Below, piece after piece: positions 1-64,000 of a DNA stretch of 64,000 nt. The stretch is from Romanomermis culicivorax (taxonomy: Eukaryota > Nematoda > Enoplea > Mermithida > Mermithidae). The stretch spans positions 930,001-994,000 of the forward strand of contig CAWUHX010000069.1 in NCBI GenBank assembly GCA_963922205.1, written 5' to 3'. How positions within the stretch are numbered: position 1 is the first letter of the stretch; each line of letters starts with the position of its first letter. The notes beneath the pieces were generated by a model. It was not told the origin of the DNA, did no database searches, and saw only the letters and a list, made by a program, of their open reading frames with translations. The position numbers and the translations under genes were made by a program.

Positions 1-766
1 GTAAATTGGTTCGCACCATTAGATAGAGCGTCAATTTTGGTATGGAAAAAATTTTTGTTTTAGTTGATTTTCGTCATGTCCAAAGTAGGGGATTTTGATT
101 CGAAAAGAAGGACTGATAAAATTATGACTGTTTCTGAGTATTTTGCCGTGCAAGCTGGTGCAACGTTTATCAATCAGTCTTAGATTGCCAAACGCTTGAA
201 AAGGTCAGCCCCCTGGGTCAAATTGATCTGGAAGAAATCATTTGATCAATATCTGATTGATACATTAGCTGATGGGTGTCCACTTGAGCTTTGTTAAGAT
301 TCTAAAGAAATCATTTCGGTTTTTTTCAAATTTGATATCCTCATTGCCTATACGTTTTGTTGCTGTTTCGTGAAGCTAATAATGGTCATAACGATTTTTA
401 GTGAAGTTTCCCATACAGAATTAATTTCTATATCAATTAATGTATTACAGAATTAATTTCTATATCAAATAATGTATTACAGAATTAATTTCTATATCAA
501 GTAATGTATTACGTTTTATCGAAAAATGAACCGGTTTCTCTGCACCCCTTGTACTGAAGCTTTTGGACACCCTGTATGCTTGTGACTCTCATTTCTACAA
601 AATTAATGCCGCCATGCAAATTTCATATCTTACGTGCTATTTTGTCAGATCAGTAAGCTGCAGTGATGCTTGTTGTTGAAAACCATTGCTTTTTGGTACA
701 TAATGTGCGTAATTGTTCAATTTCCACATCATTATCTCATTGCTAGAAAACTCTCTTCACACGCAG
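1..766. other. unc80 intron with Tc1/mariner-like remnant
   Basis: From ATG at 76 a frame with one internal stop (181-183) reads FINQS*IAKRLKRSAPWVKL, resembling the helix-turn-helix start of a Tc1/mariner transposase. It ends near 297. At 566-583 lies ttttggacaccctgta, a typical terminal sequence of that group. The parts between are too decayed to assign. Confidence 0.4.
415..510. repeat. Tandem repeat, 3 x 32 bp
   Basis: Three copies of a 32-bp AT-rich unit beginning acagaattaatttctatatc start at 415, 447 and 479. They differ by only one or two bases, so the expansion is recent. Confidence 0.9.
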
Positions 767-1098
767 ACTTGGGATCTACGCCGAACAGGAGCAGTTTCAA
801 GGAGCGTAAAATTTCCACCGTTTCGTCCTACGAAGACAGTTGCGAATTGGAGGCTGTGAATGAACGCGATCGTTCGTCGGCGGCGGCGACGACGCTTCCG
901 CCCACAAAAACGTCGGATTCGAGCGGCGGCGAAATACGCCGCGTTTCTCTGGAAAGTCGTTGCGGCGCGGGCGGCGGTGGCGGCGGCGACGATACGTATC
1001 AACCGTCGAGCGGTACTCTGGGGCCGCCGGGCGCCGCGGCCGCGTTGATCTGCGATCAAGAAGAAATTTTCTTGAGCAAAAATATGCCGTGGCTGAAG
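767..1098 (+). CDS. unc80: unc80 exon 1 of window
   Basis: Acceptor follows a pyrimidine-rich tract ending cacacgcag; donor is AAG|gtgagc. It enters in phase 1 and leaves in phase 0. It encodes a Ser-rich stretch with RKISTVSSYED, a run of glycines (GGGGGG) and ends LSKNMPWLK. GC-rich low-complexity coding sequence stands out from the AT-rich introns. A weaker acceptor at 746 is possible, so the start is uncertain by about 20 nt. Confidence 0.8.
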
Positions 1099-4000
1099 GT
1101 GAGCAAGTTCATATAATTCCTTTTTATGGGGAGCATACGAAGTTGAGGTTGCAAATATGAGTATACCCTGATTTTCTTGGAATGTTTCCAAAAAAGAAAC
1201 CGAAAAGCAAGTGCTCTTTCATATTTTTGTTTTCTGAATCTTCGACAAAACTCAGCTGATTGTTAACATTTTTTGTAGAAAAAACATTGAAAGCTCAATT
1301 TTCGAAAAAATCAAGGACATTTCGAATTTTATATCAAAAAAAGACATTTTTTGTTGGGCGGTCAAATCAAGTCTGCTGGGGGTAAAGGATGATTTGTGGG
1401 GCGTTTAGACCTTTAGCCCCGCATGTGGATGTATGGAATTGACTCTATCAACAAGTTTTCACTTATGCGATTCGCCAAAATGCATAAAAATTCCCTGAAC
1501 TTTTTACATCATAATTTTTTTTGCATTGCATGGATTTGGATAAAACTTTTTGTATCTCAATCTGGGCACGTTTTTCTCTAGAATGATATAATTTTTGTGA
1601 AATTGTTCTGAATGAAGGAGCCTTGGCGTCATTCCTCAGAATGTCTGTTGGTCCGTTTTTGACTTTTAATCTTTTAGTCTCATGGCGCGTCGTTTATACA
1701 TACAGAGAGATGAGCTTCCTATGGAATTTTCCGATTTGTAAGGATTTCAGAAACTGCGGTAGGACAAGAGCACGGCGTTTGAAATACATTGTATATTGCA
1801 AATAGGTATGAAAAGGAAATGTTGATTTCTGGCGTTGAAAGTTGAACACGCAGTATGTTTTTGTTCAGCAAACCTCAAGCGACTTTTAACTCTCATGAGG
1901 GCTGGTCTTAATCATGTATAAGTTCCTTCGTTTGATTTTCTATTACAGTTATATGATCATAACCCTAACAGATATGAATACGATTGCCTATGCTTGTGAA
2001 AGATTTTATTCTTCGAGTTTTTCTTTGCAGACTGTCGTTCACTTGGCCAACATGTTTAATTTCGTATGCCCTCATCAGAAATATTGCCACCCGTTTTGCT
2101 TCCAGCGAACGTACAGACAGTGTCATCGCCTTATGATTGCCATGCGGAAGGTAAAATTTTTTGAGATCAGGTTTTAATCTTTCGCAGAAGACTAAGTTTT
2201 CGATATTATGTTTTGAAGCCCTAGAAATCTCTGTGGACTTAAAATGGCACGTGTTTTCTATTCTAAATCAAGATTCACGCATTTTGATAATCTTTTCTGA
2301 CACATCATGCTTTACTGTATGCAAATATGGTGTGACTAAAACAGCAAATCACATAACAGTACTATATCGTTTGAGTAGAGCGTAAGATCGTTAAGCGTAA
2401 TGTAAAAATTTAGTTTTTCGTCTCAATGTTCTGGACTACAGTTATTTTGGAGGTCAATTTCTATTATTTATCATTTTTTAACTTGAATTTGGCCGAAATC
2501 TGTTCTTTCTGTACGTCCCGGACCTCTGTAAAGAACTATAATTATGTGACATTGGTTGCTTACTGTATTCAGATTGAACCTTCAAAAATAATTTAACACT
2601 ATCCTGGTGATTGCCTGACATCAAAAATATACAATGTAACTAGAAAATCAAAGTATCCAAAATACTAAATTGCGAACTCAAGAAAGATGGAAAATTTAAT
2701 TTAACTTCAAAATTAAATAATTCCAAACGAAAGAATGTGCTAATCATGTGAACTGGAAAAAAGAAATTTTAATTTTAATAACTTCCTGAAAGTTTTTTTG
2801 AAATTCAAATAAGAAAAGGAGGCACGACTATTGGCGATCCGTTTTTCCAGACACCCTGTTGCAGTTTTCACCAAAGTTGACTAAAATTAAATGTACCCAA
2901 TATGAGTTTATCTGAAAGAAAGGTTTTCAAAAAAATCGATGTTGTTTTCGCAGGTCTATGGCGAAGAATTTCCTCTCGAGGGCCAATTGGATCGTCGCAA
3001 AACTTTGTTGGAAAATTTGTTGGAGAAAAACAGGGAGCGCAGCATGGACAGGCGAAAAGTACAAACATATTATTTCTTGCTTTTAAAAAATGTTGTCACA
3101 GAAAGTTTAAAATTCTTTCTAAAACAAATTCAAAAACATTCATGTGCCGTAACATGTTTTTTGACAGGAATATGAAACACAACAAAACTTTTGTATGCAT
3201 GACATTTAGATGAACTGTGCTTGAAATATTAACATCCAAAATTCAGTCTCTTCGCAACCGTTTTTACGTACGGTATCCTAGAACTTGTTCCATGGTCTTC
3301 CATCATCTTTTATGGTTCTGCTTTACTACAGGCTTCTAATTTACCGATCAATCGGCGGGAGAGCGCTATGGTCCGGACAGGTGTACCTTTCGATAAAGGT
3401 TCGACGGCCCATTTGAGATCTTTGTTGACCGAAAAATTAGAGAACGAAGAGTTGAAAGTGAGCCGAATTTCTGCTTTCTGAGGTCAAAAATATAAAATAA
3501 ATTTTGCTCGGAATCTAGTTATGTGAAAACTAGAGAATCTTTATAGAAGCTGTTACCTGAAATCTGGTAAGATTTAACGTTCCAAGGGCGTCAGTATTCT
3601 GACAAGTTATACCACTGCTTTTTGTATAAGCCTTATTCGTATCAGTAAAAACAACTGACTCAATACGGTTTGTACTTACAGACCTATCTTTCAATGCGAA
3701 AGCACATAAAATCTTATTCCAACTTTATGAAAAACCCATCGGCTTTCTCAGCAGCTTCCTGAGTTTTAGAAATAGTACGAAAACAATATTCCCTCAATTA
3801 ATCGCCGTAACCTTTGAATACACAGAAGTTTTCCTTAAAATTATAGTTCAAAGTATTGATGCAGAGTTCAGTAAAAAATTTGCAAAGTTTTTGCGCGGCC
3901 AAGTGTGCAAGATGTATGACCAGAAATCTGGACTGACGTCCTCAACGCTGAGACCATCATACCACACCGTAAAACTTAATATTTGCTGAATGTGAACCTT

Positions 4001-7000
4001 AGGCCATTCGTCTTGTAGCTAATCCAACAGTGTTTCAATGTTTCAGTTGAAAAATGAGTTTAGAATACTGGTAACCCGGTTTCGACTCATGCCTGCTCAA
4101 AACTTCTACAAAATTTATTACATGTAATTACTTCAATGAATATCCACCTGCTCAACTTCAATCACGGACTGCTGAGTTTATTTTGTTAACGTTACTAGTT
4201 TGTAGGAAAAGTACAAAAACATTTTTCAGACTCAACCTAATTCTGGAAATAAATGTAGTGAAGTTCCTCTATGGATACACATAACTTCAAAAAAGTGAGT
4301 CGACAGTTGAATGAACTAACTGGAACTTGGAAGATTTTGGAGACAACTGACCGGAAAGTCACAATGAAGTCTTATACAATTGACTCGGAAATTACGAATT
4401 CACATCAATTTGGGCATTATCGATTCTGAAATTCTGGAAAAGTTGTTTATAGATACTCAATGTTTATAGATACGAGTATAAACTTGGTCAAAATTTTCGT
4501 TCTTGCTCGATGAGACTATTTTCCAAATGGCGTGTACAGAAACCAGCCTGATTCACTCTTGTATTTGTTCTCCTCAATGGTGTCAATTATTTGTGAGATT
4601 TTCTTAAATATGAAAATAAATCTCATATTAGCATATTTTAGGATTTCATTGATCCGTTTTCTTCTGACAATGCTGCAACATTTGCTTCAGTTATTGCCTC
4701 CTTCTCAGTAGAGAAACAGACTTTTTTCATTTTTAACTGTAAAACTCTCTCAGGATAGCAAAACGAACAAAAAGCATGGCCACGAATCGGAAAAACTACC
4801 AGAAACGAAAAGAGAGACAAAAGAAACGGCCATATGGAAGTACATTAAATATCAGGTGCAGTTATTTATCCGAAATTTTTTGGCATTTATCACCTTATGG
4901 CTTCAATCGTTTAGATACAAAACCCGTGTCATAGTTCCTTTTCAACTTTTCTAAAGTCGGCTATCATTATCAACGAAAGCCACTTTCAAGACATGTTGCC
5001 CGTAGCTTGGGAGTTGCTTTTAGAGTCGGATGTGAATTTGACAGCTTGTGCAGGTCAGTGTTTCACAATATACATGTAACGGAGCTCCGCATAGTCCGGA
5101 GGTAGGCCAGGCGGCATTCCCATAGAAGGGGTCATCGACTTGCCTAAAATTCTAGGAGTGGGGCCTTTGAACAAAAACATTGAATTTTTCGCCTAAAAAG
5201 TCAGAGGCATTGTCGTCTACAAAATAAAAGAAGTTGTATTTGAGGCATGGAGTACAGAAAAAATGACATTCGACACTATTTTTTGTTTTAAAATGACCAC
5301 TATTTCGACCTAAAGGTAGGGTTCTTATCATATATGTAACGGGAGGCCGAGGTCTGGGGGGTCGAGCGAATTTTTAAGGCCGGGTTCACTAATTCCCCAA
5401 AATTTAGGGGGAAGTGTCTCTCACGGAAAAAAATCGGATTTCTCACCAAATATGTTCCAGAATCAGTTTAAAATATAGTAATTTTTGTCTAAAAAACCGT
5501 AAGAAAAAAAATTGACATTTTTCGTCAAAAAATGGACATTTTTCATTATTTTTCGGACCAAAAGTATGGAGGTTCCTATGACTACCATATGACTAGCTAG
5601 AGGATTGGAAAATCCAAGGGTGTCGCCCAACGGCTAGCCATATGGATGAAGATTTCTGGGGGGCGAGGAATTTCCTTTGGCGCTTCCTTAAATTGCTATA
5701 TATCCTTTTAAATATTCACGTCCCATAAAATTATGTTTCACTTAAAAAGCATGAGGGTATATTTCCTGAAACATTTGCGTACTAAGCCATCGTCTAATAA
5801 ATAAAGTGCTCATATCAATAATCTTTTTTTCTTAAAACGCTTCCAAATTATGAATCCGGAAAGCAAGTACTATTTTGTGTTTTCAGCATTTTGTGCCGAG
5901 CCGCACGTCACAGGAAACTGGAAATTTGTGACAACACTCAACCAAAACTCATAAATTTTTGAGTAAAAAAATCTACAATAAAAAGATGGAAGATTTCAAG
6001 TCACCGCATATTTTCGTAAATTTTCGTTTTAGAAGCATTTTATAAAAAAACTGACTATATAATTCACCTTATTTTAAAATCTGATGCATTAGTTCAGCAG
6101 TTTTGTAATTGCATTTTTGCAGGTCGGATTTTGTCGCACTGTTGCAATTTTTGGAAACACAGTTTTGTTTTACAGAAAATTTCTGCTGATTTTACTTTTA
6201 CAACCACAACGTTTAAATATTTATACAAATCGACCTTACTTAATTAAAATGCATCATGCAAATTCAAAATACTCAGGCCTCAACATTTTCAGTTCCTTAT
6301 CCACAATTTTTGAGCCTTGCCTAGTCGAGGATTTGAGTTGAATATTCAACGTCTATGCCTCTAAGATTTTTTATGAACAAATTATAATCGATCACGTTTT
6401 ACGTTATATGATTAGAATAGTCGGTTATTTTCGTTTTACGTTAGATCTTGAATAAATCAAACATTATTAGAAACTTCTGCTGATCGTGAACTGGAATAAA
6501 GTAGTTAATTTCTCCAATATGGTAACGTGGCCTTGATCCATTCCTTCCCGCCAAAAATGTTTCGCACTCATTCAAAAGAACCACAAATTTAAAAATGACA
6601 GTTTTCGGTAATTTTTTTTTCTGCAGTCACTTCCCAAAATAATTTTGGAACATCCTGTATGCACATCAAGCAAAAACTTGCAGAAAATGAAATATTTCCA
6701 CCCTCCTGGTTTGAAAGTTTCTGCACACCAAAGGGGCCATTCTGTTTTTTTGTTGATCTGAAATAACTGAAGGCGGCCCCGACGAGCATTGCAAAGAGTA
6801 AAATCAGATCGAAAATTACGAACGATTTTCGTATTATACCTTTTTAGCCGCTACCTTCATTGTTTCTTCCGTAAAATATTCCGACATTGCGGTCGAATTG
6901 ATGCGCAACCAGATGCAAGCCAAAGACGCGACGATTCGAGCTTGCGCAGTCTACCGATTTTACGTTTTGTGGCGCAATCGTTACCATTGTTGGTTGAGAA

Positions 7001-10000
7001 TGGAGGAGGGTGCTCAGTCGCTCTTTAAAGTGAGTTTTTGACGTTAATCGAGAAATTTAGTAAACGACTCTCGATGTAATTGCAGAGACCACATTCCTTC
7101 GATTCTAGACTCAAAGTGCTCGAAAGAGCTACAGTAAAACCTATTGTTTGGTTCTTGATCAAGATATATTTTCTATTCTTGATTATTCTGTTAACTGCCT
7201 GAACTGACAGTACAATTAATGAATAACCTTGTATTTATTGAGTTGCGATCCATCAAAGTGTGCCGCTTGTTCAGTTTAAGTTCCTATATCAAAACTTCCA
7301 GTTTTTTGCTAAAGTGATATTCTGGTACGTGGTTAAGTTCGGACACCATTTTTTTCCAATTTCAGGTCCCACCACCAAGCATTGACTTCACGTTACCATC
7401 GCCGCCAATTGGTTTATCGCAGGCTTCCGTTGTTGATCCTCCCTGGATGCCGCTGTTGAAGACTAAAGTTCAAGAATTGTCCTTAAAAGAGGAAGAGGAT
7501 GCTAATGTAAGTCGATCAAAATTGACATATTTTCGGAATTTCTAGGCCGAAATAATGACTTTGTCACATTGTGAAACAAGATCTCAATAGTCGTATAATA
7601 TAATATTTGATATAACACTGACAGTGAATGCATCAAATAAAACTGATTCTTCATAACAAATTTGTCAATAAACCAATGATATAGGTTCTTCATTTTCAAA
7701 TGAGCCTCTGCATGGAAAAAATTCAAAGAAATCCTTAGGCATACGATTACCATGCATCATAAGTCCACATTTTTTCCAATTTGCAGTTCTGCCTGCTACG
7801 GTCAATCTGGGAAAAAAGCGGTCGCGCACTCAGGTTTTATATTATTTGCATGAGTATCATTTTTCTTCCCGAGGCTACTTTAGAAACAAATTGACTATAG
7901 TTCATTGGTGGTTTAGTTGTCCGCCTTTGAAGAACCTTTTGTAGGTTGCAGAACGAAATCTTTTCTGTTGATCACCCACTTTTCGAATGACGATTGTGTG
8001 GCTCTAAATCGATATGATCCAAGGTTTTTTGCTCAGATTTACAAAAAACATGATTTCTGTAGCTCGCTCATTAAAATGAGACACGGAGCATCGAAAAATG
8101 ATTTTCCAGATGAAAAATCCGTTACATACGTGGTCATCCTTTTCTCTCAAGTTGTTGCTCAATCTGTTACAGTCCACTTGCGAATGTTTTTCTCTGCCTT
8201 AGCATCTGTTTACGTTTCAAGTCTCAAATGAAGAAAAATTGAGTATAGGTGACTTCGTTTACTTTACTAGTTCATTAAAGACATGAACAAATTTCTATCT
8301 CTGAACTCAGTACATTTTACAATAATGACGAGCGCAAGATGTTAAGCGATCTTTTTTAATTTTTGCAACAGTGAATAAACTCACGAGCAAGTGAAGTAGA
8401 TCATTTTAGGCGGACAACAGATCATTGGCAACACCAGAAATGGCAGCGTGATCTTTGAACAAATCCTCCCAAATAAAGTCAGTGAGAGAATTCATTTTAA
8501 TTGAAACTAACTGCGCTCAAAATATCATCACAAGATTTTTTGGATATCCAGACTGATATTACATCATTCCTTGGATAAGTTCTAACATCTTCAAGAACAA
8601 TCACTATTTTTAGTAATTCCTATGCAAAGGAGGATACACTTTTGTGAAATATATCGTTTTAAAGTTCTCATGTATCGATTCCAGAAAACTATAAATAAAT
8701 GCTGAAAAATTCATCTTCCAGCGAATGTCAAATCCAAAGGTATTTTCTGTCACTTTGCACCGGAATTAACGATTTTCAAATTCAGGGTAATGTGTTTGCA
8801 ACCGAGTTTTTGGTAATCCGTTTTTTTATGCCTTAGATCATTTGAAAATCATTTCTTTTGATTTGTTGCTACGATTATCTGAACTAGAACTCAAAAAAGT
8901 CAATTTTTCCTGATTTTTGGTTTGCTCTGGAAATATTCAAATGTTCAAACTCAATACAGCATAAATAAAACATCTATCGACAAATTTGAGTGGAAAACTT
9001 TGAGAAAACGGCTTGCTGGTAACAGGAATTTTCAAATTCCTCAGAATGCTGAACAATATTGCAGATACTTGAAACTGTATCTAAAAAAATTTTAGTTATG
9101 GCGATGATCACATACACACTAAATATAGTGGCAGTAAAATACTAGCTAATTTCAGGTTAGGAAACTTACAGTATATGGATGTTTCTCGGAATTTCACCTG
9201 TAAACGTATATATATCCGAGCTTTTACGGGCTGGGACAATCCGCCCCGGCCCGACAATATTAGGGCCCGTGCAGCTCTCTATCTTGCATGCACGTGGGGT
9301 TTAAGGGTATTGACCCCAGCAGATTTTGATTGAGCCCTAGCAGATTCGACCCTCCAGCAATGATCAATAATCGAGGAGATGATAAAGTCGAATGACTAAG
9401 AGAGAAAGAATAGTCGTCATAAGAATGAAAATGATGCTGCAGTTTAACGATTTTTCCAAACAAACATACCTGATTTCAAAGCAAAAACAATTCAGTGTCA
9501 AAAAAATATTGACCAAGCAGACTAATATCGATGGAAAAATATGCTGCTTGAACGTTAGTAGACTTTCTTTTTCATTATCAAGAAAAAATTTATATCTAGC
9601 TGACCCCGAGTATTACGTGCATGTATAGTATCTATTACATATTCGTCTGGAGTGAAGACTGTTTTAGGAGCCAGTACATACAGTAAAGACAGGCTATAAG
9701 CTGATCTAACATGTTTCATACTCTTGCACTTACTACATAACAGAGCTAACGTAGAGCGCACATACTGACCTCAACCAAGCATATGATTGTATACGGTTCC
9801 AAAATGTTGCAGTTCTTAACCAGAGATATACATGATTATAGAGAAATCTAAACTGTACATTATAGGGTCCCGGACTTTTTAATGCTCTTGATTTCCTTTC
9901 AATCAAACATTCCAGAGCCAAACCATCATGACCATGACCAAAACTCGCCGCAAACAAAAGCAAGAAATGTTGAAACGATCGCTCGAACAGGCGGAAGAAC

Positions 10001-13000
10001 GCCGCGGTCGCGAACGGCAACAATTTTTCTTCCTATCGACGCCGGTACAAATGCAAGCCGCCTACGAGCCGGCGCTCTTTTTTTCGACGGGCATCGGCGG
10101 CCCGGGTGGCGAAGACGAAGATTTGGAGGCCAGCGTGACGGGCGGGGCGATCGGCGGAGGCGCGGGCGGCGGTCACGCGCCCAACGCCAAGCAACAAATG
10201 CCCGTCGCTCAGCCGCTATTTCCGTCGTGGTTGTGTTCCGTTGTACCGTTGATGCTGCAGATGTTGCAGGATTCGGAGGTCAATCACGACGGAGTGGCTG
10301 GTGAGCAAGCATATTTAAGATATAGACTGTCTTTTAAAAACGCTTGTGAATTTTACTGCTGAAGTATATGCCACATTGGATTGGAAACTTCTGAACATAC
10401 TCACCTTATACAGGGTGAGCCAAAAAAAGGCTACCGACTTACATAACTTTTGAACGGATGGAGGTTTTATAATCCGGATTGCTGCGTTAGAATGTCCTGT
10501 TTGTTTTTGTTAGGAGGCCCAAATTTTATGCTCCCAGCGTTGATGGTTACTGTACAAACAGAAATTTAGTAAAAGTGATCATTTTTCGAAAAGTAAAAGT
10601 TGTGTCCTATTGTGAAAAAAAGTTTTTTAAAGCTGTTTACACACAAATATACTTTGAAAATCACCCAGATTTGTAAGTTACACGTAATTTAAAGTCAGCA
10701 ACTTCTTATTTCAATATGATTAAAATTTCGCCAAAATCAAGAGCTTTAGTTATGAAATTCGAAAAAAAGCAAAATTGAAGCAAAATCAACTCTGTCATTG
10801 ACCAAATCGAAAAACGATTAAAATTATTGATGAAACAGGAATTGGGACACACTAAAGTGGCTCTCTTGTAGTTTCAAGCTGTTATATGGTTCTTTTGATT
10901 GGATCTATTGTGCTTTTCTGCCGTGAAACATGTTGATTCTGTAAATTTTTAAATATTCAATATCAAAAAAATCGAAGTTTAGTTTTTTTGATTTTAGTCA
11001 GTCAATATTCAAGAAATCTGACTAAAACTTTGCAGTATTCATGCCAAATGTTTTATCTATCGATGACAGGAAACCGCACTAAAAAAGCTTCACCCGTTCG
11101 GAAGCTATAAAAGTCAATACCGGTCGCCTTTTTTTGGCTCACCCTGTATTTAAGAGAAATTTGAGTAAACAAATTCTGCAGTAAAAGCTTAATTTAAACG
11201 ATTTTGACGGCAGTAGTCAATTTGGCCATTTTATCATTCACAAACATTTTATGAAAAACATGCTATAGGTTTTTGGAGATGGGATTGACCTCTTCCAAAA
11301 ATGGAATTAACTTTTTTTCCATAACAATGAATTTTCCTTTATATAATGAATTTCGTTGATTTCTATTCAAAAACACAATACAAAATTTTGTAGTCCGTAT
11401 GTTTGAACGAACTTACGCGAATTTCGGCTGACTCCGAAATTTTTCTTGCTTGGTTCAAACACTAATCAAATCGATGCTGCATGTTCCTAAATGGACCACT
11501 AGAAGCTTGGTGCCAAAGTCATGTAATCTAAATGAATACTGAACAAAAAGAAGAGCACAAACGTGATGTGTATCAGTTAGATGCTCATAGAGAGTTTGAT
11601 AAGGAATAGAATATGATTTATTTTCTCGCAGTTTCGCACGCAACGGGAACATATGGTGCCTTCAGGGGAGGTTTGACTCCTATTCAGCGAAACACACAAC
11701 AGCAAAACTCAAAACAGCGAGGTCTCGAAACAGCGATTCTCAAAACAGCGAAGTCTCAGAACAGATTCTGAAAATGGCTAATTTTTTAAAATTTGCTTCC
11801 GGCCTAAGCCTGAGTGTCAAAACCGAAGTCTAAACCTGAGCCTAAGCCTATTCCCAAGACTAAGCCTATGCTCAAGCAGACAGATATTTTTTGGTGATTT
11901 TGGAATGGTCCGTTCGTGCATAACTAACCGGAACTGCAGCACAAAAGCATGTGAAACTTAGATGGCGAAATGCAACTGAAGATAGACTATCTCAACCATT
12001 TTATAATACATAATTTGCATATTTTTTATTAAAATGATGTGTGCGTTTATTCTAATGCATAGAACTTTTTATTTCTCGCTGTATTGAGATTCGCTCTTTT
12101 GATAATAGCTGTTTTGAGACTTGCTGTTATGAGAGACGCTGTTTTGAGGATCACTGTATTGAGATTTCGCTGTATCGAAAATCGCTGTTCTGAGACTTTT
12201 CTGTTTTGAGAATTGCTGTATTGAGATTTCGCTGTAATGAGAATGAATGTTTTTAGTCTCGCTATTTTGAGTTTCACTGTATTTTGGTCAGTGTTTCAGG
12301 CGGAATTATGTGAAAAGCTGAAGTTATCCGATTTTGGTGCAATTTCTGAGATGCATCCCGAAGATGTTGTAACCATATTTGTACAAAAGTAAATCCTACG
12401 TGCAGATGCTGTACTAGTACTGTTCTTGGTAATTTACATACATCAGTGCTTCATTCATGATGTCTCCCCTACAATCTATCTTTAATAGGTTGGAATTCAG
12501 ACCATTGGAAATAAAAACATTGATTGTCGAACCAAATTACAGTATGACAATTCCCATTTGAAGATTATTGGCACTTGATGAAACCTTTTTTCTTGAAAAG
12601 ACAGTTTGAGCAGCAAGGCTAGATTTTCACAAATCACGTAGGTATCGTCGTTTACGATGGTTGAAATATTTCTCAATTTTTCACAGAATATCACATTGCA
12701 GGAGTAAATATTTCTGTCAAACTCAGATTTAATTCTGAATTTCAGTCAACGAAGTGGTCCGAAAAGTTATCTGGTCCTGCCTAGTTGAAGATTGTGCGCT
12801 TTTCATTCGCTATATCCTCGAAAAGCTAACCGTAAAAGAAAAACAGGTAAAATCGCACTGCGTAAGTAAATTCCACGGGTCTTCAGTGTGAGCTTATTTT
12901 TGTGAATCCGATTTACTGGAATGAGCATTTTTCAGAAGTAAAAATGTATCCTCGCATGTCATGTTTCAAAACTTATTTATATGAATGTTTCGCGAACTAC

Positions 13001-16000
13001 AGCCATTAATTTTTCCATGGATCTAATTCAGAAGAGTCGTCGCCGATTGATCTCTAAAGGGTCATGTATACCTGCCTTTTTCGACGGAACGGAACGGATC
13101 TCCGACAGCTTGAAACGTTCAGCCTGAAAATGCACTTTCGATCGGAGAGAATAACTGCAATTTTCTCCAAAATGACCAATGGTAACCTCCAACCGAACCG
13201 AATGGAAGGAAAATTTCCCTTTCATTCGATAACCTTGTGTCGATTGCATTCCGCTCCGTTCCGTTCCGCTGAAAAGGGCAAGTATAAATGACCCTTAAGA
13301 ATACTGTAGCCAATTGTCGGCGACAAAAATCCTAGGATTTTTTCGCTTCTGAATTGGGCTTTCTACAAATTGGCTATTTATTCCCTAGAATCGCCGAATG
13401 TAGCCGATTGTATCCTAGGCATCGGCGACAGTCGCAGATTGTCGGCGACAAGAATCCTAGGATTTTTCGCTTTTAATAGAGCTTAAATCAATTTCATCCC
13501 GAATGAAACAAATGCTTTTACGACGAATGCGTTTTGTCAATGTCCATCATAAAACATTTAAAGTGTTTATTGCTATAATCTTACTTAGAGAGTGGGAATA
13601 AATTCAAAATTTCGCAAAGTGCAACGAATGTATTGAAATTTTGGATCCTAGATCAAAAGCATGATCCGGTCATGTTTACTTTATATGATCAGATTACTAT
13701 AGCGTTGGATTTATCAGGTAGTTGATAGCCAGTTTTTTGAAATTCTTCGAAAAAATGAAACTGGAATGCAAAGTACTGTTTCGCATTTTTATGATTTTCT
13801 GCCAAACGGTCACGCAGGACTGGAGATTTGTGAGCATACCCATCTACAATTTAGCAAGTATAATATAAAATTGTATAGTAAAGCTTGGTGCAAATGACTA
13901 ATTTTTGTCATTTTTGAATTCACAATGATTTTATGAAAAAACAGACTATAATAGGTCCACTGCACAATGCTTGACTTACGATGACACTATTTTTTTGAGT
14001 AAGGCTGAGATGTGAGTGTAAGAATAAGTGAATGTAGATCGGAAGAAAACCCCAAAAAATTCTTCACTCTGTCTTGAAGTACAGGATGGCCCAGAAATAT
14101 CGTCATGCTATCTCATTTTGCTATTAACGATATACAGGGTAAGCAAAAAAAGGCGACCGGTGCTGACTTTCATAACTTTAGAACGGATTTCTGCATTAGA
14201 ATGCCTGTTTGTCTTTGTTATAAAGGCTAAATTTTATGCTCCTAGCATTTAGAGTTTCTTTACAAACAGAAATTTAGTAAAAGTGGTCATTTTTCAAAAA
14301 GTAAAAGTTGTGAAATCAAAGTAAAAGTTGTCCTATTGTGAAAAAAGTTTTGTACAGCTGTTTACCCACAATAATACTTTAAATATCACCCAGATTTTTA
14401 AGTTACACGTAATTTAAAGTCAGCAACTTCTTACTTCAATATGGGAAAAATTTCGCTAAAATCAAGAGCTTCTGTTCTGAAATTGGAAAAAAGCAGAATC
14501 AGTTCTGCCATTGACCAGATCGAAAAAAGGTTAAGGTTATTGGTGAAACAGAAAGTAGGAGACAGGAAAACGACTCTCTTGTAGTTTCCAGCTGTTATGT
14601 GGTTCTTATGATTGGATATATTGTACTTTTCTGTTGTAAAACATGTTGATTTTGTCAATTTTTGTCAATTCTTCAAAATTTATTTGCAAAAGAATCGACG
14701 TTTAGTATTTTTTATTCTAGTCAGTCAATATTCGAGCAATCTGGCTGAAACTTTGCAGTTTTTATGCCAGTAGTTTTGTCTATCGACGGCAGTAAACCGC
14801 ATTAAAAAAGCCTCACCCTCTTGAAAGCTATGAAAATCAGTACCAATCGCCTTTTTTTGGCTCACCCTATATTATGTCTGAATATGAATATTTTCACGCT
14901 TTTGCGAAACAAAAATTTCATAATAAAGTTCATTGTAGTTTCCATAATTATCGCATGCTAAAAAATGCACCATCTCTAAGATGAAGACAAATATTTTAAA
15001 AGATATTATGATCTGTTTTTCTCGGCATGCTACTAAATTAAAACAGTGGAGCAAGAATTATTTTAGACTTTTACAGATTTCTGCTAAACCATTCGTCATG
15101 TAAGACTGAAAATTTGTGAGCTTATGCAATCGACCTTTAACAATTTTTTAATGAAAAATCTTACTGTGAAAGCTTTATGCACGCGGTTTTGACAACACAG
15201 TTGATTTTTGGTCTTTTTTCAGTTTGAAATCATTCAATAAAAAACAAACTATAGATACCTCTGGTTGATCTAGTAATGCTGAAAAAGCACGAATGTCAGG
15301 TTTCGATGTGGGCTGGCCTTTCCGACCAAGGCTCAACAAAACTGTTCGCTGTCGTAACTTGTATACGAAAGTACACCCTCCGTTTAAAAAGCTAAGATCT
15401 GTCGAGAATTATTCCTGATGAATATGGAAGAAAAGTCATTATCATTGTATCACACATCAGAATTCATTGGGATCATTAAAGCATACGCTGCATATGTCGT
15501 GTTCATAGACGATAGCCATTTTCTTTTTGGCTGAACCGCAATTAATATTAGTCTGTATTTCATATTATTGAACTAGATCTCAAAAAATAGAAATGCAAAC
15601 TTTTGTTAAATATTTTCCACGCAATAAATTTCAGGAAGAATTGATCAGTTTATTGAGGAAACTTATCCAGCTAGGACCATTGCCGGCTCAAACAGCATAT
15701 ACTTTATTGAACTACATGGTAAATTTGAGAGAGTTTTCCAATTTGGGTCAATGTGCCATGAAAACTTATTTTAGATCGGTTTCGTTATGTATTATGTGAG
15801 AGCACCCGGAGAAGGGAGTAACGAAGCAATCGGAATGGCTCTGAGCCTGATATGGCTGGTAAAACCAATTTTAACCCACATTTTAAATTGCAAGTTTTTT
15901 TGTCACATGTGTTGCAGATCATACCGTCAGTGCAAGGCCTTTATTTCAAAGATGTGAAGCAAACTCTGAAGAAGGAGCAATGCGATGTAAGAACGAAATG

Positions 16001-19000
16001 CATTTGCAGGTTTTCTTACATAAACAAATCTGCTCATTTGAGATAAATGCTTGAAAGATGATTTTCTGTTTTATGAACTCCAGGATGATGATAGCTTGTG
16101 GGCACGGTTTTGAATAACATAGATATGAAATTGAAAAAGAACATTCTGAGATATGAACGCTCATGAGACTGAAAATTTTAAGCTTCACTTCTCCGAATCA
16201 CTTGACTGATCTATTTCTCACCAGGCGGCATTAATGATAACCGCAAACGTACCAATGGCCAAGAAAATGATCATCCAAGGATTCGATCCCGGAAGTATAC
16301 CTTCGCAATTCAACATTTTAGAAGTGATGGATTTTCATTTACGTAGATGACTCCAGGATCGAAAAATATAATTTCATTTAGGAGACACAATTCAGCCAAG
16401 TTTTCTCAGATTGTATGGAATATTTTTCCGTGCCGCCCGATCAAGCTTCAAAATATTTTCTCGTCGACGCAAAAACGGGTGAGAAATTTTTTCTGTAATG
16501 AACAATTTTCAGTTGAGCAACTCGTCAAAGTAGGCGATACTATTCAGGAGTTGTAGAAAATTTGCAATTTCCAGAGTTTCGAAAACGATCAATTTGGAAA
16601 TTTTTTGAAAAATTTTCATTTTCCATTTTCTTATATTATTATTATTGCCCATCAGGTTACTTACATAACCCTAATTCTTACGTCCGCGATTATTATTTTT
16701 TCCGCCGTTCCTTCTATCCTCAATTGAATTTCGTGCAAATGGATCAAGATGAGGGTGAAGCCAAAATGAAGCAAATGGTAAAGTAATTCACATTGAGAAA
16801 ATTAGTTCAAAACTTCAAATGCTGTTTTAGGCTTTTGCCATGAAATTTTGCGAATTAGGCCGTGTTCTTTTGAGTTATAGCGTTTTAAAATCGGCGTCCG
16901 AGAACATAGTAAGTTTCCAAGTTCAGAATTCTTTTCATATACGCCATCTGATTTTTAAGAAAAATTATAATTTGATCTGCAGGTCTGTTTAATGTACATA
17001 TGTTGTTGTATAGAGATAATCCTTACGTTGAATTTCCGTCTTCTCATTCAGAAAATAAACAACACATAAGAGTGAAAATTGTAATAATTGATGCTGATTT
17101 TTGAAACCAGCCTTCATGGATGTGTTTGAACATCTGAAATTCAAGTCAAATCCGAATTTGGATAATGATTGAATTATTGAACTTTGAGTTTTAGAGTTCT
17201 TCATAGAGTTCTGAAGACCTGGAGGATCCTTGTATGTGTCTCACCCTGCGTCAAACCTCGCTAACGAACTTCACAAAAGAAATTTCTATTACGATATCAT
17301 TTCTGTTAGATTCATTCTGGGATGCTTAAAAAGTAATAATGTTATTAAAGCGCAATTCAGAAGTGCGATCGCCGATTGTCGCTGACTGTCGCCGATTTTC
17401 GGCGACAAAAATCCTAGGATTTTTTCACTTCTGAATTAGACTTTCTGCAAATTGCCTATTCATTCCTTAGAATCTCCGACCGTGTCCGATTAAATCCTAG
17501 GAATCGGCGACAGTCGCAGATTGTCGCCGACTGTCGCCGATGGTCGGCGACAAAAATACTTGGATTTTCCACTTCTGAATAGGGCTTAACTTTGTCTCGA
17601 CTGCAAAACACTGTGTGACGTGTCGCACATTTCGTCAATGAAACTTGTCTTTGCAGATTCCGCAAAGAATCTACTTTTTGCATGAAGAATTAACTCGGCT
17701 CCCGGCTTTCCCTCGAAAGGCGCTGGAATCTTGTTTTGGCATGTACCACAAAACTTGGGGCAAAGAATTGTACGGTTTGGACATGATGCACAAGCTCGGA
17801 TGGGCCCAAGTGAAACATCCATAATGACTTTATAAGACAGTTTACAGACTATTTGCCTTTTCAGTTGATGACTTCGATGCTGAGGAATATGGAGAATCCC
17901 TACCTGTTTGGAGATTTACACTTATTCATGAACGTCATCAACGGGGTGTTCATTTTGCACGGCGAAGATTCGTCGATTTTGCGGCACTGTTTGGCCACAT
18001 ATATTGAGCTTAGTATCCACTTCAAGGCGATATTTTCTACTAACGGGTACGATAATGTAGTTTAGAAAGTCGAAAACTCGATATCTAGAATTCAGATCGA
18101 GCCTCAGAAATCATTATCCTGATCTACAAGCCTGTCCAAATCTACCTAGGACGCTAGAGAAGATTTTGATGATTTTCTAAAATTTTATTGGGACAGGACC
18201 GTCGAAAAGACTGTGGACAGGCATTACTTCAACATGCAATGTGGCCAATGTTTAGAGTGATTTTGGGAGCACTTTCAGTATTAACATATCAACTGTTCAT
18301 TTGATCTTGTATCCAATTTTTATTCAAACTTTACTCTAGTGACATGCAATCATGCATGAATGAAGGACTGTAGTATATTTTTTCAGAGTGTCTCGCGGAT
18401 AAAAATAATGCTTATAAAAAATAATTGAAACGCTTGATGTTCCATCTTCATTTGAAATCAGATTTTTATTCCACCCGGATTCACAACACATTCAAAAAGG
18501 GAAACTTTCACATCCAATGAACTTCATCATTAACATTTGAGTGGACATCGGTGTGAATGGGAATTTTTTTGACCAGTTCCCTGAAATTTAGATTTTTAAT
18601 GGATCCGAGTTTTTGATCAGGATTCCGATACTATTGAATATTTTTTTAAACAAGCCCAGTCTTTTGTGGACATAAGGAACAAATTTATTTTCAGATTCTT
18701 CTCGATCATGCCGTTCTTACTGAAAAGCTATTCACAACATCAAGTCAACTTCATGCTCTGCGAGGCGATCGAGTACACGTGCAAGCAATTTTATATCTTA
18801 CACAGGAAACCATTTTTACTTCAGGTATGCTTTCTCGGAAAAATATGCTAATGTACTGTCGCAATTTTTGTAGTGGTCCGAGATGAGAAAAGTCATTTGA
18901 TACATTGTGATTGAAAAGTCGAAAACCATCAAACATATTTTGATTTGTTATTGCTTCAATCTACCGCTCCAAATTTTGTATATGTTCTATCATTGATTTT

Positions 19001-22000
19001 CATTTAGGCACATTTTGTCTGTACAAATGATGTATGAGTGTAATGAATTTGATTCCATCAAAATAAAATGAATCCATCAAAATGATCTATTTTTCAGTCT
19101 TCTGTAGCCTTCATCATGAGGGATTTGTCTTCACATTCACATAAATAAGCCTGAATTTTATGTGCCTCATTTATTTTACCACTAAGTCCATCAAATCTTC
19201 AAATTATTTTTCAAGATGTTCGGTTCGATCGCCAACATATTGGATCTGAACGACGATGAACTAGATTTCGATGCTCGGACAGTACACAAAATAATTTCGT
19301 ATCGAACTCATCTGTGAAACATTGTATTTTTAAATTGCAGATCAAAGGAACGCATTTATTCAGACTATTGACTGCCATGGAGAATTTAGATCAACAGAAA
19401 GACACGTTGGAAATTTTGAGCCTAGTTAAAGCTGATAAACCATTGAAATCTTTGGACATGTGTTACAAAGACGATCCGGATACGTTTTGTATTTTGACCG
19501 ACGCCATCGCCAGTTGCGTGACGATTTGCGCCTACGCCCCCGATTCGAAACGGTGCTGCCAAATGCTAGTAAGTTCCTACAGAAATTAACAATTCGGAAT
19601 AGATCGTTTCTCATAATCACAATCTATTTAGAAATTCATTCAGTGTTTTAGTAAAATATCTGATCGTTTTGCAAAATGCCAGCGCACAAGCAGTCGTGCA
19701 AGCTTATTGAATAATGGGCATCTAGTTCATCCGCATTGATGTGCATGATTATTTGTCATGCTAGAATTCTGAATCATATTTATAGAGCCTTCAAACTGAA
19801 TACATATATGACAAGATGGAAACTCATCCAGACACCATTTTTTGAGCACTATAGTTTGAAAAGTATAATTTTTTATGCTGCCAAGTTAAATACTTTGCCT
19901 TGAATGCACAGAAAACATCAAGTATAGGGGTTTAAATATCAAATCAATTTATATATCATCAGAAATATCAATAAAGATAGTATAAGAAATGTAATTCACT
20001 CATTTCTGTAATATTCATGTAGATAGATAAATTAGTCATAAATGAACATCGCACACAGGGTGTCTCAAATGTATACCATTAAAGTAATGTCTGTTGTATG
20101 TGGTCTTGCTAAAAGTTCCAGATGAAACTTATTACGGATAAAGACCCCAGTAAAGGCTATGTATAAGGAATGCTTCAGGCTCGGCTCACCACAACTTGAT
20201 GTACAGCTCAAGGAAATATGCAAATTTTGTTGAGCAAAAGTATAAAAAACTGCACTTTGATGGCGCTCAAAACATAAACCATACGGGTCTAAATGTTAGT
20301 TAATACATCAGATGAAAGAGCAATCACAATGCTGCTAGAAGCCAAATTTTAGGACAGTTGTTTGATGTTTCCCGAGCACAGAGTAATGCTAAAAAATATA
20401 TTTTTTTGACAAAATATGATAAACTGTTGCAACTTTGTCATACTGTAACTCAATGAATTTTCGTTTTCAGCTCAAATGCATATCACATATGTTATGAGCA
20501 CATAAAATCACTCTGTATAGGAAGTTACGATATGAAGCCCACACTGTGAGCTAAAAGAATATGCTTGGCACAGTCTTCATTTCTCGGATTCTGAAACTTA
20601 TTCTTTAAACCACATTTTTCGAAATATTATTAACAACTTTGTAAAAAAATCGATTGGCCAGGTAGTACAAAGGTCCTAAAGGACCATTTCGTTGAAAAAA
20701 TGTAATGAGTGATCGATCCGCAAACATATATCATAAACGTTATTAAAATCGTCAGAAATTTAACAGAAATTTTGAGCATTAGCATTTTCTCACCGAAACA
20801 AATTTACTGCCAAATTTTTATCAGCAATCGATGAATATCAATGGGATGCACACGTATGTTCATGCCATTTGCAGGAGATTTTTTAAGCCATATAAGCCAC
20901 TAAATTTCTACAATTATAAGTTGAAAAACTGTAAACTACGAAGTGTGTGGCCATAAGATTTCATAGTCATGAAGAAGATCAAGCGAAAAATTCGTCCCGC
21001 GAGCACCAAAATTTTTTTTTGTTACGAACTGAGTTTTTTTTACTAGCCGTAACGGGCCTGTTGCGACGAGCCTCTCAAAAACCCAGCAGCAATGAATCTG
21101 GTGGCGGTTACAGGCTTGTTGCTGCAACGACCACCAAATCTTCAAATAGGTTCAGAAACTAAGGTTGAAGTATCCAATTCACCGTACTTTGACTTCAAGC
21201 TTATTAGATTCTTGGGTAAACGATAGTCAGGAACACAAGTAGTCGAACAACGTGATGCAATAATTAATTGTATTAAAACATCACCAAAATGTTTGCCAAA
21301 AATGTTTAAAAGTCGGTTTCAGAAAGATTGTGTCCCGTTTCCTCGACTAATGCTATAAAAAATATAAAAAAAGTCCTGTTACCTTGACCATCTGGTTACC
21401 TCGACTAATGTTATAAAAAATGAAAAAACCCCGTTACGTCGACCATCCCGATATCTCGACTAATGTTATAGAAAAAATGAAAAAATCGGTTTACCTCGAC
21501 TTTCTCGTTACCCGAGTGTCCCGTTACCTCGTCTAATGTTTTAAAAAAATGAAAAAATCCGGTTACCTCGACCGTCCCGTTTACTCGAATGTCCCGTTAC
21601 CTCAACTAATGTTGTATTTAAATACACTAAAAATCTTATTACTGCGATTATCCCATTACCTCAACTATGTCGTGACGCCACAAAAAATTGAAAAGTGAAA
21701 TTTAAAAAATGTATCATTTTCCCACAGGCTACCCTCAAATAATTACACCAGCAATATATTGCAGAAAATTACATCTATAGTCTGTTTTTCATAAAATGCT
21801 TCCAAATGCAAAAATGACACAAATCAGTACTGTCGTCAAAAGGGTTTACGTAAAGCTCTTAACGTAAAATTTATCCCTCGAAAAATTGTTAAATATGAGG
21901 TCAGTATGCTTACGAATTTCCAGTCCTATACAACATATCGTTTATCAGAAAATCGCGAAAATCTGTAATACTACTTGCTTTCCACTTTCGTTATTTGGAA

Positions 22001-25000
22001 GCATTTCAAGAAAAACAGACTATAACTATTCGTACCTCTTGTGAACTTGCCAAAAAGTTTTACTTGAATTTTTGCCCAAATGGAAGATTATGGCCAAGCA
22101 ACGTTTATCCATACAAAATACAGAAGAACTGATTTATTAAAATGCGAAAGTAGGTTCCAGCCAAATCATTTCTACCTTTTCCAGAAAAATAAATCTGTTA
22201 GATAGGTTGGTGGATCAAATACAAACTTCTACCAGTGTAGAAATTGTGATAAACTCGAGGTTGAAAAAGGAAGAACAAAAGTGAAAAATAATCGAATAAT
22301 TAGAAATCCTAAAGTTGATCGCAACCACCTTTGTGCCTCAATAGATGTTGCGAGTATTGAAACAACATTGATGATGAAAGTTGCTGAAAATCCAATTAGA
22401 GATCATCGAGATTCATAACATGCGTAGCACCGTCGCGGCAACGGGATACAGCAAAAAATATTTCATTTTTCATAAAAATTCACTGGTCGATGTAACCATA
22501 GTTTTTTACACATTAGTCGAGGTACCGGGCCACTCACGGTAACGGGACGGTCGAGGTAACGGGACAGTCGGGATATAGCGTTCATAAAATTACCTTCGCT
22601 TTGGCAAATCGTGTCAAGAGCCGTCGTAATTTTTCCCATACTCCAATCTTGTGTCATTCAATAGAGAACTATAGCCTATTTTTATTAAAATGCTTTTGAA
22701 TAATGGAAGTGAAAAGCAAGCAGTATTTCACATTTTCACGATTTGCCGATAAACAGTAGATCATATAGGACTGGAAAATTGTGAGCGTACTGAACTAACC
22801 GTTGACAACTTTTCGAGTTGGAAAATCTTACTGTACTCTATGTGAGCGATTTTAACGACATTACTGATTTGTGTCAGTTTTCAATTTGGAAGCATTTTAG
22901 AAAAAACAGACTATACTTCCTGATTATAATATGAAAAAATTTTCAAGTTTTAAGCTTTTGGTTTATCCGTGAAATTTTTTCCAAATTTTCAGGTCATTAT
23001 GCAAGCAGTGATACCGCATTATATGAAAAAAGTTCAAGACGAAACAAAGAAATGTCCCTCTTCTTCGTCCATGCCCGCACTGAAACACGAATTGCACACT
23101 TTGACCACTTTGATGGTTCAAGTCAAGACGCTGATCAGTTGCTGCGATGTGCTTTCCAGGTAAAATAGTTTGGCTCAACCATGGAAAGTAACATACTTTG
23201 ACATTAGCACTTACTGTAGCCATTCACTTTGCTTCTTTATTTTCATTATGGTTCTTCCTGAAAGAGCAAAAACAATTCTCGACACTTTTCTTTTATCAGG
23301 CACTTCAGCGGACCGCAAAGAGCCATGGACTTGGCCGGCGGCGTAAGTCGCATGAAATCGACCGTCTGTGAATCGCCTCAAGTTTTCGAACGTGAAGAAA
23401 CCATTATCGTCAGGTTGGTTGAGGATGGCAATTTACTGTGAAAAATTTGCGTACCATTATTGGTTTTAATAATATAGAACCGATACATCCAAACCGCCCA
23501 AAAGTCCAGCTCCGATTACTGAAGCTACCGAAGGCATGGACATGCAAAGGGACGTTTTTAGACGGCCTAGAGATGCCCTTTTATCTTTATCGGCTGTGTT
23601 TTTCAAGTCGGCAATCGCCAGGATCAAGGAATTGAGCAAATCGGTGACAGAACACACCAAAACTCAAGATATGATCGATCAAAAGTCATATATTGTAAGT
23701 ATTCATCAGAATCATTAGATTTTTCGAATCAAAGAACAGCGTCGGATAACAAATGTCGTAAATTTTAGGACAAATAAACTTTTATCTGTGAGAAACGATA
23801 ACATTTTTTCGCAATGTGCAAGTTGACCCTTCCAGAAGAATCTACAGAATCCAGAATTTTCAAAATAGCTTATGTAAAACTTCACCTGTGGAGTTTTTAA
23901 ATGAGTGTCTAAAATGTGCAACGTTCATATTTAATTTTCTCACTTAAATCAAATTACCAAACAGTGTATGTGCAATCAAAGCTTCTCAACTGTTGAACCA
24001 ACCTGCAGAAGCAAATCATTTTTTATTTCCAGAAATTGTCGGAAATCGCGCACGCCCTATTGAAATTGGCGCCCTATGATCCCAATACTTTGAGCTGTGA
24101 AGGTCTGCAGAGGTAAAAACAAAATTGAAAGTGACTGTTAAGGGGGGAATCAAATCTGTGTCTAACTCTTAAAGTTCAGATGGTTTTCCAAATAAGAGAC
24201 TTATCAAAAAATGACCAAGCACCTGAATGACATATCCATAAGTGCACATGTAGCTTCTAAAGATGTGAATACCAGGCGTTGGTGATAAGCAATCCTGCTA
24301 AAGCTCCTGTGAAATATGTTCCCTTCTACAATATAACCGTCCCACAAATAACTCAAAATTAGTAAAATCGGAGAAAATTATAACTTTTATGTATATTCCG
24401 TTTTCAGATATTTTTTGGACATTTTGCCCTTAACCGATTGGTCCGTCGAACACAATCGAACAACTTTGAATTTTTTACTCCGCAGAGTTGAAAAAACATT
24501 TGCCAAAGCTGTGAAGAAAAGCGGTATCAGAGTGAGCACTCTTTTACAAAATTTATTTAATCTATCGAATCAAAATCTTCCAACAATTCTCAACATAAAA
24601 GTCAACATAAAAGTATGATAGACAAATGTTTCAAACCTCAGGTATCAAGCCCAATCAAACTTTTTCGAGTATTTTAGAAACAAGAAATGGGTTTCACTAA
24701 AACATATGACAAACAGACTATCATGTACACTTCTTTCTTCATTTTTTTCTCCGACATTAGTCGCTAAAAAAGTTGCATATTCCATATCTCCATGAAAGGA
24801 TGATCACTGATTTTGTAAACTTTTAATTTTCTAGCGCCATGTTAATTGGGAAGCATTGAGCAATTGGCTGAAAGGACTCCATTCGACACTGAACAGTTTC
24901 CCATATTTGGCTCATTTGCATTTTCTCAAGGTAATTTTAGTGCATTTAACATAAGAAAAGATTTTTCTATTCGTCCTTTAGGCATAAAAATGCATTTATC

Positions 25001-28000
25001 AATCTAATGTCTGTTTTTCTTGAAATCTTTGTAAATAATATAGCAAATGGAGCAAGTGTTATTTCATATTTTTACGATATCCTGCCAAACCGTGTGTCAC
25101 ATAAGTACTAAAAATCTGTGAACCTACTCAAATAACCATTACCAATTTTCCAAGCAAAACTTTTTCTTATTCATTGCTCCAGAATTAAAAAGCTACAATT
25201 TTGTTTACTTTGAAAATTTGGAAATCTTTACTACAAAATGTTTTAACGTACAAATTTTTGAGGGTTATTCAAATTAAATCACAAATTTTCAGGTCTATGT
25301 AACGAATGGTTTAGCGCAAAAGTCAAAAAATGGAATACATCTTGCTTTCCGATTTAATTTTTCAAAGCATTTTGAGAAAAAATAAGTATAATACAGTTGA
25401 CTGATGATTCAACTCCTATAGCTTTAGTTAACTATAAAAAGATTTTTTACTGCAATGAAGGTTTCCGTTCAAACGTGTTTGAAAATTTTGATCGGCGATC
25501 CTATTCTTCTGGGCGGCGGCGACGAAAGTTCGACGTCGGTGGCGCACAGCGCCCCTGCCACGGTGCTCAATTCGTTCGCGGCGCCAAATAATTTTTCGAC
25601 GGCGACGATCAAGATCACGTGTTTGTTGATGCAAGCGTTAGGGGTATGAAATTTAGAATTTCCTTAAATTCCCGTATTAAGCACTTTTTCCTAGACTTAA
25701 TTCGTGATGGTTACTTGAAATTTGCTTTTCAATTTTTTGATAGAATCTGCCGGAAAAGCTACAATAGAAAAGTTAATTCTTAGACTAGAAAAAATTGTCA
25801 GTTTTTTGACGATGGGAAGACAGGAAAAGCCGATTTATTCAGCAACGAATATCATTTTTTCAATCAAACAATAAGACAAGAGTAAAGATATCATAGATGA
25901 GCTAAGTGGCAATAGTTTCTACAGTTACTTGACACAATTTGTGAATTCAAAAATTCTAGTCATTGAACTTTGAATTGTCATATTGGCATCAGTTAGTGTG
26001 AATCTATTCAACTAAGCACTAGCAATTTTTCAGATAAAAACTGTTTCCTATTCATTACTTAAAAAACTAAAATAATGTTTAGTGCTTTGGAATTCGTTAC
26101 TGTAAAATCTTGTAATATAAAATTATTCGAGGGTTATTCGAGCTAGCTCAAAAATTTCTAGCTCATGTAACAAATAGTTTAGCCGAGAGTTGCAGAAAAA
26201 ATTAAAAAGTTCCTGTCCTGCGGTTTAATTTTTTAAATTATTTTGAGAAAAAGCTACTACAATGCAGTTGACTATAAAGTTCTAGTCTGAACATCAATCC
26301 GAATTACGTAAGCTCTGATGGGTTTGCTCTCCAATTCGCAAGTTATTGAATTTTTACAAAAAATATATCACCCGAAGAGAGGCCATTTTTGGCTATTTTT
26401 TCAAACTATAGTCTGTTTTTTATAAAAGGACGGAAAACAATGCTTATACCGTATAACTTTACATCAACAATTTTTTTATTGATCATCTGAGTTGGGTAAC
26501 AAATTCAGAGTTCCGTATGACGTATAGTTCTGCAGAAAAGCGCTAAAGCACGAAATCGAAGTTACTTTTTACTTTCAATTGAAAAGCATTTCAAGAAAAA
26601 CAGATTATATTTTCCACATTCACTAACTGACGGGAAATATCTGCGATGTTTCACTAGAAAATCATGTGATCAGCGTATTTTACATAATTTTCCCGTCCAC
26701 AAAAGGTTTACTTAAAGCCTCGCATTCACTTCATTTAAATATGAATTCTTGCTTTTCAGGAGCACTCCTTTTCCTTAGAATATATCTGCAGCGTCGAGAC
26801 TTTGGGCTCCTTCAACGAACGGATTGAAGCAGTATTATGCCACATCTTGATGCCCGTTTTTCTGAAAGCTGGTTCGTCCAAGAAAGGTCTGTAATGAACG
26901 TCTTTCTTAACGAGCATAAGTTTAAGGAGTAATTTTTCAGATAGTCCGCACTTGAGCAAACGTGATTTGAATTTTTGCTTGAACCTGATGTTGAGCGCTA
27001 TAAATCCTTCGTTACAGAAGTCAACTTTAATACCGACGAACTCATTGACGGCCGCCATCGCTGCTCCAAGAGGTGAAGTTTATCTGAAGATGCTTATTTC
27101 CTGATATTTGCTTAGAGTCTGAGAATCGTTTGACTTTTCTGAAAGTTTTGACAATTACTGAGTGATCCTCAAATCTTCAGACAAGGAATGTGTTTGATGA
27201 GTTAGGCTATGATGGAACTATCATTAAATTAACTAACGAGCTTGTACATGCGCAGGTCAGACCAATTATTAAAAATTAGTGCCCGTATTTTATCTAAAAA
27301 GTAGCACCTGTTATGTCTCTCTCAACAATTAAAAAAAATTAAGTCTGACATAAATAATTCGGCACTATAGCTCATTTATTTTGAAATGACAGATGCAACG
27401 AGAACCAAAGAGTAGTCTCGATTTAAAGCGTAATTTTCAGGTGCGTATAAAACTTTATATTGTAGGAAACGCTAAGTTTCCTCTTGAGAACAGGACGGCG
27501 CCAAAATCAAATACATCATGTTTATATACTGTTAATAGTGTTACTCACGAAATTTTTCTCGAGAAATTACTCAAGAAATTTTTCTTCTACGCTGTTTGCC
27601 GCTAATGGATGGGAGAATGTTTTTCATTGATTACAGTAATAAGCTTTTTAGTTTTTTCCGTGTTCAACTGACATTCATGAGATCCTTGCACCTGCCATTT
27701 CTGAACAAGTAGACCATAGTTTATTTCGTATTGTTCGGTGCTACTACACCTGTTTTTCGAGTTCCTAAAAGCTGTAATGGTTTAAATATTCGTACTTTGC
27801 AAACACAACACCTTCCTAATTAGTGAAAAATAGTTATCTTAATATTTAGAATGCACTCAAGGAATCCATGATACCAATTTCCATGGATGTTCTATAATAA
27901 CTGTTTAGCTGCAGAAATCAACTACGGTAAATTGTTAATCAGTGTTGTTTTCTTATTATGACGTGCAATTTGAAGTATCAGCGAAAAAACAAAAAAAAGG

Positions 28001-31000
28001 GAAACAATCGAGATTTTCAGATTCCTTCTTTTTCAAAATCTTCCCGAAATAGAATTTGACTTTGCTACAAAACCAATGGATGCTTTATGTCTCATTGAAA
28101 TTAGTTAAATGTCTTCTGGGTCACAGGATATAGTTTTGTTTGATTTTTTGCAACCTGAGACAGCAATGTCGAAAGCTGGTGATATATTCCGCATAATCAA
28201 ATAAACTCCGTTGTTAATTAATTTGATCTCGTAATTTTTGACTGCAGCTAGCGAAAGTATTCGTCAAGGTTCCGTTTCCATGGTCGGTGAACGGTCCGTC
28301 GCCGCCGTCGGCCAGTCGGTCGCGCTACCGGCCGGTCTATCGAAATCTGTTCGTGAATCAGTTTTTCAAACGGTTTTTTTGGCCTTGAAGATTATATGTT
28401 TGAGTTTCGAGAAGAAATTGGGCTCCGAATGGGTTCGCATCGTCCGTATGATCAAGGAAATGGGCGCCAAAAAGACGGGTGGCCCGGCCTATTGGAATTT
28501 TTTGGATTTCGCTTTGACCACTTGTACGCCTTTGCGTATTTTGCTGGTGCCGTTCTTAGAGCACAAAGTCAGTTTAAGGCGGGAATTAATGAAATTATTT
28601 TATTAAAAATTTTACAAATTATGTGACCAAGAAAGGCCAGGTTTTTGGTGTTCAAAAAACATAGGCCCTAGCTATATCAACGGTATGATATTAGAAATAT
28701 TGACCTGATCCAATTCCGAATGGTTATGAAGGAAGAATACTCAAGAGTGCACTACAGCCATAATCTGCAGGGGTCAGTGTACTGATGGAGTTTTTTCTAT
28801 TACAGGTTATGCTAGGTCATCCAGTTGGATTTCTGCTAAGTAACCATGAACATTTAGTCATTAAATTTTTGATAAATACATGAAAATTCCATACTTTACC
28901 TAAAAAATGTCAGCTCGTTGATGTCTTGTAAACCTAAAAGTCTACTCGGGATCAACCAGAATTCTGTATGAGGTTAACAGGTAATCTATATGTGATCGAA
29001 ACCCTCTGACCACCATCCCAAAACATGGCGTCAGTGTTGTAAGAGTACCTTAATTTCCAGCGAAATTCGGTTACATTCAACTGAAATGCTTACAACAAAA
29101 TGATATGAGCATGCTGAGTCGCTTGGCCTAAAGCTTCGGTATCCTTTTCTTGGTCTCAATTTAGAAATCACTTTTCGTAACAATGTTTTAGTATGCAAAT
29201 CGAAATTTCTTTAGCAAAGCAAATCAGGGCCCAAATTCTGCCGTTTCCCTGATATTCATCAATATTGCAACACAATTAACGATTTCTCAGTCTGACATGA
29301 CTGTACAGAAGGGAACTACGCTTTACGATATTAACTTATGAAGCTATTTTAATTTTTTCAGTTATCATTACAACTCACTGTGATCTCTGAGTGCATTTCT
29401 GAATCAAGCTTATTGAATCTTTTCGCTGCACGCCTCTATCTGCACCATGCACAAATGACAAATAAATTTTTCTGCCCCAAATGAAAATAAGTTAAAAATA
29501 TCACAGCAATCACATTAGTTTATTCAAAGTTTTTGCATATGCTGTGAAAGAATTATTTTCTCTTTGGATACTAAAAGCTGCTAACACTGATGCGTAAAGT
29601 TTCTTCCTACAGCAACTCGTCGGGTACTGCCATAAAAACATTATCTATGAGTTGATGAGCAAGTAAGATTTGCATGAATAGTTGAAAATAAGTGTACTCA
29701 AAAATACAAGTTTCCCAAATATTCTGAGTAATGGCAGAGTGAAAGAATATATCAAGCATGGCATTTACATCCAACAATTTCACAATGAAATGCGCAGACT
29801 TAGCGACCACAATTGTGACAATAAAGATGTAAATTATGCTGAAGCATTATTAAATTTTGTCATTTCAACTTGCTAAAATGAGGAATAATTCATTTTGTTA
29901 TCGATTCCCTGTGAAAAAAACAAAATTTCGACAACTTTTCCATCAAAAATTTATTTTTCTTCCAGAAAATGCCCGAAAATTTTTTTGCAGGCCCAAAACT
30001 GTTTGCTGCGCACATAAAAAGCCTGCTCTTGTAACACGACATGACTTGCATGACAGTCGCAAAGTTTTCTTGTTGAACGATTTTGATGACAGTAGGAATT
30101 TAATGGCGATTTTTCAATGTGGAAGCATTTTACGGGATACGAATTATAGTTCCCTTGATTTATTATCAGTTTAACAGATTGTGAGAAGAATTTCTCAGCT
30201 TCCGCATTGTCAGAAGGATAAATTGTAAAATCAATTAATTTCATATCAAAATACCTTAATTTCAGAATTAAGAAATTGTGATGTAATTTTTAATCAATGG
30301 AATCGAAATCAGCCTTTTAGAGGGTTCGTTATGATACGTAATTTTTAAAGAAGCCTCGTAGTGAAAAAATGCAACAAAATCCGTAGGACGGTAGTGACCA
30401 TGCTCCGCAAGGTCAAGTTTTTTTTTGAAGTTATAGACCTAACTGCTAATAGTTTAAACTTCAAGAACCTGAATTTTCACTAGAACAATTATTACGGACT
30501 AGAAATTTATCAATGCTGGTGATTGCTTCTCCAGACAATTATTTGACATGAGCTATTTGTGTCGTGGATTCACTGCTTTATACAGAAATACGCTCATTAT
30601 CCCATAATTTTATACAGAAAAACTAGGGAATTCTTCTAAAAAAGTTTTGGAAATCTGGGAAACCTGAGAAGTTCAGGTGATTTTATTTTAGAGAATCTGT
30701 TTGAACCTCGTGAAACTCTTCTGGATTATCCCTCCATGGGTACGTTTTGGCCTGATTCGGATCAGATCATTTAGTTTCTTGGTTTCGTAACATGGTCACA
30801 GTCCTGTCGTACATAGTTCAGACGTTCGTCGTACGATGAAACCCCCTGTTTTTTACGTTTTTTTTTGGTTGACTCGTTTCAAACAAATGACATTCTTCTT
30901 GCAGTTCTTGATCACAAAACCGCAAAGCGATCAAGAAAACTCGTGGATGGACTTTTTGCGTGACCGTTTATTCAACTCCTTGCAGTTGACCAGCGGAAAT

Positions 31001-34000
31001 TTGACCGGACGATGCAACGGAGTATGTTTGGCGGATTTGGCCGTCGAGTTACGAAATTTAAAAGAGGATTTAGCGAACAGATCTCTAGGTATGCTACTTT
31101 GTTGTGTAAGAATCGACGGCGTTTTAGGCAGAATCGAGTTCAGGATTTTCAGAAAGGCTAAAATTTACGAGCTAGTCATTTTCAGTCAGGGAGAGGTATT
31201 AGGGGATGTATCAACCCTACCAATAATCATAAAAATGGATTAGTGAATATCGAATTTTGGCAGAAACCGGTTTTTTAATTAGTATTTAAGCTACACCTCC
31301 CCACAAATATTGAATTCTACCCTTACTTGAAGATCTGACCTTGTGGACCTATAATCCACACTTATTCACAGACAATCATTCCCGAACGCCGACCATTATG
31401 GCCGACGTGCACAGCGATTCGAGCAGTATGCAGTCGACCAGCGGCCTCGGTCGACGACAATCGGAATTGAGGCGAACGTCCTCTGACGTTAGGCGTATGT
31501 CGTTTAGTTCCAAAGTGTCGCGATTGTCGCCCTCGCCAGTCGGTAAACCAGGTCAGTGTTACCAGCTTCTGCCTTCAAAATCCCCAAAAAAACCCAAAAT
31601 TTTGGGAAAAAACCCCAAAATTTTCAAAACGTATATGTATGGAACAATGCTCAATTTAGCATAATTGTATGATAAAACAACACATTCTTCAAAATTTTTA
31701 TTCAAATTTCATCCAAAACTTCATCGACTTCATTAGCACACACAATATCATCATTATCATTTTCAAACTTTTTAAAATCATACATTTTTACATTGAAGTT
31801 TTTCAACATTGACTGAGTTACATTCATGGAAAAACAACTTCTGACTCAGATTGGTTGCTGCTGTCGTCAATATGAATAGGACTATGAGCACTATCTTCGT
31901 CCGACATTATGTTATTATTAATCTTAAAACAAATAGCATAATATTATCAATTATACTGTTTTTCTGCGATGCGACATCATTTTCTTAATAGACATAATGT
32001 ATGAGCCTCAAATGTTTTTCCTAATTTTCAAAAAATTCTTAATTCCCTAGAAAACGCTGAAAAACGTCGGAATACTCGATAAACTCTCGATAATTAGGAA
32101 AGAGTCCGAAAAATCTTCATAGTTGCAAAAAAATATTAGACTAAAAAAGGAGAAAAAGCACTAAAGAAAAACGGTGATGATGAATGATACTTTGTAAAAA
32201 ATACAGTATTCTACTTTAAAAAGTAATTACTACTTGCTGAACAGAATCACCAAAAAAACCCCGAATTTAAAAAAAAAACCCCGAAGAAAACCCCACACTA
32301 TGTAAAACCCCAAAAAAACCTCAAATTGAAAAGAAAACCCCAAATTTTGGGGAAAAACCCCGCAGTTGACAACACTGAACCAGGTAAAAAGAAAGTAGAT
32401 TTACTGTAGTTACTAATTGTTATAAATTTATGAAGGATGATTACTAAACTTGCTTACATGCTGTTGAAACTTACATTTTTTCAAATGAGTCTCACCGACG
32501 TCAAAAAACACCCATATCAAAAAAACTTGCACCGTATGCCGAAATCGTTTGTTTCGGAAGTCGACGGCAGCGACGTTTCCTGTTCGTCCGAATCACTGTT
32601 TTCCCAATCTCTTTCAGTCCTATGTTCTATTTCACCTGAAATCATTTGAAAATAAAGACTATAGAAAATCTGTGAGAGTGAATTTACACTATGCAAAAAA
32701 ATTTGCTTTTTGGAAAAGCTGTGGAAAAATACTTGCAAATAAATTTGGAAAACGAAAAGGCCACAATCTTCATGAAAAGCTTTTAGTATTTTATTTGAGC
32801 TCAATAAGTATTCGTTTCATAAAAGAGTAATTAGTCTGTAGTGGTCAGCAAAATATTAGTACATGTTTAGGCAGACATGTGTTGTCCAGCGCTCTAAAAG
32901 TTGATAATCTCATTTTGCCCATCAAGGAAAAAAGTTAGGCTCTCGCTGTTTTAAAGTTACCTGAAAATTATTACTTCGAAAGATTTTCATAAATGATTCA
33001 AATATTTGTCTTTTTTCATTTTTTACACAGATTTTCGCGACAACTTCATTAGAATCATAGCTCCTCACATTTTTTCCTCGAATCCTCGTGAAAGAGGTGC
33101 TTATCCAGATTATCACTATAATGAAGAAAAACATCATAATTTGCTCTCCACACATGTGGAAGAAAAATTCGTCCACCAAGACTCAGAAGGTGCAAATGTA
33201 TAACAGCTTCATGATGCTAGGCAGGAGTCGGTGATCTTTTTAAGTAGAGAATGTCAGCTGATGCGGCCAATTTCTTGTAAAGGGTCAGAATTGGTCGAAA
33301 AGAGCGAATTTAGACCAATAAAATCTCTAAAAATGTGTCGAAAATATGTCTAGGGCCCAAAATGTCAATAAAAATTCTCTTTATTGCGCGAATCCCAAAA
33401 AAATTTGCTTTTTCAAAGCGGTAGCTTTTAGCCTTGAAAATTTTATTTTTATAGATTTTGATCTGATAATGGCATGGTTTTCGCACATCTGCTTCAGGCT
33501 ATCCCATAGGCAGTGGTATGAGGAGGGTATTACTCCTACCTGAAGTCCTAAAAATTCATCACTGGGTGTATAATTTTAGGAAAACATTTAGCTAGACTAC
33601 CTCGGCAAATTATCAAATTTACCCCTACCTGAAAATCTGACCTTGGGACTGCTCTAAGTTGTTCATGTAACCTGCTGATCTATGCCAGGAGTCGAATTTC
33701 AGAGGATTATGGTTTTTAATGTATGAGCAAAGACTATATATATGTTAGTGGGTTTTTTCTTTCTCAAATAATGAACTTGAAAAAATTTTAAACTGATTTT
33801 TCTAAAGAAAAGTCGACATTTTTCCAAATATATCTTTCAAATCGAGAATTTCCCGAGCATAGGAGCTGAGACATGGAAATATCGTCGAGTTCCCATGATT
33901 CGGAACTTTGGATACCAAGTACATGCGAATCAGACACCTAAAATTTCGTAGGATATCAAAAGCAAAGCGATTGGAAAGTTAGCCTAAGCTTGGGAATGCT

Positions 34001-36550
34001 GTTCCTAGGGCTGCCCTCTATGATATACCCAACTACAGGTTCATCGCCCCAAGAATCGATACAATCGCCGATCGACGAGTGTACAATCATGGAAGAAGCG
34101 GAGAACGAACAGGCGACGAGCGGCGGTGCCCTTGAACACACAACGGTTGGCAATGGTGGAGCAGTGGAAGCCGGTGCACAAGTGTCTTCGAGTGAAAAAG
34201 AAAGAGCCAGCACACCCGGCTTATTGTCTACTACCGGATCGTCGTTGATGCGTCGTAGGACGACGTTGCGGATGCAGCGCGGCGTCATTCGGAAACAACG
34301 GCAATCGTTCTATAAGACGCGGGAAACGGCTGCAGGTGACTTATGCAGCTTTTATTTGTTTGTTGATATTCTTTTCTTATAATGCATAATCTGGTTGCTT
34401 GTGAATTATAAAATCTGAAAGTTACAGGTGTTCATTATCTTTTGCTAATTATCAAATTACGTGGAACTGAAATTCTTGAGTCGACCGACAGAATATTCGG
34501 CACTCAAGGAAAGATCTAAAAAATACTAAATAATTTTGACACTTTTTAATTCACAAACTGTCTTTAACTGATTTTCATGAAATACTTGTGCGAGTTTGGA
34601 TCGTTCTATGCTGAATCTATTCTTGAGCTTAGAGAACGAGCAGGTGGAATATTTACCATGAGTTAGACAGTTTTCAATGGAAGTCACTTGTGCAGCCTCT
34701 GAATGCTGAAAAAAATAGAATGTAAGCATAACAAATACTTTTCAATATATCCTACCGTCAATTACAATAACAAATGAACTTTCTTTTAAAATATTTTGTG
34801 GAAACCATGCTAAGGTCTCATATCGTTTATTTGCAGTCACGTTTTGATTGTTATGCCAGTTAAGCTATTCGCTGGGAAACTTGGACGGAATAAAATACAA
34901 AGACTTCTATCCATACATGTACATAGAGGGTAGGGGGGTAAACGCCCATACCTGAGACCCTGGCTACCCTTCCTGGCCCAAAAAAATCATCAAACACCCC
35001 GCTTGAACTTTTTTCAAGACACGTTTTTTGATAATTTTTGTGCATATTTTGTATGAAAAACAAGCTTTCAGAACTTTTTTTTGTTTTTTTGCTCACCCAC
35101 CCCCCCTACCTCCTGGATAGAAAGTCCAAGGACTCTCCCCCCTGGAAATTTCTTGCCGTGCATGTCTGCTTCTATCATATATGTTTAAAAACAGTTATGA
35201 GTTAAAACAGTATTACTATCTTGTCAAAAATTAAGGAAAATGTTAGACAGCTTATTTGATTGGATGCCGACTCTTTTTCATGTGATTTTTCGTCATAATA
35301 AACGAGATAATCGTAGGCTTGATATGATGGTGAACCTTTTTTACACGAACCTGACTTTGATGAACCTCTCAACGACCTTGAGACTGATTCAAGTTTGATA
35401 TAGGTTGAGATGATTCGGATAAATTATGGTTTGAGGGTCTGCTGAAATACTTTTGTCAGCTCATTTATCGAAAAGTTAGACATCACTTTGGACTGCCATA
35501 CGTTTCTGTGTTGAGGTTTTGCGTCATTCGTCTCAGGATCAGCAAATTTTGTTTGAAATGAGCCGAATAGGAAAGTTTTTCAGGTGATGTCGCGCCTGGT
35601 CAACCATCTGATTATATCGAAATGGCGTCGTTGAGCCGAGCTAGAACATCAGCAACGGTTGCCGATGCAGCAAAGTACGATTTTTCGATGATATAACAAT
35701 CTAACGACCGTTTTCTGCACATCTGCACAAATTCAGTCTATGCTCCATTCAATTTGGTTTTAATATCATTTACCACAAGACTCATCTTTGGAGTGATCTT
35801 TTGGCCCACAAATTTTTTACTCTGCTGCGTATCGTTCTGAAAGAAAATGGCATATTTATGACCATTCAAAATGTTCATCATTTCAGAGTTGGTCATACGT
35901 CGTTGTACAAAACGCAAAGTTTGGATTATCCTCCCTATCGAATGAAAAGTCCCAGTCCGGTGTCCGTCACGGTCACCCCGATTATAACGATGACCGGACC
36001 ATCGACTTCGTCGTCGGCGGCCAGTGAAATGGTGTACATGGTGTGAATTGGATATATCATTTTGACCAGTGAACTTTTTTTTAATTCGATCTCAGTTGTT
36101 CTGCAGTTTCGTAGTTTGGAATGAACTAATTTTTTCTTAACGTGTGATTGTCTAGTGACACCGAACTCTAGATGATACCATTTTCAAAAAAACTTAAGGT
36201 CGAAAATACGGAAATGTACGGAAGTAGTATGAAAAAAATGTCAGCAATTTCGGTGTTTGGGTTTGTTTGTAGTTTTCGAATGAATAGTCCTTCCTCTGTA
36301 TCCGATGACTCACTGAAATTATCTGCAGAATTAAACATTGAACCATTTTCAGGGACCAGAAACCACTCGTTCCTACGCCACTGTAAAAAAAACGATAGGA
36401 TCCACGGAAAGTACGACGGCGGCCAGCACGGCCGGCGAACGGCCGTTGTATTTGATAGAAAAGTTGACCGTTTCATCAACGGCCGAGAGTGATCTAAATT
36501 TGTCGTCTCAAGCTAGCAGTAGCTATAGTGATAAAATCAAGTTGATTTGA
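767..36550 (+). CDS. unc80: UNC-80, NALCN sodium-leak channel complex subunit (C-terminal part, 39 exons)
   Basis: UNC-80 is a very large cytosolic alpha-solenoid (HEAT/armadillo-like) protein that pairs with UNC-79 and holds the NALCN background sodium channel at the neuronal membrane. Recognition rests on family landmarks in order: PVAWELLL, RMEEGAQ, PPPSIDFTLPSP followed by DPPW, LISLLRKLIQLG, KDVKQTLKKEQC, MNVINGVFILHGEDS, QFYILHRKPF, KADKPLKSLD, FRRPRDALLSL, EIAHALLKLAPYD, ILPLTDWS and NFLDFA. I joined 39 exons at GT-AG sites. Every junction phase agrees, giving one open frame of about 1,967 codons to TGA at 36,548-36,550. Vertebrate UNC80 has about 3,250 residues, so the N-terminal exons lie before this window. 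Introns are either 53-64 nt or long and MITE-rich. The C-terminal 300-400 residues look disordered and Ser/Thr-rich. Exon 1 start and the exon 38 donor are the least certain boundaries. Confidence 0.95.
1099..2030. other. Intron, nothing recognised
   Basis: AT-rich intron. Short frames are present but none has splice sites, family similarity or phase that fits the gene. Confidence 0.6.
2031..2150 (+). CDS. unc80: unc80 exon 2 of window
   Basis: Acceptor tttctttgcag, donor AAG|gtaaaa, phase 0 to 0, 40 codons. It encodes TVVHLANMFNFVC and a Cys/His cluster (CPHQKYCHPFCF with a further Cys-His) that looks able to bind a metal ion; that function is inference. Confidence 0.9.
2151..2953. other. 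Intron, nothing recognised
   Basis: AT-rich intron. A weak ccagacaccctgt motif at 2,846-2,859 could be a relic mariner end. Confidence 0.5.
2954..3058 (+). CDS. unc80: unc80 exon 3 of window
   Basis: Acceptor gttttcgcag, donor AAA|gtacaa, phase 0 to 0. It encodes VYGEEFPLEGQLDRRK followed by a charged helix LLENLLEKNRERSMDRRK. Confidence 0.88.
3332..3457 (+). CDS. unc80: unc80 exon 4 of window
   Basis: Acceptor tttactacag, donor AAA|gtgagc, phase 0 to 0. Encodes ASNLPINRRESAMVRTG and ends LLTEKLENEELK. Confidence 0.88.
3458..4753. other. Intron, nothing recognised
   Basis: 1.3 kb AT-rich intron. No repeat or coding signal that I can support. Confidence 0.6.
4754..4855 (+). CDS. unc80: unc80 exon 5 of window
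   Basis: Acceptor actctctcag, donor CAG|gtgcag, phase 0 to 0. Encodes a Lys-rich linker (DSKTNKKHGHE) ending AIWKYIKYQ. Less conserved than its neighbours, but phase and sites fit. Confidence 0.8.
4957..5053 (+). CDS. unc80: unc80 exon 6 of window
   Basis: Acceptor acttttctaaag, donor GCAG|gtcagt, phase 0 to 1. Encodes SAIIINESHFQDMLPVAWELLL, containing the PVAWELLL landmark of UNC-80. Confidence 0.9.
5070..5680. repeat. Family C repeat (TACATGTAAC end), possibly two nested copies
   Basis: Sequence beginning acatgtaacggagctcc (5,070) and again atatgtaacgggaggccgag (5,331) shares its layout with 43,523-44,199 and 52,187-52,676: a ccgaggtctgg start, a series of attgacattttt segments, a tatggctagcc block and a gatttctgggggg end. 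Two starts suggest one copy inserted in another. Confidence 0.65.
5818..6060 (+). mobile_element. Family A MITE, degenerate copy
   Basis: Roughly 243 bp with eroded ends (tttttttcttaaaacgcttcc at the left and actgactata at the right). The interior shares gaaagcaagtac and gaagcattttataaaaaaa with better copies at 22,670, 37,665 and 46,446. Confidence 0.7.
6061..6847. other. Intron remainder, nothing firm
   Basis: AT-rich. A ggaacatcctgtatgc motif near 6,646-6,661 looks like a worn mariner end without a partner. Confidence 0.4.
6848..7029 (+). CDS. unc80: unc80 exon 7 of window
   Basis: Acceptor ttatacctttttag, donor AAA|gtgagt, phase 1 to 0. Encodes AVELMRNQMQAKDATIRACA and YVLWRNRYHCWLRMEEGAQ, a strongly conserved block of the family. 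Confidence 0.95.
7030..7365. other. Intron, nothing recognised
   Basis: 336-nt intron between two strongly conserved exons. No repeat found. Confidence 0.7.
7366..7506 (+). CDS. unc80: unc80 exon 8 of window
   Basis: Acceptor ccaatttcag, donor AAT|gtaagt, phase 0 to 0. Encodes VPPPSIDFTLPSPPIG and VDPPWMPLLKTK, then an acidic tail (SLKEEEDAN). Confidence 0.95.
7507..9915. other. 2.4 kb intron with family H repeat
   Basis: Mostly unassigned AT-rich sequence. The only repeat I can support is at 9,285-9,390. Confidence 0.6.
9285..9390 (-). repeat. Family H repeat, copy 1
   Basis: The block agcagattttgattgagccc followed by agcagattcgaccctc matches, in reverse complement, the block at 36,935-37,060 (gatcgaatctgctaag, agtcaatcaaaatct). 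Element type unknown. Confidence 0.65.
9916..10300 (+). CDS. unc80: unc80 exon 9 of window
   Basis: Acceptor aaacattccag, donor GCTG|gtgagc, phase 0 to 1, about 128 codons, the longest exon here. It has a Lys/Arg-rich helix (TKTRRKQKQEMLKRSLEQA), a YEPALFF segment, a Gly-rich acidic linker, then FPSWLCSVVPLMLQML ending EVNHDGVAG. The glycine linker looks lineage-specific. Confidence 0.93.
10409..11148. mobile_element. Family B mariner-like MITE, copy 1 (740 bp)
   Basis: Starts TA|CAGGGTGAGCCAAAAAAAG and ends CTTTTTTTGGCTCACCCTG|TA, so it has long terminal inverted repeats and a TA target as in Tc1/mariner elements. The inner terminal part (accgacttacataacttttgaacgg) continues the inverted repeat. 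An internal frame reads PKSRALVMKFEKKQ then DQIEKRLKLL, possibly the HTH start of a lost transposase. Copy 2 is at 14,133-14,871. Confidence 0.9.
11177..11269 (+). mobile_element. Family A MITE, right-end fragment
   Basis: Carries gtaaaagctt, acgattttgacggcagtag and a worn right end acattttatgaaaaacatgctata. The left part is absent. Confidence 0.6.
11690..12290. mobile_element. Foldback-like element with tandem subrepeat arms
   Basis: The left arm (11,690-11,766) has about four copies of a 15-17 bp unit like ctcaaaacagcga. The right arm (12,072-12,290) has about ten copies of its reverse complement, tcgctgttttgaga with variants. The middle holds a cctaagcct-type simple repeat. Long inverted arms built from short tandem units are the mark of Foldback elements. 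No flanking duplication was established. Confidence 0.65.
12291..12745. other. Intron remainder, nothing recognised
   Basis: AT-rich sequence before exon 10. No repeat or gene signal. Confidence 0.6.
12746..12846 (+). CDS. unc80: unc80 exon 10 of window
   Basis: Acceptor ctgaatttcag, donor CAG|gtaaaa, phase 1 to 0. Encodes VNEVVRKVIWSCLVEDCAL and ends KLTVKEKQ, helical repeat-like. Confidence 0.92.
13059..13294. mobile_element. MITE with about 40-bp inverted ends, TTAA-like target
   Basis: Left end GGGTCATGTATACCTGCC followed by acggaacggaacgga; right end tccgttccgttccgct followed by GGGCAAGTATAAATGACCC. It is flanked by TAAA and TTAA, which resembles a piggyBac-type TTAA target with one change. 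Confidence 0.75.
13312..13486. repeat. Family D repeat (GTCGCCGA motif), copy 1
   Basis: Contains ttgtcggcgacaaaaatcct, the palindrome tcctaggatt, catcggcgacagtcgcagat and ends ttttaatagagcttaa. Copy 2 at 17,345-17,589 has the complete ends. Confidence 0.75.
13724..13950 (+). mobile_element. Family A MITE, diverged copy
   Basis: Left end gatagccagttttttgaaat, right end ttatgaaaaaacagactata. Middle keeps aggactggagatttgtgagc. Confidence 0.7.
14133..14871. mobile_element. Family B mariner-like MITE, copy 2 (739 bp)
   Basis: Starts TA|CAGGGTAAGCAAAAAAAGG and ends CTTTTTTTGGCTCACCCTA|TA. Collinear with 10,409-11,148. Internal frame ISLKSRASVLKLEK then SAIDQIEKRLRLL is less broken than in copy 1. 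Confidence 0.9.
15061..15254 (+). mobile_element. Family A MITE, left-truncated
   Basis: Begins within the element, keeps gactgaaaatttgtgagctt and ends attcaataaaaaacaaactata. Confidence 0.6.
15255..15634. other. Intron remainder, nothing recognised
   Basis: 380 nt before exon 11, no repeat or gene signal. Confidence 0.55.
15635..15718 (+). CDS. unc80: unc80 exon 11 of window
   Basis: Acceptor ataaatttcag, donor ATG|gtaaat, phase 0 to 0. Encodes EELISLLRKLIQLGPLPAQT and ends LLNYM. The next intron is only 56 nt. Confidence 0.93.
15775..15858 (+). CDS. unc80: unc80 exon 12 of window
   Basis: Acceptor acttattttag, donor CTG|gtaaaa, phase 0 to 0. Encodes IGFVMYYVRAPGEGSNEAIG and ALSLIWL. It has no in-frame Met start, so a simple ORF scan would miss it. 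Confidence 0.92.
15918..15986 (+). CDS. unc80: unc80 exon 13 of window
   Basis: Acceptor atgtgttgcag, donor GAT|gtaaga, phase 0 to 0. Encodes IIPSVQGLYFKDVKQTLKKE and ends QCD, a conserved block. Confidence 0.95.
16225..16323 (+). CDS. unc80: unc80 exon 14 of window
   Basis: Acceptor tttctcaccag, donor GAA|gtgatg, phase 0 to 0. Encodes AALMITANVPMAKKMIIQGF and ends SQFNILE. A 58-nt intron follows. Confidence 0.88.
16382..16478 (+). CDS. unc80: unc80 exon 15 of window
   Basis: Acceptor atttcatttag, donor ACGG|gtgaga, phase 0 to 1. Encodes ETQFSQVFSDCMEYFSVPPD and KYFLVDAKTG. No Met start, so easily missed. Confidence 0.9.
16656..16777 (+). CDS. unc80: unc80 exon 16 of window
   Basis: Acceptor attgcccatcag, donor ATG|gtaaag, phase 1 to 0. 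Encodes SYVRDYYFFRRSFYPQLNFV and an acidic tail DQDEGEAKMKQM. Intron to the next exon is 53 nt, the shortest here. Confidence 0.93.
16831..16908 (+). CDS. unc80: unc80 exon 17 of window
   Basis: Acceptor tgctgttttag, donor ATA|gtaagt, phase 0 to 0. Encodes AFAMKFCELGRVLLSYSVLK, matching the family's EVGRVL segment. Confidence 0.9.
16909..17344. other. Intron, nothing recognised
   Basis: AT-rich sequence between exon 17 and the family-D repeat. Confidence 0.6.
17345..17589. mobile_element. Family D MITE, complete copy
   Basis: Ends TTAAAGCGCAATTCAGAAGT and CACTTCTGAATAGGGCTTAA are imperfect inverted repeats with TTAA at both edges. The interior repeats tgtcgccgat/cggcgaca motifs on both strands, so the element can fold extensively. 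Confidence 0.75.
17657..17809 (+). CDS. unc80: unc80 exon 18 of window
   Basis: Acceptor tgtctttgcag, donor CAA|gtgaaa, phase 0 to 0. Encodes IPQRIYFLHEELTRLPAFPR and GKELYGLDMMHKLGWAQ. A family-D MITE ends 67 nt upstream. Confidence 0.92.
17865..18046 (+). CDS. unc80: unc80 exon 19 of window
   Basis: Acceptor ttgccttttcag, donor CGG|gtacga, phase 0 to 2. Encodes YLFGDLHLFMNVINGVFILH and GEDSSILRH, a well-conserved helical region. Confidence 0.95.
18047..18694. other. Intron, nothing recognised
   Basis: 648 nt, AT-rich, no repeat assigned. Confidence 0.6.
18695..18824 (+). CDS. unc80: unc80 exon 20 of window
   Basis: Acceptor tttattttcag, donor CAG|gtatgc, phase 2 to 0. Encodes FSIMPFLLKSYSQHQ and CKQFYILHRKPFLLQ, an UNC-80 hallmark. 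Confidence 0.95.
18825..19215. other. Intron, nothing recognised
   Basis: 391 nt, AT-rich, no repeat assigned. Confidence 0.6.
19216..19281 (+). CDS. unc80: unc80 exon 21 of window
   Basis: Acceptor ttatttttcaag, donor ACA|gtacac, phase 0 to 0. Encodes MFGSIANILDLNDDELDFDA. A 59-nt intron follows. Confidence 0.9.
19341..19568 (+). CDS. unc80: unc80 exon 22 of window
   Basis: Acceptor ttaaattgcag, donor CTA|gtaagt, phase 0 to 0. Encodes HLFRLLTAMENLDQQ, ILSLVKADKPLKSLDMCY and ITDAIAS-like helix CVTICAYAPDSKR. One of the strongest family matches. Confidence 0.96.
19569..21309. other. First half of 3.4 kb intron
   Basis: Mostly unassigned. At 20,056-20,080 acacagggtgtctcaaatgt resembles a Tc1/mariner end. 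No transposase frame seen. Confidence 0.45.
21310..22580. repeat. Inverted array of CCCGTTACCTCGAC motifs
   Basis: Between 21,330 and 21,625 a unit of about 60 bp (cccgttacctcgac, taatgttataaaaaatgaaa) is repeated about five times with divergence. At 22,500-22,580 the same motif appears in reverse (cattagtcgaggtac, ggtcgaggtaacgggac). A family-A MITE sits between. It looks like a DNA element with repetitive inverted ends. Confidence 0.65.
21776..22024 (-). mobile_element. Family A MITE, complete copy, reverse
   Basis: 249 bp from TATAGTCTGTTTTTCATAAA to CAAGAAAAACAGACTATA. The interior is the reverse complement of the copies at 22,670 and 37,665. Confidence 0.92.
22670..22915 (+). mobile_element. 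Family A MITE, complete copy, direct
   Basis: 246 bp from tatagcctatttttattaaa to agaaaaaacagactata. It lies 646 bp from the reverse copy in the same intron, so the transcript can fold. Confidence 0.9.
22993..23159 (+). CDS. unc80: unc80 exon 23 of window
   Basis: Acceptor aaattttcag, donor CCAG|gtaaaa, phase 0 to 2. Encodes VIMQAVIPHYMKKVQDE and LMVQVKTLISCCDVLSR. It follows a 3.4 kb repeat-filled intron. Confidence 0.93.
23300..23413 (+). CDS. unc80: unc80 exon 24 of window
   Basis: Acceptor tcttttatcag, donor TCAG|gttggt, phase 2 to 2. Encodes HFSGPQRAMDLAGGVSRMKS and ends EETIIVR. It has no in-frame start codon upstream. Confidence 0.9.
23478..23694 (+). CDS. unc80: unc80 exon 25 of window
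   Basis: Acceptor taataatatag, donor ATT|gtaagt, phase 2 to 0. Encodes a Pro-rich start (KPPKSPAP), then DVFRRPRDALLSLSAVFFK and a helix ending DQKSYI. The acceptor's pyrimidine tract is weak. Confidence 0.93.
23695..24032. other. Intron, nothing recognised
   Basis: 338 nt, AT-rich. Confidence 0.65.
24033..24112 (+). CDS. unc80: unc80 exon 26 of window
   Basis: Acceptor tttatttccag, donor AGAG|gtaaaa, phase 0 to 2. Encodes KLSEIAHALLKLAPYDPNTL, a conserved core. Confidence 0.95.
24408..24531 (+). CDS. unc80: unc80 exon 27 of window
   Basis: Acceptor tccgttttcag, donor AGA|gtgagc, phase 2 to 0. Encodes YFLDILPLTDWSVEHNRT and FLLRRVEKTFAKAVKK. Confidence 0.95.
24532..24834. other. Intron, trace of family A
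   Basis: Only a family-A-like right end, acaaacagacta at 24,709-24,720, is visible. Confidence 0.45.
24835..24930 (+). CDS. unc80: unc80 exon 28 of window
   Basis: Acceptor aattttctag, donor AAG|gtaatt, phase 0 to 0. Encodes RHVNWEALSNWLKGLHSTL and ends HLHFLK. Confidence 0.92.
25005..25390 (+). mobile_element. Family A-related palindromic element, copy 1
   Basis: Left end taatgtctgtttttcttgaa; right end caaagcattttgagaaaaaa. At 386 bp it is longer than the standard MITE. Its two halves are partly inverted with respect to each other (cctgccaaaccgtgtgtcac against gtaacgaatggtttagcg). Confidence 0.65.
25461..25643 (+). CDS. unc80: unc80 exon 29 of window
   Basis: Acceptor ttactgcaatgaag (weak), donor GGG|gtatga, phase 0 to 0. 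Encodes VSVQTCLKILIGDPILLGGG, a Ser/Ala linker and ITCLLMQALG. It is flanked by two diverged family-A repeats, 25,005-25,390 and 25,796-26,262. Confidence 0.88.
25796..26262 (+). mobile_element. Family A-related palindromic element, copy 2
   Basis: Shares with copy 1 a ttcctattcattac core, gagggttattcgagc, aacaaatagtttagccg and the tttaattttttaaattattt end. It lies just downstream of exon 29, so the exon is bracketed by the pair. Confidence 0.55.
26407..26609 (-). mobile_element. Family A MITE, reverse copy
   Basis: From tatagtctgttttttataaa to caagaaaaacagattata, 203 bp, so shortened inside. Confidence 0.8.
26760..26886 (+). CDS. unc80: unc80 exon 30 of window
   Basis: Acceptor ttgcttttcag, donor AAAG|gtctgt, phase 0 to 1. 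Encodes EHSFSLEYICSVETLGSFNE and LCHILMPVFLKAGSSKK. A 54-nt intron follows. Confidence 0.92.
26941..27072 (+). CDS. unc80: unc80 exon 31 of window
   Basis: Acceptor taatttttcag, donor AGAG|gtgaag, phase 1 to 1. Encodes SPHLSKRDLNFCLNLMLSAI and ends AAIAAPRG. Confidence 0.92.
27073..28247. other. Intron, nothing recognised
   Basis: 1.2 kb, AT-rich. Short frames lack splice support. Confidence 0.6.
28248..28567 (+). CDS. unc80: unc80 exon 32 of window
   Basis: Acceptor tttttgactgcag, donor AAA|gtcagt, phase 1 to 0. After a Ser/Val-rich lead it encodes FLALKIICLSFEKKLGSEW, IKEMGAKKTGGPAYWNFLDF and RILLVPFLEHK, the last well-conserved folded block. Confidence 0.95.
28568..30904. other. 2.3 kb intron, mostly unassigned
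   Basis: A family-A right-end relic is visible at about 30,075-30,149 (acgattttgatgacagtagg, gaagcattttacggg). The rest shows nothing I can support. Confidence 0.5.
30905..31088 (+). CDS. unc80: unc80 exon 33 of window
   Basis: Acceptor ttcttcttgcag, donor CTAG|gtatgc, phase 0 to 1. Encodes FLITKPQSDQENSWMDFLRD and LAVELRNLKEDLANRSLG. Confidence 0.92.
31372..31551 (+). CDS. unc80: unc80 exon 34 of window, hAT inserted at its 3' end
   Basis: Acceptor ttattcacag; the exon ends ACCAG|gtcagt, phase 1 to 1. It encodes the disordered Ser/Arg-rich C-terminal region (SDSSSMQSTSGLGRRQSEL, SSKVSRLSPSPVGKP). The donor GT lies in the target-site duplication of a hAT element that begins at 31,554. A second copy of the donor, ACCAG|gtaaaa, lies past the element at 32,379-32,389. 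Confidence 0.9.
31546..31553. repeat. hAT target-site duplication, left copy (splice donor)
   Basis: AACCAGGT, identical to 32,378-32,385. It includes the last bases of exon 34 and the intron GT. Confidence 0.9.
31554..32377. mobile_element. Non-autonomous hAT element, 824 bp, at unc80 splice donor
   Basis: Left end CAGTGTTACCAGCTTCTGCC and right end (reverse complement) CAGTGTTGTCAACTGCGGGG are hAT-type inverted repeats, flanked by a perfect 8-bp duplication AACCAGGT. Inner ends are rich in ccccaaaa/ttttgggg. On the minus strand 31,702-31,907 holds ATG..., reading MSDEDSAHSPIHIDD, and after a one-base shift KMYDFKKFENDNDDI to a stop next to AATAAAA. That may be the fused first and last codons of a deleted transposase. 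Confidence 0.9.
32378..32385. repeat. hAT target-site duplication, right copy
   Basis: AACCAGGT followed by aaaaag. This is probably the original donor context (ACCAG|gtaaaa). Confidence 0.9.
32386..33030. other. Intron remainder after hAT
   Basis: A coding-looking Ser-rich frame at 32,463-32,630 lacks matching splice phases. Otherwise nothing recognised. Confidence 0.45.
33031..33189 (+). CDS. unc80: unc80 exon 35 of window (probable)
   Basis: Acceptor tttttacacag, donor GAAG|gtgcaa, phase 1 to 1, exactly 53 codons. Encodes DFRDNFIRIIAPHIF and a His-rich stretch (EEKHHNLLSTHVEEK). Being symmetric in phase, it could be an optional cassette. Sites and phase support it, but I do not recognise conserved residues. 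Confidence 0.65.
33190..34038. other. Intron, nothing recognised
   Basis: 849 nt, AT-rich. Confidence 0.6.
34039..34335 (+). CDS. unc80: unc80 exon 36 of window
   Basis: Acceptor ccaactacag, donor GCAG|gtgact, phase 1 to 1, 99 codons. Encodes an acidic Ser/Thr/Ala linker and then a basic segment (LMRRRTTLRMQRGVIRKQRQ) as in the disordered tail of UNC-80. Confidence 0.92.
34336..34912. other. Intron, nothing recognised
   Basis: AT-rich sequence before the family-G repeat. Confidence 0.6.
34913..35165. repeat. Family G repeat, copy 1
   Basis: Runs from acatgtacatagagggtagg through cctgagaccctgg, ggcccaaaaaaatcatcaaa, a cacccaccccccctacc block and agaaagtccaaggac. Found in reverse at 42,330-42,556 and truncated at the window end. 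Confidence 0.75.
35166..35583. other. Intron remainder, nothing recognised
   Basis: 418 nt before exon 37. No repeat assigned. Confidence 0.55.
35584..35674 (+). CDS. unc80: unc80 exon 37 of window
   Basis: Acceptor agtttttcag, donor CAAA|gtacga, phase 1 to 2. Encodes GDVAPGQPSDYIEMASLSRA. No Met-initiated frame marks it; phase continuity on both sides does. Confidence 0.87.
35887..36040 (+). CDS. unc80: unc80 exon 38 of window
   Basis: Acceptor tcatcatttcag, phase 2 entry. Encodes VGHTSLYKTQSLDYPPYR and a Thr/Ser-rich tail. Two donors in the same phase are possible, ATG|gtgtac (exon end 36,031) and ATG|gtgtga (36,040). Read-through of the second gives an immediate stop and a shorter protein. 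Confidence 0.85.
36041..36352. other. Last intron, nothing recognised
   Basis: 312 nt, AT-rich. Confidence 0.65.
36353..36550 (+). CDS. unc80: unc80 terminal exon with stop
   Basis: Acceptor accattttcag, phase 0, 65 codons then TGA. Encodes GPETTRSYATVKKTIGSTES, PLYLIEKLTVSS and a Ser-rich end (SSSYSDKIKLI). No clear AATAAA follows in the next few hundred bases, so the poly(A) site is not placed. Confidence 0.87.
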   Translation, partial: GPETTRSYATVKKTIGSTESTTAASTAGERPLYLIEKLTVSSTAESDLNLSSQASSSYSDKIKLI

Positions 36551-36934
36551 TTAAAAATATTCTCTGAAAGGGAATGGAATGACATTTCTTATTCGGTGTT
36601 TTTTGTGTACCCAGTCCATAAGATACTTTATTTTTAGAATCAGTAAAGTTTTATTTTTGATTCTCAGCACGGAATTCCTGTTTCGACTCAGCCAGGAGGG
36701 GGGTGGGATAGAAAATTTTTCTTTTTCTTGATAACCTAAAGGAAAGTTTTGTAACATCCAAGCAGCAAATTCTTCCACCTATATTAGTCAAATATGCAGA
36801 CTTTCCCTTGATCAGCACTTTCTAAAGTTCTAATGTTACTTCTTTGGAATCAAGTATGATTTGTTCAGAAAAATTGCAGAAGTACAGCATCATGTTCATC
36901 TCTTATGAAATATTTCTATTCTTTTTTCTCCTTT

Positions 36935-37060
36935 TCCTTCATCATCTGCTTGATCGACGTTGCGGGGGATCGAATCTGCTAAGATTCGGCAAGAATCTGC
37001 TGAGAGTCAATCAAAATCTATTGTCGGTCCAGACCCCCAAACCCCCATATGCATGTATGG
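36935..37060 (+). repeat. Family H repeat, copy 2
   Basis: Reverse-complement partner of 9,285-9,390, with gatcgaatctgctaag and gagagtcaatcaaaatct. Confidence 0.65.
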
Positions 37061-37664
37061 TCACAAGCTCGCAAAATGCTAGAGCTCGACCCCGTCAGAT
37101 GACCTCCTGACCAAAAGCATGATTATCCGTCCCATATTTCCATCCCCAGTGAAATTTTATGTTTGTCACTTTCAATCTAGATGAAGCAATTGTCCAAAAA
37201 CCTGAGACCAGATTTAAAATGATTTACTTACTTATTTGAAAGTCATACTGTACTATGAAAACATAGTTTATGAAATACGTTCTCCAAAATTTCTATCTCT
37301 ATCGAAAAAATAATTGATACGCTTTGTGACAGAATCGACTTTGGATTACGTGGTTAAAAATTAATAATCTGAAAATCTTGACAACAAAAGTGCATAATCT
37401 TTTGTCGCCATCAGCTATAGGAAAACTTTTCACGCGGGAATACTTCCAAGCATAAATTCTATAAATTCTTTGGTGCGTTCGATAGCTCACAACAAATAGA
37501 TTAACAAATAGACACTTTATTTCAGAAGAATTTTCAAGAATCATTAAGGCATGTACCTTTATCATGAGAAGGACACAAGAGGTCATACTATGGAATGTAA
37601 CAGACCCATAAAAAGTCATGAGATGGAAAATTTATCAACCATTTTGGAGTCTCATTGTAATCTG

Positions 37665-37913
37665 CTAGTCTGTTTTTCTTGAAATGCTTCTAAATAATGA
37701 AAGTGGAAAGCAAGTAGTATGTCAGATTTTCATGATTTGCCGATGAACAGCATCTCGTATAGGACTGGAAACCTGTGAGGATACTGACCTAATCTTTAAA
37801 AATTTTTCGAGCAAAAGATTTTACAGATAGATCTATATGAAAACGATTTTGACGACAGTACTGATTTGTGTCACTTTTCTATTTAGAAGCATTTTATAAA
37901 AAAACAGACTATA
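37665..37913 (+). mobile_element. Family A MITE, complete copy
   Basis: 249 bp from ctagtctgtttttcttgaaa to ataaaaaaacagactata. Very similar to 46,446-46,692 throughout. Confidence 0.92.
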
Positions 37914-38093
37914 GTTCCAAATCGTCAGTTCATCATGTGTCTTGCTAACAACCTTCATATGAACCAAATGCACTACCTAGTATACAAGCATTTTATATTA
38001 TAATCTAGAGTAATACCTCAATCCTCGAACCTTATACTCGATGAGCAAAGCTTGAAAATACATCATGCACAATCTAATTTTTCAAAGATATTA

Positions 38094-39641
38094 TTATCCT
38101 ACAGCGTCCGAACTGATTAAATCGTTGTTGTCATCATCATCCACCGAAGGTCTATAAGAACTAACCGATTCTGTATGAATCGTCCAACGTCTGCCCATAA
38201 AATAATCGAAATGATCATCATTTTTCTGCTGACTCCTCAATTTTTCCAGATATGCAGAAACTGGCGACAATTTTCCCGACTGTTGACCATCCGATTTTTC
38301 TTCATCGATCAATTCTGGGCTTCTTTTATCACTGTGATCACGATCTAGCTGAGTAGGCAAGCTTTTAATCGTCGATTTTTTCGATGAAGAAGACTTTGGA
38401 CTCGATTCGGATGATCTCTTATCAGAAATATCTTTCTTTCTTGGCGACGTCTCGATCGATTTGACTGTTGATACAGTGGCTGGCGTTTCTGATTTTACAA
38501 TAGATTTTTGTTCATCCTGATCAGACTCGAATTTTTCGTCTGCATACGACGTTTGACGAGACGAGGAAGAATTTCTCGAGATCGAAGTTTGTTTTCCGAT
38601 ACTTTTCGGTGAGTCATCAGTTTGAACGGATCTATAGACTTTTTCCGGTTCTAGCTGCGTTGCTTGATTCCGAAATTTCGGCGTCAAATCAACTTGACAC
38701 ATACCATCTTTGGATTGTAAAATGTTTGTACAAGGTGTTGATTTCGGTCGAAAAATTTTTCGATGCGAATTTTTCTCTAAATCGGCTAAAATTCGTCGCA
38801 ATTTTTGCCTATCGTATTCCAATTTTTGAACGTAATTTTTGTTGTATCTAATTTCCAAAGGTACTCTCGATTTGGCTGATTTGGAAACTTGGTTATAAAA
38901 GTTGAAGGAATGTTCTAACCTGTTCGACTTTTTCAAGTGGACATGAGAAGATTTGTGAGATTTTCGATCCGGCGGATGAGAATCACTTTTAAACCGCGAG
39001 CTTCCCAGCAGAGATAATTCTCTGAAAAATGCTTCCATCAGGGGAAATTCGTGTCTTTTGGATATGTGGCTCGACTTTGAGGATCTGGAACTTGTTTGGG
39101 TTTGAACATTGTTACCAATAGTACATTCAACACAAGCATCTTTCACTTGCCGATTAGAATTTTTCTTCTGAATCCCTGTAGAATGCTTCATGAACGTCAA
39201 TAAACTTTTTCTAATGAAAGTACATTGGCAAATTAGTGAAATTTCAACATTGAAACTTTCACTCGAGAATTCGACCACCGCTTCGTTCGTATGTGAAATA
39301 TTTCGTTGACTGTCAATTCCTACATCCAAATTTCGTAGAATTTTCTCGACAGGTAAGGATGATTTGAGGATCGATAAATTCTCCTCAAAGTTGAGCTCGA
39401 AATCTAATGAAGATTGCAATAACGTGGTCAAATCCGCATTGAACAGACACGACTTCCCCCGCGAAATTGTGATTGATTTCTCATTCGTTGGAAACACCGC
39501 ATTCAACTTGTCGAAAATAACCATAGTAGGTAGGTCTAACAAGTTTAAAGATAAAGTCATCGGTAGAATGTTCCGATCATTTTCGCTCACAAATTTTATT
39601 CTCTCGACGAGAATATCAAGGCATACAGTATTGTCAGGCAT
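38094..39641 (-). CDS. MAP10: MAP10-like microtubule-associated protein
   Basis: One open frame of 515 codons from ATG at 39,641 to TAA at 38,094. The frame stays open 17 codons further upstream but without ATG. Residues 5-120 resemble the MAP10 N-terminal domain: CLDILVERI, LSLNLLDLPTMVIFD and the block RGKSCLFNADLTTLLQSS, which parallels the RGKSCLF segment of vertebrate MAP10. Near residue 200 EFPLMEAFFRELSLL matches the family's conserved helix. The rest is Ser/Lys-rich and probably disordered (SSSKKSTIKSLPTQ), ending in an acidic tail (SVDDDDNNDLISS). MAP10 binds and stabilises microtubules at spindle and midbody in vertebrates. The protein is shorter than human MAP10 (about 900 residues). 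It lies tail to tail with unc80, 1.5 kb apart. Assignment rests on motif memory. Confidence 0.7.
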   Translation of the reverse strand: MPDNTVCLDILVERIKFVSENDRNILPMTLSLNLLDLPTMVIFDKLNAVFPTNEKSITISRGKSCLFNADLTTLLQSSLDFELNFEENLSILKSSLPVEKILRNLDVGIDSQRNISHTNEAVVEFSSESFNVEISLICQCTFIRKSLLTFMKHSTGIQKKNSNRQVKDACVECTIGNNVQTQTSSRSSKSSHISKRHEFPLMEAFFRELSLLGSSRFKSDSHPPDRKSHKSSHVHLKKSNRLEHSFNFYNQVSKSAKSRVPLEIRYNKNYVQKLEYDRQKLRRILADLEKNSHRKIFRPKSTPCTNILQSKDGMCQVDLTPKFRNQATQLEPEKVYRSVQTDDSPKSIGKQTSISRNSSSSRQTSYADEKFESDQDEQKSIVKSETPATVSTVKSIETSPRKKDISDKRSSESSPKSSSSKKSTIKSLPTQLDRDHSDKRSPELIDEEKSDGQQSGKLSPVSAYLEKLRSQQKNDDHFDYFMGRRWTIHTESVSSYRPSVDDDDNNDLISSDAVG

Positions 39642-39692
39642 AGCGAAGTTAATAGGAATATGGAAAGGACGAACGAAACGTAAAGACTGCAA

Positions 39693-40478
39693 TAGACTGT
39701 TGGCTACAGTCGCTATGGTAACAACGAACTCAGATCAAATTGTAGAATTGGATGTAGCAGAAATGGTCAACCGTTTGCGGTACAATCAAAAATAATGAAA
39801 ACTATAGGCACCCTGTGAAAAAAGTAAATTTAGAGCAAAACAAGTGTAGTGCCGTTGCCTGAAGCCGTCCTTCAATCTTTCAATTAAAATCACATGCGTA
39901 AGGTTTATTTCTATTTTTTGTAGTATATTTTGCTACTCATGAATAAGTAAAAGCAAATAAACATTTTCAATGCAAAATTATTTTGGCGTCCGTAGTTACA
40001 ATGTGACGGGAAAATTTGGTTTTTTGGAAAGAGGTTTTTCCTTGGCCTTCTTTTCTCCTTTAATAAATTTATTTTTTTTCCTAACCGGAGCCTTGACGTC
40101 AGCAACGTGTGGTACTCAGTATTGGACCGTGGGGTCTTGAGTATCGGACGACAGGTTGCCTTATTTCCCTCTGCTAGGGCCGGCCAACCCCGAGTGAGCG
40201 TATTGCATCGTCTACGGGCGAGTTTCGAATCCTGACGACTTCCCCAAGCTTTACACAAGCGAAAATATGAACGGAAACGAAAAATATTGTGAACATTCTA
40301 CAAACATGAAAAGACTGAAAAAACAGAAAGGAAAAGAACAAAAGGCGAAACAGAGAAACTAAAAGAAAGTGAAAAAGAAACCGAAGAGGGAAAAGCAAGG
40401 AAGCTAGCAAAATGAAAACTAAAAAGTAAACGGGAACTGCATCAAATTTTAAAAAGCAACACGGAAAAAAATGAGGAC
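39693..40478. other. Upstream of MAP10-like gene, possible SINE trace
   Basis: At 40,165-40,245 the motifs ccgagtgagcgtattgcatc and gagtttcgaatcctgacg resemble the A and B boxes of a tRNA-derived SINE, but the stems do not pair well. No promoter element could be placed. Confidence 0.3.
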
Positions 40479-40570
40479 GGAAAGGAAAAGGAAAAGGAAA
40501 AGGAAAAGGAAAAGGAAAAGGAAAAGGAAAAGGAAAAGGAAAAGGAAAAGGAAAAGGAAAAGGAAAAAGA
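40479..40570. repeat. (GGAAAA)n microsatellite
   Basis: About 14 near-perfect GGAAAA units. Poly(Pro-Phe) frames on the minus strand come from this repeat and are not genes. Confidence 0.97.
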
Positions 40571-40917
40571 AGAAGTCCGATAAAATATAACAAAAAAGAT
40601 GAAATATGATAAAATATAAAAAAAGAAGTATGATAACGTATAAATCAGAGGGAAAAACACCTTATAGATGCGGTGTTTTGTGTGGCCGCATCATATCGTA
40701 TGACCAACTTTAGCGTCTGCCCGATATCTACTGTATGTAAGACTGACCATTCTAGGAGGTCGAAAAATTGAGCAGCGTGCTGCATTCTTCTGAATGCCAA
40801 AAATGAGCTGGTGAGGTGCGTGCCGAGGTTAAGTTATGACTTTGGACAAAATGATGAAGAGTATTCAAATTAAGAAACACGAAAATTGCTTTCTGAAACG
40901 ATGAAGCAATAGAAAAC

Positions 40918-41132
40918 TATAGTTCGTTTTTCATAAAATGCTTGCATGACAAAAATTATCTCTGTCGTCATAAAAATCTCTTACACAACGTTTTTATGAT
41001 AGAATTTTTTCTCAAAAAATGTTAGTCAGATTTTGCGTACATGTGACCTACAGTTCACCAGAAAATAACATGAAATAATACCTAATTTCTACTGTCATTA
41101 CATGACAAGAATCTCAAAGAAAACGGATTATA
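40918..41132 (-). mobile_element. Family A MITE, reverse copy
   Basis: From tatagttcgtttttcataaa to agaaaacggattata, with ctctgtcgtcataaaaatct in reverse orientation. Confidence 0.8.
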
Positions 41133-41770
41133 GGTTACCTTTTCTAGTCTCGATCTACCGATTGAATGAGAAGAAAGTACTCATCTTGAAGAGTCAGCAC
41201 TGAGGTCAAACACTGTTCGAGTCGAGGTCTCTTCAATGATCTCTATGCACCGTTAATTGCTGTTGTAGAAGGAGTAGAATTACTTATATTTGCGTCCCTT
41301 TCACTCAAAAACAACGCGGAATAAAACATGCTATTCCTATTATGTGAAGAGTAAGTACACCGACATACATATACAATTCGTATCATGTACAGTAAAGGAA
41401 AAAAACACGCTCGACTAGAGAGAGAACTAAGCATTGCGGAGCGAGATCTGTCATCAATTCGATTGGTCGAAAAATTTATCGACTTTTTATCGTTTACTGT
41501 AGTCAATTCGAATGACAAATGTTTTTTTTAAATGTAACCAGCGCAGCTGGGTTGTTTGTTTCCGTGTCATGCTGATTAACTTGGAGTTATTCGTTTTACT
41601 TTTTAAGCAAACATGCCGTTCGAGACATGCGAGCAAGACTTCCTTTTCCAGTTCGGCCAATTTAGCTTGGATTATGTCAGCATTTAGAGGCTAATTTAGC
41701 CCGAATTATGTCCACATTTAAAGAGCGACCATGATTTGACAATTACCATTCGAAATTACAAATTTTCAAG
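41133..41770. other. No feature assigned
   Basis: Short frames occur on both strands (minus 41,243-41,518), without family similarity or splice support. Confidence 0.5.
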
Positions 41771-42329
41771 TATAAGACTTCTTTCGAAAATCGGCGTTCC
41801 GAAGTCGGAAAAGAAAAACGTTTCGAATTTTTGCTGCATGAAGGAAACAAAACCGGCACAATCTATTTATATTTTCATCGTAGCGGAAAACTTGAGGGTA
41901 GATCCAAAGCTTTAAAAGCCCCAAAGGTAAATTATACGGAATATGAGAAGAGTCACTTAATGAAATTTGTTACCACTTGAAAAACCATCAAGTACCTACG
42001 AAAGTGATGCATAACAATTTTTTAAGATGAAGCGCAAAAATTCCAATATGCTTCGTAAAAATTTCAAGATGCATCATGTTTTGCGAGGAGAATCCAATTT
42101 TTATTTCTAAGATTTTTCGAAAAAACATCGACAATTTTTGTTTTTCGCGCAAAATGCAGTATAATTTTGAAAGATCCAAATTTTCGTTTCTTTGTCGGGT
42201 TTCTGAGCAGGTAGGGAATGCCCCCCCTTCAGCTACCTGTTATAAAGACCAAGGATGTCCTCTGCCAGCGAGCCGTGACCTCAAAAATCCCCTTTGAGGG
42301 GTTCTCGTATATATTAACTTAGAAGCAGG

Positions 42330-42556
42330 AGCTGACACGGTTAGAATTGTCGTGGGGGGTCCTTGGACTTTCTATTGATGGGTGTGGGGCGAGAAAAAAT
42401 TCCTCAATCATGTTTTCCATACAAAATATAAATAAAGTCATAAAAAAAACGCTAGGAAAAAGTTCAGGATGTGTTTGACGATTTTTTTTCCGGGCCAGGG
42501 GATGTCCAGGGTCTCAAACAGGATGGTTTACCCCTACCCCGCCTATGTGCATCTGT
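42330..42556 (-). repeat. Family G repeat, copy 2
   Basis: Reverse orientation of 34,913-35,165: ggtccttggactttctattg, tgtttgacgattttttttcc, gggccagg, gggtctcaaacagg. Confidence 0.7.
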
Positions 42557-43522
42557 GCATTAGAAGGCAGATCTAATTTCAGAAATTTTCATCCTTTGAT
42601 ATGCAGCCTGCCTATCTTGAATGTTTTTCGGGATGGAATCTTGATTTTTTTCAAGATGACATGTCGATTTTTTTGAAGATAACCTTGAAAAAATGTTCTA
42701 CATCATGTTCGAAAGTAACAATTTTTTTCAAGATGTATGTTTTCTCAGTGTAACAAATTTTTTTCAAGTAGAAGATATTAAATATAGCATTGTTTTTTAA
42801 ACTTAACTTACAACATTTATTTTTTGAATTTTTAGATAAATGTAACTAACATTGAGTTTTATTGTTCTGCTTTTGCAGTTGTTCAATATCACAATGCTGG
42901 TTCAGTTGAAGTTACAGCTTGCCTGGATCATCACAGACATGATAATTTATTGTCCAGGATTAAAATATCGTGTAAGAAGACATTGCTCAATTACTAAAAG
43001 ATGATCGTGACATTGACAACATTTTGAATCAATTTAGAAGTAAGGATGGATTTTTTTCTGTGAGACCACCACGACATTTAATTAATTTTCCATCATAAAC
43101 ACTAAGCCTAAGCTCGAACAGCAACTCTTTTTTTGAATTAAAAAAAACTGTCCTTAAGATTAATTTTTAATTTTTTTGAGTTTCATCATTTGAATTAAAG
43201 TTAGATTTGTAAAAATGATAAAAATCATAATTGTCTCAAAACTAGTTTACTGCTTCAGGGAAAATAGGAGGAAGTCAACAAATTTAAAAGTTATAATTCC
43301 AATGTCACGATCAGGCTGGTACATGTGCACATTCTTATTGGTTATTATTGTGAAGTATTTTTTCCCACTAGTCCGTCGCACGCTTGCAAGCACGTCCATT
43401 TTGTTAAAATGAATGTCGACAGCAAAGTAAAGACCATAGAGCAATATCCAAAATCAAACGTTGATTTTTCAGAATTTGGTATGTTTTTTCCGCCTTCATG
43501 TTCAATTTATGTTTTGTGAGTA

Positions 43523-44199
43523 GGCATGTAAATGGGGAGAAGTGCTATAGACACCCGGCCCAGAAATCATCGGCCGTATGGCTAGTCATTGGGCGATATC
43601 CCGGGATTTTCCAATCCCATAGCTAGCCCAATGGTAGTCATAGGGACCCTCATACTTCTGGTTGGAAAAACACTGAAAAATGTCAATTTTTTAACAAAAA
43701 ATAGTCAAAAATGTCCACTTTTTTGGCACTCAGTTTTTTAGACAAAAATCACAATTTTCCGAACCGTTTTTCCGGCATTTTTCGTGAAAAAAATTAAATT
43801 TTTTTTCTTCACCCTAAAAGAGCCTTTCCCCTAAAATTCCGGGTATTGGTGACCCCCAGCCCCAAAAATTCACCCAACTCCTCCCCCTTAAGGCCCTGTC
43901 ATACTTCACCGCGCGGCGCCGGTTGTTCTATTCATACTAAAAAGTGGCGCCGGCCGGCGCCGCGGTACCGCCTTTGAAGTATGAATAGGTTTTTGTGATT
44001 TTTATGGCGCCGCACGGTGCCCCATCAGGTTTCAACTAAACCAATACACATTTTTGAGAAGAGCAAAATCCAAAAGTAAAAAAGCGGCGCCGTACGGCGA
44101 CGCGCGGTGCCGCGCGGCGAAGTATGACAAGTCACCGCGCGGTACCGCGCGGTGAAGTATGACAGGGCCTTTAGATTTCAGGGCTCTGTTACATGTATG
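43523..44199 (-). repeat. Family C repeat, interrupted copy
   Basis: Left edge catgtaaatggggagaag, right edge ggctctgttacatgta. It contains the catacggtc-like and attttccaatcccatagcta blocks in reverse, and is split by the GC-rich MITE at 43,890-44,171. The whole composite lies in the putative intron between 43,478 and 44,261. Confidence 0.75.
43890..44171. mobile_element. GC-rich MITE nested in family C, TTAA-like target
   Basis: Ends AAGGCCCTGTCATACTTCAC and GTGAAGTATGACAGGGCCTT are perfect inverted repeats of about 27 bp. The edges read TTAA and TTTA, as for a piggyBac-type target. Many cgcgcggcgccg/ggcgccgcgcgg motifs occur on both strands in an otherwise AT-rich region. Confidence 0.9.
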
Positions 44200-44489
44200 G
44201 TTCTATGTCCTTATGCATTCTGTCCTGCCATATATGTACATGACAATTAATTCTTTTAAGTGACTTCCGTTGACATTGATAGCCCACAAACTTCAGATGA
44301 AGTTTATATTATCGAAAAACGCAAAGATTTTCGATGTAAATTACTTATTTTGAGCAATTCAGCTGATTCTTTATCGAGAAATCAAATAGACAAATATGAA
44401 TCCATGTTGGATGCGATCTATACAATCCTGTGCTGTGGCCCGAGTTATACCCAACAAAGTATGTGCCTGTTAAAGATTTTCAATTTTTG

Positions 44490-46190
44490 TTGAGCTTTGG
44501 TTTTTAGTTTTAAAAATCGCGATTTCTGTATTTGTATTTCTTATATGTTTTTACTTTTTGTTATTTCTTCATTTTTACTTATTTTTAGTTTTTTTTCTTT
44601 TTTTATCTGCTTTTCCTCCAGTTTTTTATTGAATATTCAGTTATTTTTTGTTCATTCATTTTTAAATTTTTTTTTTCAGTTTATGACTTTTTGTCGAGTT
44701 GTTGTTTTTTGATTACTTTTTTTTACTTTCTCGTATGTATTTATTTTTTCAGTTTTAAATATTTTCTTCCAAATTTTTGTCTTTTGCTTACGGTCTGTTT
44801 TTATTCATTTTTTTTAAATTTTTCTTTGTTTTTTTAGTTTGTTGATTTATTTTTTCAAGTTTTGGTTTTAATTGAAAATTGCGTTTCTCTGTTTTTGTCT
44901 TTTATTGACTCTGTTTTTTGTCAAGTTTTTTCATTTTTTGGTTTATTTTTTTGCTTTTGTCTTTTTTGTCGGTTTAAATATGGTTTTTGTTGTCAAGTTT
45001 TTTGTTTTTTTATTGAAAAATTATAGTTCAAGATGTCACACAATTATGTAGTTTTTGGGAAAACACACGGCAAGCTGGCCATTGAACATTTTTCCACAAT
45101 TTTTGAACGTAAAATTCGGCGTTGATCCAAAGTTAAATCCGAAAATTGAAATTTATTCGACCACTAGAAGAAAAAAATTGAAATTAAAAAAAAAAACTTT
45201 CAACAAAAAATTTTTTTTTATTTCAAGAAAATAAAAACAGAAAGCAAATACAAACGTAAAGCAAGTGCAGCACAAAAACCATAAAATTCATAACAATGCA
45301 CAATTTTTCCGAAAAAAACTTCAGAAAACTAAAAAACGAAGAAATAAACTACAAAAAAGCGAAAAAACATTTTTTGACGTAAAATAAACCACAAAAACAA
45401 ATAAAATCCAAAAAACCGAAAATTCCATCATGAACTCTAATTTTGCAATCAAAAATACAAAAAATCAACAAAAAAGAGAACAAAAAAATAAAACACAAAA
45501 AACAAAAAAATTTAATTATAAACTATAATTTTCAAGCCAAAACATTAAAAAACCTGACAAAAGAACAACAAAAAACACAAAAAAGAATAAATAAAAAAAA
45601 GCGAAAAGCAGGTAACACATCAAAAATGTCAGCATAAACTAAAATTGTTTATTGAAAAATCAAAAACACTTTGGAAAAATAAAAACAAAAGAACAAAAAA
45701 TGATCATTATCTATAATTTTCACACAAAACATGATAGAAGTCAACAAAAAAAACAAACTAGAAAAACGGAGGAAAAGTTAACAAAAAGAACAAAAAATAA
45801 AATCTGCAATTTTTTCTAGAAAAAAACGTAGCAAATAAAAAACAGAAAGCAAGTAAAACAAAAAAACAGAAAGCAAGTGAAGCACAAAAAACAAAAATGT
45901 CAGCATAGACTATCATTTTTTATTGAAAAAACGAAAACAGTTGAAAAAATAAAACACAAATAAAGAAAAAACAAAAAAATAAAAAGAAAAAATGAGTAAA
46001 AACAGACAGCTAGCAAAAGAACAGAAGAATTTGGAAAGAAACACATAAAACCGAAAAAAACAAAAAATACGATAACTAAAAAATTAACTAAAAAAACACG
46101 AAAAAATAAGAAGAAAAAAACAAATATAAAAACCCAAAAAAACAAGAAATTATAAGAAAAAAACATATAAAAAATAAAAATTTTGCTAGA
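44490..46190. repeat. T-rich then A-rich inverted low-complexity region
   Basis: 44,490-45,010 is built of tttttttgttttt-like runs; 45,180-46,190 is built of aaaaaacaaaaa-like runs, with a normal 170-bp centre. In the A-rich arm aactataattttcaag-like motifs recur about every 90-115 bp. The arms are broadly complementary, so a hairpin of several hundred bp is possible. Confidence 0.75.
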
Positions 46191-46445
46191 ATATGTGTGG
46201 CGCTTACCCCTTGACCTCCCGAGGGGCATGTGGCCTGGCCCCTCACAATGTGCCGCACTTAACGCTCATTTTAGTAGTCAATATTTTAATCAAATTGTTG
46301 AAAAGATTCCAAGAAACAGCGCAATTTGCAAGAAATTGTGCGGCACCTTACCCCTCACGTGCGTTTAGCGGATAAAGGCAGCGTGCCGACTATAACCGCA
46401 ATTTCTCAGCGACTATGAAAGCTCATAAAATGAAACATACAGAAT

Positions 46446-46692
46446 TATAGTCTTTTTCTAGAAATGCTTCTAAATAATGAAAGTGGAAAGCAAGTAGTAT
46501 TTTAGATTTTCACGTTTTTCTAGTGAACAATATGTCGTATACGACTGGAAATTTGTGTGCATACTGAGCTCACGTTTAAAAATTTTTCGAGAGAAAAATT
46601 TTACGGTAAGAGCACTATGTAAACGATTTTGACAACATTACTGATTTGCGTAAATTTTCTATTTGGAAGCCTTTTATAAAAAACAGACTATA
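46446..46692 (+). mobile_element. Family A MITE, complete copy
   Basis: 247 bp from tatagtctttttctagaaat to ttataaaaaacagactata, closely similar to 37,665-37,913. Confidence 0.92.
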
Positions 46693-48819
46693 GACACAGC
46701 AGAGAATGACGAGCGAAACAGTATCAAATATTTACTGATTTAGGGGAATTCCGCGATGCAGCAAGCGAAGACAAGCAAAAATTCCGCGTTTTTTCAAAAG
46801 CAACTTTATGGGAGGAAATTATGGAGTACAGTAAACCAATTTCAGACGTCAGTCGATCAAAAGAGCTATGTTTTGCATGTAAATAAAGTAGGATACTTTC
46901 AAACCTCGATAACTTCGTCAAAAACGAATATTACGAGTCACGGATAGTACTAAATGGAAGGCAAGAAAATTTATCAAAGTGCTATAGAGAGTTTTTTTGC
47001 ATTTCGGACATACATACAGGGAAATTCTCAATGATAGCAAAAAAATGATAAATTTTGACCGTTTTTCTATGTTTACTGAATACGAAACATTCGAATTGAA
47101 AAAAGGCTTCTATAGCGTTGTAGGACAATCAAAAAGATACATTTCTGAACTAAATATGCAACGCAGAGCATTTTGGTCGAAAAGTTATCGAGGTTTTTGA
47201 ACACCTAACTTACCAAACCATGTTTTGTTTACTAGAATTAATACGTATTTCTGGTTAATTTGAACACTTCACGATACTTTAAAATATTTCTAAGGAAGTT
47301 ACTATTGTTGATATAATTTCCTTTTGTCTTTTCTTGACCATGGCTTCCCGAAAACTGCCAAGCAGATCGCATAAAAATGTACTTTGTATCTAATATTCGG
47401 AAAACCATGTCCAGCGATAAGCTGCTGTGCAAAAGTTAAGCAAGCATTTTTGATTATCAGAGTTGCTTACAGGTATTTCAAAACCATTTACGAGCCATGC
47501 CGGCAATCAGTTCCGTCATGACAAGTCATCTGAGTTATATCTTTTTGAAAAATCAAAAGTAAACTCATTGACTTTCGTCGTCAACAGATGATAATGCTGC
47601 CCAACACCATAGTTATTCCAAGAAAAACACAGCTGCTTTTTATACTGCATTGTACTGTAGTCTGGTTTAGGAGCAACAGTATTGTGGAAAATGGCCATGG
47701 AGAAATGATTATCGTGCATGATCCTATAAAAACATATATGACCTAATAAATTTCAGATTCAGATGATCCACTTTCCGAGCAAACATTGGAGAACACAGAA
47801 AAAAGTTGATCTACTCTAACTGTTTGAAATTTTCTTCCTATGCGATCCAGACTCTTTTTTCTTCTTTTCATTTTCAGGAATGGTCAGTCCATCTACCTTC
47901 GTCTACTGATGAACTTTAATTCTCTCAAGCACGTTTATGGTTATTTTTCATATTTCACTAGAGAAGCACACACAAAATTAAAACATACATCTTGTGAATA
48001 TCGTCTACTGAATATTTTACTCTCCTGTATAAAATGTTATCAATAAAGTGGACCACTGATTTCACAATCTCCAGAACAATTTAATTCGAAACGTAAATAA
48101 GATTATGATAAATTTATCGTTTGTATCTGTTTTCTTGTTCAGGTGATCCTGGTTATCTTATGGACGTAGGCTAACATTTACCGTGGAAGATCATCAAAGC
48201 ACCAAGACTTTTTGGGTACTGTATAGTTGTATGGGACTGACGTGTACGAATTGCAAGAAAAGCATCGCGAGATGTGAAATTCATGTGGACAGTTGTACTG
48301 AAAGTACAGAGAATGTACGATGATTCATGTTCATCTTCACTGGCCTTGACCTTTTTTCGTGTCCTGACTCCTCATCAGCATGCATCGTATCTTCTTGATA
48401 ATGATCCAAGAACGCTAAAACCAAGATTTTCCGGTTCAGCGTGATCGATTATGCTATGATTTGACGACACACTAATTTGAAAATTCCGTATGTATGCGGT
48501 TGATTTATGGAAAACATGAAACATCGATTTAAAGTTTCAAAAAGTGTACGACTATTCCTCTTTTATATGTTTTACATTAGGGTAGTTCTTGCCTGTGCTG
48601 AAAGTATTTCATTTAGTTACAGGTCTTGAGCGTACGTGCCCTTGACCTCCCGCGGGTCGTGTGGTCGTTCCCAAGCCTCCCAAAGTGGTGTCCCTGACGT
48701 TTGACACGTTTTTAGCTTCTTGTAGTTGTTTTGACGTTTGATGAGCAAGTTGATCTTTTTGCTACACTAGTCGATAATCTAACAAATATACTGTGTATAC
48801 ACTTTATCATTATAACGCT
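46693..48819. other. No feature assigned
   Basis: 2.1 kb. Frames at 46,997-47,200 (+) and 47,516-47,719 (-) look mildly coding but match nothing I know and lack convincing splice partners. Confidence 0.45.
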
Positions 48820-48827
48820 ATAGGGTG

Positions 48828-50393
48828 CAGGCAGGGTTGGCAAAAACCAAACTTTTGAAATTTCGACTTTTTGGTTTTTTAGTGGTTTTTTTATGGTTTT
48901 TCTATGGTTTTTTAGTGATTTTTTCTGGTTTAATTCTTTAGAATGTTTGGTACATCAAAATAACTATGTAAAAAACTGCTGCAAGCTCCCTGTATCATCT
49001 AAGACTAGTTAGGGAGCCGTAAAATGGCAGCTAGAAGTATTAATCTTATCAGATCAGAAGTGTCATTATTTTATGCTTATAGGAAATCCCTATTTAGCAA
49101 TAGAAATACAGTAATAGTGGGCACATAAGAAAGGAACCATTAGTGAAGAACATAAGAAAAGTAAAAATGGAACAGAGCATGCGATATGTAAAGGGCAAAT
49201 TCAAGGAAAAGAAGAAAAATTACAAATAAAGAGAAATATACAATACTCAATGTAAGTAATCAAAACTCGAAAGAAATCAACTACAGAATTGTATCAATGC
49301 ATCACATATATACATATGCACAGAAAAGTTGAAATGACACTATACCGTTTTCGATAAGAGGGTTTTAAATTGATAGATTATTACATATGTTATTAATATT
49401 ACAAACTGCAGTTGTTGAAGGTAGACATTTCAGATGTTTCTAAATTTTTGCTTTTCAAACCTGCTGCGAGCTATAACTACAGCAAATAGGTCTTATTATA
49501 TATGCTATTCTCGCTTGCATGATTTTTGCACATACCTGTACTTGGGGAGGGGGTTGGGGGGGGGACCCCCCCCCAACTCGGCCAACCCTATACCCAAAAT
49601 CATTTTCCCCCAACCCCCCCCCCCCCAGTTTGGAAAAAATTAAAAAAATTTTCAAAAAAGTGTATGTTTTTTGGCCTTTTTTGGGAAAAATTTCGACTTT
49701 TTCCTACCCCCCCCCCCCCAAAATTTCGGATTTACCCCCCCCCCCCCAACTGGTCGGAGGTCTTACAGGTATGTTTTTGCACGATTTTTTCTACTTAGTA
49801 GCGACGTCAAGTCATTTAAAAATGAGCCACTCAAAAGCTCTTCTCTTTGCTAACCTACAGTATGCTTAACTGATCTGTATAAAATTTTATTATTGTTGTC
49901 TCATTTATATTTTGAAATTTCGAGCTAAGAAAATTAAAAAGCTTAACCGTAACAATAAATTCAGTTATTAAACTCGATCATGTTTTATAACATTTTGATG
50001 ATGATATGGATCAATGGATGTCACCCCGTATGGTCGGAGTACACTCCACAAAAGATTTAGTGTCTACTTTTTTGTGAGCAAATTATAGCAAAGTTACTCA
50101 TGTACTGAATGTGTGGTTGCAAGATGGATACAAAGGATATCGATTGATTTATATTACATCTTTTGAGTACGAAATGTATCATAAAAATACGACTTTTTTC
50201 TACTTTGTAGTGAAGTCAATTCAACTCAATTAATAGTTTTGTTGATTTAAATAGACACCAATACATGCCTAAAAGATCGACTAACGTGAAAAAACACTTT
50301 CTCAATGATTTTGGAAAAAAACCAAAAAAACAGAGATTTTCCAATTTTTTGGTTTTTTTAAAAAACCAAAAAACCAAAGCCTTGCCAACCCTG
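48828..50393. mobile_element. hAT element, 1,566 bp, non-autonomous
   Basis: Left end caggCAGGGTTGGCAAAAACC, right end GGTTTT-like tract then CCTTGCCAACCCTG. Flanked by a perfect 8-bp duplication ATAGGGTG (48,820-48,827 and 50,394-50,401). Inner ends consist of ggttttttagtggttttt repeats. No transposase frame remains. A family-E MITE is nested inside. Confidence 0.9.
49531..49773 (+). mobile_element. Family E MITE (G/C homopolymer type), copy 1
   Basis: Ends CATACCTGTA and TACAGGTATG, flanked by a perfect 8-bp duplication TTTTTGCA (49,523-49,530 and 49,774-49,781). Contains G and C runs of 7-14 bases separated by a ttggaaaaaattaaaaaaat core. Confidence 0.92.
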
Positions 50394-50520
50394 ATAGGGT
50401 GGTGTGCGTGCACCAGCTGCAGTAATACCAGAAATCAAACCTTCTGTCTGGGAAATAAAAGGTGAGAACTGAAAAGATAAACTTTTCAGCGTTCTAGAAT
50501 ATTAAAATTCTGAAAAATTT

Positions 50521-50537
50521 TCGGCGCTACGCGCCGA
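50521..50537. repeat. GGCGC hairpin motif, copy 1
   Basis: tcggcgc-tac-gcgccga, a near-perfect 7-bp stem with a 3-nt loop, next to gaaaaatttt. Other copies: 52,392, 57,347, 58,896 (half) and 63,833. Confidence 0.8.
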
Positions 50538-50746
50538 ACACATTACTCTAGTCTAGTCATATTAATCTTTTCATTTTCTCTCCAAAATTCAAAAAGTCGG
50601 GTTTTAAATGCCTTAAACAATGCGGATCGAATGAAATACAAGAAAACTAGTTTGCGATGGTTTTTCCGATAAATTTAAGCAAATTTATCGATTTTAGAGT
50701 GAGCAACCATAAATTCATCTGTGCAACCAAAATTTTTCCCCAAGTT

Positions 50747-51560
50747 CAAGGCTGGAAAAAACCTAACCTAAAAAATTTTCAAATTTAGGTTTTAAGTTTT
50801 TTACTATGTTTTTTAGGTTTTTTCTAGGTTTTATATTTTGTATTGCCCTACAATCGCTTACAAGACTACTTTAAGCCATATGAATTCTGTAAAATTAATG
50901 ATAAAAGGCTAGCACATCTTTTCATATCAAAATAATGAGTCAAATGAAGAAAATTTATAAACTCAAAATTAAGTGCACAACACAACAACATAACGTAACA
51001 ACTTGACACGACACACAAATCACAAAATCAAATGACCAACATTTATTTAGCTTTTATCACATATTTCAGTCTGCAGCATTATACCAATCAATCTCTTCGA
51101 CGTCATCGGGATTTTGCATGTTTAAGGACAAAAAGCAAAAATAGTAACTGCCTGAAATCAGATATATGCAAGGGCAATAATTGATATAGGTAGTTGACTT
51201 ATTATAATAGAAAATGGGACAGTTGCATAGGTACTTATAATAAAAAATAAGGCAAGGTACATACTATCACCTACGTATTTTCCAGTGTTTATGCATAGTA
51301 CATCGATACTGTATAGGTAGATAGTTCAAACCATGAAGTAAATAGAAATGTTTTCCACAGGTAACATAAAAGGCTTTATCTGTGCTTTCCTATACCTCTA
51401 GTATGCTAAACATTAGGAAATATGCATTTTTTTACAGAATTTCCAAAAAACCTAAAAAACGGTTTTTTGGTTTTTTAATGGTTTTTTAAAAAAACCTAAT
51501 GGTTTTTAAAAAAAACCTTAAAAACCTAGGTTGAAAAAAAACCTATGTTTGCCAGCCCTG
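50747..51560. mobile_element. hAT element, 814 bp, non-autonomous
   Basis: Left end CAAGGCTGGAAAAAACC, right end TTTGCCAGCCCTG, flanked by a perfect 8-bp duplication CCCAAGTT (50,739-50,746 and 51,561-51,568). Inner ends carry taggttttttctaggtttt repeats like those of 48,828-50,393, so the two are relatives. Confidence 0.88.
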
Positions 51561-51650
51561 CCCAAGTTGCACATTGCAACCCGGCCGGCCTGTGCGAAAA
51601 AACCCTGGCGCACAGCAGTGTTGCCAAGTTAGGGGTTTTTCCCCAAATCC

Positions 51651-52187
51651 ATACCTGTAATTGGGGGGGGGGGGGGGGGGGGGGTTGGAGGGCCCCCCCA
51701 ACTTGGCTAACCATATACCCAACCCCCCAACCATACCTGTAAGAGGTCCGACCAGTTGGGGGGGGGGTCGAAAAAAGTCGAAATTTTTCCCGAAAAAGGC
51801 TAAAAAACATACATCTTCTGCCAATTTTTTAATTTTTTCCAAACTGGTGGGAGGGGGTTGGGTATATGGTTGGCCAAGTTGAGGGAGGGGGTTCGGGTAA
51901 ATTACGGATGGCAGTGGCCGCCGAATTTACCCTACGTTAAAAATTTTCCTTAGGCTTAGGCTTAGGGTACAGCAGCTGCGGCTCTTCCAAATGTTTCGGC
52001 GTGGCCACCGCCAAATGTTTCGGCGTGGCCACCGCCAAATGTTTCGGCGTGGCCACCGCTAATTTCAGCGTGGCCACCGCCATCCGTAAAAATTCCAAAA
52101 GTGCCTTTTTTGGGAAAAATTTCGACTTTTTTCAACCCCATCCCCCCAAATTTTGTATTTATCCCCCCAACTAGTCGGACCTCTCAC
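51651..52187 (+). mobile_element. Family E MITE, composite copies
   Basis: A left end catacctgtaattgggg (51,651) with a run of about 24 G, and a right end ccaactagtcggacctctca (to 52,187), appear to be one copy. A second copy in reverse starts at 51,733 (catacctgtaagaggtcc), and a Mutator-like MITE (51,896-52,096) separates the halves. Confidence 0.65.
51896..52096. mobile_element. Family F (Mutator-like) MITE, copy 1
   Basis: Ends TTACGGATGGCAGTGGCC and GGCCACCGCCATCCGTAA. The interior holds ccttaggcttaggcttaggg and agcagctgcggctcttccaa. A 24-bp unit (aaatgtttcggcgtggccac) is repeated three times at 51,988-52,062. Confidence 0.8.
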
Positions 52188-52676
52188 AGGCATACATGTA
52201 ACAGAGCCCCGAGGTCTGGAGGGGGGGGGGGGGGGTTGGGCGACTTTTTTAGGGCCGGGGGTCAGTAATTCCCAAAATTCTGGAGGGAGGGGTCTCTCAA
52301 CGAAAAAAATTTCGATTTTTTCACGAAAAAAGTCCGAAAAATAGTTCAAAAATTAGTAATTTTCCCTAAGAAGACCGAAAAAATGTATTCATGGCGCGAA
52401 GCGCCAAAAAATTGACATTTTAAACCATTTTTCATTAAAAAATTGACATTTTTTTACCATTTTTCATTTAAAAATTGACATTTTAATCAAGAATTCACAT
52501 TTTTCAGTATTTTTCCGATTAAAAGTATGGGGGTCCCTACGGCTACCTTATGGCTAGCCATTGGATTGGAAAATCTTGGGGGGGGGGGGCGGTCGCCCAA
52601 TGGCTTGCCATATGGTCGACGATTTCAGGGGGGGGGGTTCTCATAGCACTCCCCCCAATTACATGTATGGGTGGGT
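52187..52676 (+). repeat. Family C repeat, copy 3
   Basis: Edges tacatgtaacagagccccg and ccaattacatgta are inverted. The interior has attgacatttttt segments, a tatggctagcc block and G runs. It truncates the LINE endonuclease fragment next to it. Confidence 0.8.
52392..52406. repeat. GGCGC hairpin motif, copy 2
   Basis: tggcgc-gaa-gcgcca followed by aaaaaattgac, inside the family C repeat. Confidence 0.8.
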
Positions 52677-53600
52677 TGCAAAACTAACTGTTGGAGACTT
52701 GTACTAGAAAGACACTCGAATGACGATGTGCAAGTGGCTTCATTGGGATAGGTAGAATTGACCCAATTAACCTTGGGCAAGTTGAAATCTCCAGTCGTGA
52801 GGATAGGATAATTAACATTTGATGACCATTCTAGAAAAGAACAGAGCTTTTCACAGAAATCTAAGTTAAATTCGGGTGGTCCTTAAAGAAGAACAAAGCG
52901 ATAGAGAAGACCAGAGAAAGAGAGGTCGAGGGTTAGTGTTTCTTGAGTATCAAAAGAGGACATACCTGTAAGACCTCCGACCAGTTGGGGGGGGGGGTAG
53001 AAAAAAAGTCGAAATTTTTCCCAAAAAAGGCCAAAAAACATACACTTTTTGCCAAATTTTTTTAATTTTTTCTCAACTGGGGGGGGGGGGAGTAAATGAT
53101 TTTGGGTACAGGGTTGGCCAAGTTGGGGGGGGGGGTCCCCCCAATCCCCCCAAGTACAGGTATGAAAGAGGATGGAACTTTGGAGACGATTGCAGGGACA
53201 GATATTTTGACAAAAATGGCAACCCCGCCACCCTATTTGTTGGATCTATCCTTTCGGAAGACATAGTAGAATCTTAGATTGCATAGAATACCATCAGAAA
53301 TACCATCATGCAACCATGTTTCAGTAGAAAATATTAGGTCATATTGATGTGTTCCAAGAATCATATTGAGTTCTTCCAATTCAGACACAAAACTTCTAGC
53401 ATTAAATAAAATGCATTGCAAAAAGCTTCTATCAAGAGGGTGTTTTATCTAAAATAAGTTAGACCTGTTATTAAATGACCCTTGCTTACTTATACAGTTA
53501 CGATGAAAATCGATGTATAAACCAGTTCCGCCTGATTGTTTATGCAGGTTTAATTGAGCAACTAATTCTCGTTGGCGTTGGCACTGTAAAAAAGAAAGAT
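52677..53600 (-). mobile_element. LINE fragment: ORF1 end and endonuclease, split by MITE
   Basis: Read on the minus strand: ORF1 C-terminus (QRQRELVAQLNLHKQSGG, YIDFHRNCISKQGSFNN), then ORF2 start with apurinic-type endonuclease (ILFNARSFVSELEELN, FSTETWLHDG, FRKDRSNK*GGGVAIFVK). After the family-E insertion come FLEWSS and TGDFNLPKVNW, the GDFN motif. At least one stop and a frameshift make it dead. CR1/L2/Jockey-type. Confidence 0.85.
52961..53164 (-). mobile_element. Family E MITE, copy 3, in LINE endonuclease
   Basis: 204 bp, ends CATACCTGTAAGACC and AGTACAGGTATG, flanked by a perfect 8-bp duplication AAAGAGGA (52,953-52,960 and 53,165-53,172). Confidence 0.92.
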
Positions 53601-53611
53601 CAGGTTGTGAA

Positions 53612-55370
53612 TGAAATGAAATGAAAAATATTTATTGCTGTTACACAAAACAGAAACGAAAGAAAAATGCAAGGTTAAATACATAATACAATGTCGTATA
53701 AAGAATAAAATTAGTTAATCGACTCGCAAGAAATGTAAATATTTTAAGAAATAGAAAAATCATGCAGCAATAGGGTGCAAAGGTTACTTGAAAAGTAACA
53801 ACTTACATGCACCCCCAATTCGATTATCAAAGTTTAGAAGTTTAATTTTTTCTTTGAAACTGCAAACTGGGAGAATTAACGATATCGAAAGATAAAGAGT
53901 TCCAGACATTAATATAACGGTTAAAAAAATCAAACTGGCAAGCAGTAGTATGAACTGACTTTATCGTCAATCTTAGATCATGATTACGACGCGTATTGTT
54001 GTTGTTTATACAGAAAAAGTCATCAGGATTTAGAATTGTTTTTTGTGGATTATGTTGTACGTGGTACAGAGGGCAGATTCTAATCTACGAATATCAAGCT
54101 TGCGTAGACCTAGCCTTTGAAGTCTATCTTCATAGGACAAACCTGATTTATGACCAAAAATCTTTCTGGTAAATCTACGTTGAACATTTTCAATGTAGCT
54201 TATGTCTGCTAAAAAATGTGGATTCCATACTGAACTACAGTATTCTAATATTGGACGTACATAAGTAACGAAAGCCTTTGCTAGAGTATTTTTCTCACGG
54301 GAGACAAAAGACTTGAGAATTAATGTAGACCTATTATAGGCATTTTTTACGATGTATCTATAGTGTTCTTTAAACTTCATATTAGGAGATATAAGAATTC
54401 CCAAATCTTTAACATAACTTGCGTTTGATGGGAGATGTTGGTAACAAAGTGTATATTGACACGATGGGTTTTTTGCACCTAAATACAAGACATAACTCTT
54501 TGTAGTAGATATAGGTAATTGCCAAGCAGTAGACCAATTTGAAAGAGTATCAAGTCTTGTTGAAGAATCATAAAATTTGTTGATACATTGAAAATTTTTA
54601 GATCATCTGCAAAAAGAAAAATTTAACTTTTGATATTGTCAATAATGTCGTTTATGTACAAAAGAAACAAAGTTGGACCTAATACACTACCTTGGGGCAC
54701 ACCACTAGACACTTTGAGCTGAGATGATAGAGAGTTTCCAATTTTGACCCTTTGAAATCTATTCTTAAGAAAATTTGATATCCAGCTTAAAAGGGGACCA
54801 GAGAGACCATATTTAGAAAGTTTGAGAAGGAGCTTAGAATGGGAAACTGAGTCAAAGGCCTTGGCAAAGTCAATGTACACTATATCTAAGGAGTGTCCTT
54901 TGTCCAACTGATTTAGCCATGAGTTTTTACACTTGAGTAACTGTAGTTCGCAGGATCTATGTTTTAGGAAACCAAACTGTTGATCTGCTAAAAGGTTATG
55001 CTGATGAAGGAAACTTAAATTTTATTATTAATAATTTTTTCCATAATTTTGCATGGGACTGAACATAGGGAAACATGACGATAATTTTCAACCAGGGCCG
55101 GGTCACCTTTTTTGAAAATAGGAACAACAGTTGCAAAATTCCATAACTTAGGAAGGTGGCTCGTCTGGAAAGAAACTTCAAAAATTGATGAAAGTGGTTG
55201 GGCCAAATGTGTAGCAAGTTTTTTTGATCAAAAAAGCACAAAGATTGTCGGGTCCCAGAGCAGTGGATGGCTTGATGCTTTTTATGGCTGCTAAAAAAAT
55301 ATAAGGTTTTAGAGTAGGATTATTATGCGCTTGAGGTTTAACAACTTTATTTATTATATTTATAAAAGAA
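53612..55370 (-). mobile_element. LINE fragment: reverse transcriptase to 3' tail
   Basis: Minus strand: STALGPDNLCAFLIKK, NFATVVPIFKKGDPALVENY, VYIDFAKAFDSVSHSKLLLK, VSSGVPQGSVLGPTLF and FADDLKIF are the classical RT blocks; YVRPILEYCSSVWNP, RRFTRKIFG and LRKLDIRRL are the C-terminal part. The 3' end is aataaatatttttcatttca, a short-repeat tail without long poly(A), as in CR1/L2 elements. Several frameshifts. It lies between the middle and the end of another LINE ORF1, so it was probably inserted there. Confidence 0.88.
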
Positions 55371-55986
55371 CGTTGTGATTTTGAAGACGAACAGCATAAT
55401 TTTAGGAGACAGTTGCGGTTTGGATTTTTTGGTCCATCTCGAAAAACTTTGACTATATCATCTGCAGTAATTGCAGTATCATTTTCAGTCAATTCAGGTC
55501 CAAAATTGGTAACAATTTGACGAACACTTTCGAGGTCACCTTGGTTATCCTCAGCTAGGCCAAATAGAACGGCATTTGATTTTTTCGATTCATGTTCAAT
55601 TGCATCCCGGACTAACATTTCTATGTTCAAATCATTAAGGTTTGAGTGATTGAAGGAAGATGTGATTGATTTGTGTTGATTTTTGATCCAATAATTGAAA
55701 TGCACAATCTTAAATCGGAAATATCTTAAGTCATAATTCTAAAAGTCGGGGCACACTTTCGACAAATAAATGGAAAAATAGCGCCGGAATTTGCTTTTGA
55801 TTCGCCTGTTGAAAAAAGAAATAAGTGATTTGGGTAAGTTTAAACATTCAGAATGGGCCCATGAACCGCCACATATCACATTGTAGTGCGTTTGTATTAT
55901 CCTCAGTAACTAATTGCTCGCAAATTAAGCACGGGCAATCATTGGATGTAGTATTTTTCGAGGGTAATGGTGACGGCGTAATTGTG
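55371..55986 (-). mobile_element. LINE ORF1: PHD-like finger and central domain
   Basis: Minus strand. 55,830-55,950 reads CPCLICEQLVTEDNTNALQC, a PHD-type Cys pattern, ending at a stop. 55,705-55,370 reads ESKKSNAVLFGLAED, ADDIVKVFRDGPKNPNR and KLCCSSSKSQRSF, the usual ORF1 region after the finger. Upstream the frame continues across the hAT insertion at 55,987-57,584. Confidence 0.8.
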
Positions 55987-56400
55987 CTAGATAGTAGGGA
56001 TGGGCCGGATCGACTTTTTTGGCGACAGTGGATCCGGATCTTGGAAAATTTGGTTCAGCAGATCCAGATCGGATCCGGATCCAAAAAAATTTGGTTCAGC
56101 GGATCCGGATCTGGATCTTGAGGAGCAGATCCGAGTGGATCTGGATCTTTCAATAAGTATATGTACTATGTCTAATTTGTCTAAAATTGAGTTAAATGAA
56201 TTTATATTCATTGGTGTCAATAGATTAATAGATTATTAATGATTGAGGTGATCGTTTATTGAAATAGTTCACATGTACTAATTGATAATTTTCATTCATT
56301 AAATTGTATTCATGTTTAGATTAATATTGGTTTCATCAGAAAAGAAATGAATAGAAATGGAAACTTTTCAGAAATTATGGATTTAAGTTTTTCTTTCACT

Positions 56401-56564
56401 AGCAGAGTGTGGGATACTTCACAGTGTCCCCAGATGATGAAGAAAAGGCAAAGTGCAATAAATGCAGAATCCAGTTATCCAGAAAAAATTGTGCTACTGG
56501 ATGTCAGAGAAAACATTTGGAGAGGAAACATATGGCAATATATAAGCAGTTTGCGGCTAAATAA
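56401..56564 (+). pseudogene. BED-type zinc finger of hAT transposase
   Basis: After a one-base shift the frame reads YFTVSPDDEEKAKCNKC, CATGCQRKHLERKH and YKQFAAK, giving C-x2-C and H-x4-H in the order of a BED finger, the DNA-binding domain of hAT transposases. The preceding SRVW fits the domain start. The transposase body is missing. Confidence 0.8.
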
Positions 56565-56769
56565 AAGAAGATAATGAAAATAGAAGTAATTGTGGAACAA
56601 ATTGCTACTAGTAAAGTAAAGTTATGTTAAAGAATTAATTTTTGTGTTTTCTTTAGAGATAGCCAAAAAATGACCTAGCTACTCAAAAACCAAATTAAAG
56701 CATGAACTTAAATCTCAAACGTCTCTGGACAATTGCTTCATGCAGAAAGTAAACTTAAATTAGCACCAG

Positions 56770-56903
56770 CGAAAAGTGTCCCCTATGAACAGCTATTGAA
56801 TGGTGCTGGTCAAATCTATGATCCTACCAAAAATCGTTTGAAGAGTGGTACTGTTGAAAAATTACTGTTCCTCAAGTATATAATTTTGCTACCATTGCAG
56901 TGA
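56770..56903 (+). pseudogene. C-terminal end of hAT transposase (dimerisation region)
   Basis: Frame SVPYEQLLNGAGQIYDP then TKNRLKSGTVEKLLFLK to a stop matches the conserved end of hAT transposases (S-V-P-x-E, AG-x-IY, NRL, E-x-LLFLK). With the BED finger 200 bp upstream, this shows an internal deletion of the catalytic part. Confidence 0.82.
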
Positions 56904-57346
56904 TTTTGTGTACAAGCCTCTTTGTACCTGTAAAACGATCGGCCAAAAAGTCTTTGTACGAAGAAATTTTTTGTTGTACACTGAAAAAACCATGATCTTT
57001 TATGTATTTTCGCACAAAGTTTCTTCCTAATAGCACTCGAGTTCCCGTCCTTCATAATCATCTTAGAAATTAAGAAAATATACTCACAACTTTCATAAAT
57101 CTGAAAAACTTCAATTTAAACCTGAAATTTCTGAAAATTAGTTCCATGATGCTTCTCAATTCAAAACTCGGCTTCATGTTTAAAATTTAAGTTGCAAAAA
57201 AGTTGGAGTAGATATTGACGTTCTGAAATGGACCAAAATTCGCCTTTTCTGTACAGGAGGACCGCCAAAATTTTTTCCTTTACTGCAAATTTTTTCTCCA
57301 GGAAGCACTATTTGTTGAAAAATAGTATTGCAAAGAATTATTTAAT

Positions 57347-57363
57347 CCGGCGCGAAGCGCCGG
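57347..57363. repeat. GGCGC hairpin motif, copy 3
   Basis: ccggcgc-gaa-gcgccgg followed by aaaattt, inside the hAT at 55,995-57,576. Confidence 0.8.
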
Positions 57364-57584
57364 AAAATTTCTGGTGTTCTCTAATACTGCAAAATTTTAT
57401 GTGAATAATAATGAATAAAGATCTGGATTATGACCGGATCTTAATCATTGACAACAGCGGATCCGGATCGGATCCGGATCCAAAAAAATCTGGTTTAGCG
57501 GATCCGGATCGGATCCCGATCCTAAAATTTAGGCGGATATCCGCAGATCCAGATCCGGATACCCGGCCCATCCCTACTAGATAT

Positions 57585-57745
57585 TGATGGTTGTTTGGGT
57601 CTGATGGCTGGAATTTGAGCTCTTGAATTTTGTTTGGAGCTATTTGATGATTGAAAACATTTGTGAAATATGTCAAAAAATGGAATCGATAGACCCGAAT
57701 TGTGATGAAATGGTATAAATCTTTGTCTCTCTTGGTAGAGCACAT
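57585..57745 (-). mobile_element. LINE ORF1 piece upstream of hAT insertion
   Basis: Minus strand Ser/Gln-rich frame (SSNSSKQNSRAQIPAIRPK) that joins in frame to the PHD finger at 55,986 if the hAT is removed. Where this ORF1 begins cannot be fixed. Confidence 0.6.
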
Positions 57746-57759
57746 TGCCCTAATATTTT

Positions 57760-58531
57760 AGGGTAAAAACAGGATCATCCCTTAATAATTTGAAACATCA
57801 TACATAATGCATGGCGCAGTCGACGTATTTCCAAGCTATCCAAGTATGACTTCACCAAACGCTCTTCATATGAAAGGATGGACCCAAAACCACGTGTTCT
57901 TTTGGTAAACCTTCTCTGAAACCCTTTCAATGAGATTTATGTCTGAGGCATAGAAAGGATTCCAAACGGTTGAACAATATTCCAGGTAAATTACGGATGA
58001 CGGTGGCCACGCCGGAATGTCTCTGACGCCGGTTTTTGGGGGTTTTCATGATGAAGGGGAGAAAGAACAAGCGAAATTATGCATGGGAAAAGCGCCAAAG
58101 CGAAGTTATGGGAAAAGATTTGCATAATTATTAAGCAGTGTGACCACCGTAGGGGTGGCCAGTGCCATGACTAGCGAGTAGACATTAATTTTTCCTTTAA
58201 AATTTTCCTTAGGCTTAGGCTTAGGGTACAGCAGCTGCGCTCGAAGGGGGCAGCGCTGTTGAGGCTCTTCCAAATGAAGTTGTTTAGTTAAAATAGTACC
58301 AAGGGTCTTAAAGGAATTCTCTCTAATTTTGAGACTGCATAATAATTATTCGAATTTTTTCCCATAACTTCGCTTTGGCGCTTTTCCCATGCATAATTTC
58401 GCTTGTTCTTTCTTCCCTTCATCATGAAAACCCCAGAAACCATCGTCAGAGACATTTCGGCGTGGCCGCCGTCATCCGTAAAAAAACTCCAATATTTCAA
58501 TAGAGGTCTGACATAAACTGTAAAATTCTGC
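57760..58531 (-). mobile_element. LINE RT C-terminal fragment, split by Mutator-like MITE
   Basis: 57,760-57,984 and 58,490-58,531 on the minus strand are collinear with 62,270-62,520 on the plus strand (gaatattgttcaaccgtttg, ctttcatatgaag, acgtcgactgcg). So a second copy of the same LINE family lies here, truncated at both ends and in opposite orientation. Confidence 0.85.
57985..58489. mobile_element. Family F (Mutator-like) MITE, copy 2
   Basis: Ends GGTAAATTACGGATGACGG and CCGTCATCCGTAAAAAAAC, flanked by AATATTCCA (57,976-57,984) and AATATTTCA (58,491-58,499). The 9-10 bp duplication, checked against the uninterrupted LINE copy at 62,3xx, points to a Mutator-like (MULE) origin. Interior shares ccttaggcttaggcttaggg with copy 1. 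Confidence 0.85.
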
Positions 58532-58715
58532 AGCTAGCAGTTGAATAAAGTTGTTGATTCTTAATAAACTTATGTTTGATTGATTTCTTTTACCCATGAA
58601 TTAAATTTATTCTATGTTTTCAAAAATTTTTGAGGTTTTCTAGGGTTTTTTGGAATGATTGAGGTTTTTTGGCGGAAAAATTTGGGTTTTTGAAGGCAAC
58701 TACTTGGCAGCATTG

Positions 58716-59029
58716 GCGCAGAGCAGAGCAGCAGTGTTTTTTTTGTGCCAAAACATGGTTTTTGGCACAAAAAAAATTAGGGATGGCACAAAAAAATTTG
58801 GGGCGTTTGTGCTAATTGGCACAAATCTTTTGACTGGTCGAAGGCTGAATTTCCTTGATTTTTAGTCACTTTAGGGGCTGAAAATGACAATTTTTTGGCG
58901 CTTCGCTCTGAGTATAATATTAATTTTGGCTAAATTTTATGAGTCGGTTCCCTGCATTCAGCTTAATTATGTTATATGAGTTGTTTGTTAATTTTGAGCA
59001 TGGATTTCTGTGACTAGTGAGTAGATATT
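58716..59029. other. Low-complexity tail region
   Basis: Contains repeated tttggcacaaaaaaa/ttgtgccaaaac palindromic runs at 58,733-58,830 and a half copy of the GGCGC hairpin at 58,896-58,908. Confidence 0.4.
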
Positions 59030-59155
59030 TATTTTTTCTCTAAACTTTTCCTTAGGCTTGAGCTTAGTGTACAGCAGCTGCGCCTGAAGGGCGCAGCACT
59101 GTCGAAGCTCTTCCAAATGAAAATGTTAGTTAAAATAGTATCAAGGGTCTTAAAG
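59030..59155 (+). repeat. Family F internal fragment
   Basis: Shares agtgtacagcagctgcgcc, ggcgcagcactgtcgaagct and atcaagggtcttaaaggaat with 58,196-58,320. Terminal repeats are absent. Confidence 0.7.
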
Positions 59156-59174
59156 GAATATATGTGTTTATACT

Positions 59175-59250
59175 TTCCGGTGAAATTATGTAGTGGTAAA
59201 CGCATTAAGTTCATAAGCTGGCGGACCAGGTTCGATTCTTGAAGTAGGTT
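59175..59250 (+). repeat. tRNA-derived SINE head or tRNA pseudogene (candidate)
   Basis: An A-box-like tgtagtggtaaacgc is followed 25-30 nt later by a B box ggttcgattct. The loop between reads ttcataa, as in a CAT (Met) anticodon loop. The T arm pairs 4 of 5, the anticodon stem poorly, so it is not a working tRNA. Confidence 0.35.
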
Positions 59251-59609
59251 GGGTTTTTCTGTAGTGACATGGAGTATGTGACATGTGTACAGATTTTATG
59301 CAAATGAGTTCCAGAATGCCATGAGCCCTTAGATTTTCGAACTGATCGGGATAGATGACATCTCAAGGGGTCCGAAAACTTGGTCGGACCTAGTACCCAA
59401 ATTTTGGGAGCCCTCATTTCGAAAAAATTAATTTTTTTGAAGTTTTTTGGAAAATTTTCGCAATTAGTTTTTTCTGGTCTTCTAGGGAATTTAGGCACTC
59501 TCAATAGTTTGGAAACTGCGCGTCCCCACCATATACGTGCACAGCATAGAAACTCTGTTAGGGGTCAGCCAAGACGGGATGGAATGGAATACAGATTTTT
59601 TTTTCGTTT
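59251..59609. other. No feature assigned
   Basis: 360 nt of unassigned sequence before the plus-strand LINE. Confidence 0.5.
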
Positions 59610-60515
59610 TTGACAATGAAAAGAATGGTCTTTGAAAGGTCTTTACATCCAAATAGCATATATTCATTAGTCAGATATGTGAAATTATTCATCATTAATT
59701 CTTCTATTATAGAATACCTCAAAAGAAACTCTTTATCAACACCCTCTCAGTTTGGGTTTTTGCCAAAAAAGTCCTGGGAAACACAATTGCTCAAATGCAA
59801 AAATACTTTGGACCCAACTAATTGATTCAGGTTCTTCTATTGATCTGGTCTACATTGATTTTAGAAAAGCTTTTGATTCCATCTCCCATAGTAAGCTTGT
59901 CTTGAAGTTAAAAAATTATGGCATCTCTGGTTTTCTTGAAAAATGGATCATCTCCTTTCTTTCAAATCGCACTCAAAGGGTTTGCATTGAAAACAAACTT
60001 TCCCTAGCATCAGACGTAAGCAGTGGTGTCCCACAGGGGAGTGTTTTAGGCCCAACTCTTCCTTTTGTTTATAAATGACCTTCCAATCCAGATACACTAA
60101 AATCTGATGTTTACCTTTTTGCCGATGATTTCAAAATTTTTGACACCTCCACACACCGCAAAATTCTTCAAAATGAACTTGATCAAATTTTCAATTGGTC
60201 CAAAACATGGCAACTCGAAATATCTGCCGAAAAAACACTATTCTTTTGGGTATACCACAGAGGTCCCCAAGGTCGAAAATTTAGGTAGGGGTAAAATCGT
60301 AAATTTTAAGGGTAGTACTTGAAATATGCTGTGACCTTTTTTTTGTTCCCAACTTTTTGCAAAGGAGGGGGGAGTTGTAGTACTCTAACCACATAGAATA
60401 ATGCCCCTACTTTATGCTTTTTACAGTCAAAAAACATTTACTATTTCAACTCCATTTTCCAGCTCCCAATCATGCAACTTTAATGCACTAATTATATGCA
60501 CAGAATAGTCACACT

Positions 60516-60710
60516 TTGAAGACTGTTGTGCCAACTGATTCCTGCACATTTCAAGAATCGGGCACAACATACGTTTGGAAACATTGTTTCAACCAGCATC
60601 TTCAGCAGTATGGGCTTATCCCATCACTAATTAGGCTTGGAACAGTGCTTCCAATTGAAAGTCCTGATGCTGAATGTGGCTTTAGTATTATTAATCCCAT
60701 TAGACTATGA
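60516..60710 (+). pseudogene. hAT transposase C-terminal remnant, unit 1
   Basis: Frame containing GLIPSLIRLGTVLPIESPDA followed by ECGFSIINPIRL resembles the hAT dimerisation region (P-x-S-x-A-E-C-x-x-GFS). It ends at a stop right after. The catalytic body is absent. Confidence 0.7.
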
Positions 60711-61337
60711 ACTACGAGTTTGAAACCAAGTACCACTCCTGATCCACATCAACAAACCTCACATGTCTCAACTCATAGCAGGAAAGTATGCCACAGCTTG
60801 GGTAACCATATGCGCACAGAAGACCCAACGCAGAAGCGGGGAAAAAGAAAGGAGAGCATGAAGAGGCAGAATTTTAAGAACATAATGTTTTTCTTCCTAA
60901 GGGGCGATTTTTTCATTAATCACATATACTAAGTCATTATTTCATCTCCCAATGATATTTACGAGGGGCGTTCATTTAATTCGTGCTAGTTGATGAATAA
61001 ATTTTTTTCAGTGTAAACTTGTTATGATTATTATAGCTTTTCTGAAAGCTCTTTCATTTCTTTATCTGATGCAGAGGTCCCCAAGGTCGAAAATTTAGGT
61101 AGGGGTAAAATCTTAAATTTTAAGGGTAGTACTTGAAATATGCCGTGACTTTTTTTTTTTTGCTCTCAGCTTTTTGCTAAGGAGGGGGGAATTGTAGTTT
61201 CTCGAACTTACAAAACTGATTAATGCCCCTACTTTATGCTCTTTACAGTCAAAAAACATTTACTATTTCAACTCTATTTTCCAGCTCCCAATCATGCAAC
61301 TTTAATGCACTAATTATACGTACAGAATAGTCACACT

Positions 61338-61532
61338 TTGAGGACTGTTGTGCCAACTGATTCCTGCACATTTCAAGAATCGGGCACAACATACGTTTGG
61401 AAACATTGTTTCAACCAGCATCTTCAGCAGTATGGGCTTATCCCATCACTGATTAGGCGTGGAACAGTGCTTCCAATTGAAAGTCCTGATGCTGAATGTG
61501 GCTTTAGTATTATTAATCCCATTACACTATGA
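61338..61532 (+). pseudogene. hAT transposase C-terminal remnant, unit 2
   Basis: Same frame as 60,516-60,710 with few changes (RRGTVLP for RLGTVLP, NPITL for NPIRL). It marks the second unit of the dimer. Confidence 0.7.
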
Positions 61533-62652
61533 ACTAAGAGTTTGAAACCAAGTACCACTCCTGATCCACGTCAACAGACCTCACATGTCTCAACTCATAG
61601 CAGGAAAGTATGCCACAGCTTGGGTAACCATATGCGCACAGAAGACCCAACGCAGAAGCGGGGAAAAGGAAAGGAGAGCATGAAGAGGCAGAATTTTAAG
61701 AACATAATGTTTTTCTTCCCAAGGGGCGATTTTTTTATTAATCACATATACATAACGCATTATTTCATCTCCCAATTATATTTATAATGATTTCCTACAA
61801 GTAGTATATATTAATGTGCTGATATCCTTTCCTAAAAATCGCTATATGGCACAGAAGTTGCATACTTTCCCATTATCATTTGCTCAGTAAATGTGTCAAA
61901 AAGAGCAGTGAGTAATTCCTCAGAATCACACATTCTGCAATTTTTCTCGAATTAGTATAACCTACTGGGGAGAGGATGAAGTCTACCAAAATTTTTTGCT
62001 ATAGTGAGCTGTTTTTATGGGGGTAGTAAATGAATTTCCAAATCTAAGAGGGGGGTAATACCCCCCCCCATACCCCCCATGGGGTGCTCTGGTATACCAA
62101 TCCAAAGTATCCCTACAATTTAGGATTGTCTGCCATTCCTGGTGATAATCAGTATGTCAGAGACTTGGGCGTACTTATATCCCAAAACTTGAGTTTTAGA
62201 GATCACTTAATTTCAATTACTAAGAAAGCTCACAACCTAAGTTCCTTGATAATTAGAGCATTCACATCCCATGATACATCTAACCTTTTACAGTTTATGT
62301 CAGACCTCTATTGGAATATTGTTCAACCGTTTGGAATCCTTTCTATGCCTCAGACATAAATCTCATTGAAATGGTTCAGAGAAGGTTTACTAGAAGAATA
62401 TGTATTTTTGGGCCCATCCTTTCATATGAAGGGCGTTTGGTGAAGTTATGCTTGGATAGCTTAGAAATACGTCGACTGCGTGCTGCATTATGTATGATGT
62501 TTCAAATTAGTAAGGGACAATCCTCTCTCCAAAAATCGGACTTTCTTATTGGCAACAATTTTGAGTCTACCCGTCGTAAAAATGACCACAAACTCCAAAC
62601 TGGTAAAGCAAAAACAAATATTAGGTTATATGATTTCTCTAATAGGTATATT

Positions 62653-62804
62653 CAGGGCCGTGCACAAGGGGGGGCGGGGGCGCCCCCCCCCCCATTGAGG
62701 CAGTATGCACACAGTATATCCCCGTAACATCAACATTTTCTGGGGCTATTCAGTGAAAAAATCTAGTCCGCCCCCCCATGAAAAAAATCCTGCGCACGGC
62801 CTTG
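62653..62804 (+). mobile_element. Short hAT-type MITE, 152 bp, in LINE RT
   Basis: Ends CAGGGCCGTGCACAAGG and TGCGCACGGCCTTG, flanked by a perfect 8-bp duplication GGTATATT (62,645-62,652 and 62,805-62,812). Contains G and C runs of 7-12. Removing it with one target copy joins the RT frame ...NRYI to NIWNQ.... Confidence 0.92.
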
Positions 62805-63128
62805 GGTATATTAATATCTGGAATCAACTTCCAAATAAAATTCTTAGTTCTTCCAATTCACACACATTAAAAATGAAAATTGCTAAAATTGATTTCTCAG
62901 ATTATCTTAGGGGAGCGCGTTAGCCTGTTACAGAAATGTAACCTGCGCTTCCTATTACTTGTCACTAAATTGTTTACTGCTATTTTTGATTTCTAATTAG
63001 TCGTTCGAATCTTCTGAAGTTTATCTTTCACATTTATCCACTATTTCCTCGTTCTCGACTAATCAGATTTTGTATTGTAATTTTGCGTTCTTTTCGACGG
63101 GTAATAAAATCTTTCATTCATTCATTCA

Positions 63129-63904
63129 GACTGCACTTTTCAATGTTTTAATGTTACTTTTTTGGAAATTTTAGTGTTTTCGAGTTTATTTAAACATTCT
63201 GGTATCATTAAAGCCAATAATTTATCGAAATGGAGTAAAACATCAACATTTCCGAGTTTGAAGTGGAACACTGGAATAATTTTTCAGCAAACAATCTAAA
63301 GTGGAATAGTGCAAAAACTTTTCAGCAAACAATAGTGGAATATTTTTTCAACAAACAATCCAAAAGCATAATGACCTTGAATATCATAAGAAATCAACTG
63401 TTAAAGTCTCTATAATCACACGTTAAAAGCCCAAGAAGCAGTGCCGGAAATTTTTTTGTGTATCGATATTCTGGTTTATACTGGAAAATCAATTTTTCGA
63501 ACATTTATTTGAAAAATAAAGTTCAAATTTTGTGTTTGAAAATTCAGCTCTAGAAATTTATCATTAACAAATTTTAAAAATAATATTCATCATTTAACTT
63601 TAATGAATTTGATTGCAAAGCTGTGGGTAAGAAGAGTAACATTTCCAAAAACTATTTTCCCGAAGCTTTTAAATTCAATTCACATTACGAAAAGAACTAT
63701 ATGGGTTCAAAAATTTGGAAAAGTCGACATGTTTATCTTTTACAAGACTGTTTTAACGAAAAAGTTCGAATTTGCAGGTAGGTATGTTAAAAGCCACATC
63801 AGATGATCAACAATAATAATTATGAGTTATAACCAGCGCGAAGCGCCAGAAAATTTTAAAATTTTAACCTTTTAAATGTACCAAAATGCATCTCTTCTAT
63901 GTCC
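63129..63904. other. No feature assigned
   Basis: AT-rich sequence after the LINE. It includes one ccagcgcgaagcgccag hairpin at 63,833-63,849. Confidence 0.5.
63833..63849. repeat. GGCGC hairpin motif, copy 4
   Basis: ccagcgc-gaa-gcgccag followed by aaaatttt, in unassigned sequence. Confidence 0.75.
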
Positions 63905-64000
63905 AGCATACGAGGGCATATAGAAGGAATAGGGTAAACCCTTCTACCTGAGACACGACACCTCTGCGCCAGGCTTTTTTTTGATTTGAAAACCAGGAGC
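63905..64000 (+). repeat. Family G repeat, copy 3, cut by window end
   Basis: gagggcatatagaaggaata, ggtaaacccttctacctgag and gcgccaggc match the start of 34,913-35,165. Confidence 0.55.

Follow-up and report, generated by a model that had tools for sequence, protein, structure and literature searches.

Elements of the hAT superfamily are characterised by short terminal inverted repeats that start with CAG. In maize, Ds1 elements are reportedly spliced from messages, as the titles of Dennis et al. 1988 and Wessler 1991 indicate. The Ac/Ds elements belong to the hAT superfamily and carry 8-bp target-site duplications, as stated in the accessible part of their description (PMC3260210). Introners are also known, and according to the available portion of the report on them the target-site duplication can provide their 5' splice site (PMC9860276). 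In this study, a non-autonomous hAT element with a perfect 8-bp duplication was located on the end of a predicted UNC80 exon of the mermithid nematode Romanomermis culicivorax. In the accessible text on this species, the v2 assembly comprises 359.1 Mb in 595 scaffolds, transposable elements make up 289 Mb, and the gene number is given as 16,689 (PMC10879605). Therefore, a transposon within a gene is unsurprising here.

The host gene is UNC80. Eight matches of PF19424 and fifteen of PF20262 were found, all on the plus strand of contig C69 from 918543 to 958573, and none on any other contig or strand. UNC80 is thus one locus, and it runs into the window, which is the whole stretch of 64,000 nucleotides analysed (C69:930001-994000); positions below are those of the window. 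The final Pfam match of the gene ends at 28573, and our purpose-written gene-finding path places the donor of that exon at 28568. The exons of the path range from 28 to 385 nt. One of them is a predicted tail exon of 180 nt (31372-31551, plus strand) with phase 1 at both ends, which ends in ...AACCAG and lies downstream of the conserved UNC80 domains, in the unconserved tail. The predicted next coding exon (34039-34335, plus strand) has a phase 1 acceptor. Downstream of the predicted end of UNC80, the minus strand has an open frame of 546 codons (38097-39734) that showed no Pfam match at 0.001. A hexanucleotide array of 15 copies of AAAGGA is located at 40481-40571, and one of its frames reads as a (KE)n run. 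Retroelement remains were also observed as two RVT_1 reverse transcriptase fragments, at 54626-55021 on the minus strand (E 7.6e-18) and at 59713-60075 on the plus strand (E 9.5e-9).

The left target-site duplication, AACCAGGT, occupies 31546-31553 on the plus strand and contains the exon end ACCAG with the intron GT. The right copy, also AACCAGGT, occupies 32378-32385 on the same strand, and the two are identical at 8/8 positions, which is the duplication length of hAT elements. The element between them is 824 bp long (31554-32377, plus strand), starts with CAGTGTTACCAG and finishes with TTGACAACACTG. Its left terminal inverted repeat, CAGTGTTACCAG, lies at 31554-31565, and the right one, at 32366-32377, reads CAGTGTTGTCAA on the minus strand. 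Both of these short repeats start with CAG (CAGTGTTACC... and CAGTGTTGTC...). The ends were also fixed by the genome search. The two other copies that matched in one piece cover positions 15-838 of the query, which correspond to 31554-32377; where copies matched piecewise, their outer boundaries mostly lie no more than a few bases from one of these two ends. The insertion point is between +2 and +3 of the predicted donor. A sequence-only reading of this stretch had proposed a hAT insertion at the donor of an UNC80 exon, with a duplication covering the exon end and the intron GT. The insertion is confirmed by the 8/8 duplication and by the ends common to the family, and the span of the duplication was read directly in both copies.

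The element was searched against the assembly (359,112,060 bases, 595 contigs), and at least 80 matching pieces were obtained when the best 40 of 113 first-look candidates were scored. Copies were regarded as two-ended when the match began no more than 3 bases from the left end and finished no more than 1 base from the right. Both ends were present in 29 of the 37 fetched places, and eight were without one or both. Two-ended copies are between 492 and 1512 bp long. Their flanking 8-mers match at 8/8 positions in 20 of the 29 and at 7/8 in six, and the remaining three match at 6, 2 and 1 of 8. The shared ends together with the 8-bp flanking duplications characterise these copies as a non-autonomous hAT family. 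The window copy differs from the leave-one-out consensus by 1.40% in its left part (4th lowest of 15 long-enough sequences) and by 0.78% in its right part (joint lowest of 37 including the window). Therefore, it is presumably among the younger copies. With a 1508-bp copy as query, the best 40 of 80 candidates included no autonomous parent carrying these ends; this query matched itself and a copy on C54 at nearly full length, a copy on C162 in several pieces and others partly. Matches to Dimer_Tnp_hAT are many in the genome, at least 150 when the best 150 of 1837 first-look candidates were scored.

The flanks of the other copies were inspected for the same donor-like ending. None of the 29 other two-ended copies has AGGT at the end of a flanking 8-mer, whichever strand is read. 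The sole other copy of the 29 with AGGT inside a matching duplication, AGGTGAAG, is a 1508-bp relative at C90:365499-367807. Two copies, at C90:784255-785988 and C132:713893-715638, have opposite-strand duplications, ACCGAAAT and ACTACTAC respectively, that end in GT ahead of the CAGTGTT terminus but do not have the AGGT ending. The pattern AGGTCAGTGTTNCCA, that is, AGGT ahead of a hAT terminus, was detected in 5 places genome-wide versus 2 for the reversed control. A matching right duplication was present within about 1.5 kb beyond the pattern in two of the five places, the window copy and a locus on C141 (match at 668016). The latter is a different hAT element of 1065 bp with the terminus CAGTGTTGCCAGATG and with GCATAGGT on both sides, so it likewise forms AG/GTCAGTG (the slash marks the splice position). 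The sequence upstream of it appeared stop-rich by eye.

The two duplication copies in UNC80 both carry a potential 5' splice site on the plus strand. The left one is CAG/gtcagt (gtcagt at 31552-31557), in which GT comes from the duplication and CAGT from the element terminus. The right one, CAG/gtaaaa (gtaaaa at 32384-32389), is the ancestral site. Both were scored with a donor matrix derived from 17 further UNC80 donors, with the two focal donors left out; the exons of these 17 are Pfam-supported and their exact boundaries come from our own path. The left donor scored 10.29 bits and the right donor 9.66 bits, and among 4496 GTs in 89 kb, scores at least as high were obtained for 10 and 16, respectively, each focal donor itself included. 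Each of them exceeds 16 of the 17 leave-one-out scores of the gene's donors. Among the training donors, gtcagt occurs in 2 of 17 and gtaaaa in 3 of 17. Since the set holds a site identical to each focal donor, CAG/gtcagt at 5054 and CAG/gtaaaa at 12847, both scores were helped by it; the same sites tell that both donor forms occur in the UNC80 gene. By this matrix, both copies rank as donor-capable sites, as the sequence-only reading had supposed.

The choice between the two is not strongly determined by the donor sequence alone. The U1 pairing energy is slightly better for the right donor (–8.3 kcal/mol) than for the left (–7.7 kcal/mol). Position does separate them. When the left donor was blocked, the gene path, which had been trained with the focal donor included, lost 19.7 nats. 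Use of the right donor would add 832 nt to the exon, namely 824 nt of the element and 8 nt of the duplication, and give an exon of 1012 nt. The extended frame stops at a TAA (31662-31664, plus strand), 37 codons beyond the exon end. The earlier expectation that the right donor brings transposon sequence with stops into the message thus holds, with the length corrected from 826 to 832 nt. A further donor upstream, TCG/gtaaac (gtaaac at 31543-31548, plus strand), was considered and rejected, for its 0.38 bits are lower than the score of any of the 17 training donors.

The following course of events is proposed as the probable one. At a fairly recent date, a non-autonomous hAT element would have landed in the donor of the UNC80 tail exon, separating +2 from +3. 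The site before insertion would have been the contiguous AACCAGGTAAAA (AAACCAGGTAAAAAG without the element). The 8-bp duplication would have copied ACCAG/GT, by which the exon kept an adjoining GT. The first letters of the element, CAGT, would then have filled +3 to +6, where the ancestral donor has AAAA, to rebuild a strong donor, CAG/gtcagt, with a G gained at +5 and an A lost at +3. Splicing from 31551 would drop the element within an intron now 832 nt longer, and the mRNA would be unaltered. The ancestral donor would persist at 32384, 832 nt downstream, as a mostly unused competitor. Three points of this course are inferred: an actual exon end at 31551, use of the left donor and little effect of the insertion on fitness. 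It had been suggested before that the duplication makes the hit tolerable. This is correct in so far as the GT is duplicated, but the duplication alone gives just CAG/GT and does not rebuild the left donor. What is added to that reading is that the transposon's own first letters would complete the donor. An empty allele was looked for in the same assembly with a 1015-bp query from the right flank, which found itself and one weak match of 72% over about 140 bp. The assembly is mostly collapsed, according to the available part of its description (PMC10879605), and a second allele may therefore have been lost from it.

The likeliest alternative is that both donors are used, or that an acceptor inside the element is used together with the right donor, by which a part of the transcripts would carry the element and be destroyed or truncated. 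We hold this to be unlikely. Under this alternative the insertion would be slightly deleterious and still segregate. It is compatible with the rebuilt-donor explanation, so the likelihoods given to the two overlap. The right donor is nearly equal in strength and pairs slightly better with U1. Within the element, position 31799 also resembles an acceptor (7.43 bits), and its combination with the right donor would form a cassette of 585 nt with several stops. Moreover, the window copy is among the least diverged of the family and therefore may still be segregating. Against mixed use, an exon of 1012 nt or an extra exon of 585 nt would be unusual beside path exons of 28 to 385 nt. Exon definition is a general argument against such long exons.

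A somewhat less probable explanation is that the exon ends elsewhere or is not in the mature mRNA. The element would then lie in an ordinary intron and the duplicated donor would be coincidental. The exon status of 31372-31551 is predicted and is the weakest step of the proposed course, and its main support is the rank of the donor. The exon is an ab initio prediction. In its alignment with the mammalian UNC80 tail, 260 of 3000 shuffles match or beat the score, and for the next exon at 34039 the number is 2916 of 3000; neither is significant. Neither the exon nor the predicted tail had a match in the PDB. The acceptor at 34039 is weak, with 3.36 bits, a value that exceeds only 3 of the gene's 16 acceptors. 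In the interval from 31560 to 34038 there are six further AGs with about 4.9 to 7.43 bits, for example 6.63 at 33455 and 5.39 at 32618. Therefore, the downstream partner of the exon is uncertain. The path with the left donor blocked also stops the exon at another place, 31425. On the other hand, the ancestral GT ranks among the top 16 of the 4496 GTs in 89 kb, and the nearby alternative donor reaches just 0.38 bits. The ancestral GT closes an open frame with coding-like codons, and at the start of this frame is an AG that the path accepts (acacttattcacag). One frame of the exon is open and the other two contain stops. Its codon score is 20.0 bits; among 7577 open windows of 59 codons outside the predicted exons, which overlap one another, 191 score at least as high.

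Skipping of the exon was also considered and is improbable. Both boundaries of the 180-nt exon are in phase 1, and 31088 joined to 34039 remains in frame, so damage to its donor would be tolerable if it were skipped; both donors look strong, though, and skipping is not needed. Recursive splicing, in which the left donor would first join the AG/GT of the right copy (CCAG/GTAAAA) and the latter would then serve as a donor, is very hard to credit and was rejected, for 32384 scores –3.96 bits as an acceptor, below all 16 used acceptors, and a pyrimidine tract is absent.

The chance of such a hit was estimated roughly with our own figures, in which the 16,689 genes reported in the accessible text on the assembly (PMC10879605) were assumed to have about 8 introns each. 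The probability that one exact register is hit at any donor is about 0.04% per insertion. The expected number of such hits is about 0.04 for the 113 candidate copies of the family and about one for a few thousand hAT insertions. Therefore, no special cause is needed in a hAT-rich genome. Tentatively, a broader effect can be considered. If the last two bases of the duplication are a donor GT and the element supplies CAGT, including the important G at +5, hAT elements could land on donors harmlessly. It is possible, though doubtful, that termini starting with CAGT complete donors by nature and that such hits, harmless or even strengthening, are over-represented at exon edges among the survivors. 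If true, this would be a quiet route by which introns lengthen and gain transposon-made donors. The UNC80 case can be put to a test because RNA-seq reads served the annotation of the species, as the available portion of the report states (PMC10879605).

The UNC80 locus can be compared with the known systems on this basis. In common with introners, it has a DNA-type element whose duplication provides the GT of the donor. The difference is that introners are new introns in many copies, whereas the UNC80 element sits in an existing predicted intron with an old acceptor. Introners are recognised by repeated new introns in many genes, whereas here the predicted donor is pre-existing and a flank ending in AGGT occurs in 0 of 29 copies. 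The likeness to maize Ds1 is that a non-autonomous hAT element is removed from the message by splicing, which is predicted in the UNC80 case. Ds1 is said, by title, to be spliced from exon sequences, whereas the UNC80 element is at the exon edge and a new intron is not needed. Ordinary intronic transposon insertions are similar in that the element is carried within an intron. They differ in that the UNC80 hit is at +2/+3, the nearest position that still keeps AG/GT on the exon side. A comparable insertion of an animal hAT element on a donor was not found in a literature search of titles and abstract openings with partial coverage. The locus is a clear case, resolved to the base and apparently young, in which a message could stay intact despite an insertion adjacent to the exon. 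Donors derived from duplications and hAT elements removed by splicing are already known. Therefore, the UNC80 case is a new example of these rather than a new system.
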